In this document: piece after piece, positions 1 to 64,000 of the stretch
Position numbering within the stretch: the stretch's first letter is position 1
How the letters are laid out: every line of letters starts with the position of its first letter
Assembly (NCBI GenBank): GCA_963920765.1
Contig: OY987251.1
Span: 6,822,501-6,886,500 of the forward strand
Source of the DNA: Ulota crispa
Lineage: Eukaryota; Streptophyta; Bryopsida; Orthotrichales; Orthotrichaceae
Length of the DNA stretch: 64,000 nt
Direction: 5' to 3'
Translations under genes and position numbers: made by a program
Notes under the pieces: generated by a model
The model's database searches: none
The model's input: the letters and a program-made list of their open reading frames with translations, nothing else
Told to the model about the DNA's origin: nothing

Positions 1-713
1 TTTGCACACAACACATGCCTATATACTAGTAATTGAAGAATTGAAGGTTCACTAGTGAGCTGCTAGAAGATAAAACTCTTGAGTGATACAAAAAGAAAAC
101 CAGAAATGAACTTAGTTGTATTGCCCTTATTATAGGTTCATGCAAGTCTATCTTTCAGGCCTACTTTTGAAAACCTGATGATTTACTTTCGGCAAAAGTT
201 CCAAACTCGGACACTCGCTATTACTTGTTCATTCAATATCATGGACTTGGAGGAATCGGAATCCTTTTAAGAATCGGGACAAAATCCACAGTTTCAAAAT
301 AAGAGAAAACATTCAAAGCAGCTGAACGCCACGGGAATGGGATTTCCTTGCCTTGTCAAACTACGTCAAGGTTTCTATTCGTAGTTCTTACCAAAAGCTT
401 GATCTACTGGAAGCGTGAAGACTTGTGGTAGCCCTCATGCATCATAAGCCTTTTCTCATGGATCATGAATAAATGGAGCAAAAATGTTATGTGAAAGTGT
501 GTGTTTTAATCTATTGGATATGACAATGTACTGCAGCTGAAGAGAAAAAACCCTAACCACGGTATCAACCAGCCAATGAAATAAGAGTTTGAAACACCGT
601 AACTTCTATATATGGTATCTAAACTATATGTAATTTAGGGCGTTGAAGAGCACTCAAAAACAATGACAAGATTTATGTTTAAAAATCTCCGTGCTCATAA
701 GAGAAACCACGTA
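1..713. other. AT-rich stretch, no feature recognised
   Basis: This lies downstream of the threonine synthase exon on its strand, so it is probably intron. I looked on the minus strand for the next conserved block of threonine synthase (the lysine region that binds PLP) and did not find it. No repeat family was identified. Confidence 0.4.
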
Positions 714-1179
714 AGAGAGCAACACCCATAAGCGTGAAACTAAGGATTTTGGAGTAGGAGAAGGAAAATCAATGGAATAAACTTTGAAAAATTTATTGTC
801 AAGTTAGCAAGAGGAAACCAAAAGTATTGGCATCAATTTCAAAGTTCCAATTGCGAGCATTTGTTCACAACTATTTTTCAGTTCAAAATCATTGAAAATG
901 TATAGTTGTGTGTAGGAGATGCTAAATTTACGAAGCTTCTTGAAGTCTTTAGTGTGCTCACACGCTCATAATACTAACTTGAGGAATTCTTAAATAATGA
1001 GATGGGGCACTCAAAATCATCACATTGTCACCAAAACCATCACTTTGGCACCCAAAATCATCACTTTGTCACCCAAAACCATCACTTTGTCACCCAAAAC
1101 CATTTTTTTTTCATCTATCAGTCACTGACACAGATTTAGCACGCCATGGGGACACTCACGGAGAGGGGTGTTGCTACCT
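714..1179 (+). mobile_element. TA-flanked MITE, family A copy 1
   Basis: The ends are inverted (left AGAGAGCAACACCC, right GGGGTGTTGCTACCT) and both are flanked by TA. It contains about three 21-bp units around CACCCAAAACCATCACTTTG. The same element in the other orientation is at 18817-19338, and a heavily interrupted copy is at 21957-23393. TA duplication and no coding capacity point to a mariner/Stowaway-like non-autonomous element, but no transposase is visible to confirm this. It sits just 3' of the threonine synthase exon. Confidence 0.75.
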
Positions 1180-1239
1180 TAAAACGGCCACGACCGAAGA
1201 CACGAGAAGGATCAATTCAGGACTGTGATCGCTAAATTA

Positions 1240-2495
<1,256 letters not shown>

Positions 2496-2979
2496 GGGAG
2501 AAATTGCAAATAGGGGCATGAAAACGTAAAATATTACAAATAGGGGCGCAGTTTCAAAATGATTACAAATAGGGGCACAGTTTCAAAATAATTACAAATA
2601 GGGGCACAATTTCAAAAAAATTGTATTTTTTTGTAATTTTTTAGTTTGGATATTGATTGATTAAGATCCATCACATTAAATGTTAGCTAACTTCCAAAAA
2701 ATTAAAAGCTTTCAAATATTACCATTTCCTTTACTAAATTTTTTTTTTAGGCTTGATTTGGAGAGACTTTTAAGTTTTTCAAAAATCAACTACCATTGAA
2801 CGTGATTTGTCTTATCAAGCAATGTCCAAACCAAAAAAAATCACAAAAAATTACAATTTTTAAAAATCATGCCCCTATTTGTAATTATTTTGAAACTCTA
2901 CCCCTATTTGTAATTATTTTGAAACTGTGCCCCTATTTGTAATATTTTATGTTTTCATGCCCCTATTTGTAATTTCCCC
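2496..2979. mobile_element. MULE-like MITE, family I copy 1
   Basis: The inverted ends contain two to three copies of a roughly 30-bp unit (ATTACAAATAGGGGCACAG), oriented head-out at both ends. The outer ends read GGGAGAAATTGC and GTAATTTCCCC. A T-rich direct repeat ending TTTTTGTTT flanks both sides, consistent with a 9-bp duplication blurred by the T run. The better preserved copy at 58930-59363 has an exact 9-bp duplication. Confidence 0.75.
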
Positions 2980-5900
2980 TTTTTTTTGTTTTGGACCGGC
3001 GGCTTCTCAGGCCATATGGCAAATTTTAGTGGTGCAGGTATGGCCACACAAGATTTCTTTCAAGTGCAAAATTAGGCTGCAAGTGTTTACATTTTGAGCT
3101 TGTTGATTGTGACCAAATTTTTCTACAATCACAAATTGGTGTTGTAAGAATGAATTTTTGAAAACATGGGTTACAAAACTTAAAAATTTATAACAAAAGA
3201 GACATTATCTCAAGAAAATTAAGGGCAGCTTGATTTTCAAATAATAAGACTTCACATGGCATGAAGATCAAACACATTGTTTTCTACCTAAGTCCCTAGT
3301 TGATTGGCCACAAACAACAACATATTCTTTTTTCTAATGCTTAGCAGGCATCTAGATTTGGAACATTGAACAATATTTGGCATCAAGACACTATTTTTTC
3401 TTCATTTTTTTTGTATAGGCTTGAAGCTTGAATTTTCTTTGTAGCTTTTTGGCTTTTTAAAGCCTAAAAAAACCCTGATTTGTATTAGCAAGCATTGGTG
3501 GTAAAATAGTGTGGTTGCATATTAAACTATTGAACTGCTACAAAAGTGTTAACACCAAAGTGGTTGAATTTGAAGTTTTAGTTCATTTAAGAATGTTCTC
3601 GATAACTTGAGCTAATCATCAAGATTACATTTGGGAGGTTGAGTTTTGGCATTGTTTTTAACCCTTAAGCGTTGGGGGACACCGTGGATACACGGCCCCT
3701 TGTGTGTGAGCGGGGATGATTTTTGTCCCCGTGGTCCTTTAGGGGTAAATGAATGAGGACACTTGCAATGAAATGGGAGGTTCGAAGGCATTAAATTTTT
3801 AAAAAAAATGCTCATTATGCTTTTACAAATCTTTGTTATTTGTAATTGTTGTAATGGTGTGGGAAACACAACATGTGGCATTAACAAACAAAAAAGTACC
3901 ATGCTTCAGTGTTGCAATACTTGAGCACTATTTTATCAAAGTTTAGAGAGTTGTCAAAAGTGATAGCAAGTCCAAATAATAATCCAACAAAAAATCAATA
4001 GTAGACAATCTTGAAAATAGGAAAGTTAGTGCATGGATTCTATAGTGAAAGAAGCCTTAGCTGGGCTCTTTTTTGCCTCCTATTAACATTCACTTTTGTT
4101 TTGATAATCGTGTTGATAATAAATAAATGCCACCATGTTGTTTCCAACATGTAAGATGTTAATTTCTGATTTCCTCACCATCTTGCACATCATATAAGAA
4201 ATACTCAATAAACATAAAACGCATGCATGAAGTGAGAAGGTGGGTAGCTGCATAGGTATTTGAGTTTTTTCCCGGCCATCAACTCAAACACCACTTTTCA
4301 ACCACATATACTCTAGACTTCCTTTCGTGTACTTCTTCTGTTTCTCCAGGCTTACATCATTGAAAAGCTATTGTGATTGCTCTTTTGATGGTTTAAAACC
4401 TAATTCCAACATTTCAAAGACTTTGACCAAATCAAATGAATGAAGATTAAAGTCATTCTAATCATAAGCTTGCAATATTTCAGATAATCAGGTAGTTTAG
4501 ATGGCCTTTTGTACATTATTCATACTAAAGTCTTATTTATAAATTCATTTAATGTATGTTCTAGTACCTAGCTAACATCAAAATTTGAAAAATGAGTTTC
4601 TGATTTTTTTTTGTTTGTTAACAAACAAGTGCTACATGAATTTGCAAGAAGGCTAAAAATATAAAAAGACATCAAAGTAAAAAGGTTTTAAAAGGTTTGG
4701 TAGGCATTGGTGGTTTTGCTCAAATGGTGTGAGCAGTTCCTTTAGTCATTGATGTGTACATGTGAATACAATATAACTACTTTTAAAAGTTTGTGCACAC
4801 TTTTTAAATAATCATGATCGATTGAAAATTGAATTGTTCATTGAAGTTTAGACATGTTGTTCTACACACAACATTTTAGACATACCCACAGATTATTCTT
4901 TTTTTGTTTATCTGAATGACATGTGATTATATAATCACTGTTTGGCACAAGATTTGATTTGGAAAATGAAATCCTTTCTAAAACCACATGCTTCCAAAAA
5001 AAAATTGACATCTCCAAAACTGATTCTTTGTTATTGTAATACGCTCTCATTATTTTGGTTCTTTTGCATCTCAAAATATAAATTTTCAAGAAATTGAGAG
5101 TTGTATGTTAAGAGATCCATTTTGCTACCCAACATATTAAAAAGCTCCCTCAAAGTTTTAGAACTAAGAGTGCGTTTTTTATGCATTATAAACTTATGAT
5201 TATTGCTACATATAATTGTAGCCAAAACTTATGGCTATAATTTGAAATGCAGCTAGTACTTGTTTTTGCAAATAAATTTTAATTATATTTTTTAAAGATC
5301 ATTAGGGTCTTATTTGCTTATGTAAATTATTTTTAGGAAGGATCCTATTGCAAGATTAAGCCTACCTAATGCCCTCAAACTATACTGGTCAATTTGAAAA
5401 TAATAAAAGAACTCTTATTCTTGTACTTTTTCAAAACTGAATCCCCCTGCCTTGTGTGGGAGTAATAAGTTATAGTGTATATAATTATAAATGACCCGTT
5501 TTAGTCTTATTTTTTTAAATATATTTTTTCTCTCCACGTTCAATTTCTATTGAATGCTAAGTGTAAAGATTCCATAATATGACCAAATTGGCTTTTGAGG
5601 TTTATTACCCAGATCTTCACCATCTTTCAATTGAAACAATGATTATATCATATTCCCATATCATATGCTTTTGAATATTTTGCAATAATATGTTCTGAAA
5701 TAAAACACCATGATCCTACCACTTTTATTCACTAAACAAATAAAACGTCATTCTTCCTTACAATCTAAATTGCATCATAGTTTGACGTAAGGTGGCTTAT
5801 CAATGTCATATTCTTTTCAACGCCAACTTAATTGGGATTCATCTGCAAGGACTTTCAAAACTAGATTATCATTTTTTTAACAAATCCTTGAGGAGATTCC

Positions 5901-6375
5901 TAACCGACAAATATAAAAAAAGAAAAACCTTTTGATCCACAAGTTTATTGAATCACTGCAAGATTTTGACCATTGTCATATACTTTCAAATAATTTTGGG
6001 TGAGTTATGTTTAATTAATGTGAAGGTGTGACATACATTATGCCCTTGTTCTCTAAAAAGAGTTTTGGTCACAACCTTTTATGACCCCTCAAAAATAGCA
6101 ACTTATTGGCTGAACTTTTGCAATGCAATATTCTTCACACATTCTTTGATTGAACCACATCCTAGAAAATCTCCTTAGAATCTTGGCCTCTTGAGTCATA
6201 CTATTTGAGATGATATTTATACAATGTAGGGGCATAGTGTATTGAACTAGCCTAAAATATTACAAAATACTTTATTGGTGCCCAACTATAGGTTTACATA
6301 AGAATTTCTATTATAAATAGTGGTTTACCTGTCTTGTGATAAAACTTTCTATTAACATTAAAAATTATATCAAAG
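2980..6375. other. AT-rich intergenic DNA
   Basis: No gene was recognised on either strand. Apart from a short TTAA-type fragment at 3662-3745, I saw no element with defined ends. Confidence 0.4.
3662..3745. mobile_element. Short TTAA-type MITE, decayed
   Basis: TTAA at 3658-3661 is followed by CCCTTAAGCG. The right end reads GGTCCTTTAGGGG followed by TAAA, so one T of the flanking TTAA is lost. The inner part is a small GC-rich hairpin (GGGGACACCGTGG and its partner). Confidence 0.5.
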
Positions 6376-6850
6376 AGGGGGAAGGGAGAAGAAAAGGGGC
6401 CATGATAAACTAACCCCCTCACTGCCCTTGCATGGATGAATGGGGCTAGCTTTATAAGTTCGTGGAGCCAAGTTAGAAAAAGCTATGTTTTTTGACATTT
6501 CAAATGTTTTGAGAATTTGGAAATTCACCATTGTAAGATTCAATTTGGAAAGTTTGACTCCACATTTGGATTTAGAAACTTTGGCTTAGTGTAGAACCCT
6601 CGAGAATATAATAGAACAACCCTGAAATAGGGGGCAAATTATTAATTGTAACCTTTTCCACCCTAGCCCAAAAACATAGATGGGTAGTGGACAAAGGGCA
6701 GAGCCTTGAGGCCCCATTCATCTAGGCGGGGGGCAATGAGGATATCACTTCACCTTGGCCAAGTAAAAAGTAAGGCAAGGGAGGGTGAAAAGTCACTTCA
6801 AAAGTCACAACATACAAGGCATACTCATTGAAGTAACTTACATAGTAATT
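6376..6850. repeat. Interspersed repeat, family P/O copy
   Basis: This stretch is similar to 43427-43990, sharing ACATTTCAAATGTTTTGAGA, the region around AAAAACATAGATGGGTAGTGG and the CATCTAGGC block. An A/G-rich end of the kind seen here recurs near 35036-35215, 60515-60690, 62195-62360 and 63700-63860. The boundaries are approximate. Confidence 0.45.
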
Positions 6851-6956
6851 ATAATTTCTTACCAAATTCAAAGAAAAGACCAAGTGACAAAAATCATACC
6901 GAAACGGATAACTAAAATAATCACAGTTTTGACAAATTTGTATTGTTTCTAATTAA

Positions 6957-7196
6957 CCCTTGAGCGCAATCTTTAAACTTCAAATGTCTGACCTAATTGC
7001 AATCAAAGTGCTCATGTGGACTGAAAACTATGATTCACAAGATCGGAACATATAAATTGTTAGTGGAAGACGTCTCCATCGTGATGGGCTCAAGTGGAAG
7101 TAGTTTCATGGAAGAAACGATGAGATTATATTGGTCATAACTGCGTTGACCTAGCTTTTCTAAGAGACATTGTATTGTCTCTCGGGCACTCAGGGG
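6957..7196. mobile_element. TTAA-flanked MITE inserted in the duplicated ABCG 3' flank
   Basis: Flanked by TTAA at 6953-6956 and 7197-7200. The ends are inverted (CCCTTGAGCGC and GGGCACTCAGGGG). The other copy of the tandem duplication, near 7690-7710, has the same flanking sequence with a single TTAA and no insert. This supports insertion with duplication of TTAA. Confidence 0.8.
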
Positions 7197-7261
7197 TTAA
7201 GTTCCAAAACTTTGACGGCACACCCGCGTTCTAAAACCCCTTTTGACAAAACACACAAACC

Positions 7262-7640
7262 CTAATGTCGATTGTTCCTTCCCAAGACTCTCGAGACAAC
7301 ACAAAAGATGCAGTGAAAGAAAGTACCAAACCCTAACATAACACCCAAGCACGTCCACTTACTCAACTCCTGGATCTCTTTTGCAATCAACACATCATGC
7401 CCAGTCAAAATACACGTAGTCGGATTCAAGTCCGCATACACAGAGCTCCGCAACGCAGGCAACGACCGAATATAAACCAGCATGTTGTCCACAAGACTCT
7501 CATCCAAATTCGCCAAAAGGGTGCCACGGAGCATTTCCTGACCGATCTCGTAACACGCATTGGAGTTGTCGAATTCGTTAATAAGCACGGCCTCGTACGG
7601 GTACTTAATAATGGACAGGTAATGGAACCAGCGCCAGTAA
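7262..7640 (-). pseudogene. Partial tandem duplicate of the ABCG last exon
   Basis: The fragment encodes about 123 residues from [10 protein letters not shown] to a stop at GRNNRH, matching the C-terminus of the ABCG protein at 7832-8623 with roughly 11 substitutions and no frameshift. The duplicated unit also carries 3' flank (compare 7199-7265 with 7703-7840) and starts abruptly inside the exon with no splice acceptor. It lies downstream of the intact gene on the same strand. With no nucleotide-binding domain and no start it is most likely a pseudogene fragment, although its frame is intact. Confidence 0.8.
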
Positions 7641-7762
7641 AATAGGACCAAAATGGATAAATTAAAATAATCACAACTTTGCAGACTTATTATAGTTTTT
7701 GTTTAAGTTCCAAAAATTCGATGGAACACGCGCGTTCTAAAACCCCTTCTGACAAGACCACA

Positions 7763-7838
7763 AACCCTAAGATCCACAAACCCTAATCTCCACGAACCCT
7801 AATCTCCACAAACCCTAATCTCCACAAAACCCTAATCC
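7763..7838. repeat. Short tandem repeat with telomere-like AAACCCTAA core
   Basis: About five units of 16 bp built on AAACCCTAATCTCCAC lie just past the ABCG stop codon, probably in the 3' UTR. AAACCCTAA resembles the plant telomere repeat and the telo-box. The duplicated flank at 7199-7265 has only one unit, so the array expanded after the duplication or was lost from that copy. Confidence 0.6.
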
Positions 7839-8623
7839 CGTTTGTTCCTTCCCAAGACTCTCAGGACAACATAAAAGATACAACGAAAGAAAGTACCAAA
7901 CCCTAAAGTAACCCCCAAGCACGCCCACTTACTCAACTCCTTAATCTCCTTCGCAATCAAAACATCATGCCCAGTAAGAATACACGTCGTCGGGTTCAAG
8001 TCCGCATACACAGAGCTCCGCAGCGCAGGCAACGATCGAATATACACGAGCATATTATCCACAATACTCTCATCCAGATTCGCCAGGGGAGTACCCCGGA
8101 GCATTTCCCGACCGATCTCGTAACAAGCATTGGAGTTGTCGAATTCATTAATAAGCACGGCTTCATACGGGTACTTAATAATGGACAAATAATGGAACCA
8201 GCGCCAGTAAATGGGGATGCGAAGCCTGGAGATGAAGAAACCGCTGAGGAGGAGGAAGTAGGCGAGGATGGCGACGACGACGGTGTATCCGAGCATGACG
8301 TTGGGCATGACGGCGGATAAGAGGGTGACGAACGAGTTCCCCGCCCAGAAGGAGGCCCACACGATGAGGAAGAAGAAGAGGAACCCGGATCCCCCGCCTG
8401 CCAGGCCGACTGACCACCACACCACCAGGCAGAAGGCGATCGAGAGGACTGCGAGGAAAGGGACGTAGATGATGGTGTGCGCGAGGACGTAAGAGGACTT
8501 CCGGTATGCGTTGGTGGCTGTCTCTCTCATGAAGATGTAGCGTTCCTGGAGGAACACCGGCAGCGCGTCCGCGCATGTGTAGAATGTTGTTGACATCGCA
8601 AATGCAAAGAAGCCTAGTCGTTC
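7832..8623 (-). CDS. ABCG: ABCG exon 6 (membrane domain, C-terminus)
   Basis: It encodes residues 580-842. Acceptor TTTGCAG| is followed by [10 protein letters not shown]. Five or so hydrophobic segments follow, including [38 protein letters not shown] and [18 protein letters not shown], then [12 protein letters not shown] and a C-terminal membrane segment ending GRNKRD and TAG at 7832-7834. Confidence 0.95.
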   Translation of the reverse strand, partial: ERLGFFAFAMSTTFYTCADALPVFLQERYIFMRETATNAYRKSSYVLAHTIIYVPFLAVLSIAFCLVVWWSVGLAGGGSGFLFFFLIVWASFWAGNSFVTLLSAVMPNVMLGYTVVVAILAYFLLLSGFFISRLRIPIYWRWFHYLSIIKYPYEAVLINEFDNSNACYEIGREMLRGTPLANLDESIVDNMLVYIRSLPALRSSVYADLNPTTCILTGHDVLIAKEIKELSKWACLGVTLGFGTFFRCIFYVVLRVLGRNKRD

Positions 8624-11600
8624 CTGCAAAAAGGTAAGAAAAAGCGGTGGTGGTTCAGTTAATTGATGTGTCCTGTTGTATCAGTGAAGGCAACAAAAAT
8701 ATCCTTGCAATAAGCAAATTCTACTGTATGTAGAATGTCGTGGACATTGCAAATGTAAAGAAGTCTAATTGTTCCTGTAATGGCAAGGAAAAGTGGTGAT
8801 GGTCAATTTTTATGTCACATTCTTGCTTTTTGTTTTTGTAATGGGTCATGAATGTGGAGGGTAAGGTAGGAGGCTCAAAAACTGCTTGACTGCTAATTAT
8901 GTTTGCAGTTTAGGAATAAGTGACATGTTCCTTCAAATATCTATTATTGTCATCAATGAGTTAGGTAGGCTTAAGTGGTTGGTTTGTGGACCTTCTATCT
9001 TAAGGGCCTCATGCAAGGGCATTCTCAGGTTTAACCCCTGAGCGCCCCAGGACTTCAAAATGGGGTGCTTAGAAATGAAAAAGTTCTTGTTTGACTTGTT
9101 ATAAAATTTCTATTGGTACGGTCAAACCTTTTGTCTTTTTCCTTATACTTTGAAGCTTGTCTCATCTACCATTCAATACGGTTAGATTTTGTGGATAGTG
9201 TTTGTGATGACAATTTGGTTGAATTGAGTGTGAGTGGGTCTAGATTTTGATGAATATGGGCTGGGCGCTCACAGGTTTAGTTATTGGGAACAAGGGCAGA
9301 GTAATCAGTGGCGCAGACATGTGAGATTGCTTGTGTGTGAGGCCTTAGCTTGCATAAATGTTGCTTGAAGAAAAAATTGTCATGTGTCTTTTATGTTGGA
9401 GGGAGTGACATTACGTAGGGTGACACTACTCTGTAATTTTTGTTGTTGCATTAGGGGTAGTCACACCTTCTCCAAGAATGAAACTTTTGTGAAGAATGAG
9501 AAATGGAGGAGTGGAAATAAGAGTCAATGGGAGCATTTCTCCAAGGAGAAGGTGTGACTCTAGCTCCTTTCATGGGATGTGGAGAATGAGTTGACCTCAA
9601 AAAAGGTGATGTGGTAAGAAAGCAAGTTGCATATACACACTCAACTAAGGTTTCTAGCTATAAGGAGGGTGAAAGCAAAAAGAGCAATATGAAAAAGAGA
9701 CACATAGGGGTAAAAACTTCACATGCTAAATCATCTTCATGTCCTTTCTTCTCTTCAAGAGGTGAAGAAAAAAACTTTTCAATCTTCATAGAATGGGGCC
9801 TCCACATTACAAGGAGAGAGTGCCAGGATGCCATTCTTTGAAGATTGAGAATGGGGTGATGACGGTGTAACTACTCCTATTTGCAAGTATAAGGGCAACC
9901 AAACAAGCAAAGAATTTTGTTCAAGGGACAATTTTGTTCAAGCATGTTTATGTAATGGTGTTCCATTTTGCCATGAAGAAAACTCTTTGTGTATAGTCAT
10001 GTGTTTTAACGTCCTAAAGGCATGATTTGGGGTTTTGGGCTCAGATTTCTAGAAAAATAGTGGGTGTTAAGACTAGGACTTGCATGAGAACATTGGCCTT
10101 TGGGCAATACATGTGGTGTTTTGGGTTGTAGGGTTTAAAGTTAAATATTTAGATTTTAAGGTTTAGATTTTTTTTAATAGTGCATGTCAAGGCTAGGATT
10201 TAAAAGAGAACAACGGGCCCTTGGGCAATACACATGGTGTTTTTAGAGAGAAAATTACATATCAACTTTAACACTCATTTTGTAAGTACAATACATGCAA
10301 ACTTGTCACTTTTGTTGGTAGCAAGAAGGTTGGATCTTACATGAGAACATCAAACCTTTGGATAATACACGTGGTGCTTTTAGAAAAATTATTAAAAGAA
10401 CTTTGATGCACAAGTTTTAACTACATATATAAAGTTTCTTTTTTCAATTAGCAAGAGGAAAAAGTGCAACAAAAAGACATTCCAAGCATCTAGAAGATCC
10501 CTAAAGAATTGTCTGTTTTAGCTTTATTTTTTTGGAATTTAGACAATGACATCTTTGATGCTAAGGTTGGTTATCCAAGATTGTAGGCTTATTTTTTTTA
10601 AGAACTCTTGAATCTTCTAATAGAAGTTCCACTCTTGGTGCTATCAAATGTGAAAATGTGTAGAATCTCAAAGAAGAATTTTAAGATGGTTGGTAAACAA
10701 ATACTTTAGATTGTGGTCCATAGGTCATTTTTAAGCATTTAGATCTACCATTGCTCTCCCCAATATGTACCATTAAAATTGGAAACTCGTAATTGTGAAC
10801 TCCCACTTTAATCAATCATATATTGAAAACTAATGTTTTTCACAAAATAAATGTTTTTACTTTGAATTTTGATAATTTGAGATAAAGTTTTGGACACCTA
10901 TATGGTACAAATGTTGTAATACTAACACAAAATTCAATAGTTAAAGGGTGGATGGATAGCAAGTTTTTGCATGCATAATCTTTAACCCCTAAAGGACCAG
11001 ATCCCTTTTTTTAGAAACATAGCAATTTCAGGCAGGTACCTATGATTGGAGCTTTTTACATTTTAGGCTGAAATTTTAAGATAATGTGGGGACAAGGTTC
11101 ATCTTTCATATGCACTAAATTTCATGACATTTGGAATTATGAGTAAAAAGTTATGGCCTAATATGTTGATTTTTACGTTTGGTCGGCAGCCTGGGCAAAT
11201 TTTGAAAAATTGTTTTTTTCAAAAACAAAAATTTAAAATTGGTTGAGGAGATTTACATGAATGTAGGAAGCTTTGAATCATTCCGTCTGGATCAACGAGA
11301 TGAAAGTTATGAAGATTTTTTGTTTGCGGGCAGTTATGGATTCTCTAATCCAAAATAAACTTTGAAGTCCTTTATTTTACTCATTTTTCAACATTTTGGA
11401 AAAAAACAAAACAAAAGGATGAACATTGTTTCTGAAAAAATTATGACCATTGGAATTGGCATTATTCATTTCCATAATTAAATTCTTAACAATTTTGTGT
11501 TTTGAATCATTCTCTACTTCTTTTCCCTTACTAATTTTTTTCCATTTGTTATACAATTCCAAATGATTTGAAACTTTTTTGACATGTACTTTACTTAGGT

Positions 11601-14600
11601 GGAATAAGGAATTTAGAGAAGCACCACCCACATGGCCTTTTTTCCTTAGGAATTTCACCTTCTGAAAGGTAGCTGCCCTATTTTTCCCAAGACGTTTTTG
11701 AATATTCAAAAAATTGTAACTTCCAATCCAGGTGGTGAAAAAATCTGAATTTTTTTCCACATTTTTTAAAACTATTCTTCTACAAGATCCTATGGCAGCA
11801 ACAAGATATGCATACAAATGTTTTTGTTTTCAAATTTGGTTGATGCTCTAAAAATGGCAGTTTTGAAGAGTTATTGGTGAAAATTTTGCTTGGTCCTTTA
11901 GGGGTTAAAAGGCTATGTATTCATTTTTTTATACCCTTTGGATATTCCAAACCACTATTTAAATGTAAACACGCTAACAGAGTAACACGAGAATATTACG
12001 TTTTATTTCAAATATAGTTTTGTATCTTTCAAGTAGTAGAAATTTAAAGCCTGTTTATTGTTGTTCATGATTCATACTAAAATAGTAGTATTTTCTAAAT
12101 GATGAGGTGGAGCAGCTTTATAATGCTAATTAAAGCCTTCCAAAATTGTTCAAAGAGATAATTTAGAAACAAACTTATAGAATTATAATATGTGAAAAAT
12201 TAGAACTGTGACTATTAACCACTTCAATTTATACCTACATAGATATGGGCAAAGGTGATGTAATTTTCAAAATATACTTAGTTTTTATATAATTTCATTT
12301 TCAAGATATATTGAGAATGTACAACTTTAAAAAATGAGTGCAATATTTCTTTTTTACGAACTAAAAGATTTAACTAGAAATCTCAAGTTTGAAAGGAAAC
12401 CTAAAATATGCCTATTAGTTACTAAAAATGATATTGCCTCGAGAACAATGTTATAGAACCATAGGTGCAAAAGTCTTTTTAGGCTAATAGGGGTCATGTC
12501 CTCAAATTCACCATTGGTGGTTGACAACAAAAATTTGTGAAAAGTGAAGGCAATATAGAACCATAGACAAACAAATTCTAATCTATCCATATCTCATCAA
12601 ATAACTACAATTTTTCTTGGGTTCACTTTTAACCCTTAATTGACAATGCAGACATTTTTTATCTAACAAATGACCATAAAACAACATGATGGATGTAAAA
12701 AAGATAAATATCATCTATATTTTTTGTTTAAAGCGATTATGGAAACGTGGTCCAACATGGAAGTCAAAAACTAACCTCATTGAATGTACTTGTATTTATA
12801 GGTGTCCCAAATTATGAGAAGATTCATAGAAACGGTGTTAAGCCTTATGCTACCCTTCTTGCAAATTCCATGAGCGCAACATGCAATGCTAGCTTACATA
12901 ACTTTTGACAATAGTATTGTATTGTGTGGGCACTTTACATACCACTATAACGAACAGTTTCCATGTTTATAGTAACCTGTTTTTTTGGCACGGTGACTAG
13001 CTCGCTGTTTGAGAATTAAATATTCCATCAAAAGTCTAAGTTCGACTAGAAATTTTAAGAACATGTATATTTGTACGTAAACAAAATCCAAGGTTACAAA
13101 ACAATGCATGAGAATGTTATATATACCCTTCTATGATCTCTTAAGCAAATCGATGGTGTGGATTTTCTACCAGAAAACTTGCCTATAGAAGGCAAGTGTT
13201 GAAGTGTTGAGGTTTCTCATACTACTATATCATTGACATGATTTTATGAAAATGATGTGGAAACTGTTGATCCTCCCTTTATGCCAGTCTTAATGGGACT
13301 GGATAATATATGGGTTGTTCATGTAATTATGGGCTACAAACATAATGAGGAATTATGCAAAATATCCTCAGACCTCTCAATGTTTAATTAAAATATTGAG
13401 ATCTTCTAATGTCTACGCAAAACATCACGAAAGCCCTCTATGTTAAAAAAACATTAAACTATCTTCCAGTGTATTGCATATCTCTCCAATTTTATGGGAA
13501 TTGATATATGTACCACCCTTTTCAACTATTTTACCACACCTAATTAATATTGTAAATATTGATCACATATAGTAGGTGTGGTAGAATAATTGTAAAGGGG
13601 TGGTACATATACCAATTCTCAATTTTATTTGTAACTTTTTATTATTTACAGATTTTACAAATTTCCTATTTGACTCAATATGGTATTCATCAAAAGATTA
13701 GACTAATTTTTCTTTTTACAGTAGAACCTTTATATACTAATATGGTTGGGACTGCATGGGCCATATTAGTTTAACCCCTAAAGGACCATTGTCTATTTGG
13801 GGGATAAATGGGATTTTGGGCAAGTACCTACGGCCTTAATTTTTGTCCTGATTTTTTGAAACTTTTTTTGAAGACAGGAAAACACATTAGCTTTTGGGGA
13901 ATATAATTTTTATTCTAATTAATGCCAAGGAGCAAAAGTTATGCCCAAATAAGCACAAATTTGGGGGGTCTAGGCAGCAAATTTTTTTTACAAAAACTTG
14001 ATTTTTAAGTTTTTTTTTTTCCCTTGTAGATTATATCTTCATTTACATCTAAGGCTTTTTCTTTTATTCCATTTGGACTAGTTATGAGAAAGTTATGGAC
14101 AATCTTGTTTTTTGGGCAATTCAAGCATCCTCTTGAAAAAATAACTTATACAGTTCATTTTGGAATGGAAGCTTAACAATTTTTCAAAAAAAGTTGTTGG
14201 AGAGGGTGAAGTTTGCTTTCTAGAACAACCTCACCATTGGGATTATTGAGTTTCAATTCCATTGCAAGGTTATTAGCAATTTAAGTTTTTGTTCAATCTC
14301 ATACCTTCTTCTACCTAATGTTTTTTTTAAGAATGAAAATTAAGTATTTTTTGTTTTGGTTTTTTCCCAAAGATTCTCAACTCAATTCCCCACCATAAAA
14401 AAATACACCTCAAAACTCCATGGTGCAAAAAATTTAGTTAAAAAGTGTAAAGTCAAATAATCTAGTTGTGCAAGGTGCACAAACACTTGTTTTTATACTT
14501 TAAACGCAAATATCTTGCAATCTATGCTAGCTAAGTTTTTAAGTTTTGAATGACACATTCTTATGCAAGTCTAGTAGAAGATCCTACAATCAATTATGCA

Positions 14601-17600
14601 AAAAGACCAAATTTCAAACTTTTTTACTCTTTGCCATAAAAGTGGCAGTTTTGAATGTCTTTTGACAAAATAAAGGCCATGGTCCTTTAGGGGTTAAACA
14701 AGTCATTTATTGATTTTGTGAAGGTGTAATTACACTAACCCTGAAGGTAGTGCCTACTTGCCACGGGTAGCATTGGGAACATGACTAAACCTAAATGAAT
14801 TGTAATTGTCCATGACTGACATCAATTTCTGTGAGGCTACATGCTTAGTTGTGTTTGTTTATATCATGCGGCTCACATTGAAATTAGTGCTGTATATTAA
14901 CTTATTGGGACATTAGCTTAGACTAGACAATATCAATTTAGAGAGGTTCTAAGGTAGGAGGCTCATAAACTGATCATCTAAGGGTTAAAACTAAGTTTTG
15001 AGGAGGTGAAACTTCTTGAACTATTTTTCAATAATTTTTCCTTGAAAGACAAAAAGAATTGACATATAACCCAAATTGTTTCATATTTTGTGGAGCTTTG
15101 TGGAATTAATTATAAAATTTTGAAGTGAAAAGGCCATAGGGCTCTAAAACGGTTCACCTCCTCAAATGTACTTTGCTTATACATTTTTAAACTTATGAAA
15201 AACAGCATGTACACATGAAATACATTTGAGAAGGTGAATGGTTTTAGAGCTTGAGAGGAATATGAGCCTCCTACCTTACTATATGCTCAAAATGCTACAT
15301 TCAAAATCCAAACATTTTGACACATCCTAATGGCAAAAAGGAGGGGAAATAAAGGAGGAGGATAAGATAGAAATACCATAAACGGTTAAAATAAGGAAGT
15401 TTAGCTTGAAGATATGGGGAATTTCTTGAGAAATTAAGCTCAATCTGTGGAGAAACAAGGATAACGAAGAGTGCAAAAAAAATTACTCAAGAATGAATAT
15501 TTTATGCAACATAAATGTGGATTTAGGATTTGGACCGATTCTCGTTTCATAAGTGCACCTTACACGGCTACCTTTAGAACCTTGTTCCGAAAAAATTTGA
15601 ACCAATCAAATGCAAGAAAAGAGCATCTTTCTGAAATCTCTTCCAAAACCAGCTCTGGTTGGTTGAAGGACACTCTACTCTACCATTATCGGGCAGTAAC
15701 CGTTTATGATATTTCTACCTTAACCCAGTTTGAAATTCAAAAAGCGGCGGCGATAGGTAAGGTCGCATACCTGCACGCCAAGGGGAGAGTGATCGAGGCG
15801 CCAAAAGATGGTGGCGAGGACGAGGCCCGTGACGGACACCGTAGCCAGGCGCATCCAAAACAACTCCGGAGTGCGCTTGATGTTCTTCCAGGACCGCCGC
15901 ACCAGCACCAAGATCTCCACCCACCACGGATTCGCAAAGGTGCACACCGTCTCCGCGTTCGTCGTGTGCTGTGACACTTGATCCAGCTTCGACTTCCCTG
16001 CCTTTGGCTTCGTCGGCACCGTTAGCTTCTCGTCCGTCGTCGTGACGTCTCCGTTCGCGTCGGGGAACTCGTCCGCCATGGACGCGGCTGCCGGCTTTGA
16101 TTTCAGTTCCCAGACTCGGCAGTATTCCACCAAATGGGCGATCCCTTCCTGTCATGCAAAATTACAACAGTGTTTTTGGAGTTTCAGTTTCCCCATGCTA
16201 GAAGCTTGTTTAGCAAACTCATTGGTCTAGACGAAGAGGACTCTAACGCATGATGGTAACCATTTTTAATTAACACTCATACAACTCACTAGAGAAACTC
16301 AATTAGAAGATATGCATCTAACGAGATTCATATGTATTTTCTAGGCTAATGTTTAGTAAGGAATTTTGAACACTTTCATTATTTGAACATCGTTTAGAAT
16401 TGTTTTGAATCAAACCGATGAGAATTTGAGCACGTAAAACACCATATTAAGTAATCTGGGAAAAAGGGGGTCCCATTTTGTACTTCACCTAAAACCCAAA
16501 AGGTCACCTTAAACCATATTCAAAGCTATTAGATTCAGTTTTAGCCACTAAGATTTTTTCCCTCATGAATTCTTTCTCTCAAGTGAGGACACGTGTACCC
16601 AAAAAAATGTTGGAGTTGGGAACTAGGTGATCACCTAGAACTTTCAAAAGTCCCAAAAAGTACCCTTTTTCCCAAATTACTTAATATGGTGTTGTAACCT
16701 CCAGCCTGATCTTCAAGATTGGCAGGTTCTAAGGTAGGCGGTTCTAAAAGTGTGCAGGCTCTAAAATGGTGCACTTCCTCAATAACTGTGATTATACATG
16801 TTTTTCATAGCCCTTCAACAATGTACAGGAAATATATATTTGAGGAGGTGCACCATTTTAGAGTCTTATGGCCTTTCCACATCAAGTTTTCATAACTAAT
16901 TCCACAAAGCTTCAAAATATAAGAAACAACTTGGGTTAGATGCCAGTTCTTCTTATCTTTCAAGGCAATTTTACTGAAAAAAATATTCCAAGAAGTTTCA
17001 CCTCCCCAAAGTTCAGTTTTCAACCCTTAGATGCTCCATGCATGAGCCTCCAACACCATATTTGTTACTTCAAGAAAAATGGTACATTTTGGGACTTTCA
17101 AATTTTGAGGTGAAAATTTTAGGTGATCACCTAAAACCAAGCTCAACCCTTTTTTTTGTTCACGTGTCCTCACTTGAGAGGAGGAAAAATATCTTAGTAT
17201 CTCAAACTAAATCTGATACCTTTGATTCTGGTTTAAGATAATTTTTGAAGTTTAAGGTGGAGTACAAAGTGGGACACCTGTTTTTCCCAAATTAACGAAT
17301 ATAGTGTTCTCCTACCTTAAACCTTGTAAGTTATTCTTTATTATCGTGTTCTTCAATTGCCATTAGGTAGTCCATTTGAACCGCCTCTTGAAGGTTTGAA
17401 GTTAACAGAACAAACCTCCTAAAATTTCAATTTCCATAGAGCATAGTTTTGGAAAACTTCTTTCCATGTTCATTAGCTTGAGAAATGAATGTGAGATGGG
17501 GGAGAGTGAGAGCTTACTTTGGATGCGTGGAGTTCTTGGATGAGGTCCAGAGCATGTTCGGTGCTGTTCTCGTATTTTGGAACGGGGCGTCCAAATCCTT

Positions 17601-20600
17601 CAAAAAAGAGGTTGAGGTCGGTCGGTGTGCCGCCGTAAACTTTTTGACCAAAGGCCAGGATGATGACGCGGTTGAAGAGGCCCATGATGCGGTAGCTTGG
17701 TTGATGTATAGACAACACAACTAGACTTCCGTTTTGCGCTATTTTTTGGATTGTACGCACCTGAATAAACCACCACAAACAAGGAAAAATTCCATTGTAA
17801 TGTCAATGTTAAAACAAGTTAGCTTGCGGGGGGTTTGGGGACCTTGAAGAACGGATGCTAGAGGAGAAAATGTGATTGAATTTGGGCCACTTCACACTAT
17901 GGCCAACCAAGTCGAGAGACCGTCAAATTGAGTTGCCAAACTTTGTTGAGAGGCCAAGAAGAAAATTTGTTGAAAACATGCAATAAATGTTAAAACATGA
18001 CGGCCTTTCAACCATAGTTTGGGTCTCCATTTTTGCTAAACCCAAACCTCCCTTTGAGAGGTTGACAATTTTGATGATAAAGTGCTGCCACATAGGTAAT
18101 TTGGTGCATGACAGACTTTGGACTTTGACCTCTAGTGTGAAGGATTGAGAGGCCAAACTCTTGGGTTTCTTGCAGTTTGATTGGTAGAAACCAATGGCCT
18201 CTCAACCACTGACCATAATGTGAAGTGGCCCTAAGAACAAACAAAAATGAGGACACCATTGTTCAACAATAAAAGCTTTCATCAGGAAAATAGCATTATA
18301 TGCTCTAAGGGCAAGTTTGATAAATTCTCTAATGCACTACAAATGGACACTATCAATTTGGTCATTTTTTGTTGATTAATAGGACATTTTTTTTGTCAAT
18401 TTAAACGAATGTAATCAATTAATCAATTAGGACGTGTCAATTTGGACATTGTTTCCTTGTAGTGATGGAAAAGGAAGACAACTGACTTACAACCAGGAAA
18501 GCACTAGTAGAATCCAATCCAGATGTAGGTTCGTCTAAGAATAAGATGAGAGGGTCATGGACAATGTCAATGCCGATGGATACTCGGCGCCTTTCACCTC
18601 CTGAAACGCCGCGGTGTCCTTCATCTCCGATGATGGTGTTTGCAACTCTCAGCAGACCCAGTTGCTTCAACAAATTACTCACTCTTGCCACTTTGGCTGA
18701 CTTTGATTGAGACGGCGGTAGCCGAAAGAACGCTGAGTACATGAGTGTTTCTCGAACTGTGAGCATTGGGTAGAGCAGATCGTCCTACAAAAAAAATTCA
18801 AGGCCATTTTAAACTAAGGTAGGTACACCCCTCTCCGTGCGTGTTCCTATCCTCAATACCTACTCGTGGCAATGATGTTGCTTGACAATTTTAAAAAAAA
18901 TGGTTATGGGTGACAAAGCAATGGTTTTGGGTGACTAGCATGGTGGTTTTGGGTGACTAGCATGGTGGTTTTGGGTGACTAGCATGGTGGTTTTGGGTGA
19001 CTAGCATGGTGGTTTTGGGTGACTAGCATGGTGGTTTTGAGTGCCTCATCTTAATATTTAAGAACTCTTCAAGTTAGTATTATGAGTGTATGAGCACACT
19101 AAAAAGTTTAGTAAATGTTGATTTTATCATCTCCTACACACAACTATATTATGAACTTTGAAATTTTTTTGTAAACAAATGCTTGCAATTAGAACTCTCA
19201 AATTGACACCAATATTTTTAATTTCCTCTTCCTTACTTAACACCATTTTTTTTTTACTTAACACCATTTTTTTGAAGTTCATCAACTAGTTTTCCTACTC
19301 CAAAATCCTTAGTTTCACGATTATGGGTGTTCCTATCTTAACTGACAGCCCAGTTTCTTGTAAATTAACCAATGGTTTTAGAAATTGGACCCTCATAATG
19401 TTTAATCTTAGGGTTTAACTGATGGCCCATTTTCTATCAACCATATGTATGCATATGCAAGTCTCTCTCTCTTGATTTCTCTCTTCGATTCTGACTTATA
19501 CATTAAGTGTATTAAATCTTTGCAGGGGGAGAAAGCATTTGAGTGCATCCAAGAGATTAAGCGAAATGCATATAATGACTGCAAGTACTATCCTCTAAGT
19601 TACCTTATTGGAAGAAGAGATGCCATATTTGTGAAGTACTGTTTACCACAATTAACATTATAGTAAAATAAAAGTGCTTAATACGCTCACTCAAGACATG
19701 CCCAATTGACAATTCTTGGCATCGATACTTTTCTATTTTCATACTAATTGCGGACGACAAGACTTTCATGACTATGCCATATTTTCAGGCAGAGATTCAT
19801 TAGGGGTAGTCACACCTTCCCCGAAAATCAAACTTCCGTGAAGAATGAGAACGGGTGGAGTGAAAGTAGGATCGAACCCAAGCAATTCTTTATGAAAGAA
19901 GCTGTAACCCCCTTTTTGTGAGCAATGGAGAACAAAGAATGGAGAATGGTAAAAATGATAGCTCAATTACTAAAAGCAAATAGAGGCACATAAAGGTGCA
20001 CGGTAAGGCTAAAACTTTGCACACAATGTTTTCTCAGCCCAATCCTTCACCCCCAAGGCAGAAGAAAAAAACTTCTCCATCTTTGGAGAATGGACCTCCT
20101 GCCAATTGCGGTTGGTCTGTCATGTAGTCATTCTCATTCTCTCAAGATTGAGAGCATGCTAGAAAAGGTGTGACTAAAGTAGATATACTCAATGTGGAGC
20201 ATGAACCTTATGTAGCAACATGTACACTTTGTGTATAGATTTGATCTCAAATCTAGGCAAGCCATAGATAACTTGTTTTTTGTGTCACAAAAAATAAGCT
20301 ATCTATAGCATGTCTAAACTTGAGATCTAAAATGTACACCTTGTGTACATATGTGCTGCATTAGGTTCATGCTCCGCTATGGGTATGTCTACCTTACCCC
20401 TATTGCATTCACTAGAAAAGGTGGAAGAAGTCTCAGTTGGCTAAGTAAGAAAAGTTTTGAGAGAGAGAGACTTGCATATGTCAAACACTTCTAGTAATGT
20501 AAAAGCAAGCATAATGTGTTATTCATTAATTTGGGAAAACGATGGGTACCATTTTGTACCTCACCTTAATCCAAAATTGCCACCTTAATTCAAATTAAGG

Positions 20601-23600
20601 AGGTCACCTGAAACCTAGTTAATGAACTTCTATCAAAAATCTTAGAAGTTAACAAATTTTCTGTCCAAAAAGAGAGTAATTCTGAATGACGTGTATCTCA
20701 TTTCATTGGAAAACAGCCAATGAATTCTCAATTCAATGAATATGGAGTTCTTTGGAAAAAGAAAAAGAAAGCTAGATATCCCACTTTGTATGCTTATTCC
20801 CAAATTAACCCTTAAATGACCAACCGACCATAGTACACAATATATACGGTGTTGTATAATTGACATTTGTTACCCACAAAAAGTTTTCATTTGGGATCTT
20901 GACTAGCTCTCTAGAACCGCATTGATCTATTTTCTAACTTCTTTGATGACCTCAAATATAGTTAAAGTGTGGATGCATTCCAAATACAAAAAAAATATAT
21001 CGTATTGTGTACTGTGTACTGTGGTCGGTTGGTCGTTCAAGGGTTAACAAATAACGCGTTGCATGCTATAGCTTGGGATGGTACTGTACCTGCATGACGT
21101 AAGCCGAAATGTTCCGAAGTAGGCGCTCCCCGAACTGGTTACCATTCAACGTCATACTGCCTTTCACAGACCCAATTCGTTGAGCGAGTGCATCGATGAG
21201 CGTGGACTTGCCGGAGCCGCTCGGCCCCATGATGGCCAGAATCTCGCCGTCTCTCGCCTCTCCCGAAATCCCGTCCAACACGCGCAACGGCTTCGGCGGT
21301 GGCCGCTTGAGGCTGGGCAGCATCGCCCCCACGAACCGCTGCCACCGCGACTGCGTGTTGCACACGGTGTACGTGAGACCACTGAACTGCAGGTACAGAT
21401 TCTTCTGCAGGGGTGGCATAGTCGTAGAAGAATCGTCACATTCGGAGACGGAGTTCCCCTTCTTCACGTGGATGATTTTGTGGATGGTTTTATTGTGATC
21501 TTCTTGCTCCTCCGGTTGTTGTTGTGGAGGCTGTTGTTCGCTGCAACTTGAATAAATAAAGCATCCACCACCGTTCTTCCCTACAAAAGCATGCCAACGC
21601 CATATTTGTTAATTTGGGAAGAAACGCTCATTTTGGGAATAAATTGGGTTTAAGGTGATCACCTTAAACCAAGCTCTAAGTTTTGGCAGCATTTTTTTGG
21701 GTATACGTGCCTTCACTTGAGAGGAGGAATTAGCGAGGGACAAAATCTCAATGGCTTATACCGAATCTGATACATTTGAATTTGGCATTTAAACGGTTTA
21801 ACCAAAGGAGAAACTTTGGGTTTAAGGGGAAGTACAACTTGGGAATCTGGTTTTTTCATTTTAATGAATATGGCGTTATGCAAGGATTCCTGGTTTTAGC
21901 CCCACCCAAGCTAAAAAGAAACAATTTAAAGGCCCTTTGAAAGCTAAAGGGAATTGAGTTGTAGCAACACCCCCTCTCTGTGAGTGTCCACATTGGTGTT
22001 GCATAGCAATGAGATTTTGTGTCAATGACTGATAGATACAAAAAAAAAGTTGGTTACAGGTGACAAATTGATGGTTTTGTGTGATTGGCCTGAGTGACTA
22101 TTTTTGAGCACCCATCCCACTATTTATGAACTTCAATCAAGTTGATATTATGAGCATATGAGCACACCAAAGAACGCATTATTCATTAAAATGGAAAAAG
22201 GTGACATTTTGGGGCTCTTGGATTTTATGTTTTTTGAAGAGTATTCAATGAAAACTCTTCAAAGAATGTAAAGTTCAAAAGTCCCAAAATGTCAATTTTT
22301 CCCATTTTAATAGATAATGTGTTTAAAGACTTTAGTAAGCATTAACACCATATTTGTTAAACTGGGAAAAAAAAGTGGTCCCACTTTGTACTTCACCTTG
22401 ATCCAAAATAGTCACCTCAAGTTAGATTTGAAGGTATCAGATTCAGTCTAAGCCACTAAGATTTTTTCCCTCGCAAATTCCTCCTCTCAGGTGCAGGCAT
22501 GTGTACCAAAAAAAACGCTGCTAGCTTGGTTGTACATGATCATGTACAACTTGTAGTAGTCCCAAAATGTATCCTTTTTCCCAATTTAACAAATATGGTG
22601 TTCATTGTTTTTAGCATCTCCTACACACAACTATACATTTTCAATGATTTTGGATTTTGAAAAAAATCTTTGTGAACAAATGCTTGCAATTGGAACTTTG
22701 AAATTGATGCCAATATTTTGTTGGTTTCCTCTTCCTAATTTGACAACTTTTGACAGTGTGCTCATAACTTGTCCATCTAAGGGCTGAAATTGAATTTTGG
22801 GGAGAACATGTTATTTGTTAAATTGGGAAAAACGTAGGTACCATTTTGTATTTCACCTGAAATCCAAAAAGTTACTTTAAACCAGATTCAAAGGTATCAA
22901 ATTCAGTCTGAACCACTAAGATTTTTTCCCTCACAAATTCCTCCTCTTAGGTGAGGGCACGTGTACCAAAAAAAACGCTGTGAGCTGGAATTCAGGTGAT
23001 CACCTGAATTCTTGAAAGTCCCAAAATGTACTGTTTTTCCCAATTTAACGAATAATGCGTTGGAGGTGAAACCTCTTGAACTATTTCTTAGTAAATTTTC
23101 CTTGAAAGATAAGAAAAGTTGACATCTAACCCAAGTTGTTTCATATTTTTTTGGAGCCTTGTGGAATTAGTTATGAAATTTTGAAGTGGAAAGGCCTTAG
23201 GTCTCTAAAACCGCCCACCTCCTCAAATGTACATCACCTGTACATTGTTGAAAGGCTATGAAAAACAGCATGTACTAGCAGAGTACATTTGGTGAGGTGT
23301 GCGGTTTCAGAACCTGAGCGTAATATGATCAGACTACCTTACTTACTCCAAAATTCAATCCTTAGTTTCACGCTTATGGGTGTTGTTGCTACCAGCCTAA
23401 GGTAGCAACATCCATAATTGTCAAACTAAGGGTTTTGAACTTGATGATTACTAATAAACATCGAGCAAACTATAGGATCTTATTAGCAAGAGAAAAAGAA
23501 TGAGTTTGCACTTTTCAATGTATTATTTGGATACTATGAGAATAACTTGTGAATTTTTAAAGAGCCAAGTGCAATTGCACCTCATACCAACACTAAGATT

Positions 23601-24549
23601 TCATGTTCACATGTTATATATCCAGGAATTGATATGCATACCACACCTTTTTGACTATCCCACCACACCCCGGGTAATTTTTAGATTTCTACCATCAAAA
23701 AGCTGAATTTGAGAATTTGGAATTCAAATTTGGACTTAGAGACCATGATTTTGTCTAGAATCACACAAAAAAATTCTAATTAAACAACACCCAATGAAAA
23801 ATCGTATCTTTTTATAAACAAAAGTAAAAGTAAGACTTTTCCCCCAAGCTAAGCTTTTTCATTGGGTGTTGTTCAATTACAACCTTTTTATATAGTTCTA
23901 AACAAAATCCAGCCATCTAGGTCTCTAAGTCCAAATCTAAATTCTAGATCCTCAAATTCAGGTTTTTGATGGTAGAAATCTAAAATTTACCCTGAGGTGT
24001 GGTGGGATAGTCAAGAAGGTGTAATATGCATATCAATTCCCTATATATCCTTGTAATTACATCTATTCACTTCTACAGATTTTAGAGGTGATGGTTATGG
24101 ATACAGTGATGGTTATGGGTGTTGTTGCTACCAGCTTATGGCAATTCTCAAAACATGAGAGTGACGCAATTTGGACCGTTTCAAAAGGGAACTCAAGGTA
24201 GCGAAGCGGATGTATTACCCGAAGAGCCTGCTAGTAGTCCGCCCGGTTCCGGAGATCGCAAGAGCGACCGCGACGACCCCTCGAAATCAGTCAAGCAGGC
24301 AAATCTCGAGTCTGTTGGGGTGGTACTCATCGTCGGGTGCAGCGGCGACTGAAGGATGGACCCGCCATAGTTCATCCTCATCACCAAATTAGAGCCGGAG
24401 GAGCCCACCCTCTCGACGTCGTCCCCCTCAGACTGGTAATGCTCCGCCCCTTGTGAAAATGTTCTGTACTTTTTATTCTCTTGCATCAGCAGCAGCTCTT
24501 CTTTCCTGAGCGGATTTCGTTGCTTTCTCGCCGGTTCCGCCATTGGCAT
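7832..24549 (-). CDS. ABCG: ABCG half-size transporter (WBC type), complete six-exon gene
   Basis: The exons on the minus strand are 24549-24219, 21580-21090, 18784-18491, 17760-17518, 16148-15771 and 8623-7832. All introns are GT-AG, and the spliced coding length is 2529 bp (842 residues plus stop), in frame throughout. Domain order is an unusual N-terminal extension (1-170), nucleotide-binding domain (Walker [10 protein letters not shown] near 229-237, signature VSGGERRR 334-341, Walker B ILFLDE 354-359, H-loop His391), then the ABC2 membrane domain. Blocks such as [22 protein letters not shown] IIGDEGHRG and [21 protein letters not shown] place it with Arabidopsis ABCG1/2/6/16/20, which act at the plasma membrane in suberin and pollen-wall barriers. 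The exact substrate is an inference. Confidence 0.93.
9035..9275. mobile_element. TTAA-type MITE in ABCG intron 5
   Basis: Left end TTAA (9031-9034) then CCCCTGAGCGCCCC; right end GGGCGCTCACAGG then TTTA, a one-base change from TTAA. It is inserted in repeat family Q (roughly 8990-9960). The other Q copy (27305-28020) carries a different TTAA element at the equivalent position. Confidence 0.65.
9454..9877. mobile_element. TA-flanked MITE, family R copy 2
   Basis: The ends GGGGTAGTCACACC and GGTGTAACTACTCC are inverted and flanked by TA. It is homologous to 19803-20400. It is inserted in family Q. Confidence 0.65.
10065..10385. repeat. Three degenerate direct repeats in ABCG intron 5
   Basis: Three blocks of about 60 bp (10065-10125, 10185-10243, 10320-10385) share the order GCATGAGAACAT, TTTGGGCAATAC and TGGTGTTTT with scattered changes. 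No other structure was recognised. Confidence 0.45.
10986..11905. mobile_element. TTAA-flanked element F1, 920 bp
   Basis: TTAA at both ends, terminal CCCCTAAAGGACC and its inverse. The interior is homologous to 35810-36742, 44357-45224 and the inner part of 52420-53562, for example the block around GTAGAGAATCCAT. A minus-strand frame at 11377-11817 is open for 146 codons (Lys/Asn-rich) with no recognised domain, so coding is unproven. Confidence 0.8.
12633..13015. mobile_element. TTAA-type element, family K copy 1
   Basis: TTAA followed by CCCTTAATTGAC on the left; right end GTTTGAGAA followed by TTAA. It is similar to about 36880-37500 and 46208-46558. It holds the uninterrupted GTGTTAAGCC site that is split by an insertion at 37098-37327. 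Confidence 0.6.
13496..13619. mobile_element. Foldback MITE H1 with 9-bp target duplication
   Basis: The 124-bp element is an almost complete hairpin (GGGAATTGATATATGTACC against GGTACATATACCAATTCT). It is flanked on both sides by the 9-bp CAATTTTAT (13487-13495 and 13620-13628). A 9-bp duplication is typical of Mutator-like elements. Confidence 0.85.
13775..14693. mobile_element. TTAA-flanked element F2, 919 bp
   Basis: Exact TTAA at 13771-13774 and 14694-14697; ends CCCCTAAAGGACCAT and ATGGTCCTTTAGGGG. It shares subterminal blocks with F1 (the GGGATTTTGGGCAAGTACCT region) but has a partly different interior. Confidence 0.85.
14952..15276. mobile_element. TA-flanked MITE, family C copy 1
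   Basis: Ends AGGTAGGAGGCTCATAA and TATGAGCCTCCTACCT, flanked by TA on both sides. Other copies are at 16732-17317, about 22752-23339, 26018-26344, 48511-48802 and 59876-60194. Confidence 0.88.
15771..16148 (-). CDS. ABCG: ABCG exon 5 (linker and first membrane segment)
   Basis: It encodes residues 454-579. [14 protein letters not shown] follows the nucleotide-binding domain. After a variable linker come [19 protein letters not shown] and a hydrophobic segment ([14 protein letters not shown]). The exon ends SPLGVQ at donor CAG|GTATGC, the family's usual junction before ERLGFFAF. Confidence 0.95.
16438..16693. mobile_element. Family D MITE, copy 1, 4-bp duplication GTAA
   Basis: Ends AACACCATATTAAGTAAT and ATTACTTAATATGGTGTT are perfectly inverted. 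GTAA flanks both sides (16434-16437 and 16694-16697). Length 256 bp, in ABCG intron 4. Confidence 0.88.
16732..17317. mobile_element. Family C MITE, copy 2, interrupted by a family D element
   Basis: It starts AGGTAGGCGG after TA, and ends CTCCTACCT before TA at 17318-17319. Its right terminus is split by the D element at 17052-17308. Removing that element and one CTCC restores the usual GAGCCTCCTACCT end. Confidence 0.88.
17052..17308. mobile_element. Family D MITE, copy 2, 4-bp duplication CTCC
   Basis: Ends AACACCATATTTGTTA and TAACGAATATAGTGTT; CTCC at 17048-17051 and 17309-17312. It is nested inside family C copy 2, so it is younger than that copy. Confidence 0.9.
17518..17760 (-). CDS. 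ABCG: ABCG exon 4 (H-loop)
   Basis: It encodes residues 373-453: [21 protein letters not shown] (H-loop), [17 protein letters not shown] and [12 protein letters not shown]. The acceptor is TTCAG|GTGCGT and the donor is AAA|GTAAGC. Confidence 0.95.
17884..18231. mobile_element. Tourist/Harbinger-like MITE, family G copy 1
   Basis: Ends GGGCCACTTCACACTATGG and CCATAATGTGAAGTGGCCC are inverted. TAA follows on the right but the left flank is TTT, so the target duplication is not preserved. It is in ABCG intron 3 and homologous to 39363-39912. Confidence 0.7.
18335..18464. mobile_element. CACTA-ended MITE, 3-bp duplication ATG
   Basis: Ends CACTACAAATGGACA and CCTTGTAGTG; ATG at 18332-18334 and 18465-18467. 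Length 130 bp. Its inner ends carry inverted CAATTTGG motifs. It lies 20 bp inside the donor of ABCG exon 3. Confidence 0.85.
18491..18784 (-). CDS. ABCG: ABCG exon 3 (signature and Walker B)
   Basis: It encodes residues 275-372, from [15 protein letters not shown] through [12 protein letters not shown] and [12 protein letters not shown] to AFLV. The acceptor is TTGTAG| and the donor is GTT|GTAAGT. The phases are 0/0. Confidence 0.95.
18817..19338 (-). mobile_element. TA-flanked MITE, family A copy 3
   Basis: Ends AGGTAGGTACACCCC and GGGTGTTCCTATCT with TA on both sides. It contains five tandem 22-bp units (CATGGTGGTTTTGGGTGAC) from 18939. It begins 32 bp outside the acceptor side of ABCG exon 3. 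Confidence 0.85.
19803..20400. mobile_element. TA-flanked MITE, family R copy 1, with nested S element
   Basis: Left end GGGGTAGTCACACC after TA. The right end GGTGTGAC...TACCCC is split by a second element at 20177-20394. It is in ABCG intron 2. Confidence 0.75.
20177..20394. mobile_element. Foldback TA-flanked MITE S nested in family R
   Basis: A 218-bp near-complete hairpin (GGAGCATGAACC against GGTTCATGCTCC; TACACTTTGTGTA against TACACCTTGTGTAC). Its ends AAGTAGATATAC and GTATGTCTACCT are flanked by TA, interrupting the right terminus of the R element. Confidence 0.8.
20513..21060. mobile_element. Family D MITE, copy 3, 4-bp duplication GCAT, with nested TTAA element
   Basis: Ends AATGTGTTATTCATTAA and TTAACAAATAACGCGTT; GCAT at 20509-20512 and 21061-21064. 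A TTAA element occupies 20809-21043 near its right end. It ends 30 bp from the donor of ABCG exon 2. Confidence 0.85.
20809..21043. mobile_element. TTAA-flanked MITE E, 235 bp, nested in family D
   Basis: Exact TTAA at 20805-20808 and 21044-21047. Long inverted ends: CCCTTAAATGACCAACCGAC with ACCATAGTACACAATA inside, against TATTGTGTACTGTGTACTG and GGTCGGTTGGTCGTTCAAGGG. Confidence 0.88.
21090..21580 (-). CDS. ABCG: ABCG exon 2 (Walker A)
   Basis: It encodes residues 111-274. It begins after TTTTGTAG| with GKNGGG, passes a Gln/Pro-rich stretch (126-136), [12 protein letters not shown] and the Walker A block, and ends ISAYVMQ at donor CAG|GTACAG. MITEs begin 14 bp outside the acceptor side and end 30 bp outside the donor side. 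Confidence 0.93.
21595..21877. mobile_element. Family D MITE, copy 4, duplication ATGC
   Basis: Ends CAACGCCATATTTGTTAA and TTAATGAATATGGCGTT; ATGC at 21591-21594 and 21878-21881. Its edge lies only 14 bp outside ABCG exon 2 on the acceptor side, so the branch-point region of intron 1 is probably inside the MITE. Confidence 0.8.
22173..22323. mobile_element. Family D MITE, copy 5, short form
   Basis: Ends AACGCATTATTCATTAA and TTAATAGATAATGTGTT. AAAG precedes it, and TAAAG follows, so the 4-bp duplication is offset by one base. The 151-bp element has a foldback centre (AAGAGTATTC against its inverse). Confidence 0.7.
22344..22602. mobile_element. Family D MITE, copy 6, 4-bp duplication CATT
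   Basis: Ends AACACCATATTTGTTAA and TTAACAAATATGGTGTT; CATT at 22340-22343 and 22603-22606. Length 259 bp. Confidence 0.9.
22752..23339. mobile_element. Family C MITE, copy 3, carrying a family D element
   Basis: The left end is decayed (GTGCTCATAAC remains); the right end AGACTACCT is followed by TA. The interior matches other C copies on both sides of the D element at 22805-23061. Confidence 0.7.
22805..23061. mobile_element. Family D MITE, copy 7, 4-bp duplication GGAG
   Basis: Ends AACATGTTATTTGTTAA and TTAACGAATAATGCGTT; GGAG at 22801-22804 and 23062-23065. Without it the family C sequence reads through as TTTTGGGGAGGTGAAAC. Length 257 bp. Confidence 0.9.
23400..24132. mobile_element. 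Family B TA-type MITE, copy 2, carrying a foldback
   Basis: Left end AGGTAGCAACATCC after TA; right end GGGTGTTGTTGCTACC. The body matches 30469-30782 (for example GTATTATTTGGATA and TTTCATGTTCACATGTT) and is interrupted at 23624-24040. Confidence 0.75.
23624..24040. mobile_element. Foldback element H2, 417 bp, 9-bp duplication TATATATCC
   Basis: The two arms pair over nearly their full length (GGAATTGATATGCAT...; inner arms CACCCAATGAAAAA against TTTTTCATTGGGTG). TATATATCC at 23615-23623 and 24041-24049. Related elements are at 41069-41435 and 54173-54549. Confidence 0.88.
24219..24549 (-). CDS. ABCG: ABCG exon 1 (N-terminal extension)
   Basis: It encodes residues 1-110 plus one base. The start is ATG at 24547-24549; an in-frame TGA lies four codons upstream, so the frame cannot extend further. 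The second Met, two codons in, is an alternative. The donor is TCGG|GTAATA, and the split Gly codon joins exon 2 in frame. The segment is hydrophilic (many Arg, Ser, Glu) with no recognised domain. Confidence 0.82.
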
Positions 24550-26017
24550 CAACACTCTTCACCTTCCAAGAGTCATGGCACTTCCATGTGATCTGGTATA
24601 ATTCCCCTTTACAAATACTCCCAAGTGATTGCTTGCCTACTTTTCATTTCATATCATCTGACGAGCAAGAATACATACCGCACAAAGAACATTACTCCCT
24701 CTGTCCCTCTAAAAACGTCCAAAAAGCATCCTTGCAAAGGATTAACAGTGTGTTTTTAGTCTTTGTGCTAGTGACAAATGCATTCTAGAATCAACATATC
24801 ATCTGCCAAAATGTATGCAAAAATCTCTAGCTTTGATGTTGCCGTTTGGGCAACTCAAATTTCATACAAAAAAAGTACCATATTTGTTGTGCATGTTACC
24901 AGTTCCTTGTTGTTGATGATTTAAAGATTAGTAACAACAATGGTATACCTCATATGGAGCAAGGCCAAGCTTGCTAGGAGAAGAGAGGAATGCTGGCTAA
25001 TTGCTTAACTTGATCTCATGAACATGGCAAACGCTGAGATCTCAGCGCTTGAAATCAGCAAAAGGGAAGCTTTTGAGTGGTACAAGAAATGTGTCTAATT
25101 TGGAGCTTTTTAAAGGATAGAGGGAGTACTTAGGAGCAGTCTTAAAAATAAGTGTGGCTAGAATGAAGTTGCTGCAAGCATGGTCTCATACCATTTCTCT
25201 TCTCTGGTCTGTTTCTAACCATCCCTCAAACCAGGGCCACTACTCATAAAATATCCTGTCGTCTATAAAACTTGAGAATCGGTTGAACTCAAGTTCCTTG
25301 AATGTCACGTCACGCAGTTGTAACTCAAAGAATGTTCTGGAAGTAGCAAGTAAGGGACCAACCATACAAGGCTGTGATATGATGCTGTAAGTTTGGCATG
25401 AGGTGAGATTGTGTGTATTTGAGAACGTGAAGGAAGTATGTGCTGTTTTGCGGAATCATGAAACCGTGTTTGTTGGGTTGTGCAGATCGATCGATGATGG
25501 CATAAATGATGGTGCATGGCAACAATGCCCGTGGTGGTTCTTGACCATAGAATCACGGATTGTGTTGATACTAGTACCCACCAACAAAAGCTTTTTCCAG
25601 TTTTTTCTAGCTCTTTCCCGGCTTTTTCTAGCCTTTTCCCAGCCTTTTCTTGCTTTTTTGAGCTTTTTCCAGAAAAGTGTGGTACTAGTGCCAAGCACCT
25701 TGTGAGAGCCAATTCTACCAACTCGTAATTCAATTTTTTTTGTGTTGTAACCAACTGTACATTACTGTACTGCAGTACTTGGGGCTCTACTGCTGAGCCG
25801 GTGCTCGATTGTGTGCATTCCTGTTCCTACCATTCTTTTCTTTTCTCCGTGCTGTTTTCTGCGCTTAATACGCTGCAAAATCTCGGAATTAGGGGCGGTT
25901 CACACTACGCCCCACGTCCCACTGAAATCTTAGAACCCGATTTGTTTGCTTGAGAGCTGAAACTTTGGACCTGCCTACTCATAGTCCCTTGTCCCGGTTT
26001 ATCGTATTTTGTCAGTA
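24550..26017. other. 5' flank of ABCG and adjacent intergenic DNA
   Basis: It should contain the ABCG leader and promoter, but no core promoter motif is convincing. At 25590-25670 there is a pyrimidine-rich degenerate array of about 12-bp units (CTTTTTCCAG, CTTTTTCTAG, CTTTTCCCAG). A left end similar to family G (GGGGCGGTTCACACTA) lies near 25893. Confidence 0.4.
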
Positions 26018-26344
26018 AGGTAGCAGGCTCATAAACCGACCATCTAACGGGGCTGAAACTGAATTTTGGGAGGTGAACTCCTTGAAATGTTTTTCAGTAA
26101 ATTTTCCTTGAAAGGCAAGAGGAATTGGCATCTAACCCAAGCTGTTTCATAATTTTTAGAGCTTAATGGAATTAGTTATGAAAATTTGAAGTTGAATTGA
26201 TACAGGGCTCTAAAACTGCCCACCTCCTCAAATGTATATTTCTTGTACATTGTTGAAATTTATGAAAAATAACATGTGCAAAAGGAGTAAATTTGAGAAG
26301 GTGGGCAATTTTAGAGCCTGGGCGGTTTATGAGTCTCCTTGCCT
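26018..26344. mobile_element. Family C MITE, copy 4
   Basis: Ends AGGTAGCAGGCTCATAAAC and GTTTATGAGTCTCCTTGCCT, flanked by TA. Related direct sequence of about 85 bp lies on both sides (25921-26005 and 26345-26420, sharing GGACCTGCC and CAGTCCCTTGTCCCGGTTTA-like blocks). Confidence 0.85.
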
Positions 26345-26723
26345 TATAATCTCAAAATCTGATTGTTTGAGAGCTGAAAATTGGGACCTGCCAACTCGCA
26401 GTCCCTTGTCCCGGTTTACTGCAGTACTTTGCCTACATGGCAGTACTTTTCGAAGTTTTGTATTCAACAAACTCGTTCAAATGCGACTCATCAAGAACTG
26501 AGGTAACAAAGAAAATTCTGTACACTAAATTTTGTATTGAGGAATGCAGTAATGCACTAGGAATGTCAGCCAGCTTTTTTGCTATAATACCTCCCTAGTT
26601 TTGTACTTTATTCTACGTACTGGTTCTGGTAAAAAGTACTGTATGGAAAATTCTAGGTTAAATTCCTAAGACCTGGCTTGTACCTGAAGTTAAGGACAAG
26701 GATAGCATGCATCGTAAGCTTAA

Positions 26724-27138
26724 GGGCATCCCCAATCCGGCATTTGAGCTCCGGAAATTGTGTCAGCCCGTGCCTGACTTGGAGCCAAGTATAGAGTAGG
26801 GGCATTTTCTTAGTGCAGTAGCCCCAATATTCATAAGCTTTGACACTCATTAAATATGAGTTTTTAATAGTTTATGTCTTTTTTAAGTGCTTATGTGTGG
26901 ATGATTCATGTCAAAAGTATTTGAAATTCTCTAAAATTGCGTCAGTGTTAGAGCTAGAGTGGTATGTAGGACTTTACAAATAGTAAAAATTTGCAAGGGA
27001 GGGGCTCTTATGTGAGGAGCCCTAAAAAATGCAGTATGGTTTACCTGCTGCATTGGAGCCCATGTTTTTGCTCAAGTCCGGTTTAAACCACTGCATAAGC
27101 TTTTGCATGCCTCTATTACGGCTGCATTGGAGATGCCC
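26724..27138. mobile_element. Tourist-like MITE M2, TAA duplication
   Basis: Ends GGGCATCCCCAATCC and GCATTGGAGATGCCC, flanked by TAA at 26721-26723 and 27139-27141. GGGCATCTCCAA-type ends with TAA are typical of PIF/Harbinger MITEs. Confidence 0.85.
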
Positions 27139-27342
27139 TAAGGTATGTGCACTCAATACTCTTACTCTGCAAATCATTGACACCTAAAATAAGGGAATGA
27201 ATGAAAGAATGAAGGTGAACATGACTAACTGCCATAATGGAAGACGCCATTGAACATGTGTCATTTTGTGTATTCATGCATGGTTTTGTGGAATCTCATT
27301 GTGTAGGGTAAGGGCCTCACTCAAGGGCATTCTTGCATTTAA

Positions 27343-27784
27343 CCCCTCATTGTGTTTAACCCTTGACCGTCAGATGGGTGGTTGTGTCTACCCTGTATAG
27401 TGTTTTCTACGATGATGTTGCAGGTGCCCATCCATTAAAATTTTGATTCTTAAAGTTGCAAAAGCAATGCATGGTGACCTCATGAAAAGTGCCAGATGGG
27501 CAGCATGGGACCTAACACCGTGTCTTTGAATCTTCTCACAATTTGGGTTATCAAAAAATATAAGTGAATTTGCAGAGATTTTTTTTACCTTGCACCATGT
27601 GTCTATGATCACTTCTACAAAAAAATTAGTTGAAAAACAACTTTTTTCTGTAACTTAGCTTGTTTTTTGGTAGCCAAAAGACGATTTTTGTCTTTGCCAA
27701 CATTTAAGGGTTAACGCCTCATTGCATAAGCGGATGATTTTGGTAATGTTTCTCATTGGTTTTGAGAACTACTAACAATGAGGG
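27343..27784. mobile_element. TTAA-type MITE U inserted in family Q, with a nested TTAA element
   Basis: TTAA at 27339-27342 and 27785-27788; ends CCCCTCATTGTG and CTAACAATGAGGG. It sits in the family Q copy at about 27305-28020 and carries the element at 27360-27710. Confidence 0.75.
27360..27710. mobile_element. TTAA-flanked MITE, 351 bp, nested in U
   Basis: TTAA at 27356-27359 and 27711-27714; ends CCCTTGACCGTC and CAACATTTAAGGG. Confidence 0.75.
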
Positions 27785-27788
27785 TTAA

Positions 27789-29909
27789 GCCATTGGGAAC
27801 GTGAGCAAAGCCCAAGTAACTAATAGTGCAAACATGAGATTGTCTGTGCATGAGGCCCTTAACATGCATAAAATCTGCTTGAAAAAAACATTGTTACATA
27901 TCCTTTTTGTTGGCAAGAATGACTTTATGCAACGTGACACCACTCTGCAATTTTTTGTTATTACGTTTACAAATACAAGACAATAAAAAATGCAAAGGAT
28001 TTTGTTCAAGCAGCATTTACAGAAATCTTTGCAATAAGTAATGTGTATCCTTTCACTTCACTTGTATTATAAACACCTATGTTTGTAAAATAAAATTTGT
28101 GACACCTCAATCCAAGCTTTGGGTTATAATAGGTATCTCTTCAGCTAAAGGAGGGGTTTTAAAATCAAAGGTTTGATTATCTCAAAAGGAAAATGACACT
28201 GGTACTTACAAATCAATTACACATAAAAGGATAAGATTAAGTGATTGAATATCAATTATGAATGAAAGGGATCATCTATGACTGAGGTTGCTATCAATTA
28301 GAAGAACTTGAAAAACATGAACTTTGCAAGCAAAATGTGCCTTTTTGTTTTAAAGCGTTACAGAGATGAAGTGGAAATAAAAAAAAATTGTTCCTCACTT
28401 ATAGAACCATTCACCAAGGTTACTTTTATATTAAAAATATTCAAATCTAAAAAGAAATGCTTTGTTCAACTTTCAACTCTTGACAACAGATACCAAAAAA
28501 ACCTAGAAACATGGGAATTAGCATTACTAAACAACATAAATGCAATACTTTGTAAATTTGGTAGCTCATGCTATAATTGTAGCAATAACAAATCTAGCAA
28601 ATTAGAATTGTAATAAAGAAAGGAAAAATAAAGGATTTGGAGGCAAAACTTAAGGAGAAAATTAGAAAAGTTTATGCTGCAAAATTCAACCACAAGATGG
28701 TTGGATCAATCTAGTAGGAAGTAGGAAACTCAACCATGCACAAACAACATTATTTGTTTTAAGATAGAGGAGACTAGCAAGACAACACTATCAACACAAA
28801 GCCCCTTGTATAGTAATAAGAAATTTATGCAACAATAAAATTTATTTATTTTTCATTGCAGCAAAGTTTATGACTTGCAAGCCATGTAGAGCTTGTAAGC
28901 TAAGGCAAGGTTATCGTCTATCAAGAATACATGCATATATACTCCTACTATTATTGTTAAAAGCAACATGTTAGAAGAAAAGAAGTAGATTCCAACGCAA
29001 AAGGTAGATGCTTTCCGTAAAAGTCTCATGTTTAGCCAAAGAAAGCCACAACCATATGCCCATAATATAAATCATCATTAGAGATATAAGATTCATGAAG
29101 AATGTACATGCCAACAAATCCTTGGATAAAAAAGAAAAGGGGTTCAAAAAAACGACTACTCAAATTAGAAGTAGTCTTAAAGGCTTTTGCCAAAGAAAGG
29201 TTACAATTTTGAAAGTTAGTAGCATGTCTCATAACAAGTTTAGTTTACCTACTTTCTAAGATTGGTATAGTCAACTACAAAATTGTGTCATTATTAGGAG
29301 CCATTTATAGAATTATAGCTAAACTAAGTGCTAGTAGAATGATCAAATTTTATCATGTTGGATTAAGAGAAGTTCATATTAACTTATATCAAAGGCAAAT
29401 GTAAAATCTACTAATGGCAATAGAATCCATAGATTGGGTGTTGGAATTCAACCAAAAGCTCATTCCTCTTGTATTAAATTTAAAAAATGCATACAATAAA
29501 AGAAGCAAGACACAATTCAATCATTGATAATACAAGTCTTTCTTACCCATTGTATCATCCCCACCATGCCCATGCATCCCCACCACCCATGCAATTGAAG
29601 AAAACCTAGTTGAAGTCATCAAAATCTACCTAACGTTTCTTGCTTCTGACGCAAAATTTTGTGTTTAAGCAAGAAAATGTCATGGAGATTTTGTTGACTT
29701 TAACAAGGTTTTCTTCTAGTGATTGCGAGAGTGATTGTCATAAGGGAGGATGAAAACATGAGATTCAGCAACACAAAGGTATGAGATCCAATAATGTGCA
29801 ACATATATTAATTGAAAAAACAAAACAAAATTATAAATTGTGGAAAGTCAAAAATGATAACATATTGACCAATTACAACTATTTGAACAATGAAAAGGCA
29901 TTTATACTA
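27789..29909. other. AT-rich intergenic DNA
   Basis: The first 230 bp are the rest of repeat family Q (similar to 9280-9460). Beyond that no gene or bounded repeat was recognised. Confidence 0.4.
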
Positions 29910-30216
29910 CACCAAATAGTGCATTTAGGATGCTTTGACAATTAGGTTGCCGTACCTTGGCAAAGTTACCTCATGACTCATCCTAGGCTACTTGGAGGTT
30001 CATGCAATTTTCTTTATACTATAGTAATTCTTGATTTGTTTAAAATTATAGTTTCCCTCCTTGCTTTTGGCAATGTTGCTATGCCCAACCTTGCTTACTT
30101 CCCTTGTTGCCTATCATAATAATTATTGACAAAAGTTGTCATAATCTTTGTAAATATAAAAATAATGTGTAATGCCAAGAAATTAGTATGGGGCAACCTA
30201 AATGCAATATTTGGTA
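29910..30216. mobile_element. TA-flanked MITE, family N copy 1
   Basis: Ends CACCAAATAGTGCATTTAGG and CCTAAATGCAATATTTGGTA with TA on both sides. Internal TTACCTCATGACTCATC and ACTTGGAGGTTCATGCAA blocks recur in the other N copies. Confidence 0.75.
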
Positions 30217-30468
30217 TAGTTATCTACTATGGCATGCAAGAAGAGCCACCTTGATCTTGGTATGAGGACCTAAGGAATAACTAAATGACAAGACCTACAA
30301 GGAATGTTAGCAAATGAGACTCCTAAACTTTGGTGGCACCTCCAAAGTTTGCTACGCCACGTAGTTGTCTGTCCAAGCAGCTAACTTGGTATTCTGAGCT
30401 ACTTCCAAGGTAGGCAATGTTTTGATACAAACTACAGTAACATCCATGGTCACAACCTAAAATACCTA

Positions 30469-30782
30469 AGGTAGGAGCACCCATAAAAGTCAATCTAAGG
30501 ATTTTGACCATGATGAGTATTAATAAACAGCTAGCAAATTATGGGATCCTATTAGGAACACAAAAATAATGAGTTTGCAATTTTGAATGTATTATTTGGA
30601 TATTGTGAGAATAAGTTGTGAGTTTTTAAAGAGCAAACTCCCATTGTATCCATAACCACTTATAAGATTTCATGTTCACATGTTGTACATCCTTGTCATT
30701 ACATCTATTTACTTCCAAAGATTTTCCAAGATTTCAGAGCTGACAGTTATGGGGACACTGTTGCTTATGGGTGCTCCTACCT
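30469..30782. mobile_element. Family B TA-type MITE, copy 1, intact
   Basis: Ends AGGTAGGAGCACCCATAA and TTATGGGTGCTCCTACCT are perfectly inverted; TA at 30467-30468 and 30783-30784. Length 314 bp. Confidence 0.9.
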
Positions 30783-30784
30783 TA

Positions 30785-31375
30785 CATCTTTTTTTCTAAA
30801 ACTCCAACTTCAAAGAAGTAGAAACAATCTATTTCAGGTATTGGCTTCTTTACAATTTTTGTCTAAAATTTACAATTTCAATCTACATAAATTAGAGGGG
30901 AACCATTTTCAAAGATTAAGATAAAGAATTGCTAACAAGGCACCTTAAATTGCTAACAAAACACCCCTTGTAAGCATGAAATGTGATTTTTTAATTTGGA
31001 TCAAAAGATTTATTTCACCTTTATCATTCTAAAGCTATACTAAAAAAAAGGTGTGTTTAAATTTGAATCTAAAAATATAGAACTTTTGAGATACTTAAAA
31101 CAGAAATACATCAAAAATTTGAATTGGTGCAATAATTTTGCAACAAAATTTTGTATTTGTCTTGTTTTCTTACAAGGAAGTGGTAATGCTGTGATTGAAT
31201 AAATGATGGACCACTTGAATAAATCAAAAATAGCACTAAATTATCAAATTTCATGCTCACAAGGATATCCCGTTAGCAATTTAAGGTGTCTCGTTAGCTA
31301 TTAACTCAAAATTTACACAAAAAATCAAAGAAATTAAAAACAAAAGACTCAAAACTTGAACAATGAATAATCAAA
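30785..31375. other. AT-rich intergenic DNA
   Basis: No gene was recognised. An inverted pair (AAGGCACCTTAAATTGCTAAC near 30938 and ATTTAAGGTGTCTCGTTAGC near 31278) suggests a decayed foldback. Confidence 0.35.
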
Positions 31376-32177
31376 GGGAAAATATCTGAAATGATCTTGA
31401 CAAACAACTGTATTTTGAAACTAGGCCTGCCTTTTTGAGAATAGTCTTTAGGGAACTTTTTTAGGAATGGTCATTTTCCAAAAACAAGGAAACGATTTCT
31501 TGCAACTGCCCATACCTTCCTGTGACAACTCTTTGCTCAAGATTCATAATATAATATGAGCTTGTTACATTGATTTTCATTGCAATCAGATTCACAGGTA
31601 AAGAGAGACAAAAATTGTGTGCAGGAGAGAGAAAAAGAGAGTGCAAGAAAGAACCTGAACGAGACGGTGGGGACAGTGGAGCTCGTGAGCTCAAGCAGTT
31701 TCAGCCTAATAAGGCACTTACTTGTCACAAGGCTTCAAAGGCTTTCCTAAGGATCCATCTTGTCAACCTCATTGTCAACGTTTGATCATCAATCTCATTG
31801 TTGACGTTTGACAAGTAAGTGCCTTATTAGGCTGAAACTGCTTGAGCTCACAAGCTCCACTGTCCCCACCGTCTCGTTCAGGTTCTCTCTTGCACTCTCT
31901 TTCTCTCTCTCTTGCACACAATTTCTATCTCTCTTTACTTGCAAATCTAATTGCAGTGACAATCAGTGTAACAAGCTCATATTACATTATGAATCTTGAG
32001 CAAAAAATTGTCACAAAAAGGTAAGAGCTGTTGCAAGCGATTGTTTATCAAAAACCTTATTTTTGGAAAAAGACCATTCTTGAAAAATTTCCCTAAAACC
32101 TATTCTCAATATTCTCAAATAGGCAGGCCTAGTTTCGAAATACAGCCGTTTGTCCGGACCATTTTCGATATTTTCCC
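31376..32177. mobile_element. Long-TIR foldback L, 802 bp, 9-bp duplication ATAATCAAA
   Basis: Two arms of roughly 350 bp are inverted copies (for example GGGAAAATATC ends, AACTAGGCCTGCC, GGACAGTGGAGCT, AAGGCACTTACTTGTCA). ATAATCAAA at 31367-31375 and 32178-32186 is exact. Long terminal inverted repeats with a 9-bp duplication are typical of Mutator-like elements. The short centre has no transposase. Confidence 0.92.
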
Positions 32178-32186
32178 ATAATCAAA

Positions 32187-32988
32187 ACACCCTACAACGC
32201 CTCCACTGCAACGCAGACAACTGACTACTTCAGACTTGGCTAGAGTTTGGCTTAACAAATTTTTATGTTTGCCTAAAATACATCAAAAACTGAAATGGCC
32301 CCTACCTTTTCCAACCAAGCACAGGAAAGGTTTAGCAGTATTTCAATCTAAACTTAATTACTCTACAAACGATATTTGGGTGCAGATGCTCCAATCGTCC
32401 AAAGTTGCTCTTTCCAAATCACTCTAAGTGAAAAGAAATAATACAAGATCTGTTAGCAAACAGTATCAAAATGAACTAAGACAAAGATAAAATCATTTCC
32501 GACAATTACCAACTCCAAACATTCACTAATTAACTAGTATGACTTGTGTGTTGTATGGACACATTTTGGAAAATAATCCATTACATATTCAAATTTGTCC
32601 CTGAAGGTCTTTTGACAATAGATGTATGAATAAGTAAATGAGTCTCACCATAATATATTTTGAATAGTTGACAAAAGTTATAGTCACCTGTCGGTCTAAT
32701 GGGACACAAAATCATTTCAAGCCCAACTATGCAAAGCACTTCCCCGCAATAAAATAATTCTTACTTTTTATCAGCGCACTCCAATTTCAAACTTTACTCA
32801 TGCAGTAAAATATTTGTTTTTGTTGAACAAACATTCCCTTGCATTAAAGCATTTTTTGTTTTGTACCCAGAGAGAATTTTACCCACACAGTAAAAGGAAC
32901 ATCAGTGTTCTCTCATGCATAAAAATTTTATTTATTTTGTACTTACACAAAAAATTTGCCCACATAATAATCATTCACGCAATTTTTA

Positions 32989-33053
<65 letters not shown>

Positions 33054-34213
33054 TTATATATTTATATATTTATATGTATATTACCCAAGCAATTTTTTTA
33101 CACATGCCATTTTGTACCCATACAACAATTTTTTTCCATAAACAAGTTTTTTCACCCATAAGTTTCCATTATGCTGCAACTAATACAAACCAACAAACAA
33201 CTTGGTCTATTACACATACGCATAAAAATATTATTTATTGTTTACCTACACAAGTATTTTATCCACATAGTAATCATTCACGTTATTTTTTAATAATTTC
33301 TATTGATTACCCATGCATTTTTTTTACACATGCCATTTTTTACTTACGCACTTATTTACCGATGCAGCGGGTTTTCTTTTTTACCCTTAACTCATAGCTT
33401 GGTTGACCGACAGGCACCTTTAAAACTAGGTTTATAATTTAAAAAAAGTCCAATATTGGTGGAGTGACACGTACCCCAGTTAGACGGACAGACAAAACAA
33501 AAACCACGTTTATCATATTCTAACCCAAATCTATTATTAGTATAGATTGTTCCTAGAATCAGAATAGCCATAGCAAATTACCAACATAGCACACATGGAT
33601 GTATTTCATCCATTTCACACAGCTAATACATTAAATAGGGGTTTCACATGTGCCATTCACCATCAATTTCATTCACATGAATGAAATTGGTGAATAAATT
33701 AGTCAAGCCACCGTTCATGTCCTTGCGTACACCCATTCAAACATTCAATTTGTAATGAACTACTCACCACCCTTTCAACTCTGCTCACAATCACCAATCC
33801 CATAAGCTAATCTAAATCCCTTAAACTCCACCATTGTCGCTTCTAATCTAAAACCCTTAGATTCTACAATTGTCCACTTCTAATCATGATCTCATCAGCT
33901 CCACCATTGTTGCTTCTCGCACATTGCATTTCCTTGAATGAACTTGACCTGACAATCAACTTTGCATCCAAACTGTCTAGAGGCGCGGAGCAAGAGGCAG
34001 AGATGCAGAGCGAGAACCAAAAGAGCAGAGCGAGAGCTAGAGGAGCGGAGTGAGAGCCAAGAGGCGGGCAACAACACAAACAGGCGCAGGAGTGACATGA
34101 ACACAAGCAGAGCTAGCGGGAGAGGCGAGGAGGGAGAGGCTTCACATCGTTCACGCATGAACGAGCCAAGAGGACCTCCTAGAGGTCCTCATGGGTGGTT
34201 CACTTTTGTGCCA
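32187..34213. other. Intergenic DNA with microsatellite and low-complexity repeats
   Basis: It holds a TA microsatellite (32987-33080) and, around it (32810-33380), degenerate repeats of TTACCCACAC and CACATGCCATTTT blocks. A G/A-rich stretch at 33980-34190 (GCGGAGCAAGAGGCAGAG-like) leaves an 85-codon plus-strand frame without recognisable homology. Confidence 0.4.
32987..33080. repeat. TA microsatellite
   Basis: About 90 bp of nearly pure TA with a few TTTATA interruptions at the right. Confidence 0.95.
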
Positions 34214-34636
34214 CATTAAATATTGCACTCATTGCTTGGCCACTTGGAGGTGCATGCAACTCTCTATTTGAGGTTGTTCCACACTAATTTCTTGACATTT
34301 TACACTATGTAAATATTTACCTAGTAGTTTTCATCAATAACTATTGCAATAAATCAATTTTATAGGGCTTAGCAACAACAAAACTTGTTAGGTTAAGGCA
34401 CCCTAATTGTTTAGGCAACCTAATCTAGTATTTACTATAAATACTAGGATTTCACATGGTATACTCCTAGAATGTTGCTAGTTTGTTTTATAACAACTTT
34501 GTTGTTATTGGCAAGCTCTTTAAGAATTGATTATTTTAGTAGTTATTGTTGAAAATTATTGTAGTATTAGTAAGCGTTTCTATAATGTAAAATGTTGAGA
34601 AACTAGTGTGGGGCAACATAAACACAATATCTAGTG
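34214..34636. mobile_element. TA-type MITE, family N copy 2
   Basis: Ends CATTAAATATTGCAC and ACACAATATCTAGTG; TA follows on the right, CA precedes on the left. Internal TTGGCCACTTGGAGGTGCAT block as in other N copies. Confidence 0.65.
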
Positions 34637-34767
34637 TAGTTTTCTTCTATAAAGGGGTTCATCTATGTTTCTATATTGCAAAGAGTGGGTTGTCCATTTG
34701 TTTCATGATATAATTCTCTATCAACATCACAAGTTAAAGACAATGTAAGAGATGGTGATAAATTATT

Positions 34768-34929
34768 CACTAGAAGAAAAATGGCATTAACTAACTAAGT
34801 AATTTAGTTGTTATGCAGTTATTGTGACCATAAATAGTTGTTTCGTAGTTGTTATATGGTCACATATGGACACAATAACTGCACAACAACTAAATTACTT
34901 AGTTTTTTATTTTCGTTTTTCTTCTAGTG
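34768..34929. mobile_element. CACTA-ended MITE, 3-bp duplication ATT
   Basis: Ends CACTAGAAGAAAAA and TTTTTCTTCTAGTG are perfect inverses; ATT at 34765-34767 and 34930-34932. Subterminal TAACTAAGTAATTTAGTTG pairs with CAACTAAATTACTTAG. Length 162 bp. Confidence 0.93.
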
Positions 34930-34932
34930 ATT

Positions 34933-35809
34933 GGACAATTTTTTTAAATTCTAATTTATAAGTTTGAAGTTTTGGTTTTTTAAACATTGGATGTCAAACA
35001 TTGGGTGTTTGGCTGTCACCCAAAATTGGAAATTGAAAAAGCTAAGGAGGAAGAAGAAAAAGACATATAAAGGGAGGGTCACACGTTATTGAAATTTTGA
35101 TGAGAGGGAGTGGAAAAGGCAAGAATATGAAAGATGAAAAATCACCTAAAAAGTCACATGAAATTAAGAGAGACACGGTGAGAAGCGCGTGCAAGGCATA
35201 CTTGTATACATAATATGGATTAGTGTGATATGATTATGGTCCTAGGTTTGAAACGCTCAAATCTATTTTCATACCCTCCTCATAAGTTTTTTCCATGTAA
35301 GTTTTAACGTTTGCTTTATAGCATTTCACATTATGCCCCCATATCCCAACGTCCCTTTGAAACTTCAAAATTTCACAATGTATTCGGTTGAGAAATAAAA
35401 AATCGGATGCCAATATAGAAGTATTATTGAGTTTTTACAAATCTGGAATCCAAGAATGTTTCAATTTTTGCACTATATGTCCCACATTTAAATTCACTAA
35501 GAAAATGTCTATATGACGGCACTTTTTGGAAGTTTTGGCATCAAGGTGGCAAGGTTTCTCTCCAAAGTTAAGTGTTAGGTGGCTTATTTGAACCCAAGTT
35601 CCACCAATGTTTTTGCACTAAAATATTTAGGGCTTTTATGTAGTAGTTTTTTTTTTTTTTTTTCCCCTTTCTAACCCAAGTGTTAAGGTTGCACTTGTGT
35701 AGAATGGGACAAGGCACATAATGTGAGCTACCTCTAAATTTTGAAGGGACATAATGTGAGCTACCTCTAAGTTTTGAAACCCCTTGAGTCCACCAAGGTT
35801 AGAACTCAA
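34933..35809. other. Intergenic DNA
   Basis: It contains a family O fragment (35036-35215) and a short direct repeat of ACATAATGTGAGCTACCTCTAA near 35717-35770. No gene was recognised. Confidence 0.4.
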
Positions 35810-36742
35810 CCCCTAAAGGTCTCTGATCAAGTTTTCACCAAAACCGCTCTAAAACTGCCATTTCAAGTACAAGCATCAAATTTAAGAAAAAAATCATTTC
35901 TGGATACATGTAACCGTAAGATCTTGTAGTACACTAGTACCAAAACATGTGAAAAAAATTCAGAAATTTCCACCATATCAATTGTTAGATATGTGAGTTT
36001 GAATTGACAAAAAAAGCCACTTTTTGTCCCTCCAAAAACTCGGGCAGCTACACTTCACAAGGTCATATTTGTAGGAAATTTTTTCAAAAGGGTTGTGACT
36101 CTTTGGATTCATTCTTCAGGGCAAGTTGGTTACACACTTAGAAATTTTTCAAATCATTTGGACTTGTAGAACACATGGGAAAAAATAAGTAAGTAAAAAA
36201 AAGCAGAGAATGATTCAAAACACTAAATTGTCAAGAACGTAATTATGAAAATGAAACATGCCAATTCCAATGGTTGAAATGTTTTGAAAAAAAATCTACA
36301 TACTCAACTTTGTTTTTTTTCCAAAATTTTGAAAACTGAGTAAAATAAAGAACTTCAAAATTTATTTTAGAGTAGAGAATCCATGACTACCCTTGAACAA
36401 AAACTCCTCATAACTTTCATCTCATTGATCAAAATGGAAGGATTCAAAACTTCCCATGTATATATAAATCTATCTAAAGAACCAAGTTTAGTTTTCTTTT
36501 TTCTTTAAATGTAATTCAAAAAAAAATGAGCTACCCAAGCTACTTGGCAAACAAAAAAACTACATATCATGCAATAACTTTTGAATCATGTAGTCAAAAG
36601 TTATGAATTTGTTTGACCTTAAAGCTACTCCTTGGGCACATCATGTATGAAATTTTTAAAATGAAAAAATGAAAAATCCATTTGTAATGAGCTGCCCAAA
36701 ATTGCTATGTTGCCAAAAAAAAGTTGTTTGGACCTTTAGGGG
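35810..36742. mobile_element. TTAA-type element F3, 933 bp, degenerate flanks
   Basis: Left end CCCCTAAAGGT preceded by TCAA; right end GGACCTTTAGGGG followed by TTAT. Both flanks are one base from TTAA. The interior is homologous to F1 in inverse orientation. Confidence 0.75.
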
Positions 36743-36879
36743 TTATTTAAGAGAAAGATGTACAAGGATAAAAAGTAACAAACTTGCCCCTATTATAGAT
36801 TCAATAAAGTTCATACCCTTATTTGCTTGTAAAACACATCAAGATTTTTAATTCCAAATACAAATTTAAAATTCCAAAA

Positions 36880-37500
36880 TTCAACTTCAACATTTGAACG
36901 CCAACACTTACATTTTTTGTCCAATGGATGACAAAAATCAGTATGCTTGATGTCAAAAAGCCATTTTTATTCAATTTCTTTTCAAACGTGATCATGGAGA
37001 CATGGAGTCCATCATGGAAGGCAAAAATTAGTCTCTTTGAATGCACTCTATTTTTAGGTACCCCAAATTATGAGAAGACTCACAAAAATAGTGTTAATCC
37101 TTGAGCGCCCTAGCAACAGGATCTTGTCATTGGGGACCACAACTTGATCTCACATTTTCTCTTGATTTGATACTTTGAAAACAGTCGTGGCTGGTCCTCA
37201 TTAGCAGAGAAGGTAGTCCTTTTTCAAATCCTACGGTCACTTTTTCTAGATGTAATTTTCCTAACTTTGGTGGCCATTAAACTCCCCATTTTCTCCTAAA
37301 CCCTAAATCAACTCCGGGCACTAAGGGTTAAGCCTCATATTACCCTATTTGCAATTTCTATGAAGAGTACATGCAATGCTTTAAGCTACTTTTGGCGCTA
37401 AAAGTTGTGTGGGCACTTTGCCACAACATTGTTGCAAGCACTTTCTTTGATAACTTTATAGCAACTTGATATTGACCACAATGACTAGCTCATTGCTTAA
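36880..37500. mobile_element. Family K TTAA-type element, copy 2, with insertion
   Basis: It parallels 12633-13015 (blocks GAGACATGGAGTCCATCATGG-like, CCCCAAATTATGAGAAGA, ATGCAATGCT and GACTAGCTC). It is interrupted by 37098-37327. The left boundary is approximate. Confidence 0.55.
37098..37327. mobile_element. TTAA-flanked MITE, 230 bp, with in-window empty site
   Basis: TTAA at 37094-37097 and 37328-37331; ends TCCTTGAGCGCCC and GGGCACTAAGGG. The homologous family K copy near 12835-12850 reads straight through GTGTTAAGCC with one TTAA. Confidence 0.88.
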
Positions 37501-38142
37501 CCCCTAAATGCTCAAGCAACCAGATTTGGGTCTTTACAAAAGTTTGAAGATAAATAAAACCTTATCAAATCATTATTTTTAGTATTTATTTTTCAATGAG
37601 TTTGTTTTGAAGTCTACTTTCAACATCAAAAATCTAATTTTGAAAATGAAAATTGATGATTTTTCTACTCAAGATTTTGTATAAGGGTGTCCATTGCAAT
37701 CTTGAGTTTTCTAGTATAGGAAGATCTTGAAAATGAGCCTTAAATACACTAGAGCTTGGAGAAATATTCACATTAAAAATCAACTTAAAAAAAATGTAGG
37801 AGTAGATTTTAAAAACCGTAAATTGATTAGAGTTAGACATGTAATGACCTTAAACCTTGTATTTTTTTAGTGATCAAATTTTTAAATTTGACAAGTGAAA
37901 TGAGGATTGGAAGACTTCAAGTCACTTTTGCAATTTTAACACCCTCATCTTCAAACGTTATAATCTTTCAAACTATAAGTGATATTGTTGTGTTTTCTTT
38001 TTCCATGTAATCTCTAACATGTTTAGTTTAAATTTATATAGTTATAATTTTAAAAACTTCAAGGAATTTATGAAAAAGTTGATTAATTGTTCAATTTCAT
38101 GAAAAGTCCAAGAAGCCGAGATAGGGCTTGGGCATTTAGGGG
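37501..38142. mobile_element. TTAA-flanked element F8, 642 bp
   Basis: Exact TTAA on both sides; ends CCCCTAAATGCTCAAGC and GCTTGGGCATTTAGGGG. It is inserted at or near the right end of family K copy 2. Confidence 0.85.
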
Positions 38143-38489
38143 TTAAGTATTAAGTGAATCCATAAGTATGTTTTTGATAAGAAATGGGCTCACCTTCATC
38201 TTTCCTCAAATTGCCTCTTTTATTATGTGGACCCAAGGGCGAAAAAGCTCAAAATTCTTGTCTCCAAAAAATTGCTAAAATTCAAAATATTACCTAGGGA
38301 TAGGTTGACTTTAATAATGCTGCATTTTGTTTCTTAGATTCGAAGACCTTGAATTAGTCTACCATGGATTAGTCAAGTAAAAATTGAACAACTACAACAT
38401 AGAGCCAAATCGTTACTTCTTTGCTTGTTACCATGAAGTAGTGGAACCTCATTATTTTGGATTCACATTAAAGAAATGAAAAGGTTTAA

Positions 38490-39011
38490 TCCTTAAAGGA
38501 TTAATTGTCCCCTCAAGGGACAAATGGGATTTTGGGCATGTACTTACAACTAAATTACTTTGTGTGATCTTCTGAAACTTTTATGGAAGATGGGGAATTC
38601 AAAGATCTATGTGGGTATTTAATTCTTTCTTCATTTTGACATTTATTGACAAAGTTAAAAATGAATTTATGAGAATTTTTGTTCAAAAGAAAAGTGTCCT
38701 CAATCCACTAACAAAACCAATAGGAAAGCTCATGGCCTTGGCATAAGAGTGGTCACAATGAACTTGCGGAGCCTAAAGGGAGAGTTGTTTGCTACAAGCT
38801 TGGTTGGTAAGTGCAATTGTTTCCTTGAAAAATCCTTTTGCAATTTGCCCATCCCTCCGTTAATCAACTTCATTGTAGTTTTTGACAATTCTAAAGATAA
38901 TTACACATTGAAGATGCAGACTCCTTCAAAAGACCGCTATGGAAATTATACACATAATAGGGCACACCTTTTGCCGTTGTTAGGGCGCTTCCTCAACTCA
39001 TGACGCCCTAA
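38490..39011. other. Left-end fragment of a TTAA element and intergenic DNA
   Basis: TTAA then TCCTTAAAGGATTAATTG and GGGATTTTGGGCATGTACTT match the left end of F2; no right end was found. A plus-strand frame (38749-39003, 84 codons) follows with no recognised product. Confidence 0.45.
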
Positions 39012-39362
39012 GAGCATCTCCATCCTTCCTTGCCAAGCAGCCAAATATTGGGCATCGGCTTGACAACCTTGGGAATAAATTATAAAGGGCCTCATCATAT
39101 AGAAATTTTACAATTTTTTTGCCAAATATGCCCTCCAACACAACAAGTTGGAGTGTCTTCTCCAAGCTCTAGCAAGCTTAAATCTTGTGTTTTTTTGTGG
39201 AAAGTTGATCTTCTCCCTTCCAAAACCAAAAGAAAATAAGAATCACTTTTGTTTGCAAGCAAGTTCCCTAGGCATCTAGGGGAGCAAGGACTCAATTTAG
39301 GTCATGATCTCAACGAATGTTGGGTCTCCAGCCCAAAGCTGCTCTTGTCAAATAAACTCTAA

Positions 39363-39912
39363 GGGCCGCTTCACACTATGGCCAAAGGTCAAGAGGCCAT
39401 TGGTTTCCACAAATTAAATTGCAAGAAACCAAGAGCCTCTCAACCCTTCACACTAGAGGCCAAATCCCAAAGGTTGTCATCCTCCAAATGCCTACATGGC
39501 AACACTTTATCATCCAAAGCAATGGCCTCTCAAGAAAAGTTTGGGTCAAGCAAAAATGGAGACCCAAACTATGGTTGAGAGGTTGTCATATTTTTTCATA
39601 AAATAATCAAAAGCCGACTAGATCTTGGCAGTTAGATTTGGAAGGTCTAATAAATGTTGTGACTTTGGACTTTGGGCTTGGCCTTTGGAGGGTTCATATT
39701 ATGGCCATTCAAGTTGAGAGACTGTGGAAGCTCATTACCAAGAGTTTGGACTTTGAACTTGGCCTTTAGAGGCTTCACAATAAAGACGGCCAAAGGTGTC
39801 AAAAACAATATTTTATTGCCTAATTTCAACCCTTTTCTTTGGCCTCTCAACAAAATTTGACCACTCAATCCCACATCCTCTTGACTTGGTTGGCAATAGT
39901 GTGAAGCGGCCC
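39363..39912. mobile_element. Tourist/Harbinger-like MITE, family G copy 2, TAA duplication
   Basis: Ends GGGCCGCTTCACACTATGG and ATAGTGTGAAGCGGCCC; TAA at 39360-39362 and 39913-39915. Length 550 bp. Confidence 0.9.
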
Positions 39913-39915
39913 TAA

Positions 39916-40318
39916 GAGCATCTCCACCAGTTGACGAAAAACAAGAGGACAGTGTGGCCGGAGCCTCTTTGCCTGTCCCGGATCTCCACCGGTGGCACGG
40001 GGGACTAAAGTTCTTGAGCGGGTTCGCTCAAAACAGCTCCAGGGACGTTCAACTACCGGTGTAGAACAAATTTTGAGCGAGCTGAGTTTACAGACTTTGT
40101 CCATATATACACTCCCGTGATGCTCATGATCTTGTTGCAGGGCTCGTGGTAACTCCAGCCTAAACCTTGAGACGCGGGTTTCTTGAAAGTGGGGTAGCGA
40201 GTTGTTTATCAAGTGCAACCAGTGGAATTTGCAACCTTGCCGCACAAAATTTTCCCCCCTTGTACCCACTCACTCACTCTCCTCACGTGCCAATCTCGTC
40301 AGACCAGTGGAAATGCCC
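39916..40318. mobile_element. Tourist-like MITE M1, TAA duplication, abutting family G
   Basis: Ends GAGCATCTCCACCAG and CCAGTGGAAATGCCC; TAA at 39913-39915 (shared with the neighbour) and 40319-40321. Confidence 0.8.
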
Positions 40319-40367
40319 TAAGCCTCCTTTGGGGCCCTCTATGTGGTGACCAAGGTTGGAGATGCTT

Positions 40368-41068
40368 TAGGCCCAGCCACTTTTGAGAGCCAAGAAAGGA
40401 AGCGTGTGACTGCTCCGTCCACTAATAAACCATCCTCATTACTCGGACCATCCCTCCAGTCTCTTCGCCATTGGCTTGTCAAATAGCCTCCCTTGACATG
40501 CCCACCTGACCAGGACCATCTCCAAGTACGGCACCCACAGGGATGCACGCCTCCCAAGCAGCGTTTAATTTTGGGTTTCTCCCTGGTAGAGCGACACGCA
40601 CCCCACCATGCCAGCAGGTAAGGAAAATTTGAATAGAGTTGGACAGAATCAATAACATATGTACATTCATCCAAGAAATCTACTAATATTAGCAGCTTTC
40701 ATTCAAAAAATGACAAATCTGGTGCAAATGTGTGAGGAATTTGGTGAATTCGTCCATTTTTTCCACGAATTTTTCTAGTGTTACGGTAGCCATTCAGATC
40801 TTGAGGTAAAGTTTAGGCAAATTTTTGCCAAAAAATTAAACACTGCTCCCAAGTCCCAACCATGCACCTCCATATTTGCACTTGGTTTGTCAAGTTGTGC
40901 CACAGCAGACGCAAAAACCTAAAACAGAAAAAAAAAGCAATAAACAAAACTCGAAAGCAAACAAATATTTTATGGGTTGGTAATTTGGTATGCTGCTCAA
41001 ATCTAATTGTAGGACTGGTGGAGAAGCTTCAAACTTTCACCTAGCACAAAACAGTAGAATTTTAAAAT
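40368..41068. other. GC-richer unique-looking intergenic DNA
   Basis: 40370-40620 is noticeably more GC-rich than its surroundings and leaves a 111-codon minus-strand frame. The translation resembles nothing I know and no splice signals frame it. I would not call a gene. Confidence 0.35.
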
Positions 41069-41435
41069 AGGAATTGATATTAGCACACCCGGGGTTTGTT
41101 ATGTGTACACCGGGAGGGGGTTAATTTTAGATATTTATCATCAAGTTGAATTTGGAAATTTTGAATTCAGATTTGGATACAGAGATCTTGATTTAGTTTA
41201 GAATTGTGAAGGAGAATATAATTGAACAAAGTCCCATGAAAAAGCTTAGTTTTCTTTACAAATAAGGGTAAAAGTAGTTATTTGCCCCTTAGTTAAGCTT
41301 TTCCACTGGGCTTTGTTCAATTGTATTCTCCTTTGTGGTTCTAGACTAAATCAAGATCTCTATATCCAAATCTGAATTCAAAAATTTCCAAACTCAACTT
41401 TTATCCCCCCCTTGTACTATGCATATATCATACCC
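41069..41435. mobile_element. Foldback element, family H copy 3
   Basis: Left arm AGGAATTGATATTAGCACACC; inner arms GAATATAATTGAACAAAG against CTTTGTTCAATTGTATTC. The right end is eroded and no target duplication is visible. Confidence 0.65.
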
Positions 41436-42508
41436 ATAAATTAATATTCACAAAATTTTGATCACCTTAGTTGCAAGGCCTACTTTTGATATATAATGGA
41501 ACCTATTTTTGATATTTTTGATTTGTCAAATCTATTTTAAAAATATGGCCAATTGTCAAACCTATTTCTGATGAATTCCCTAAAACAAACCGCTTTCTGA
41601 ACAAGTGGATGGCAAGTGGGTATTTGCTATTAAAAGGATATGAAATCAAGAGTTTGAAAATTAGGTTAGCTCTAGTATTTAAGTTAGCAACTCTTCTTTT
41701 AACTAATTGGCTTTGTTTTTTGGCATGTATCAAAAATTCTGTATAAAAAAATTTAACAAAAGAACCAATGAAAAGTAAATACTCAATGTAGTGTGAATGT
41801 TGAGCAAATAGCATGGAGCAACTTAACACCTGAACACCCATGGGACTAAAAGTATCCTCACATGATTTCACATGCCTTTTTATGGCATTTAATTTAATTT
41901 TTTGATCTTGTTATAAACTAAAATAATAAAGGCATTCAAGTGGTTCATGCAATTGAAGTAATGGCACAGCAAGCCAAATGTTGTATGAGTGCCTCAAGAG
42001 CCTCAATTAGGTGGAACATCATACAAGGCAAGGTGGCAAGCAAGGTCACACATGATGTAACTAGTCAATACTCCTTGCAAGCTTCCTTGCATGATCTTTG
42101 TGGTAGCCAGAAATTTGCCATCAAAGGTTCAAGCATGTTCCAAACCCTTGTTGTGGTAGCCCTTATTGACTTTCCCAGTCATTGTTTTCCATGCAATAGC
42201 AGTCTGAAGCCCTAAAACTTAACATACAAAGAAGTAGAATTTTCAATAATTTGCAAGTGTGTGCGTTCACATCTAATATTGTCAATCACAAAATTTGAGA
42301 TGAATCAAGGACTTATAGAATTTTGTAAATAAAATAAAATAGCAATTGTGTGCCAAAAAATGAAATTTTGTCATCACATGTTGTTTGGTAAAATGTTATA
42401 ATCTCCCATCTCCCATGGTCAACTATTCCCAAAATTTGCAAGTTGTTTTCTAAGCTGACGTTCCATTGTTTTCAATGGTCACTCTTTGTGAATCATCTCA
42501 TTAACTAA
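41436..42508. other. Intergenic DNA, no gene recognised
   Basis: A plus-strand frame at 41940-42215 (91 codons) has no recognisable motif or splice context. Confidence 0.35.
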
Positions 42509-43055
42509 GAGCTGCTTTACACTACAAGTTGAGGCTAGTTTCTAGTCTCTGACACTCCCAATACTATAATCTAATTGGTTCATATTTTGAAAAATGGCCT
42601 CAAGACCTTTACAGTAGGAGTCAAGGCTAATTTTTTAGAACATATTTTAATGTTTAAAAGACAAGATCTAACACAGCCCCAATTTCAAATTTTGGGTCTC
42701 CTAAAAATGTGAAGCCAATTCTTGGCCCCAAGGCCATTGTCAAATCTTATTAAAATATGATTTTTTCAATAAAAAACATTCTTTTGAGATACTCAACATC
42801 GCGAGATGGAGCAAAAATATCAATGGTTATCCTTCATTTCTTTATTTTTATCCCTTTCTTCTTGAGATTTTCAAAATTTTCTCTATTGGCCTCAAGTTTT
42901 TGGCCTCATAGCCTTTACACACAAGAGAGTTAGCCTCCACTATATTCATATTATAATGGACATTTGAGACTGTTTTTGAGACCATTTGGGCTTAAATTTT
43001 AGCCAAAATTGTCCCAAGTTTTCATGACCTTGACTCCTACTGTAAAACTGCCCTC
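42509..43055. mobile_element. Probable family G-related MITE
   Basis: Left end GAGCTGCTTTACACTAC after TAA; right end TACTGTAAAACTGCCCTC. Inner arms include GACCTTTACAGTAGGAGTCAA against TTGACTCCTACTGTAA. The right flank is AAA, so the duplication is imperfect. Confidence 0.5.
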
Positions 43056-43426
43056 AAATATGATGGATCAAGGTTGTAGGCCTCCCAAAACCTTAATTTT
43101 GGTGAAAATGGCTTAGGTGCTTAGGTTTAATTAGCCTATTTGGTGGTGTAGAGATTTTGCTATTAAATAAGATGAATGACTATTTTGAGACCTCTTTCAA
43201 AGGCTTGGTATAACTTACTACTCGTGTGTTTCTGGGCCAAGGCAAAAAAAAAGCTCAACCTTTTTTTATGAGCAAAGATAAAAGTAGGATTATGCTCCTT
43301 TTTTATAGTTGGCTGATTTCTACCTCCTTCCACAGTTCTAGACGGAATCAAGATTTTTGAATCCATTTCCAAATTCAAAATTCTCAGATTCAATCTTCTG
43401 ATGGTAAATTTATTAAACTCTTACTT

Positions 43427-43990
43427 GCATTATATCAAGCCCTCATTCCTTGGCTAGGGTGAATTGACCCCATTGCCCTTTGGCCTAGATGAATGGAGCT
43501 AAGAGCTCAGTCAGCTATTTTTCATAGTTGTGGGGTAAAGGTTAAAAGCTATGCTTTTTCACATTTCAAATGTTTTGAGATCTTGGAAATATATCAATAG
43601 ATTGAATTTGGAAACTTTGAAGTCATATTTGGTTTCAGCACAGGTAAAAAAAACAGGTCCTAAATGATTAAGTGACAATAACTAAACCATGGCTGTATAG
43701 TCATTTTACAATCATTTTATAGTTGTTGTATAGTCATTGCAGTCATTGTCACTTAGTCATTTAGGACCTGTTTTTTTACTAGTGCAAAGATCTTGCTTTA
43801 GTCTATACCAGAGAGGAGGGTACAATTGAACAATGTCAAAATAGGGGGAAAATTATTACTTTTATCCTTTTTGAAGAACTACAAAAAAATCACCTTGACC
43901 TAAAAACATGGATATGTAGTGGACAAAGCCCCAAAGACCCGTTCATCCAACCTAGGGCCAATGAGGGGTTAGATCACCCCAGCCCTCATT
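43427..43990. repeat. Interspersed repeat, family P copy 2, with a CACTA MITE inside
   Basis: Homologous to 6376-6790. The homology is interrupted at 43639-43784. Confidence 0.6.
43639..43784. mobile_element. CACTA-ended MITE, 3-bp duplication CAG/CAA
   Basis: Left end CACAGGTAAAAAAAACAGG, right end CCTGTTTTTTTACTAGTG. Subterminal GTCCTAAATGA is inverted. CAG precedes and CAA follows; related host sequence supports an original CAG. Confidence 0.75.
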
Positions 43991-44356
43991 CTTGCGTGTT
44001 GTTCTGTGGGGCAAGGGTGGAAAATCTTAGTTCTTTTTTTTTTTTTTACAAACATTAATAAAAAGTGATGTTTTTCCCTTATGGTGGAGTTGGTTAGTTT
44101 TGTCCTCTATTGTGGATTTGGACAAAAGGGCAAAATCATTGTTTTTGAATCCAAAAGAGAATTCAAAATTCCCAAGCTCAATCTCTTGATATTAAATATC
44201 TAAACTCTTAACTTGTACATTTTCTGGTGGGTAAATTTTTTGAAACTTTCCACCTTGGCCCACACGTTGCAGCATGCCATTAGACCCTAATCCTTCTGAA
44301 GCAACCCCTATTGAAGGTTTTTCCCTCTTTTTTTTCCTATTCTTTTGTTCTTTTAA

Positions 44357-45224
44357 CCCCTAAAGGCCCAAGCCCTTTTCTCTAATGAAAGTCACTGTTA
44401 ATTGCCACAATAGGATCTTGCCTTAAATTAGAAGAGGTACTTGTGGGAAAAAATTGGGTCATTCCAAACAGAGAAGAGGAAGATATTTACATCTGAAGTG
44501 AAAAAAAAGGTTTTTTTCCTTTCTACTAGTAAACTTCGGAAGCCTTTGACCACTCTTACATGAAAAATTACTCTACACAAAGTTGAGGTTTATTTTTTCT
44601 TTGTAGAAGACCAAGTTAAGTATGTGTGGGAGAACTTTCAAATCAATTGGAAATATACGTACAACACATGGGGAAAAATAGTAAGCAAAAAGTAGAGAAT
44701 GAGTCAAATCACTAAATTGTTAAGAATTTATTGATTAAAATGAAAAATGAAAATCCCAACAGTTGTAATGTTGTAATAAACAATCTACTTCCTTAGGTTT
44801 AGTTATTTTCCAAAATATTGAAAATTGTGGAAAATAAAGGACTTCAAAGTTTATTTTAGAGTAGAGAATCCATAATTGCCCACAAACTAAATCATCTCAT
44901 ATCTTTCATCTCATCGATTGAAGTTGAATGATTCAAAGCTTCCCACATATGAAAAAATCTAAAGAACCAATTTCAGATTTCTATTTTTAGAAATACAAAT
45001 TTTTAAGAAGTTTTTGGGCTGCCCAGATTGCCCTCCCCCGGGCAACAGAAATTCTTGCATAACTTCTTTGTCAAATGTCAAAATGACAGAAAAATTAGAT
45101 GCCTGTGTAGGTCTTGGAATTCCCCACCTTCAAAAAAAGTTTTAAAAAATCACAAAAACTAGATTAGCTATAGGTACATGCCCGAAATCCATTTGTCCCC
45201 TGAGAACAGCTAGGCTTTTAGGGG
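44357..45224. mobile_element. TTAA-flanked element F4, 868 bp
   Basis: Exact TTAA at 44353-44356 and 45225-45228; ends CCCCTAAAGGCCC and GGCTTTTAGGGG. The interior is closely related to 52645-53562. Confidence 0.85.
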
Positions 45225-45241
45225 TTAAGGCAGAAGCTCTA

Positions 45242-45434
45242 CATTGAATATTGCATTTAGGTTGCCCCAAACTAATTTCTTGACATTTTACACTATATAG
45301 ATATTCATTATTGCTACAACAATTTTCATTAATATTTACTACAATGAACAATTTTTTAAGGTCTTGGCAACAACAACAAAACTGCAAAAAAAAAGAAAAA
45401 TAGCAATACGGCAACCTAAATGCAGTATTCAATG
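45242..45434. mobile_element. TA-flanked MITE, family N copy 3a, 193 bp
   Basis: Ends CATTGAATATTGCATTTAGG and CCTAAATGCAGTATTCAATG; TA at both sides. Confidence 0.85.
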
Positions 45435-45445
45435 TAGGATTTTTA

Positions 45446-45724
45446 CATTGAAAATAGCATTTAGGTTGCCTTAACATGGTAAGTTACCTCATGACTCATC
45501 ACTTGGTCACTTGGAGGCACATGTAACTCTCTAAATACTTGAATTCTAAATGATTTATGACTTGGAAACTATTAATTTATGTTTTTACAGCTTCATTGTT
45601 GTAGACAAGCCCTCTAAAGACTATTTGTTATAGTAATTTCTGATGAAAATTACTGTAGCACAATAACTAATTATATAATGTGAAATGTTGAGAAATTAGT
45701 GTGGGGCAGACGCAATATTCAGCA
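45446..45724. mobile_element. TA-flanked MITE, family N copy 3b
   Basis: Ends CATTGAAAATAGCATTTAGG and GACGCAATATTCAGCA; TA on both sides. It lies 11 bp after copy 3a. Confidence 0.75.
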
Positions 45725-46207
45725 TAGGGGACGCAAATGGTTACATAGATTTGCCTAAATCTACTGAACAGTGTCCGGAACCCGATTTCCAAAAAAGACC
45801 CTCAAATAGCCCTGGCAGGCCATGTGCCGCCCCTAAAAGTTTGGCTTTAGTGTCCGTTTCAAACACATCCCCTGATCCCCCTAAGTACAACAAAACATCC
45901 TTTCACAAGATTATCCATAAGTACTTGGAATCTGCTAACCGAAAAAGAACATTCACTCACTCAACAAGGTCATAAATACAACATTCAGTCATTCACCTAC
46001 TCCTCAGACCTCACATGCTCAACCTAATCCTCCAACCCTTGAATAAAAAAAAACATTCAAACATTTTGGAAGTCAAACTTTCAATATTCGCCAAAAACGA
46101 AGAAAAGGAAAAAAAGTACAAAAATTTGGATACAAACTATTTAATGTGCACCCAAAAAGGACAAAGGCACAAACCCCACTTGGTCAAAACAATAGGCCCT
46201 CATTTAA

Positions 46208-46558
46208 TCCCTAAACGTCGAGGACAAAAATCGTCCTCCGCTCTGAAAAAGATTCTGTGATTCAGAAAAAAGTTGTATTTTTTTTTTTCAGGAGTGACCA
46301 TAAACACATGGTTCATCATGGAAGACAAAAAATTGTCACTTGAGATGCATTCATTTCTTTTGGTAACTCAAATTGTGATAAGATTCACAAACATGGTGTT
46401 AGCTCCCAAGCTACCCTTCTTACAATTTTCATGAGGGCACCCACCATACTTGTTGACTTTTCTAACTTTTTGAAACAGTATTAATGGTGTTCATGTGCAA
46501 AACATTGTAAATTGTTACAAGCAAGGCAAGCCACAGTGTTCCATCCGTCCTTCAAGGG
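46208..46558. mobile_element. TTAA-flanked element, family K copy 3
   Basis: TTAA at 46204-46207 and 46559-46562; ends TCCCTAAACGTC and GTCCTTCAAGGG. The interior matches K copies 1 and 2. Confidence 0.7.
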
Positions 46559-46654
46559 TTAAGAGGGTCCTATAAACTCCAAGTAAAAGAAAAAGAAAAG
46601 AAAAGGTTGAACCACACCTCACACTCCCTTTTTCTTTTTCCTTTTTTTATTCTA

Positions 46655-46962
46655 CGTTGATAATGCATTTAACGTTGATAATGCATTTAATCTGCCTTGA
46701 CAATTAAATTGCCTCATCTTGGATAGTTACCTCATGACTCACCCACTTGGAGACACATGCAATTCTCTAAATATTTATATTTCACATGGTTCACAAACTT
46801 GGATATAACTGTTTTTCAGCAGCTTCAATGTTGTTGCCGAACCCTTCAAAATTTGTTTATTGCAATGATCATTGATGAAAATTGCTGTAGCAGCAGTAAG
46901 TACATATATAGTAAAAATTGCCAAAAAATTAGTGTCAGGCAACCTCGATGCCATATTCAGTG
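46655..46962. mobile_element. TA-flanked MITE, family N copy 4
   Basis: Ends CGTTGATAATGCATTTA (present twice in tandem at the left) and GATGCCATATTCAGTG; TA on both sides. Confidence 0.75.
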
Positions 46963-46964
46963 TA

Positions 46965-47533
46965 GCAACTCCAAAACCTTCGTACTCAGTGGTTTTTGCA
47001 CATTACAGAACTGAGCAAATCCAGCAACTTTCTAGCCAGATCTACGAACTCCGAGGCAGTAGACACCCATATGAATATATAAATATGTATAAATTATATA
47101 TATGTAAATATATCGTTCCTCTAGCTCTATAGAAATTTAAAGATGTATATATATATATAAGAAAACACAGCTAGCTATACATAGCAAAATATTGTGTGTT
47201 CCTGCGCTCCACGCACTTGTATCTGATCAGCAAAACGCTATTTGTTGTTGTTGCAATCAACAGCTGAGAGTTCCAAACAACCTGCAACCTGTTTCGAACC
47301 AAAATTCAACATAAAAAGGATTTGTTTAGAATGGGAGCTCCACATAAACCAGTACATTATTAGCAGATGTAAAGTTACCCCAGACTAAAGTGGAAGCTTT
47401 AGTTCGGTATAAACCAGTCATGTGACACAAGTACCATGATAGGTTAACAAAATCTAGCTGGACAAAAGACTCCGGTATTTATAATACGTTGTAGTAATAG
47501 TGTGTGTAAATATGTACGTGTAGCAAGTGTGTA
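46965..47533. other. AT-rich intergenic DNA
   Basis: Short TA-rich runs near 47075-47160; no gene or bounded repeat was recognised. Confidence 0.35.
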
Positions 47534-47807
47534 CACTAAATACTACATTCAGGTTGTGCTCCACACTAGTTTCTGTACATTTTACGCTATAAAAATACTT
47601 TCTGATACTAAAGAAATTTTCATCTTTCATCATGCAATAGTCATTTTTAAAGGGCCTAACACCATCAACAAGCTATGGAAATGCAAACTAGCAAGCATCT
47701 AGGTTGTAAACCATGCACCTTCAAGTGGCTAAGCAATGAGCCATGAGGTAACTTTCCAGGGTAAGGCAACCTATTTGTTTGAGGCAACCTAAATGCAATA
47801 TTTATTG
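47534..47807. mobile_element. TA-flanked MITE, family N copy 5
   Basis: Ends CACTAAATACTACATTC and AATGCAATATTTATTG; TA on both sides. Confidence 0.8.
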
Positions 47808-47822
47808 TATTGGAAATGACTA

Positions 47823-48361
47823 CACTCATGCCAAAAAGGCGGGCTACTAAAACTAAAGGGCTTGGGAACAACAACAAAGCTGCAGAAGAAACAAACTAGC
47901 AACATCCAAGTTGTAAACCCATGTGAAATCCTAGTATAAAATCCAAGTATCTAGAGTGTTGCATGCATGCGACATAACCGAAGTCGTAAACCCATGTGCA
48001 ATCCTAGTATCTAGAGAGTTGCATGCACCTCGACCAAGCAATGAGCCATAACCCAAGTCGTAAACCCATGTGCAATCGTACTATCTAGAGAGTTGCATGC
48101 ACCTCCAAGTGACCAAGCAATGAGCCATAACCCAAGTCGTAAACCCATGAGCCATAACCCAAGTCGTAAACCCATGAGCCATAACCCAAGTCGTAAACCC
48201 ATGAGCCATAACCCAAGTCGTAAACCCATGAGCCATAACCCAAGTCGTAAACCCATGTGTAGTATCTAGAGAGTTGCATGCACCTCGTAAGGAGGCATGA
48301 GGTAACTTTCCAAGGTAATGCAAACCTAATTGTTAAGGCAACCTAAACGCTCTATTTAGTG
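47823..48361. mobile_element. TA-type MITE, family N copy 6, expanded by minisatellites
   Basis: Weak left end CACTCATGCC after TA; right end ACGCTCTATTTAGTG before TA. The interior shows N-family blocks but is lengthened by repeats of AGTCGTAAACCCATGTGCAA and AGAGAGTTGCATGCACCTC and by the 27-bp array at 48122-48256. Confidence 0.6.
48122..48256. repeat. 27-bp minisatellite, five units
   Basis: GAGCCATAACCCAAGTCG-initiated units begin at 48122, 48149, 48176, 48203 and 48230, exactly 27 bp apart and nearly identical. A single unit also occurs at 48042. Confidence 0.95.
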
Positions 48362-48510
48362 TAGTGTTTCTAACGAGTGTCCTGTCCTACCTTATAGCGT
48401 AAATTCACCACCCATAAAAACATGAGAACTGAACGTAAAGAATGGTTTAGGGTTGAAGACACCGAGAAGCATACTTATAAACACTATCAGTAAAAAGAGT
48501 GAGAGTAGTT

Positions 48511-48802
48511 AGGTAGGAGGTTCAAAAAGCGCACAAGCTCTAAAATTGCCCACCTCCTCAAATACACTCTATTTATACATGTTTTTTATAGTGATTTTAG
48601 AGCCCTATGCCATATCTCAACTGCAAAATTTCATAACTAATTCCACAAAGCTCCAAAAAATATGAAACAACTTGGGTTAGATGCCAATTCTCTTGTCTAT
48701 CAAGGAAAAATTGCTGAAAAATATAAAAAATATTTCAAGAAGTTTCACCTCCCCAAAATTCAGTTTCAGCTCTTAGATGGTCGATTCATGAATCTCCTAC
48801 CT
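48511..48802. mobile_element. Family C MITE, copy 5, overlapping the KANADI 3' end
   Basis: Ends AGGTAGGAGGTTC and GAATCTCCTACCT; TA follows on the right. The last codons and stop of the KANADI frame (48786-48802) lie inside its terminal inverted repeat. Confidence 0.85.
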
Positions 48803-49057
48803 TAGTGGGAATTAAGTCAAGCAGTTTGGCAGTAGTACCTCGTTGAGAGGGGCTGTAGGTGGGTTCTGGAAGCCAAGGGGTATTCGTTTGCATCGCCACG
48901 GCCGCGTCTTGCCCGTCACCCAAGCTCTGGTAGATACTCAGCTCCAGGTCGAGAACACGAGAATTCGAGAGCTGAATCTCTTTCCTTGCTTGCTCACTAC
49001 TACTCGCAACCGGACTAGACTCAGACGTGGGCGACGTGGCATCAAGAGACGCTGATC
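48786..49057 (-). CDS. KAN: KANADI exon 4 (C-terminal)
   Basis: Acceptor CTGCGCAG| then GSASLDATSPTSESS, a Ser-rich tail, LDLEL and TPWLPEP. The frame ends LIPTKVGDS and TGA inside a family C MITE. An alternative is a donor AAG|GTAGGA made by the MITE end, leading to a further exon I cannot identify. Confidence 0.7.
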
Positions 49058-51069
49058 CTGCGCAGTGTCGCAAGGACAAAACGTCAGGCGTGGTATGTGT
49101 CTTCCGTTGCAAATTGCAGCAAAATTGGGAAAAAAAGGCTTCGCCATAGCCATTTCACCGACCTGGCGCAGGTCCTGGTCTGTCCGTCGTCTTCACCGTC
49201 CTGTACATCTGCATTCCATCCCCAAACACTTGCTCAAAACCCAAAACTCTCGCCAAGCACTAAGCTCAAAACACTAGAAGAAAATGTGCAATAAACAACT
49301 GGTCCTATACGACTGCAAATGTCCGCACCTAAACAACTGTAATTGAGTCGTTGTGTAGTTGTTTAGGACATTTGCACTTGTTCTGAAAGAAGACAAATTT
49401 AGGACACAAGCTCAAAACACTAGAAGAAAATGCGCAATGGTCCTAAAGTACTGCATTGAGTCATTGTATAGTTGTTTAGGACATTTGCAGTTGTTGTGAA
49501 AGAAGGATCGTTTAGGATACTTCTTTCTTCTAGTACAAAAAAGAAAGGCCAAAAAAACGGTGTGGAAAGTAAGACAGAGGATTCATAGCAAGGGGTTTTA
49601 CCTGCAAGTGGCTTTTGACGTGCGCCAAGGTGAGGTCTTTGACGTTCATGAGCTCCAGGACGGATTTTGGAGTGGCGCCTGTGTTTTTTCACATCCAGCA
49701 AACAGGGGGTTATGGTAATGATCGATGTGAAGTGCGAATTTTGGAACCCCATATTAGGTAGATATGGAGCCTCATTTAGAATCAGCTTCAATCAACTTAC
49801 TCATGGGAGGGAAACAAATTTAGGAGTTAATTGTGTACCAAAATGATGAGAAGCTTAGGGTATTTTCACACTTAGGTCTTAAGAGGGGTAGTAGCAAAGG
49901 AGGAAAATTAGATGCATTTGGACACATTTAGACTACAATCATAATGCTAATACCCCTCCCAACACCAAGTGTGAACATACCCTTAATATGACAAGAGCCT
50001 ATTGTAGTATTATGGAAGATTAAAAAGGTTAACGGCACGTTACACCAGCCATCTTGAAAAAAAACATGGTAGTTAACACTCCTCACAAATAGTTGCATAA
50101 CTCCATATCCCATTTTGGGTTCCTGAAAAAACAGGGCATGACGGAAATGGAGAGGTGGAGGGATTTTTGTTTGGACTTACGGTCATGGCCGCCGAGGAGT
50201 TCCACGGCTTGGACGAAGTGCGCGTGCAAAGCGCTGGTCCATCGCATTCGGGGAGCGCGCATGGAGCGCTTGGACGGCGACCGGGGCGGGAAGCGCGCGC
50301 GGAAGCCGACGACGTTACCACCGTCGTGTCGGAAGCCGTCGTAGCTGTTTGCTCCGGTGGATCCGTGCAATGGCGCCAGGTTGCCAGCAAAAGAGGACCT
50401 CTGGTGATCGCCGGGATAGCGATGAGGCTCCGAGCTGGAAAAAGAGTAGCAGGACAGTTTCGGAAGCTCGCCGAAGGATAAAAGCTCCTGATGAACCGCG
50501 CCACGAGGAGCTGGTTCTGTCAGTCGTCCAAGGGAGAGCTCCGGAATGGCAGAAGAGAGCGAGCTGCTGCGGTGAAGATGCTGCTGATGCTGATGCTGAT
50601 GCTGTTGCTGATGTGGATTCTGATGTTGATGGTGATGATGGTGATGCATTCCGTTGTGAGGACGGGCAAAGTCGGTGAGCTTGGGCTCCAGCAAGAACTG
50701 GTGCGAGGCGACGCCGTTGCGGAAGTAGTCGCCGTCGTAGTTGTCGTGGTTGTCGTTAATGCGAGGTGGTCGTGGCGGATTTGCCAAGCACAAAACGGTA
50801 GACGCGCCCACATTGTAGTCAGAGCACTCGCCGTCCGTGCTGGACTTGGTGGGCTGCTGCTGTTTCCAGAGATCGAAGCCGTGAACATGCTCGGGCAACT
50901 GCAGACGTGGCGACGGCGACGACTGACGTGGCGACGGCGCGGGTCGGAGGGTCGTGTCGCCGACGATGCTGCTGTTGGGTGGGCTGATGTGAAGCGCCAA
51001 ATCAGGGCCAATGGAGTGCGTGGTGGAGCTTGACGCACTCATGGATTGGTCGGCGCTAAAGTCTTGCAT
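48786..51069 (-). CDS. KAN: KANADI-type GARP transcription factor, four exons
   Basis: The exons are 51069-50181, 49678-49602, 49208-49163 and 49057-48786, 1284 bp spliced (427 residues plus stop). KANADI proteins bind DNA through a GARP domain and mostly repress, setting abaxial and peripheral identity in land plants. Residues 267-331 carry KRSMRAPRMRWTSALHAHF, VQAVELLGGHDR, ATPKSVLELMNVKDLTLAH and VKSHLQMYRTVKTTDR, diagnostic of KANADI. An EAR-like DLALHI followed by SPPN is at 23-32, a His/Gln tract at 141-167, and a second EAR-type LDLEL at 373-377. The first in-frame ATG is 51067-51069. The 3' end is uncertain because it runs into a MITE. Confidence 0.93.
49163..49208 (-). CDS. KAN: KANADI exon 3 (46 bp)
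   Basis: Acceptor AATGCAG| then MYRTVKTTDRPGPAP. Donor CCAG|GTCGGT; the frame stops two codons later without splicing. The intron to exon 4 is 105 bp. Confidence 0.85.
49272..49535. mobile_element. CACTA-ended MITE pair in KANADI intron 2
   Basis: Two left ends (CACTAGAAGAAAATG at 49272 and 49418) and related interiors (GTTGTTTAGGACATTTGCA twice) lie in tandem, with one right end CTTTCTTCTAGTA at 49535. The preceding CTCAAAA is duplicated too, so this is likely a partial tandem duplication. No clean target duplication. Confidence 0.7.
49602..49678 (-). CDS. KAN: KANADI exon 2 (77 bp, GARP core)
   Basis: Acceptor ACACAG| joins the Arg codon, then ATPKSVLELMNVKDLTLAH and VKSHLQ. Donor CAG|GTAAAA. 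Too short to stand out as an open frame; found by family match and splice phase. Confidence 0.95.
50181..51069 (-). CDS. KAN: KANADI exon 1
   Basis: It encodes residues 1-296 plus one base: EAR-like motif, Ser/Pro-rich region, His/Gln tract (CAC, CAT, CAG codons), a second LSLGR motif and the first half of the GARP domain. Donor GACC|GTAAGT splits the Arg codon of GGHDR. Confidence 0.93.
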
Positions 51070-52274
51070 TGTAAGCTCGGAAATGCGCCACACCAACAGA
51101 TTCTCAGATCCACCTACTACTAGTAAATTCGTGAGAGAATTCAACCATACGACGGCGGTGGCGACGGCACCATTCGCAAGCTACCAGGATAGCAGAGGCG
51201 TCGTCTCAAATAGCATGCACCACCACCGCCGCACTCCATTCTCCGAATTCCACCGCCGAAACTGAAGAACTCATACACACGTCCCCTCAAAATAGATCCG
51301 CAGTCCGAGATTCGACCTGCAATTGGCTACAAAATGCGCCACGGTACTCGAATCGGCAAACACCCCTCCCCACGATTTCAGGCTCCCGGAATGCGAGAAA
51401 TGCGGGGTGCGGAATGGCGAACGCAATCCAGCAATGGCAACGGTAAGCGACCTGGCGTCGTCGATAAAACCTAGTAACCTGAAGAGAAAGAGCACAGCCG
51501 AGTGATTGGTGACTCGACGTTGGAGAAAACCTAGTAAATGGTGGTGGTGATGGTGGTGGTGATGGTGGTGGTGGTGATGGAGATGGCGGTACTGGCGCCG
51601 CAACAGCAGCAGCAGCAGCAGCAACAGCGATGGATGTTACGACCACCCGAAGCGAGCGCCATGCGCGTCGAATCGGAGCGACCGGAACATGCCACAGCGC
51701 ATGGAGCCCTGGCGGCAGCCGAGTTGCAAGGCCCAAGTGAGGGACGACAGCAACTCCGGGGGAAACGAGATCGTGTGCATCCGTGCCCGCCCCTCCTCAC
51801 CCTCCGTTTCGCTCACTTCTTCTTCTCCTTCGTTCCGCTTTGCATCGGCCCTGTGCTCCCGTGCTCCTCAACCTCCTTTCTCCTCACCTCCCGCAAACCC
51901 CACCACCACAGCTCGCACTCCCGAAGCGCTCATAACGAAGTGAAGGTTTGCAAAGCAGCAGCAAAAGGGGTGCTTGAAGGCAAGCCACCCAAGCCTTTGT
52001 GAGCAAGCGAGAGGAGCAAAAGTGAAGGCTTTGCAGGAGGTGCGCGGCACGGGAAGAAAATTCCCGTTTTGCTTGGGAAAACGGAAGAGCTTTCCGGAGC
52101 GAGGCTGCCAAAAATGGCGGATTTAGAAAGTGATGGCGTGTTGAGAGATAACAAGCAGGCGACGGCGACGACGACGATCGTCTCTCTCGCTCGAGGGGGG
52201 GGGATTTCATCTGGCTGTGGATGGATGACGACTGTCGGTTCTGTTCGTTCGTTTGTTTCCCTTTACTCGACTCG
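51070..52274 (-). promoter_or_regulatory. GC-rich leader and presumed promoter of KANADI
   Basis: GC content rises sharply from about 50.1 to 52.28 kb and drops at the J repeat. Above the ATG it holds a GGTGAT/GGTGGT run (51537-51590) and a CAGCAG run (51600-51634). On the gene strand these read as CTG and CAC/ATC runs. Upstream short frames could be uORFs. The transcription start is not determinable by eye. Confidence 0.5.
51537..51634. repeat. Trinucleotide microsatellites in the KANADI leader
   Basis: A GGT/GAT tract followed about 10 bp later by seven consecutive CAG units flanked by CAA. Confidence 0.9.
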
Positions 52275-53726
52275 ATACCCCTGAAGTTTGCCATATTTTC
52301 ATAGATACACCTGCTTTTTCAGGAATTTGACAAAAACTTGGACCAAAATTTTCAGGTATTTGTTTTGTTGTGCATGTCACTGCATGTCACTTCCCTTCTT
52401 CCTTTGTGTGCATGCTTAACCCCTAAAGGATGTTGCTGTTTTGTATATGGACTCCTGTGTTGTATACGGATGGGGTATTTGGATGACACGTGAATTCCTT
52501 TGGAGTTGTAAATTTCAAACCAAGTCAGAAACATAATACTAGTCAATTAAGATTTTTTGGGAAATTTTTGACATTTGTTGTAAAGTTTTTTTCAAGTATT
52601 AAATGATTCTCTTACAAATACATACAACACTTTTGGTAGGCAACATCCTTTCCTAAAGGTCCAAGCCACTTTTTTTGTGAAAGTCATTGAAAACTACCAC
52701 TTTGGGCAAAATGAGTAGAAAAGTAGGAAATAAAGTTTGTTTTGCAAATCCAACCATAGGATCTTGCCTTAGACTAGAAGAGATACTTGTGGGAAAAAGA
52801 TCAGGTCATTCTAGATGGAGAGGAGGGAGATGTTTACATTTGAAGTGAAAAAAAAAGGTTTTTTTCAATGTTGTCCAAAAAATTCAAAAGCCTTTGACCA
52901 TGAAAAAAATTGCTCTACGTAAAGTTGAGATTTACCTTTTCCATGTAGAAGACCAAGTTAGGTGTGTGTGGGAGAATTCTCGAATCAATTGGAACTGTAC
53001 AACACATGGGATAAAAATAGTAAGTAAAAAGAAGTAGAGAAGGAGTCAAATCACTAAATTGTTAAGAATTTAATTATTGAAATGAAAAATGCAAATCCCA
53101 ATGGTTATAATGTTGTAATAAACAATCTTCTTCCTTAGATTTTTTTTTTTTTCCAAAATATTGAAATTTGTGGAAAATAAATAACTTCAAAGTTTATTTT
53201 AGAGTAGAGAATCCATAATTGCCTGCAATCAGAAACTCATCATAACTTTCATCTCATTGATTGAAATGGAATGATTAAAAGCTTCCCAAATATAAAAAAA
53301 TTTAAAGAACCAATTTCAAAAAATGTGAATTTTAAAGAATTTTCTTGGGCTGCCTGAATGGGCAGTCCTCCCCAAATTTTCATAAATTCTTGCATAACTT
53401 CTTTATCAAATGCCAAAATGAAAGCAAAATTAGATGCCCATGTAGGTCTTTGAATTCCACACCTTCAATAAAAGTATCAAAAAACTACAAAAAGTAACTT
53501 ATCCAAAGGTACATGCCCAAAGTACCACTTGTCCCCCAAGGGGACACTTGGACCTTTAGGAGTTAACAAGAAAAAGATAGTGTGCTTACAAAGGGAGAAG
53601 AAAGTGACACGCACAACAAAACAAACGCCTAAATTTTTTGGTCCAAAGATATTTGTGAAATTTCTGAAAAAACAAGGGTATCTATGAAAATATGACAAAC
53701 TTCAGGGGTATTCATGAAATTTTCCC
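52275..53726. mobile_element. Foldback element J split by a TTAA element
   Basis: Left arm ATACCCCTGAAGTTTGCCAT through GTGCATGTCACTT and CTTTGTGTGCATGC; right arm is its inverse, ending GGGTATTCATGAAATTTTCCC. The TTAA element at 52420-53562 occupies the hairpin centre. The outermost left end is missing. Confidence 0.75.
52420..53562. mobile_element. TTAA-flanked element F5, 1143 bp, composite
   Basis: TTAA at 52416-52419 and 53563-53566; ends CCCCTAAAGGATG and GGACCTTTAGGAG. The first 225 bp are a self-contained inverted unit (GGATGTTGC against GCAACATCC, then CCTAAAGG). The rest matches F4. Confidence 0.8.
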
Positions 53727-54172
53727 TTCTTTTTTCTGGCCAATTTTAGCCTAATTTTTATCTAAGATTTCCCATGGCAATCAATATACTACAAAATTTG
53801 TGTTCCTTGTGACTCAAACACCATGTTAGCCAAACTTTGAATGAATGTAGCTTATGTTAAAAACCTCCTTGAATGAACGTGTGTAAATCATTAATGCATT
53901 CCAATTTTAAACAATTTTTTCTTACCTGCGTGCATTCTAGGGTGCGAGTCTGACTACCCTGAGAAAGAAAAAAGAAAAAAATCTTCTCTTGGTATCCTAT
54001 TTTGTGTCTAATCACTCCTTCACCTTTCTTGATGCGATTTTTCCCTTTCTAACTTATGTACGCCCCCACGCTATCTCCTCATTATTCACACTATATTGAT
54101 TATTATTATTTTATTGTTATGTAGATGGTAACTTTTGTACAAAAACTTCGGTAATAAATAATTACAAATAGA
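53727..54172. other. AT-rich intergenic DNA
   Basis: Nothing recognised. Confidence 0.35.
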
Positions 54173-54549
54173 GGGATTGATGTGGGCACACCCAAGATTT
54201 GATATATGCACATCCTTTGAGGGATAAATTTCAGATTTAAACTATGAAAATTTAAATTTGAAAATTTTGAATTTGGATTTGGACTTAGAGACCTTGATTT
54301 AGTTTAGAATCAAAAAGGAAATTACATTGAACAACACTCAATGAAAAAGCTTAACTAGAGGGCAAATTATTACTTTTACTATTGTTTGTAAAAAAAGTTA
54401 AGCTTTTTCATTGGGTGTTGTTCAATTGTAATCTCCTTAATGATTACAAACTAAAATCAAGATTTCTAAGTCCAAATCTAAATTTAAAATTTAAAATTTA
54501 ACTTTTTGATGGTAAAAATTTGAAATGGGGTGTGCATACATCAAAATCC
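54173..54549. mobile_element. Foldback element, family H copy 4
   Basis: Left arm GGGATTGATGTGGGCACACC, right arm GGTGTGCATACATCAAAATCC; inner arms AACACTCAATGAAAAAGCTTAA against TTAAGCTTTTTCATTGG. No target duplication visible. Confidence 0.7.
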
Positions 54550-57011
54550 AAGTGTATTTGTATAGTTTTCTAAATAAACCTTCATTTCATATCTTCTTTT
54601 GACAAACCTACAGGTGTTGTTCATTTTACATCTAAGTAACTTTAACAAAAGTAAGGCAACTCAATGAAAGTATTTGGTGCAAAGGTTGGATAGGGTTTCA
54701 AACCTTGAGGTAAGATAGAGTTCTCTTGAGGAATTTTCATGTAAAAACAATGGCTTTTTCATGCAAAATTTGCATTTTCTCGTAAGAAAATCATTTTTTT
54801 AAAATTGTGCACCTCAGGGAGGTATGCAAAAGTGCAAGCATGGGCTATCTTGCGTGAAAAAACAAGAAGCATAGGCTCCAAAAAAAAATAAGGAAAAAAA
54901 ATCTCAAGCCTTGAATACACCATGCATGAGAAATTAAGCTTTTTCTCTTAAGAAATAGGGCAAGAGGGGGAAAATAAAGTCAGCATGGAAATGAATCCAA
55001 CTTTGAAGGTTCATAATTACTACAACAATAATAGGCCTTCAAATGGACACTGAGTTATTTTTTCCATTGATTCATTTCAAAGATCAATGAAAAGGATGCC
55101 ATTTTGTCAATGTTTTGTTATTTGGTGTCTAAGAAGATGATTAGAACTTAGAAGATGGATAAAGAAAACCCCTTTGAAAGTACTGTTGTAACCTCATTTA
55201 GAAAGAGTAATCATTTTGCCACATAACGTGATGAACCATCATTTTGTGGCCTCATTCTTTGCCGTACAGCTCAATGAGAGGGATACCCAACGTTATCAAT
55301 TGAGATATTGAAGTTGATTGCATTTATTTGGTTTTATGTGTTTTGAATACATTGAAAAGGATTCAGGCACAATAACACAACTGATGTTTCATTTGAGTAT
55401 TATACAAATAATTTGAGGAATTGAAGCGTAATTTTTTTGTTTAATGACCTAAATCCAACAAAGAATTGGATGTTTATTGTGTTTGTTGTCATAATAGACA
55501 TGAACTCATCATCTACCATTCAAATTTTGAAAATGGATTCTTCTACCTTCATTTGTACAACTTGAAAATATAAGAGATTTATAAATTCCAGGCAACCAAA
55601 TAAATTCTTAAGCTTCCATCAAAGTAAAGTTAGCTACTTGATTTATTAGAAAGTCTTAAGCCACTTAATCTCCATTTGTTCATTTTCTAAAATCAATCTA
55701 AAAAGGAGCCATTGACTATGTGTTGTATTGATTGGACTTTGCATTGAAATTCAAATAAATGTTATTGATGCTATAAAACATTATTTCCTAATCTTAGAAT
55801 TTCATAAACCAAATAAACTTCAAGAGAACTTAGCTTGGTGTTATTTCCTTTGTGCTCTAATCTTGATGTTATTTCCTTTGTGCTCTAATCTTGGTATTGT
55901 TTCCTTTGTGCTACAAGCTTCCACTATTATATAAATACTCCAATTTGTCTTGCTATGTACAATCAATTGTACTTCACTTCATTACATAATATCTTACTAA
56001 TCTTCCAACTTTACAAATCCTTTATCATCTAACTTCAAGTTTCAACTATCTTTAGAAACTTTCAACTTGGAACGTTCTTCATATTCCACACTTTATTAAA
56101 AAATGACATAATAAATTTCTCTTTGTTTCCTACTTGGTATTAGCTAAAAATTCTGCACTCAACCAATATGGATATGTTCACAAAATCCTAATCTAATCTA
56201 AACCAACTTTGAGGAGTACTCACTCCAATTGACACAACATCACAATTCTAAACAAAAAACATCTTTGCATTTAGACTAAGCCCTAATTGGCATAAAAGGT
56301 ATGACTTGGGCTTAACTTCAATCAAAATCACTAGCAAACTCTAAACTGGAAATAATTTCAATATAATCACATAAAATAATACCAGATCTTATCATACTTA
56401 CAAAAACAACTAAAAAGCATTAGAAAATGCAAAACCAGTACATATTCAAAACATTAAACAACAATTGTAAATTGGCAATTGAAATTTCATTGAATAAGAA
56501 AAAGTCATAGAATCAAATAGCCCACTTGAGCTAAATTTGCACGCTCTTGTTTGTAGTGGATAAATTCTCAACTTGGTAGCAAGGCCTTTAAACCCTTGAA
56601 CAATGGGAAGGCCCTTTGCAGCCAGAACAATACGGCATATCTTTCTTGTATTTGGACTAGATCCGCACCTCTATTACATTTGAGACCAACAAAGAAGTTG
56701 AAGAATATATCAATGTGGTTCTAATGAGCTCCTTGAGATCCCAAATTTAAAAAAATTATTGGTAGCAAATGACAGCTATACGTCAGCATATATACTATGC
56801 CCTATAGGCGATAAGGGTTAAATGCCATATTTGAGTACTTGTGGATTTAAAGTTTTAAAATTTAATTGATCTCTGTTCATTTCAAATTCTCAAGCTACAA
56901 CTAACTTTTTTGAAAATTATCCAAAATGCTTTTAAGCTTATTGATGTCATATTTAACTACAATCTAGACTATTTGTGTAACTTTGGACTTTGTGTGCAAA
57001 ACATTAAAAAA
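54550..57011. other. AT-rich intergenic DNA
   Basis: No gene was recognised. One 28-bp unit (CTTGGTGTTATTTCCTTTG) is repeated three times at 55834-55917. Confidence 0.4.
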
Positions 57012-58687
57012 GGGTCTTGATACTGCCACACCCCTTTTTGATACTGCCACTTCCCTCCTTTACATCATTATTCAATATTTAGTGGTTTTTGGGGACAATT
57101 TTTTTTTTAATTTTAGAATTAAATAAGTTTAAAACCAAGTGATTTTTTATTGGTGTTTTTCAAAATGATAAACTACAATCAAATTATTTGATAAGAAAAG
57201 AAAATAGAGAGTTGTCTTTTCTTATCAAAAAATTTGATTACAGTTTATCATTCTAGAAAACACCAACAAAAAATCACTTGGTTCGATACTTATTTAATTT
57301 TTATTTAATTTTAAAAAAATTGTCCCCTAAAATCATTAAAATTTGAACAATGTTATAAAGGAGGGGGGTGGTAATATCAAAAAGGGGGGTGGTAGTATCA
57401 AAAAGAGGGGTGGTAGTATCAAAAAGGAGGGTGACAATATCAAAAAGGAGGGTGGCAATATCAAAAAAGGGGGTGGCAGTATCAAAAAGGGGGTGGCAGT
57501 ATCAAAAAGGGGGGTGGTAGTATCAAAAAGGAGGGTGGCAGTATCAAAAAGGGGGGTGGCAGTATCAAAAAGGAGGGTGGCAGTATCAAAAAGGGGGGTA
57601 GCAGTATCAAAAAGGGGGGTGGTAGTATCAAAAAGAGGGGTGGTAGTTTCAAAAAGGAGGGTGGCAATATCAAAAAGGAGGGTGACAATATCAAAAAAGG
57701 GGGTGGCAGTATCAAAAAGGGGGGTGGCAGTATCAAAAAGGAGGGTGGCAGTATCAAAAAGGGGGGTGGCAGTATCAAAAACGAGGGTGGCAGTATCAAA
57801 AAGGGGGGTAGCAGTATCAAAAAGGGGGGTGGTAGTATCAAAAAGAGGGGTGGTAGTTTCAAAAAGGAGGGTGGCAATATCAAAAAGGAGGGTGACAATA
57901 TCAGAAAAGGGGGTGGCAGTATCAAAAAGGGGGGTGGCAGTATCAAAAAGGAGGGTGGCAGTATCAAAAAGGGGGGTGGCAGTATCAAAAAGGAGGGTGG
58001 CAATATCAAAAAGGAGGGTGACAATATCAAAAAAGGAGGGTGGCAGTATCAAAAAGGGGGGTGGCAGTATCAAAAAGGAGGGTGGCAGTATCAAAAAGGG
58101 GGGTAGCAGTATCAAAAAGGGGGGTGGTAGTATCAAAAAGAGGGGTGGTAGTATCAAAAAGGAGGGTGGCAATATCAAAAAGGAGGGTGGCAATATCAAA
58201 AAGGAGGGTGGCAATATCAAAAAAGGGGGTGACAGTATCAAAAAGGAGGGTGGCAGTATCAAAAAGGGGGGTGGTAGTATCAAAAAGGGGGGTGGTAGTA
58301 TCAAAAAGGAGGGTGGCAGTATCAAAAAGGGGGGTGGTAGTATCAAAAAGGAGGGTGGCAGTATCAAAAAGGGGGGTAGCAGTATCAAAAAGGGGGGTAG
58401 CAGTATCAAAAAGGGGGGTGGTAGTATCAAAAAGAGGGGTGGTAGTATCAAAAAGGAGGGTGGCAATATCAAAAAGGAGGGTGGCAATATCAAAAAAGGG
58501 GGTGACAGTATCAAAAAGGAGGGTGGCAGTATCAAAAAGGGGGGTGGTAGTATCAAAAAGGAGGGTGGCAGTATCAAAAAGGGGGGTGGTAGTATCAAAA
58601 AGGAGGGTGGCAGTATCAAAAAGGGGGGTAGCAGTATCAAAAAGGGGGGTAGCAGTATCAAAAAGGGGGGTGGCAATATCAAGACCC
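57012..58687. mobile_element. Foldback element with one massively expanded arm
   Basis: Outer ends GGGTCTTGATACTGCCAC and TGGCAATATCAAGACCC are inverted. The inner arms (57090-57345) form a second hairpin (ACCAAGTGATTTTTTATTGG against its inverse). The left arm has two copies of a 21-bp GATACTGCCAC-ACCCCTTTTT unit; the right arm has over sixty in inverse orientation. TAAAAAA flanks both sides, within the 9-bp range but in an A run. Confidence 0.75.
57357..58681. repeat. 21-bp tandem array, about 63 units
   Basis: Units of AAAAAGGGGGGTGGCAGTATC with GGAGGG/GAGGGG and GCAGT/GTAGT/GCAAT variants, interspersed in higher-order blocks (for example 57600-57790 and 57790-57990 repeat the same order). 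The unit has no stop in most frames, so long frames occur on both strands by periodicity. Confidence 0.95.
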
Positions 58688-58929
58688 TAAAAAAATCTCC
58701 CAATATTGAGGGACATAGGTCTCCCAATGTTTTGCACACATCTTTAGATATATAGCACCCCATCTCTTGATGTTCAACACACATCTCCCATTGTTTTGCA
58801 GAAGTTTTTCATGATATTTTCCATTTCAATTATTGCTTGTAAAACCTTTTTATTATAGATTTTGGTTAAATGTGACATATTGATATTGATCAACAAATAT
58901 TTTTACTTTGATTAAATAAGTTTAAATTT
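58688..58929. other. Intergenic DNA
   Basis: Nothing recognised. Confidence 0.35.
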
Positions 58930-59363
58930 GGGGAAATTACAAATAAGGGCATGAAAACGTAAAATATTACAGATAGGGGTGCAATTTCAAAATAATTACA
59001 AATAGGGGCACACTTTAAAAAAAAATTGTAAGTTTTTGTAAATATTTTTTGGTTTGGACGTTGGTTGATTTAGATACATCACATTAAATGTTAGCTAAGT
59101 TCCAAAAAATTTAAAGTTTCCAAAAATTACCATCTCCTTTACTAAAATGTCTTTTTTAGGTTTAGTTTGGAGAAACTTTTAGGTTTTTCATACTGTAACT
59201 AACATTTAGTGTGATGTATCTAAATCAACCAATGTCCAAACCAAAAAATATTTACAAAAAATTACAATTTTTTTTGAAATTGTGGCCCTATTTGTATTTA
59301 TTTTGAAACTACACCCCTATTTGTAGTATTTTACGTTTTCATGCCCCTATTTGTAATTTCCTC
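58930..59363. mobile_element. MULE-like MITE, family I copy 2, 9-bp duplication TTTAAATTT
   Basis: Ends GGGGAAATTACAAAT and ATTTGTAATTTCCTC with subterminal ACAAATAGGGGCA repeats. TTTAAATTT at 58921-58929 and 59364-59372 is exact. Confidence 0.92.
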
Positions 59364-59372
59364 TTTAAATTT

Positions 59373-59875
59373 CTTTGTTATGATTAAAAATTTGTAAAAT
59401 CCTAATATAAGGAGATTTTGTTTTTGAGCTCATTTGGAAACAAAATTCATGTCTCTCAAGCATGTATTGCATCTCAAATGAAAACTAATGCTTCAAATAT
59501 ATATTAAAAAGATGGAAATGATCCTCATTTTCAGTAATCTTACATCCATGCTTTAATCAAGAGTTGTGTCAAATTTCAAATCTTGTGAATAAAAAAAGGT
59601 AGATTTGTTATACCAATCATGATTAAATAGACACTAGAATCCTCAACTCCAAAAGAATCGGCTGTATACTTACAACACAATTTTGGCCTTTTGGAGTAGG
59701 GAATCAAATCACATGCATAGAAACTTTCACGATTATCTTTGGATAGTACACGTGCAATTTGATTTGTTTTATTTCCTTTGCTTTAAATTTCTTTAGTTTT
59801 GTTTATTTTTATTGTTGTTAGATTCTATTATTGTTGTTTTGTTGATTTATTTTAAAGTAATTGACAATGGGGCTA
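59373..59875. other. AT-rich intergenic DNA
   Basis: Nothing recognised. Confidence 0.35.
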
Positions 59876-60194
59876 AGGTAAGAGGCTCAAACTTCATTAG
59901 GGCAGTAATACCACTCACCTTTCCAAATGAATTTCATAGGTATATGCTTTATTCATAACTTTTCAGAAATGTACATTGAGGTACATTTGAGGATGTGATC
60001 CATTTTAGAGTCTTATGACCTTTCCACTTCAAAGTTTCATAACTAATTTCATATTGCTCTAAAAAAACAACTTGAGATAGATGCCAATTTCTCTTATCTT
60101 TCAAGAAAAATTTACTGAAAAATATTTCAAGAAGTTTCACATCCCCAAAATTCAGTTTCAGCTCGTATATGGTCGATTTACGAGCCTCTTACCT
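59876..60194. mobile_element. Family C MITE, copy 6
   Basis: Ends AGGTAAGAGGCTCAAAC and GAGCCTCTTACCT; TA on both sides. Confidence 0.85.
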
Positions 60195-61643
60195 TAAAAG
60201 CATGTCTTGTGAAGTATCGTCCATTGCGTTTAGAGTCACACGAAAAAAATGGTTAATTTTGTGAATTGTTTTTTAGCTTACCATGTACACTTGTAAGAAT
60301 GGGCAATCAATTTATCTTGAATACACTCAACGTTTTATTAAAAGGCAGATATACGAGAGTCTTTATTGATTTTATCACTTTATTTTTTGTGGACAAGTCT
60401 CTATTATAAAGTAGCGGGTGTCTATCCATCCTCAGAAATTCAAAAAATTATTCACTTTTGAAATTCAAAATTATCAATTGTAAAGCATTGGGTGTCAATC
60501 ATTGGATGTCTATTTGTCTCAAGAATTTCAAAATATAGAGATGAGAGAGTAAAAGGAAAAGAGTGGGAAAGGTAGGGTGAAAAAAGAAGGCACAGAGATG
60601 AACAAGTTGGACAAGAGAATCAACTAAAAAAGTGAAAAAAGCATGTGAGACTTGCACAAAGCCCAAACAAGGCATACTTGTTATTGTAATATCCAAACTT
60701 GAACACCTTATTGTCAAAGAATAAAGACTCAATTAACCCTAAATACGATGTCAATTTTAGATTAATTATCAAATACTTACCTACACTTGCTCTAAGACGT
60801 TAGAATTACACATCCTTTGCAACATTGAGAGAGAGATTTTAGATCCATCACCTAATTTCTGGCATCTCCCATTTTCAATTGGCTTTTCACTAGCATGCTT
60901 TGAATATATTCTTATATTTGTTTTGTAACATGTTAGAACAAATTTCGTTTTGCAAATTGTTGTTGATTTTTGGCCTACGGTTTCATAAAACAAATGATCT
61001 TCAGTTTGCCATTTCAGCTGCTTAACTTCGTACTGATAACTATTTCTCTCCGAACATTGCTCCGTTGCTGGGCTAAAACTTTGTTGTTTAAGATTATTAT
61101 TTGAGTGTAGATTCTACCTCAAAATATGAGATCAAAATATACTGTTTGTCGATTTGGTATGCAATATGAATTTTTTATGTTTACTTATATGCAAACGTTA
61201 AGAAAAAACATAATCACAAACATGTGACATGTTTTCCGTTTTCCTTTTTTGTCACTAAAGTATTTATTTTTAGCATTTTATTGAATTTTGCAACAAACCA
61301 ACTACTATAACAATACAGTAACGGAAATCTTGTCCTTTATATCCAACACAACCACGGGGGGGGGGGGGGGGGGGGGGGGACTTGAGCGACCGGCACCCAA
61401 CGATATAAGCAGTTAAGGAAAAAATGAACAGAATTGGATAGATTTAGCAACAAGTGGATGATCATCCATAAACTCTACTAATCTTAGTAAATTATCTAAA
61501 ATTTGGCAAGTTTGGTGTTTGCTTGGGGAGGGATTTGGCAATTTGGCAATTTCATCCTCTTTTTCATGAATTCTATTTTGTGTTACATTAGCTAATGACA
61601 AATTGAGGTAAAAATTTAGGCAAGTTTTTGCCAAAAACATTAA
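60195..61643. other. Intergenic DNA with a family O fragment and a G tract
   Basis: A family O fragment lies at about 60515-60690. A homopolymer of 24 G follows at 61356-61379. No gene was recognised. Confidence 0.4.
61356..61379. repeat. Poly-G tract of 24
   Basis: Twenty-four consecutive G, preceded by CAACCAC and followed by ACTTGAGCGACC. Confidence 0.95.
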
Positions 61644-61692
61644 CCCCTAAAGGATCACTTGTTCCTATGGGGGACAAATGGTCCTTTAGGGG
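61644..61692. mobile_element. Minimal TTAA-flanked element, 49 bp
   Basis: TTAA at 61640-61643 and 61693-61696. It consists of little more than the two termini: CCCCTAAAGGATCACTTG and CAAATGGTCCTTTAGGGG around GGGGGA. It lies about 310 bp past the stop of the coiled-coil gene on that gene's strand. Confidence 0.85.
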
Positions 61693-62000
61693 TTAATGTA
61701 ATTTAACTTGGAAAAATAAAAGGAATAAGTTTTGTATAGTTATTAATTGAGAATGTTCAATGGTAGGATATAAGATTCTTGTTGTTTCAATTTTGAGTCT
61801 TTAAAGTATCTAGTCATTCTACACCCACTAAAAAGTCAAAAAAAAAATTGCTTCAAAGGAAAAACAACCTAAACTATACCTAATTTGGTATTGGTAAATT
61901 TAGATGGATTAAAATTTTATTTTGCAATTATTTCAACTTGCTTTCTCCTAACATATGTACACCTATGGCAAAATTGTAGACAACGATCTTCCTCAATAAG

Positions 62001-62117
62001 TTAATCAAAAGTGAGATTCTTCAAATAGTCTTCATCAGCTTTTAATTGAATGAGAGCTTCAATGTCTTCATGCAGTTGAGTCTCTTTTGCTAGCTTGGCT
62101 GCTTCTTGTTTTTGTTT
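62001..62117 (-). CDS. Coiled-coil gene, terminal exon
   Basis: Acceptor TTCTGTGCCA-complement TGGCACAG|, then 38 sense codons and TAA. Too short to show up as an open frame; found from the splice phase of the upstream exon. Confidence 0.6.
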   Translation of the reverse strand, partial: KQKQEAAKLAKETQLHEDIEALIQLKADEDYLKNLTFD

Positions 62118-63594
62118 CTGTGCCATTCAAAAACGAAGAGATTTAAAATACTTGGATATGTACAAATATATATAGCATTAGGTGTCTATTTGTCATCAAA
62201 AAATCAAGGAAAGGAGGAAGAAAAATGTAGGGAAAGGGAGGGTTTAAAAGGAAGGGACATGGTGAACAAGTGGATAAGACAAAATAAAAGCAAAAAAAAG
62301 AGAGAGGAAAACGAAGCAAGTGAGACGGTGTAAAATGCTAGCAAGGCACACAAGTAAATAGAAATTTTAGACTTATTTTGAATTAAGAAATTTATTGATT
62401 AATTAAAAAAGCCTTTGCTCAAATCAACAATTATAATTGGTATTTCAATCAAAATTACCTCCTAAATATCTTGTTAATGAAATTGATGAAAAGACAAATT
62501 TAAGAGCAAGATTAGATGGCATGTGGGAAAATCTATAGAGCATTCTTTTACTACATTGTACTAAAAGCATGGTTGTTGCTTAATTGAATATCGCAAGTAT
62601 GGAAATTTTAGGCAAAAATGTGTTATGCCAAGTTATAAGAAGAACAAAAATACATTGAAAGTCAGGCCTTGAAAGTCAACCTACTCTAAATTAATTTCAA
62701 GACTCACTGTGCCTCTATTTTTCCCTTCTCTAAAAGAATTTCTGCGAATTGGAATTCATTTTCAAGGAATCAAAATAGTCAGCTTCACGGTTAATGCAAA
62801 GCAAGTAATTAAAGCACTTTGTTTTACTTGAAAATTTTAACCTCAAATTTTATTCAATAATATTAGGCCTTGAATTAGTGTACTTAATTTTTTTTTAATC
62901 AACATTTTGGAAATTGGCAGATATTTGGTTTTTCAAACTACTTTGTGAATGTCTTCAATTAACAAGTGCAAAATTCTAACTTTTATTGGTATGTTATTGA
63001 CTCAATGCAATAAAACCTTAGAATTTATTAAGGTAAATTTGACTTGTCTGGAAATCACGTGTTGTTTTTTAAATTGTTGTTGACCATGAAACAAAATACG
63101 ACTAACTCATTCTAAAATAATATTTAACAAAAATTGGGTTTAGACATTAGAAGGAAAAAAACATCTTTAAGAACTGGTTCACAACAACTCCAAATGTCCT
63201 AAATAATTATACAATGATTATAAAATGACTCACTTATAGTTGTTTTGGATATTTGCAATCGTTGTGGAGTAGTCATATATTTTTGTTTTTCTTGTAGTGA
63301 GATAATTTTTGCTAAACTTGAGTTGTCAATACAACTCTGACCCATTTACAACTACCAATTTCATTTTTTAAATCATGAGGAAAATTTTACAATATTAGTT
63401 CTTAGGTGAAAATTTTGAGATTTTCTTACCTTTTGCTTCATTAAAAATTCTGCAATCTTCCTGTTTCTGTTGTATCTATCAATTTCTTCTTGCTTTTCAT
63501 CTTCAATGGATTTTTGAATATTCTCTGCTGCATGTTTGTCTTCGAAGGCAGTGTCTTTCTTTTCTTCTTCTAACAATTTTTTCTTTCGTGCAAT
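62001..63594 (-). CDS. Charged coiled-coil protein, last two exons
   Basis: Exon 63594-63430 (55 codons) and terminal exon 62117-62001 (38 codons plus TAA) join in phase 0 across a 1312-bp GT-AG intron. The product reads IARKKKLLEEEKKDTAFED, KHAAENIQKSIEDEKQEEI, DRYNRNRKIAEFLMKQK, then KQKQEAAKLAKETQLHEDI, EALIQLKADEDYLKNLTFD. It is almost all Lys, Glu, Gln and Ala with a coiled-coil look. I do not recognise the family; the style recalls axonemal coiled-coil proteins, which would fit a plant with motile sperm, but that is a guess. Upstream exons lie beyond the right edge. Confidence 0.65.
63145..63299. mobile_element. CACTA-ended MITE, 3-bp duplication AGA
   Basis: Left end CATTAGAAGGAAAAAAAC (one base off CACTAG), right end GTTTTTCTTGTAGTG; AGA at 63142-63144 and 63300-63302. 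Subterminal ACAACTCCAAATGTCC pairs with GGATATTTGCAATCGTTGT. It lies in the coiled-coil gene intron. Confidence 0.82.
63430..63594 (-). CDS. Coiled-coil gene, penultimate exon
   Basis: Acceptor AATACAAAG| and donor CAAAAG|GTAAGA. Codon content is Lys/Glu-rich with few hydrophobic residues. Confidence 0.65.
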
Positions 63595-64000
63595 CTTTGT
63601 ATTTGACAAAACAAGTATAAAAATATTGCTCAAAATTTTATTTGTAAAGTAAGCATAAAATATGCATATAGTTAAAAATCTATTGAAGTTTTAAAGACCT
63701 CACAAGAAATTCAGGGGAGGGAGGGAGAGGAAAAGGGAGAGTGAAAAGGAAAGAAAAGAGAAGAACAAGTAAAACAAGACAAATAACAAAAAGAGAAATA
63801 AATAAATAAAATAAAATAAAAATAAAATTGTTAAGCGTAAGCAAGGCATACTCATAAGCCATAATTATATAGCTCAAGAAATTTAATGAAATTTTAAGTA
63901 CCACTAAATAAAGTAATTTCAAACCAATCCAAGTATGTAGATTGTAGATATACATTTAACTTTTTTAAATGAAGAAAATAGGAGCCTTTTACTTGATGTT
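63595..64000. other. Probable intron with a family O fragment
   Basis: An A/G-rich stretch at 63710-63860 resembles 62195-62360. No further exon was recognised before the right edge. Confidence 0.4.

What the first reader, a model, noticed from the sequence alone, without database searches (positions are those of the whole stretch)
16434..23065. A MITE family with 4-bp target duplications of no fixed sequence
Five clean copies give five different 4-bp duplications: GTAA, CTCC, GCAT, CATT and GGAG; a sixth (ATGC at 21591/21878) fits with one base of asymmetry. Ends are AACACCATATT or AACGCGTTATT. A variable 4-bp duplication does not match the common plant superfamilies (TA, TAA/TTA, 3, 8, 9 bp). 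Sola-type elements make 4-bp duplications but are not the usual source of plant MITEs.
Basis: partly seen in the sequence, partly recalled or inferred. Interest (0 to 1): 0.75.

Follow-up and report, generated by a model that had tools for sequence, protein, structure and literature searches.

The report
Moss-like MITEs with 4-bp target duplications
Thousands of short jumping-DNA copies in a plant (probably moss) genome duplicate exactly four bases of almost any sequence when they insert, which fits none of the five transposon groups that usually supply plant MITEs; the enzyme that moves them was not found.

Summary
The five exact duplications (GTAA, CTCC, GCAT, CATT, GGAG) are where stated; ATGC and a seventh, unlisted copy (22173-22323, AAAG) fit with one extra base. 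Of 78 end-pairs found by their ends alone, 49 have an exact 4-bp duplication (1.2 expected by shuffling), 15 more have one mismatch, and no other length stands out. The 49 comprise 40 tetramers. For 7 of 27 copies tested, uninterrupted host-repeat copies span the insertion point. A weak symmetrical preference, G at -2 and C at -1, flanks the duplication. The exact 11-base end is about 28 times commoner than its reversed control.

Best reading: MITEs moved in trans by a DDE/D transposase with a 4-nt stagger, outside the five usual plant superfamilies. No autonomous partner was found: 100 fetched single-end sites and the long-range pairs checked gave MITEs, truncated copies or MITEs carrying other insertions, with one site unresolved. 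Sola (4-bp duplications, recorded in Physcomitrella) is the leading named candidate but untested; a Kolobok-like or undescribed transposase remains open.

The parts
16438..16693 (.). MITE copy, 256 bp, 4-bp duplication GTAA (16434-16437 and 16694-16697); lies between coding frames of an ABCG-type gene, so probably in an intron
   Evidence: ends 27 of 28 identical; 86% to the 257-bp consensus; coding frames
17052..17308 (.). MITE copy, 257 bp, duplication CTCC (17048-17051 and 17309-17312)
   Evidence: ends 22 of 28 identical; one partial, gapped empty-site match (L069)
20513..21060 (.). MITE copy, 548 bp including a nested TTAA-flanked element, duplication GCAT (20509-20512 and 21061-21064)
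   Evidence: ends 16 of 28 identical, the nested insertion interrupts the right end
20805..21047 (.). nested second-family element with TTAA on both sides, ends CCCTTAAATGACCAACCGACC / GGTCGGTTGGTCGTTCAAGGG
21596..21877 (.). MITE copy, 282 bp, AACGCC ends, duplication ATGC with one extra C on the left
   Evidence: ends 20 of 28 identical
22173..22323 (.).
   Evidence: ends 23 of 28 identical
22344..22602 (.). MITE copy, 259 bp, duplication CATT (22340-22343 and 22603-22606)
   Evidence: ends 27 of 28 identical
22805..23061 (.). MITE copy, 257 bp, duplication GGAG (22801-22804 and 23062-23065)
   Evidence: ends 24 of 28 identical; uninterrupted host-repeat copies at window 60185-60081, 14961-15065, L080, L020

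Best explanation
These are miniature inverted-repeat transposable elements: short DNA with ~28-bp (to ~70-bp) inverted ends, too short to encode a transposase, in several subfamilies (about 120, 150, 208-231, 256-260 and 277 bp) that share the outermost AACRC..TATT..TTGGGAAAA. Shown: the ends, the 4-bp duplication of no fixed sequence, its consistency across the sampled genome, and insertion into previously uninterrupted repeats. Inferred: a DDE/D transposase encoded elsewhere (or now lost) binds the shared ends, excises the element, and joins it to target DNA cut with a 4-nt stagger, with a weak symmetrical preference for GC-NNNN-GC. The transposase is not of the five superfamilies that supply most plant MITEs (TA, 3-bp, 8-bp, 9-bp makers). 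Its identity is unresolved; Sola is the leading named candidate (about 0.3).
For: 49 of 78 end-pairs with an exact 4-bp duplication against 1.2 by shuffling, 64 of 78 with at most one mismatch, other lengths at or near chance; set chosen by one 27-base end 21 of 36 against 0.64 (these sites overlap the 78). Empty sites: 7 of 27 joined-flank queries have a host-repeat match spanning the junction. Exact 11-base ends 3,451+3,399 against 124+121 for the reversed pattern; 27-base end 142+123 against 0+0; AACGCSWTATT 1,366+1,310 against 113+103. Preference outside the duplication: G at -2 in 37 of 98 half-sites (p 1.4e-5), C at -1 in 39 of 98 (p 1.8e-6), against an assumed 19% background. A 156-bp copy (L023 3166-3321) is an almost perfect hairpin (z -22.8). 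Twenty copies of the 120-bp subfamily are 87.5-98.3% identical to their consensus.
Against: 29 of 78 end-pairs lack an exact duplication (15 with one mismatch, 4 with two, 8 with three, 2 with four), which I put down to age or wrong pairing. One copy has 5 bp (L023 3166 = L130). In the set rich in 277-bp copies only 6 of 20 sites were credibly exact (a seventh flagged row, L119, is a false pairing). In the AACGCGTTATT set 5 of 12 paired sites were exact. 20 of 27 joined-flank queries had no junction-spanning match in the DNA held, and some of the matches found have gaps near the junction. No autonomous element or transposase was linked to these ends, so the transposase part is inference. The target preference was noticed in the same 49 sites on which it was tested.
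Confidence: 0.9

Rival explanations
1. The MITEs are non-autonomous Sola (Sola1/Sola2-type) elements. Sola transposases make 4-bp duplications and are recorded in the moss Physcomitrella.
For: 4-bp duplications. Sola makes 4-bp duplications, has very variable ends and is found in Physcomitrella (PMC10741241 passages; PMC9033089 table passage). Host probably a moss (contig sizes; inference).
Against: No Sola transposase could be searched: no Pfam model known to me and no seed sequence held. The founding Sola paper was not held, so ends and target preference could not be compared.
Confidence: 0.3
2. The MITEs are moved by a Kolobok- or piggyBac-lineage transposase that kept the 4-nt stagger but lost TTAA specificity.
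For: KolobokP makes 3-4 or 4-5 bp duplications without strong target preference and has 5'-RR..YY-3' ends (PMC9587614 passages); AA..TT fits RR..YY. piggyBac-type transposase domains are abundant in this genome (PF13843, 120 matches).
Against: Only 2 of 49 duplications are TTAA. The one apparent piggyBac end seen here (right side of L126) is CCCTTCATTGCC next to TTAA, not AACRCC. In the 4 of 120 piggyBac loci fetched (1.5 kb of flank each) only loose two-mismatch AACRCC-like matches lie on both sides of a domain (L128, L129), and their flanking bases do not match. PF20700 gave no match, but its controls gave none either. KolobokP is reported from animals.
Confidence: 0.15
3. The MITEs belong to an undescribed transposase superfamily or deep lineage with 4-nt stagger, AAC..GTT ends and GC-N4-GC preference.
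For: No family considered met all its testable features; a text search found no paper with a word beginning AACACCATATT or AACGCGTTATT (it would miss the motif inside a longer printed string).
Against: Rests on one text search and three answered transposase-family searches; no transposase in hand.
Confidence: 0.25
4. Atypical members of a common plant superfamily (MULE, hAT, PIF/Harbinger, CACTA, Tc1/mariner).
For: MULE domains are present (PF10551, 54 matches).
Against: 2-, 3-, 8-, 9- and 10-bp duplications are at or near chance; ends are not CACTA and there is no TA target.
Confidence: 0.03
5. Not a transposon: dispersed fold-back repeats whose flanks match by chance.
For: None.
Against: 49 of 78 against 1.2 and uninterrupted empty sites.
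Confidence: 0.01

Closest known systems
Plant MITEs (Tourist, Stowaway, hAT-, Mutator- and CACTA-type)
   Same: short, AT-rich, inverted ends, high copy number, duplication of the target
   Different: duplication is 4 bp of no fixed sequence instead of TA, TAA/TTA, 3, 8 or 9-10 bp
Sola DNA transposons
   Same: 4-bp duplications; recorded in Physcomitrella (PMC10741241, PMC9033089; passages)
   Different: no transposase seen here; ends not compared; Sola elements are reported as mostly 2-9 kb
KolobokP (Kolobok superfamily)
   Same: duplications around 4 bp without strong target preference; RR..YY ends (PMC9587614; passages and section 5)
   Different: no long terminal direct repeats noticed; reported from animals; 4 bp is sharp here, not 3-4 or 4-5
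piggyBac
   Same: 4-bp duplication; transposase domains abundant in the same genome
   Different: target here is not TTAA and ends do not begin with CCC
Ginger
   Same: 4-6 bp duplications include 4 (PMC10741241)
   Different: Ginger ends are TG..CA; here AAC..GTT

Membership tests
MITE | short element with terminal inverted repeats of at least 10 bp | tested here: met
   lengths 116-383 bp; window ends up to 27 of 28 identical
MITE | target-site duplication at both ends | tested here: met
   49 of 78 exact, 64 of 78 within one mismatch
MITE | high copy number | tested here: met
   6,850 exact 11-base ends against 245 control
MITE | moved by a transposase of a related autonomous element | tested here: inconclusive
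   no autonomous partner found
Sola | 4-bp duplication | tested here: met
Sola | Sola DDD transposase | not testable with these tools
   no model known to me and no seed sequence
Kolobok | TTAA-specific duplication (classical lineages) | tested here: not met
   2 of 49 are TTAA
Kolobok | 5'-RR and YY-3' termini | tested here: met
   AA..TT
Kolobok | Kolobok transposase | tested here: inconclusive
   PF20700, chosen from recall as possibly related, gave 0 matches and no control rang
piggyBac | TTAA target | tested here: not met
   2 of 49
Ginger | TG..CA termini | tested here: not met
   AAC..GTT
PIF/Harbinger or CACTA | 3-bp duplication | tested here: not met
   3 of 78 against 2.1 expected
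Tc1/mariner | 2-bp TA duplication | tested here: not met
   2-bp matches 6 of 78 against 6.7 expected
hAT | 8-bp duplication | tested here: not met
   0 of 78
Mutator/MULE | 7-12 bp duplication | tested here: not met
   0 of 78 at 7, 8, 9 and 10 bp; 11 and 12 bp not in this test

The most novel reading that the evidence does not exclude
A high-copy plant MITE group is moved by an undescribed transposase superfamily or deep lineage that cuts with a 4-nt stagger at almost any tetramer, with a palindromic GC-NNNN-GC preference, and recognises AACRC ends.
Probability: 0.22. Interest if true: 0.72.

Novelty: new variant of a known kind. Interest (0 to 1): 0.5.

Why it matters
A recent survey sorts plant MITEs primarily into five superfamilies by duplication and ends (PMC12550479, passages); a review lists seven for angiosperms, adding Novosib, P and piggyBac (PMC10004981, passages). 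A group of the order of ten thousand copies (my rough estimate) whose 4-bp duplication fits none of the five would be put into a wrong class or dropped, and points to a transposase lineage that standard annotation does not look for. Because the transposase fixes the duplication length, the sharp 4 bp is a direct, testable signature for finding that enzyme.

Tried and rejected
Autonomous partner. (1) C2:21650036-21653408, two 27-base ends 3.4 kb apart: separate MITEs with other DNA between them. (2) Long-range convergent pairs at C5:7233789/7237156, C2:8126137/8135780 and five pairs on C1: flanks do not match (C2 pair; compared by eye). (3) Forty places with the 27-base end AACACCATATTCATTAAATTGGGAAAA (of 100 listed, 265 in all): 36 of 39 (L077 dropped as a duplicate of L076) pair with an end within 383 bp; L076 lacks the right end, L083 has a weak one (8 of 11) at 142 bp, L084 carries another insertion. 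(4) Twenty places with TTGGGAAAACCAGATTCCCAAGTTGTACTTCACCT (of 50 exact ones listed; 177 in all with up to one mismatch): all MITE-like by eye; L107, L115 and L119 seem to carry an insertion at TTAA that hides the right end, L109 and L123 lack the outer left end. (5) Forty of 66 unpaired AACGCGTTATT ends (86 in all): 12 pair within the 205 bases fetched, though two of those pairings (L139, L168) are weak; these two and the 28 others were compared by BLAST, and 29 of 30 have an interior shared with other loci in hand (L162 and L168 over 107-111 bases, the rest over 151-187); L142 shares only 42 bases and was not resolved. (6) C1 pairs 1.25 kb and 0.6 kb apart: MITEs with TTAA-flanked insertions, duplications TACC/GACC and AAAG/AAAA; three longer C1 pairs do not match.

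Transposase families: PF10551 gave 54 matches and PF13843 120, neither linked to these ends (the MULE loci were not fetched); PF20700 gave none, controls none. PF00665, PF13359, PF02992 and PF00115 did not complete, so nothing is known of them here.

Literature: ten searches used. In the listings, abstract beginnings and passages I saw there was no plant MITE with a variable 4-bp duplication; I did not read whole papers. Passages seen of PMC10741241, PMC10004981, PMC12550479, PMC9033089, PMC12477816, PMC4054914; passages and section 5 of PMC9587614. GingerRoot (PMC6839031) and the Sola paper (PMC2727372) are not held; what I know of them is recalled and was not used as a test.
Full report
Host and setting. 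The window is C10:6822501-6886500 of an unnamed 274.8-Mb assembly of 157 contigs. The eleven largest contigs seen are 6.3-41.4 Mb (C1 and C2, C3-C11), and C156 is 104,638 bases. That size is typical of moss mitochondrial genomes (recalled), so I infer a moss with n = 11; no search confirmed this. A gene with ABC-transporter and ABC2-membrane domains (ABCG type) lies on the minus strand, with coding frames at 21066-21608, 18437-18784, 15720-16151 and 7832-8680. Three of the seven MITEs (16438, 17052, 20513) lie between these frames, probably in introns.

The observation. The 20513-21060 copy holds a second element flanked by TTAA.

Genome-wide test. AACACCATATT occurs 3,451+3,399 times against 124+121 for the reversed pattern. 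Twenty 10-kb regions were fetched because one search listed ends there, mostly pairs; 40 further sites were chosen by one exact 27-base end on C1 and C2, 20 by an inner-end pattern and 40 by an AACGCGTTATT end. The duplication was never used to choose. A script pairing ends 80-400 bp apart across this DNA and the window found 78 pairs: 49 exact at 4 bp (1.2 by shuffling), 15 with one mismatch, 14 with two or more; matches at 2, 3 and 6-10 bp are at or near chance and 5 bp has one against 0.2. Two pairs are double-counted right ends, and duplicate or short loci were left out first. In the set chosen by one 27-base end, 36 of 39 sites had a partner end and 21 of 36 an exact 4-bp duplication, against 0.64. 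In the AACGCGTTATT set 12 of 40 had a partner within the 205 bases fetched; 5 of 12 were exact and 3 had one mismatch. In the set rich in 277-bp copies 6 of 20 were credibly exact. The 49 exact duplications comprise 40 different tetramers.

Empty sites. Joined flanks of 27 elements, with one copy of the duplication, were compared with the DNA in hand; 7 had a match spanning the junction (L004 1501, L013 4752, L026 4862, L028 4512, window 17052, 22344 and 22805). For 22805-23061 (GGAG) several host-repeat copies align straight through, e.g. window 60185-60081 (84%), 14961-15065 (82%) and L080 182-286 (82%). Some other alignments have gaps near the junction. This shows insertion and duplication independently of the ends.

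Target. Pooling both sides of the 49 sites, G stands at -2 in 37 of 98 and C at -1 in 39 of 98 half-sites (assumed background 19%; p 1.4e-5 and 1.8e-6); both together in 14 of 98. This is weak, and discovery and test used the same sites.

Anatomy. Subfamilies of about 120, 150, 208-231, 256-260 and 277 bp share the outer ~28 bases but differ inside. Twenty 120-bp copies are 87.5-98.3% identical to their consensus, so some are fairly young. A 156-bp copy is a near-perfect hairpin. Exact 11-base ends of the two pattern groups total about 9,000 above control. If, as, about 16 of 36 unselected ends keep the exact 11 bases, there are of the order of ten thousand copies (rough inference).

Autonomous partner. 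Not found. The 100 single-end sites and the long-range pairs checked are MITEs, truncated MITEs, or MITEs enlarged by other insertions, several of them TTAA-flanked. One site (L142) has an interior not shared with others beyond 42 bases and was not followed. For the end types sampled, an autonomous copy is therefore rare (a few per cent of ends at most), has different ends, or is lost.

Superfamily. A variable 4-bp duplication excludes Tc1/mariner, PIF/Harbinger, CACTA, hAT and MULE as normally defined. Ginger is excluded by TG..CA ends (PMC10741241). Classical Kolobok and piggyBac are excluded by TTAA, but KolobokP shows that a TTAA-making superfamily can hold a lineage without strong target preference (3-4 or 4-5 bp; PMC9587614). 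Sola makes 4-bp duplications and is recorded in Physcomitrella (PMC10741241, PMC9033089). No tool here could test a Sola transposase. I therefore give the MITE-with-4-nt-stagger reading 0.9 and leave the superfamily open.

Novelty. A text search found no paper with a word beginning AACACCATATT or AACGCGTTATT; its nine listed papers hold AATATGGTGTT or AACACCATA and are unrelated by title. The phrase searches for 4-bp duplications with transposons or MITEs gave no plant MITE case in what I saw. Repbase and most subscription journals were not searched.

Noticed in passing
window 20805-21047; L029 about 2736-2974; L017, L025, L028, L107, L172, L173: A second group of TTAA-flanked elements (ends CCCTTAAATGACCAACCGACC or CCCCTAAAGGACC-like), several of them inserted into TTAA sites of the 4-bp MITEs, including the TTAA in their inverted ends.
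   Followed up: partly
G000 genome; L126-L129, L022 1005-2494: piggyBac-type transposase domains (PF13843) are abundant in this plant genome: 528 first-look candidates, 116 scored, 120 matches above cut-off, most with stop codons. The right side of L126 shows CCCTTCATTGCC next to TTAA, resembling the TTAA elements.
   Followed up: partly
window 23664-24001, 41064-41402, 54166-54544; L129 41-446: A roughly 400-bp repeat that matches L129 on both strands (a long palindromic repeat family), also in L009, L010, L011, L017, L028.
   Followed up: no
window 23517 and 30586; L004, L009, L010: Another dispersed repeat beginning like AATGTATTATTTGGATACTRTGAGAATAA; no partner end was sought.
   Followed up: no
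window 18900-19068: 22-bp tandem repeat (TGGTTTTGGGTGACTAGCATGG) between coding frames of the ABCG-type gene; a related single unit lies near 22043.
   Followed up: no
window 57336-58808: Long low-complexity tandem repeat giving open frames in several frames on both strands (ILPPPFL / IKKGGGS repeats).
   Followed up: no
window 50083-51180, minus strand: Open frame containing KRSMRAPRMRWTSALHAHFVQAVELLGGHDR, which I recognise from recall as a KANADI/GARP-type domain; Pfam gave no match for the whole frame at E 0.001.
   Followed up: partly
L076 and L077 (C2:2671574 and 2673472); L121 and L122 (C3:2732374 and 3656680): Pairs of MITE sites with the same flanks, i.e. duplicated segments; one of each pair was dropped from the counts.
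   Followed up: no
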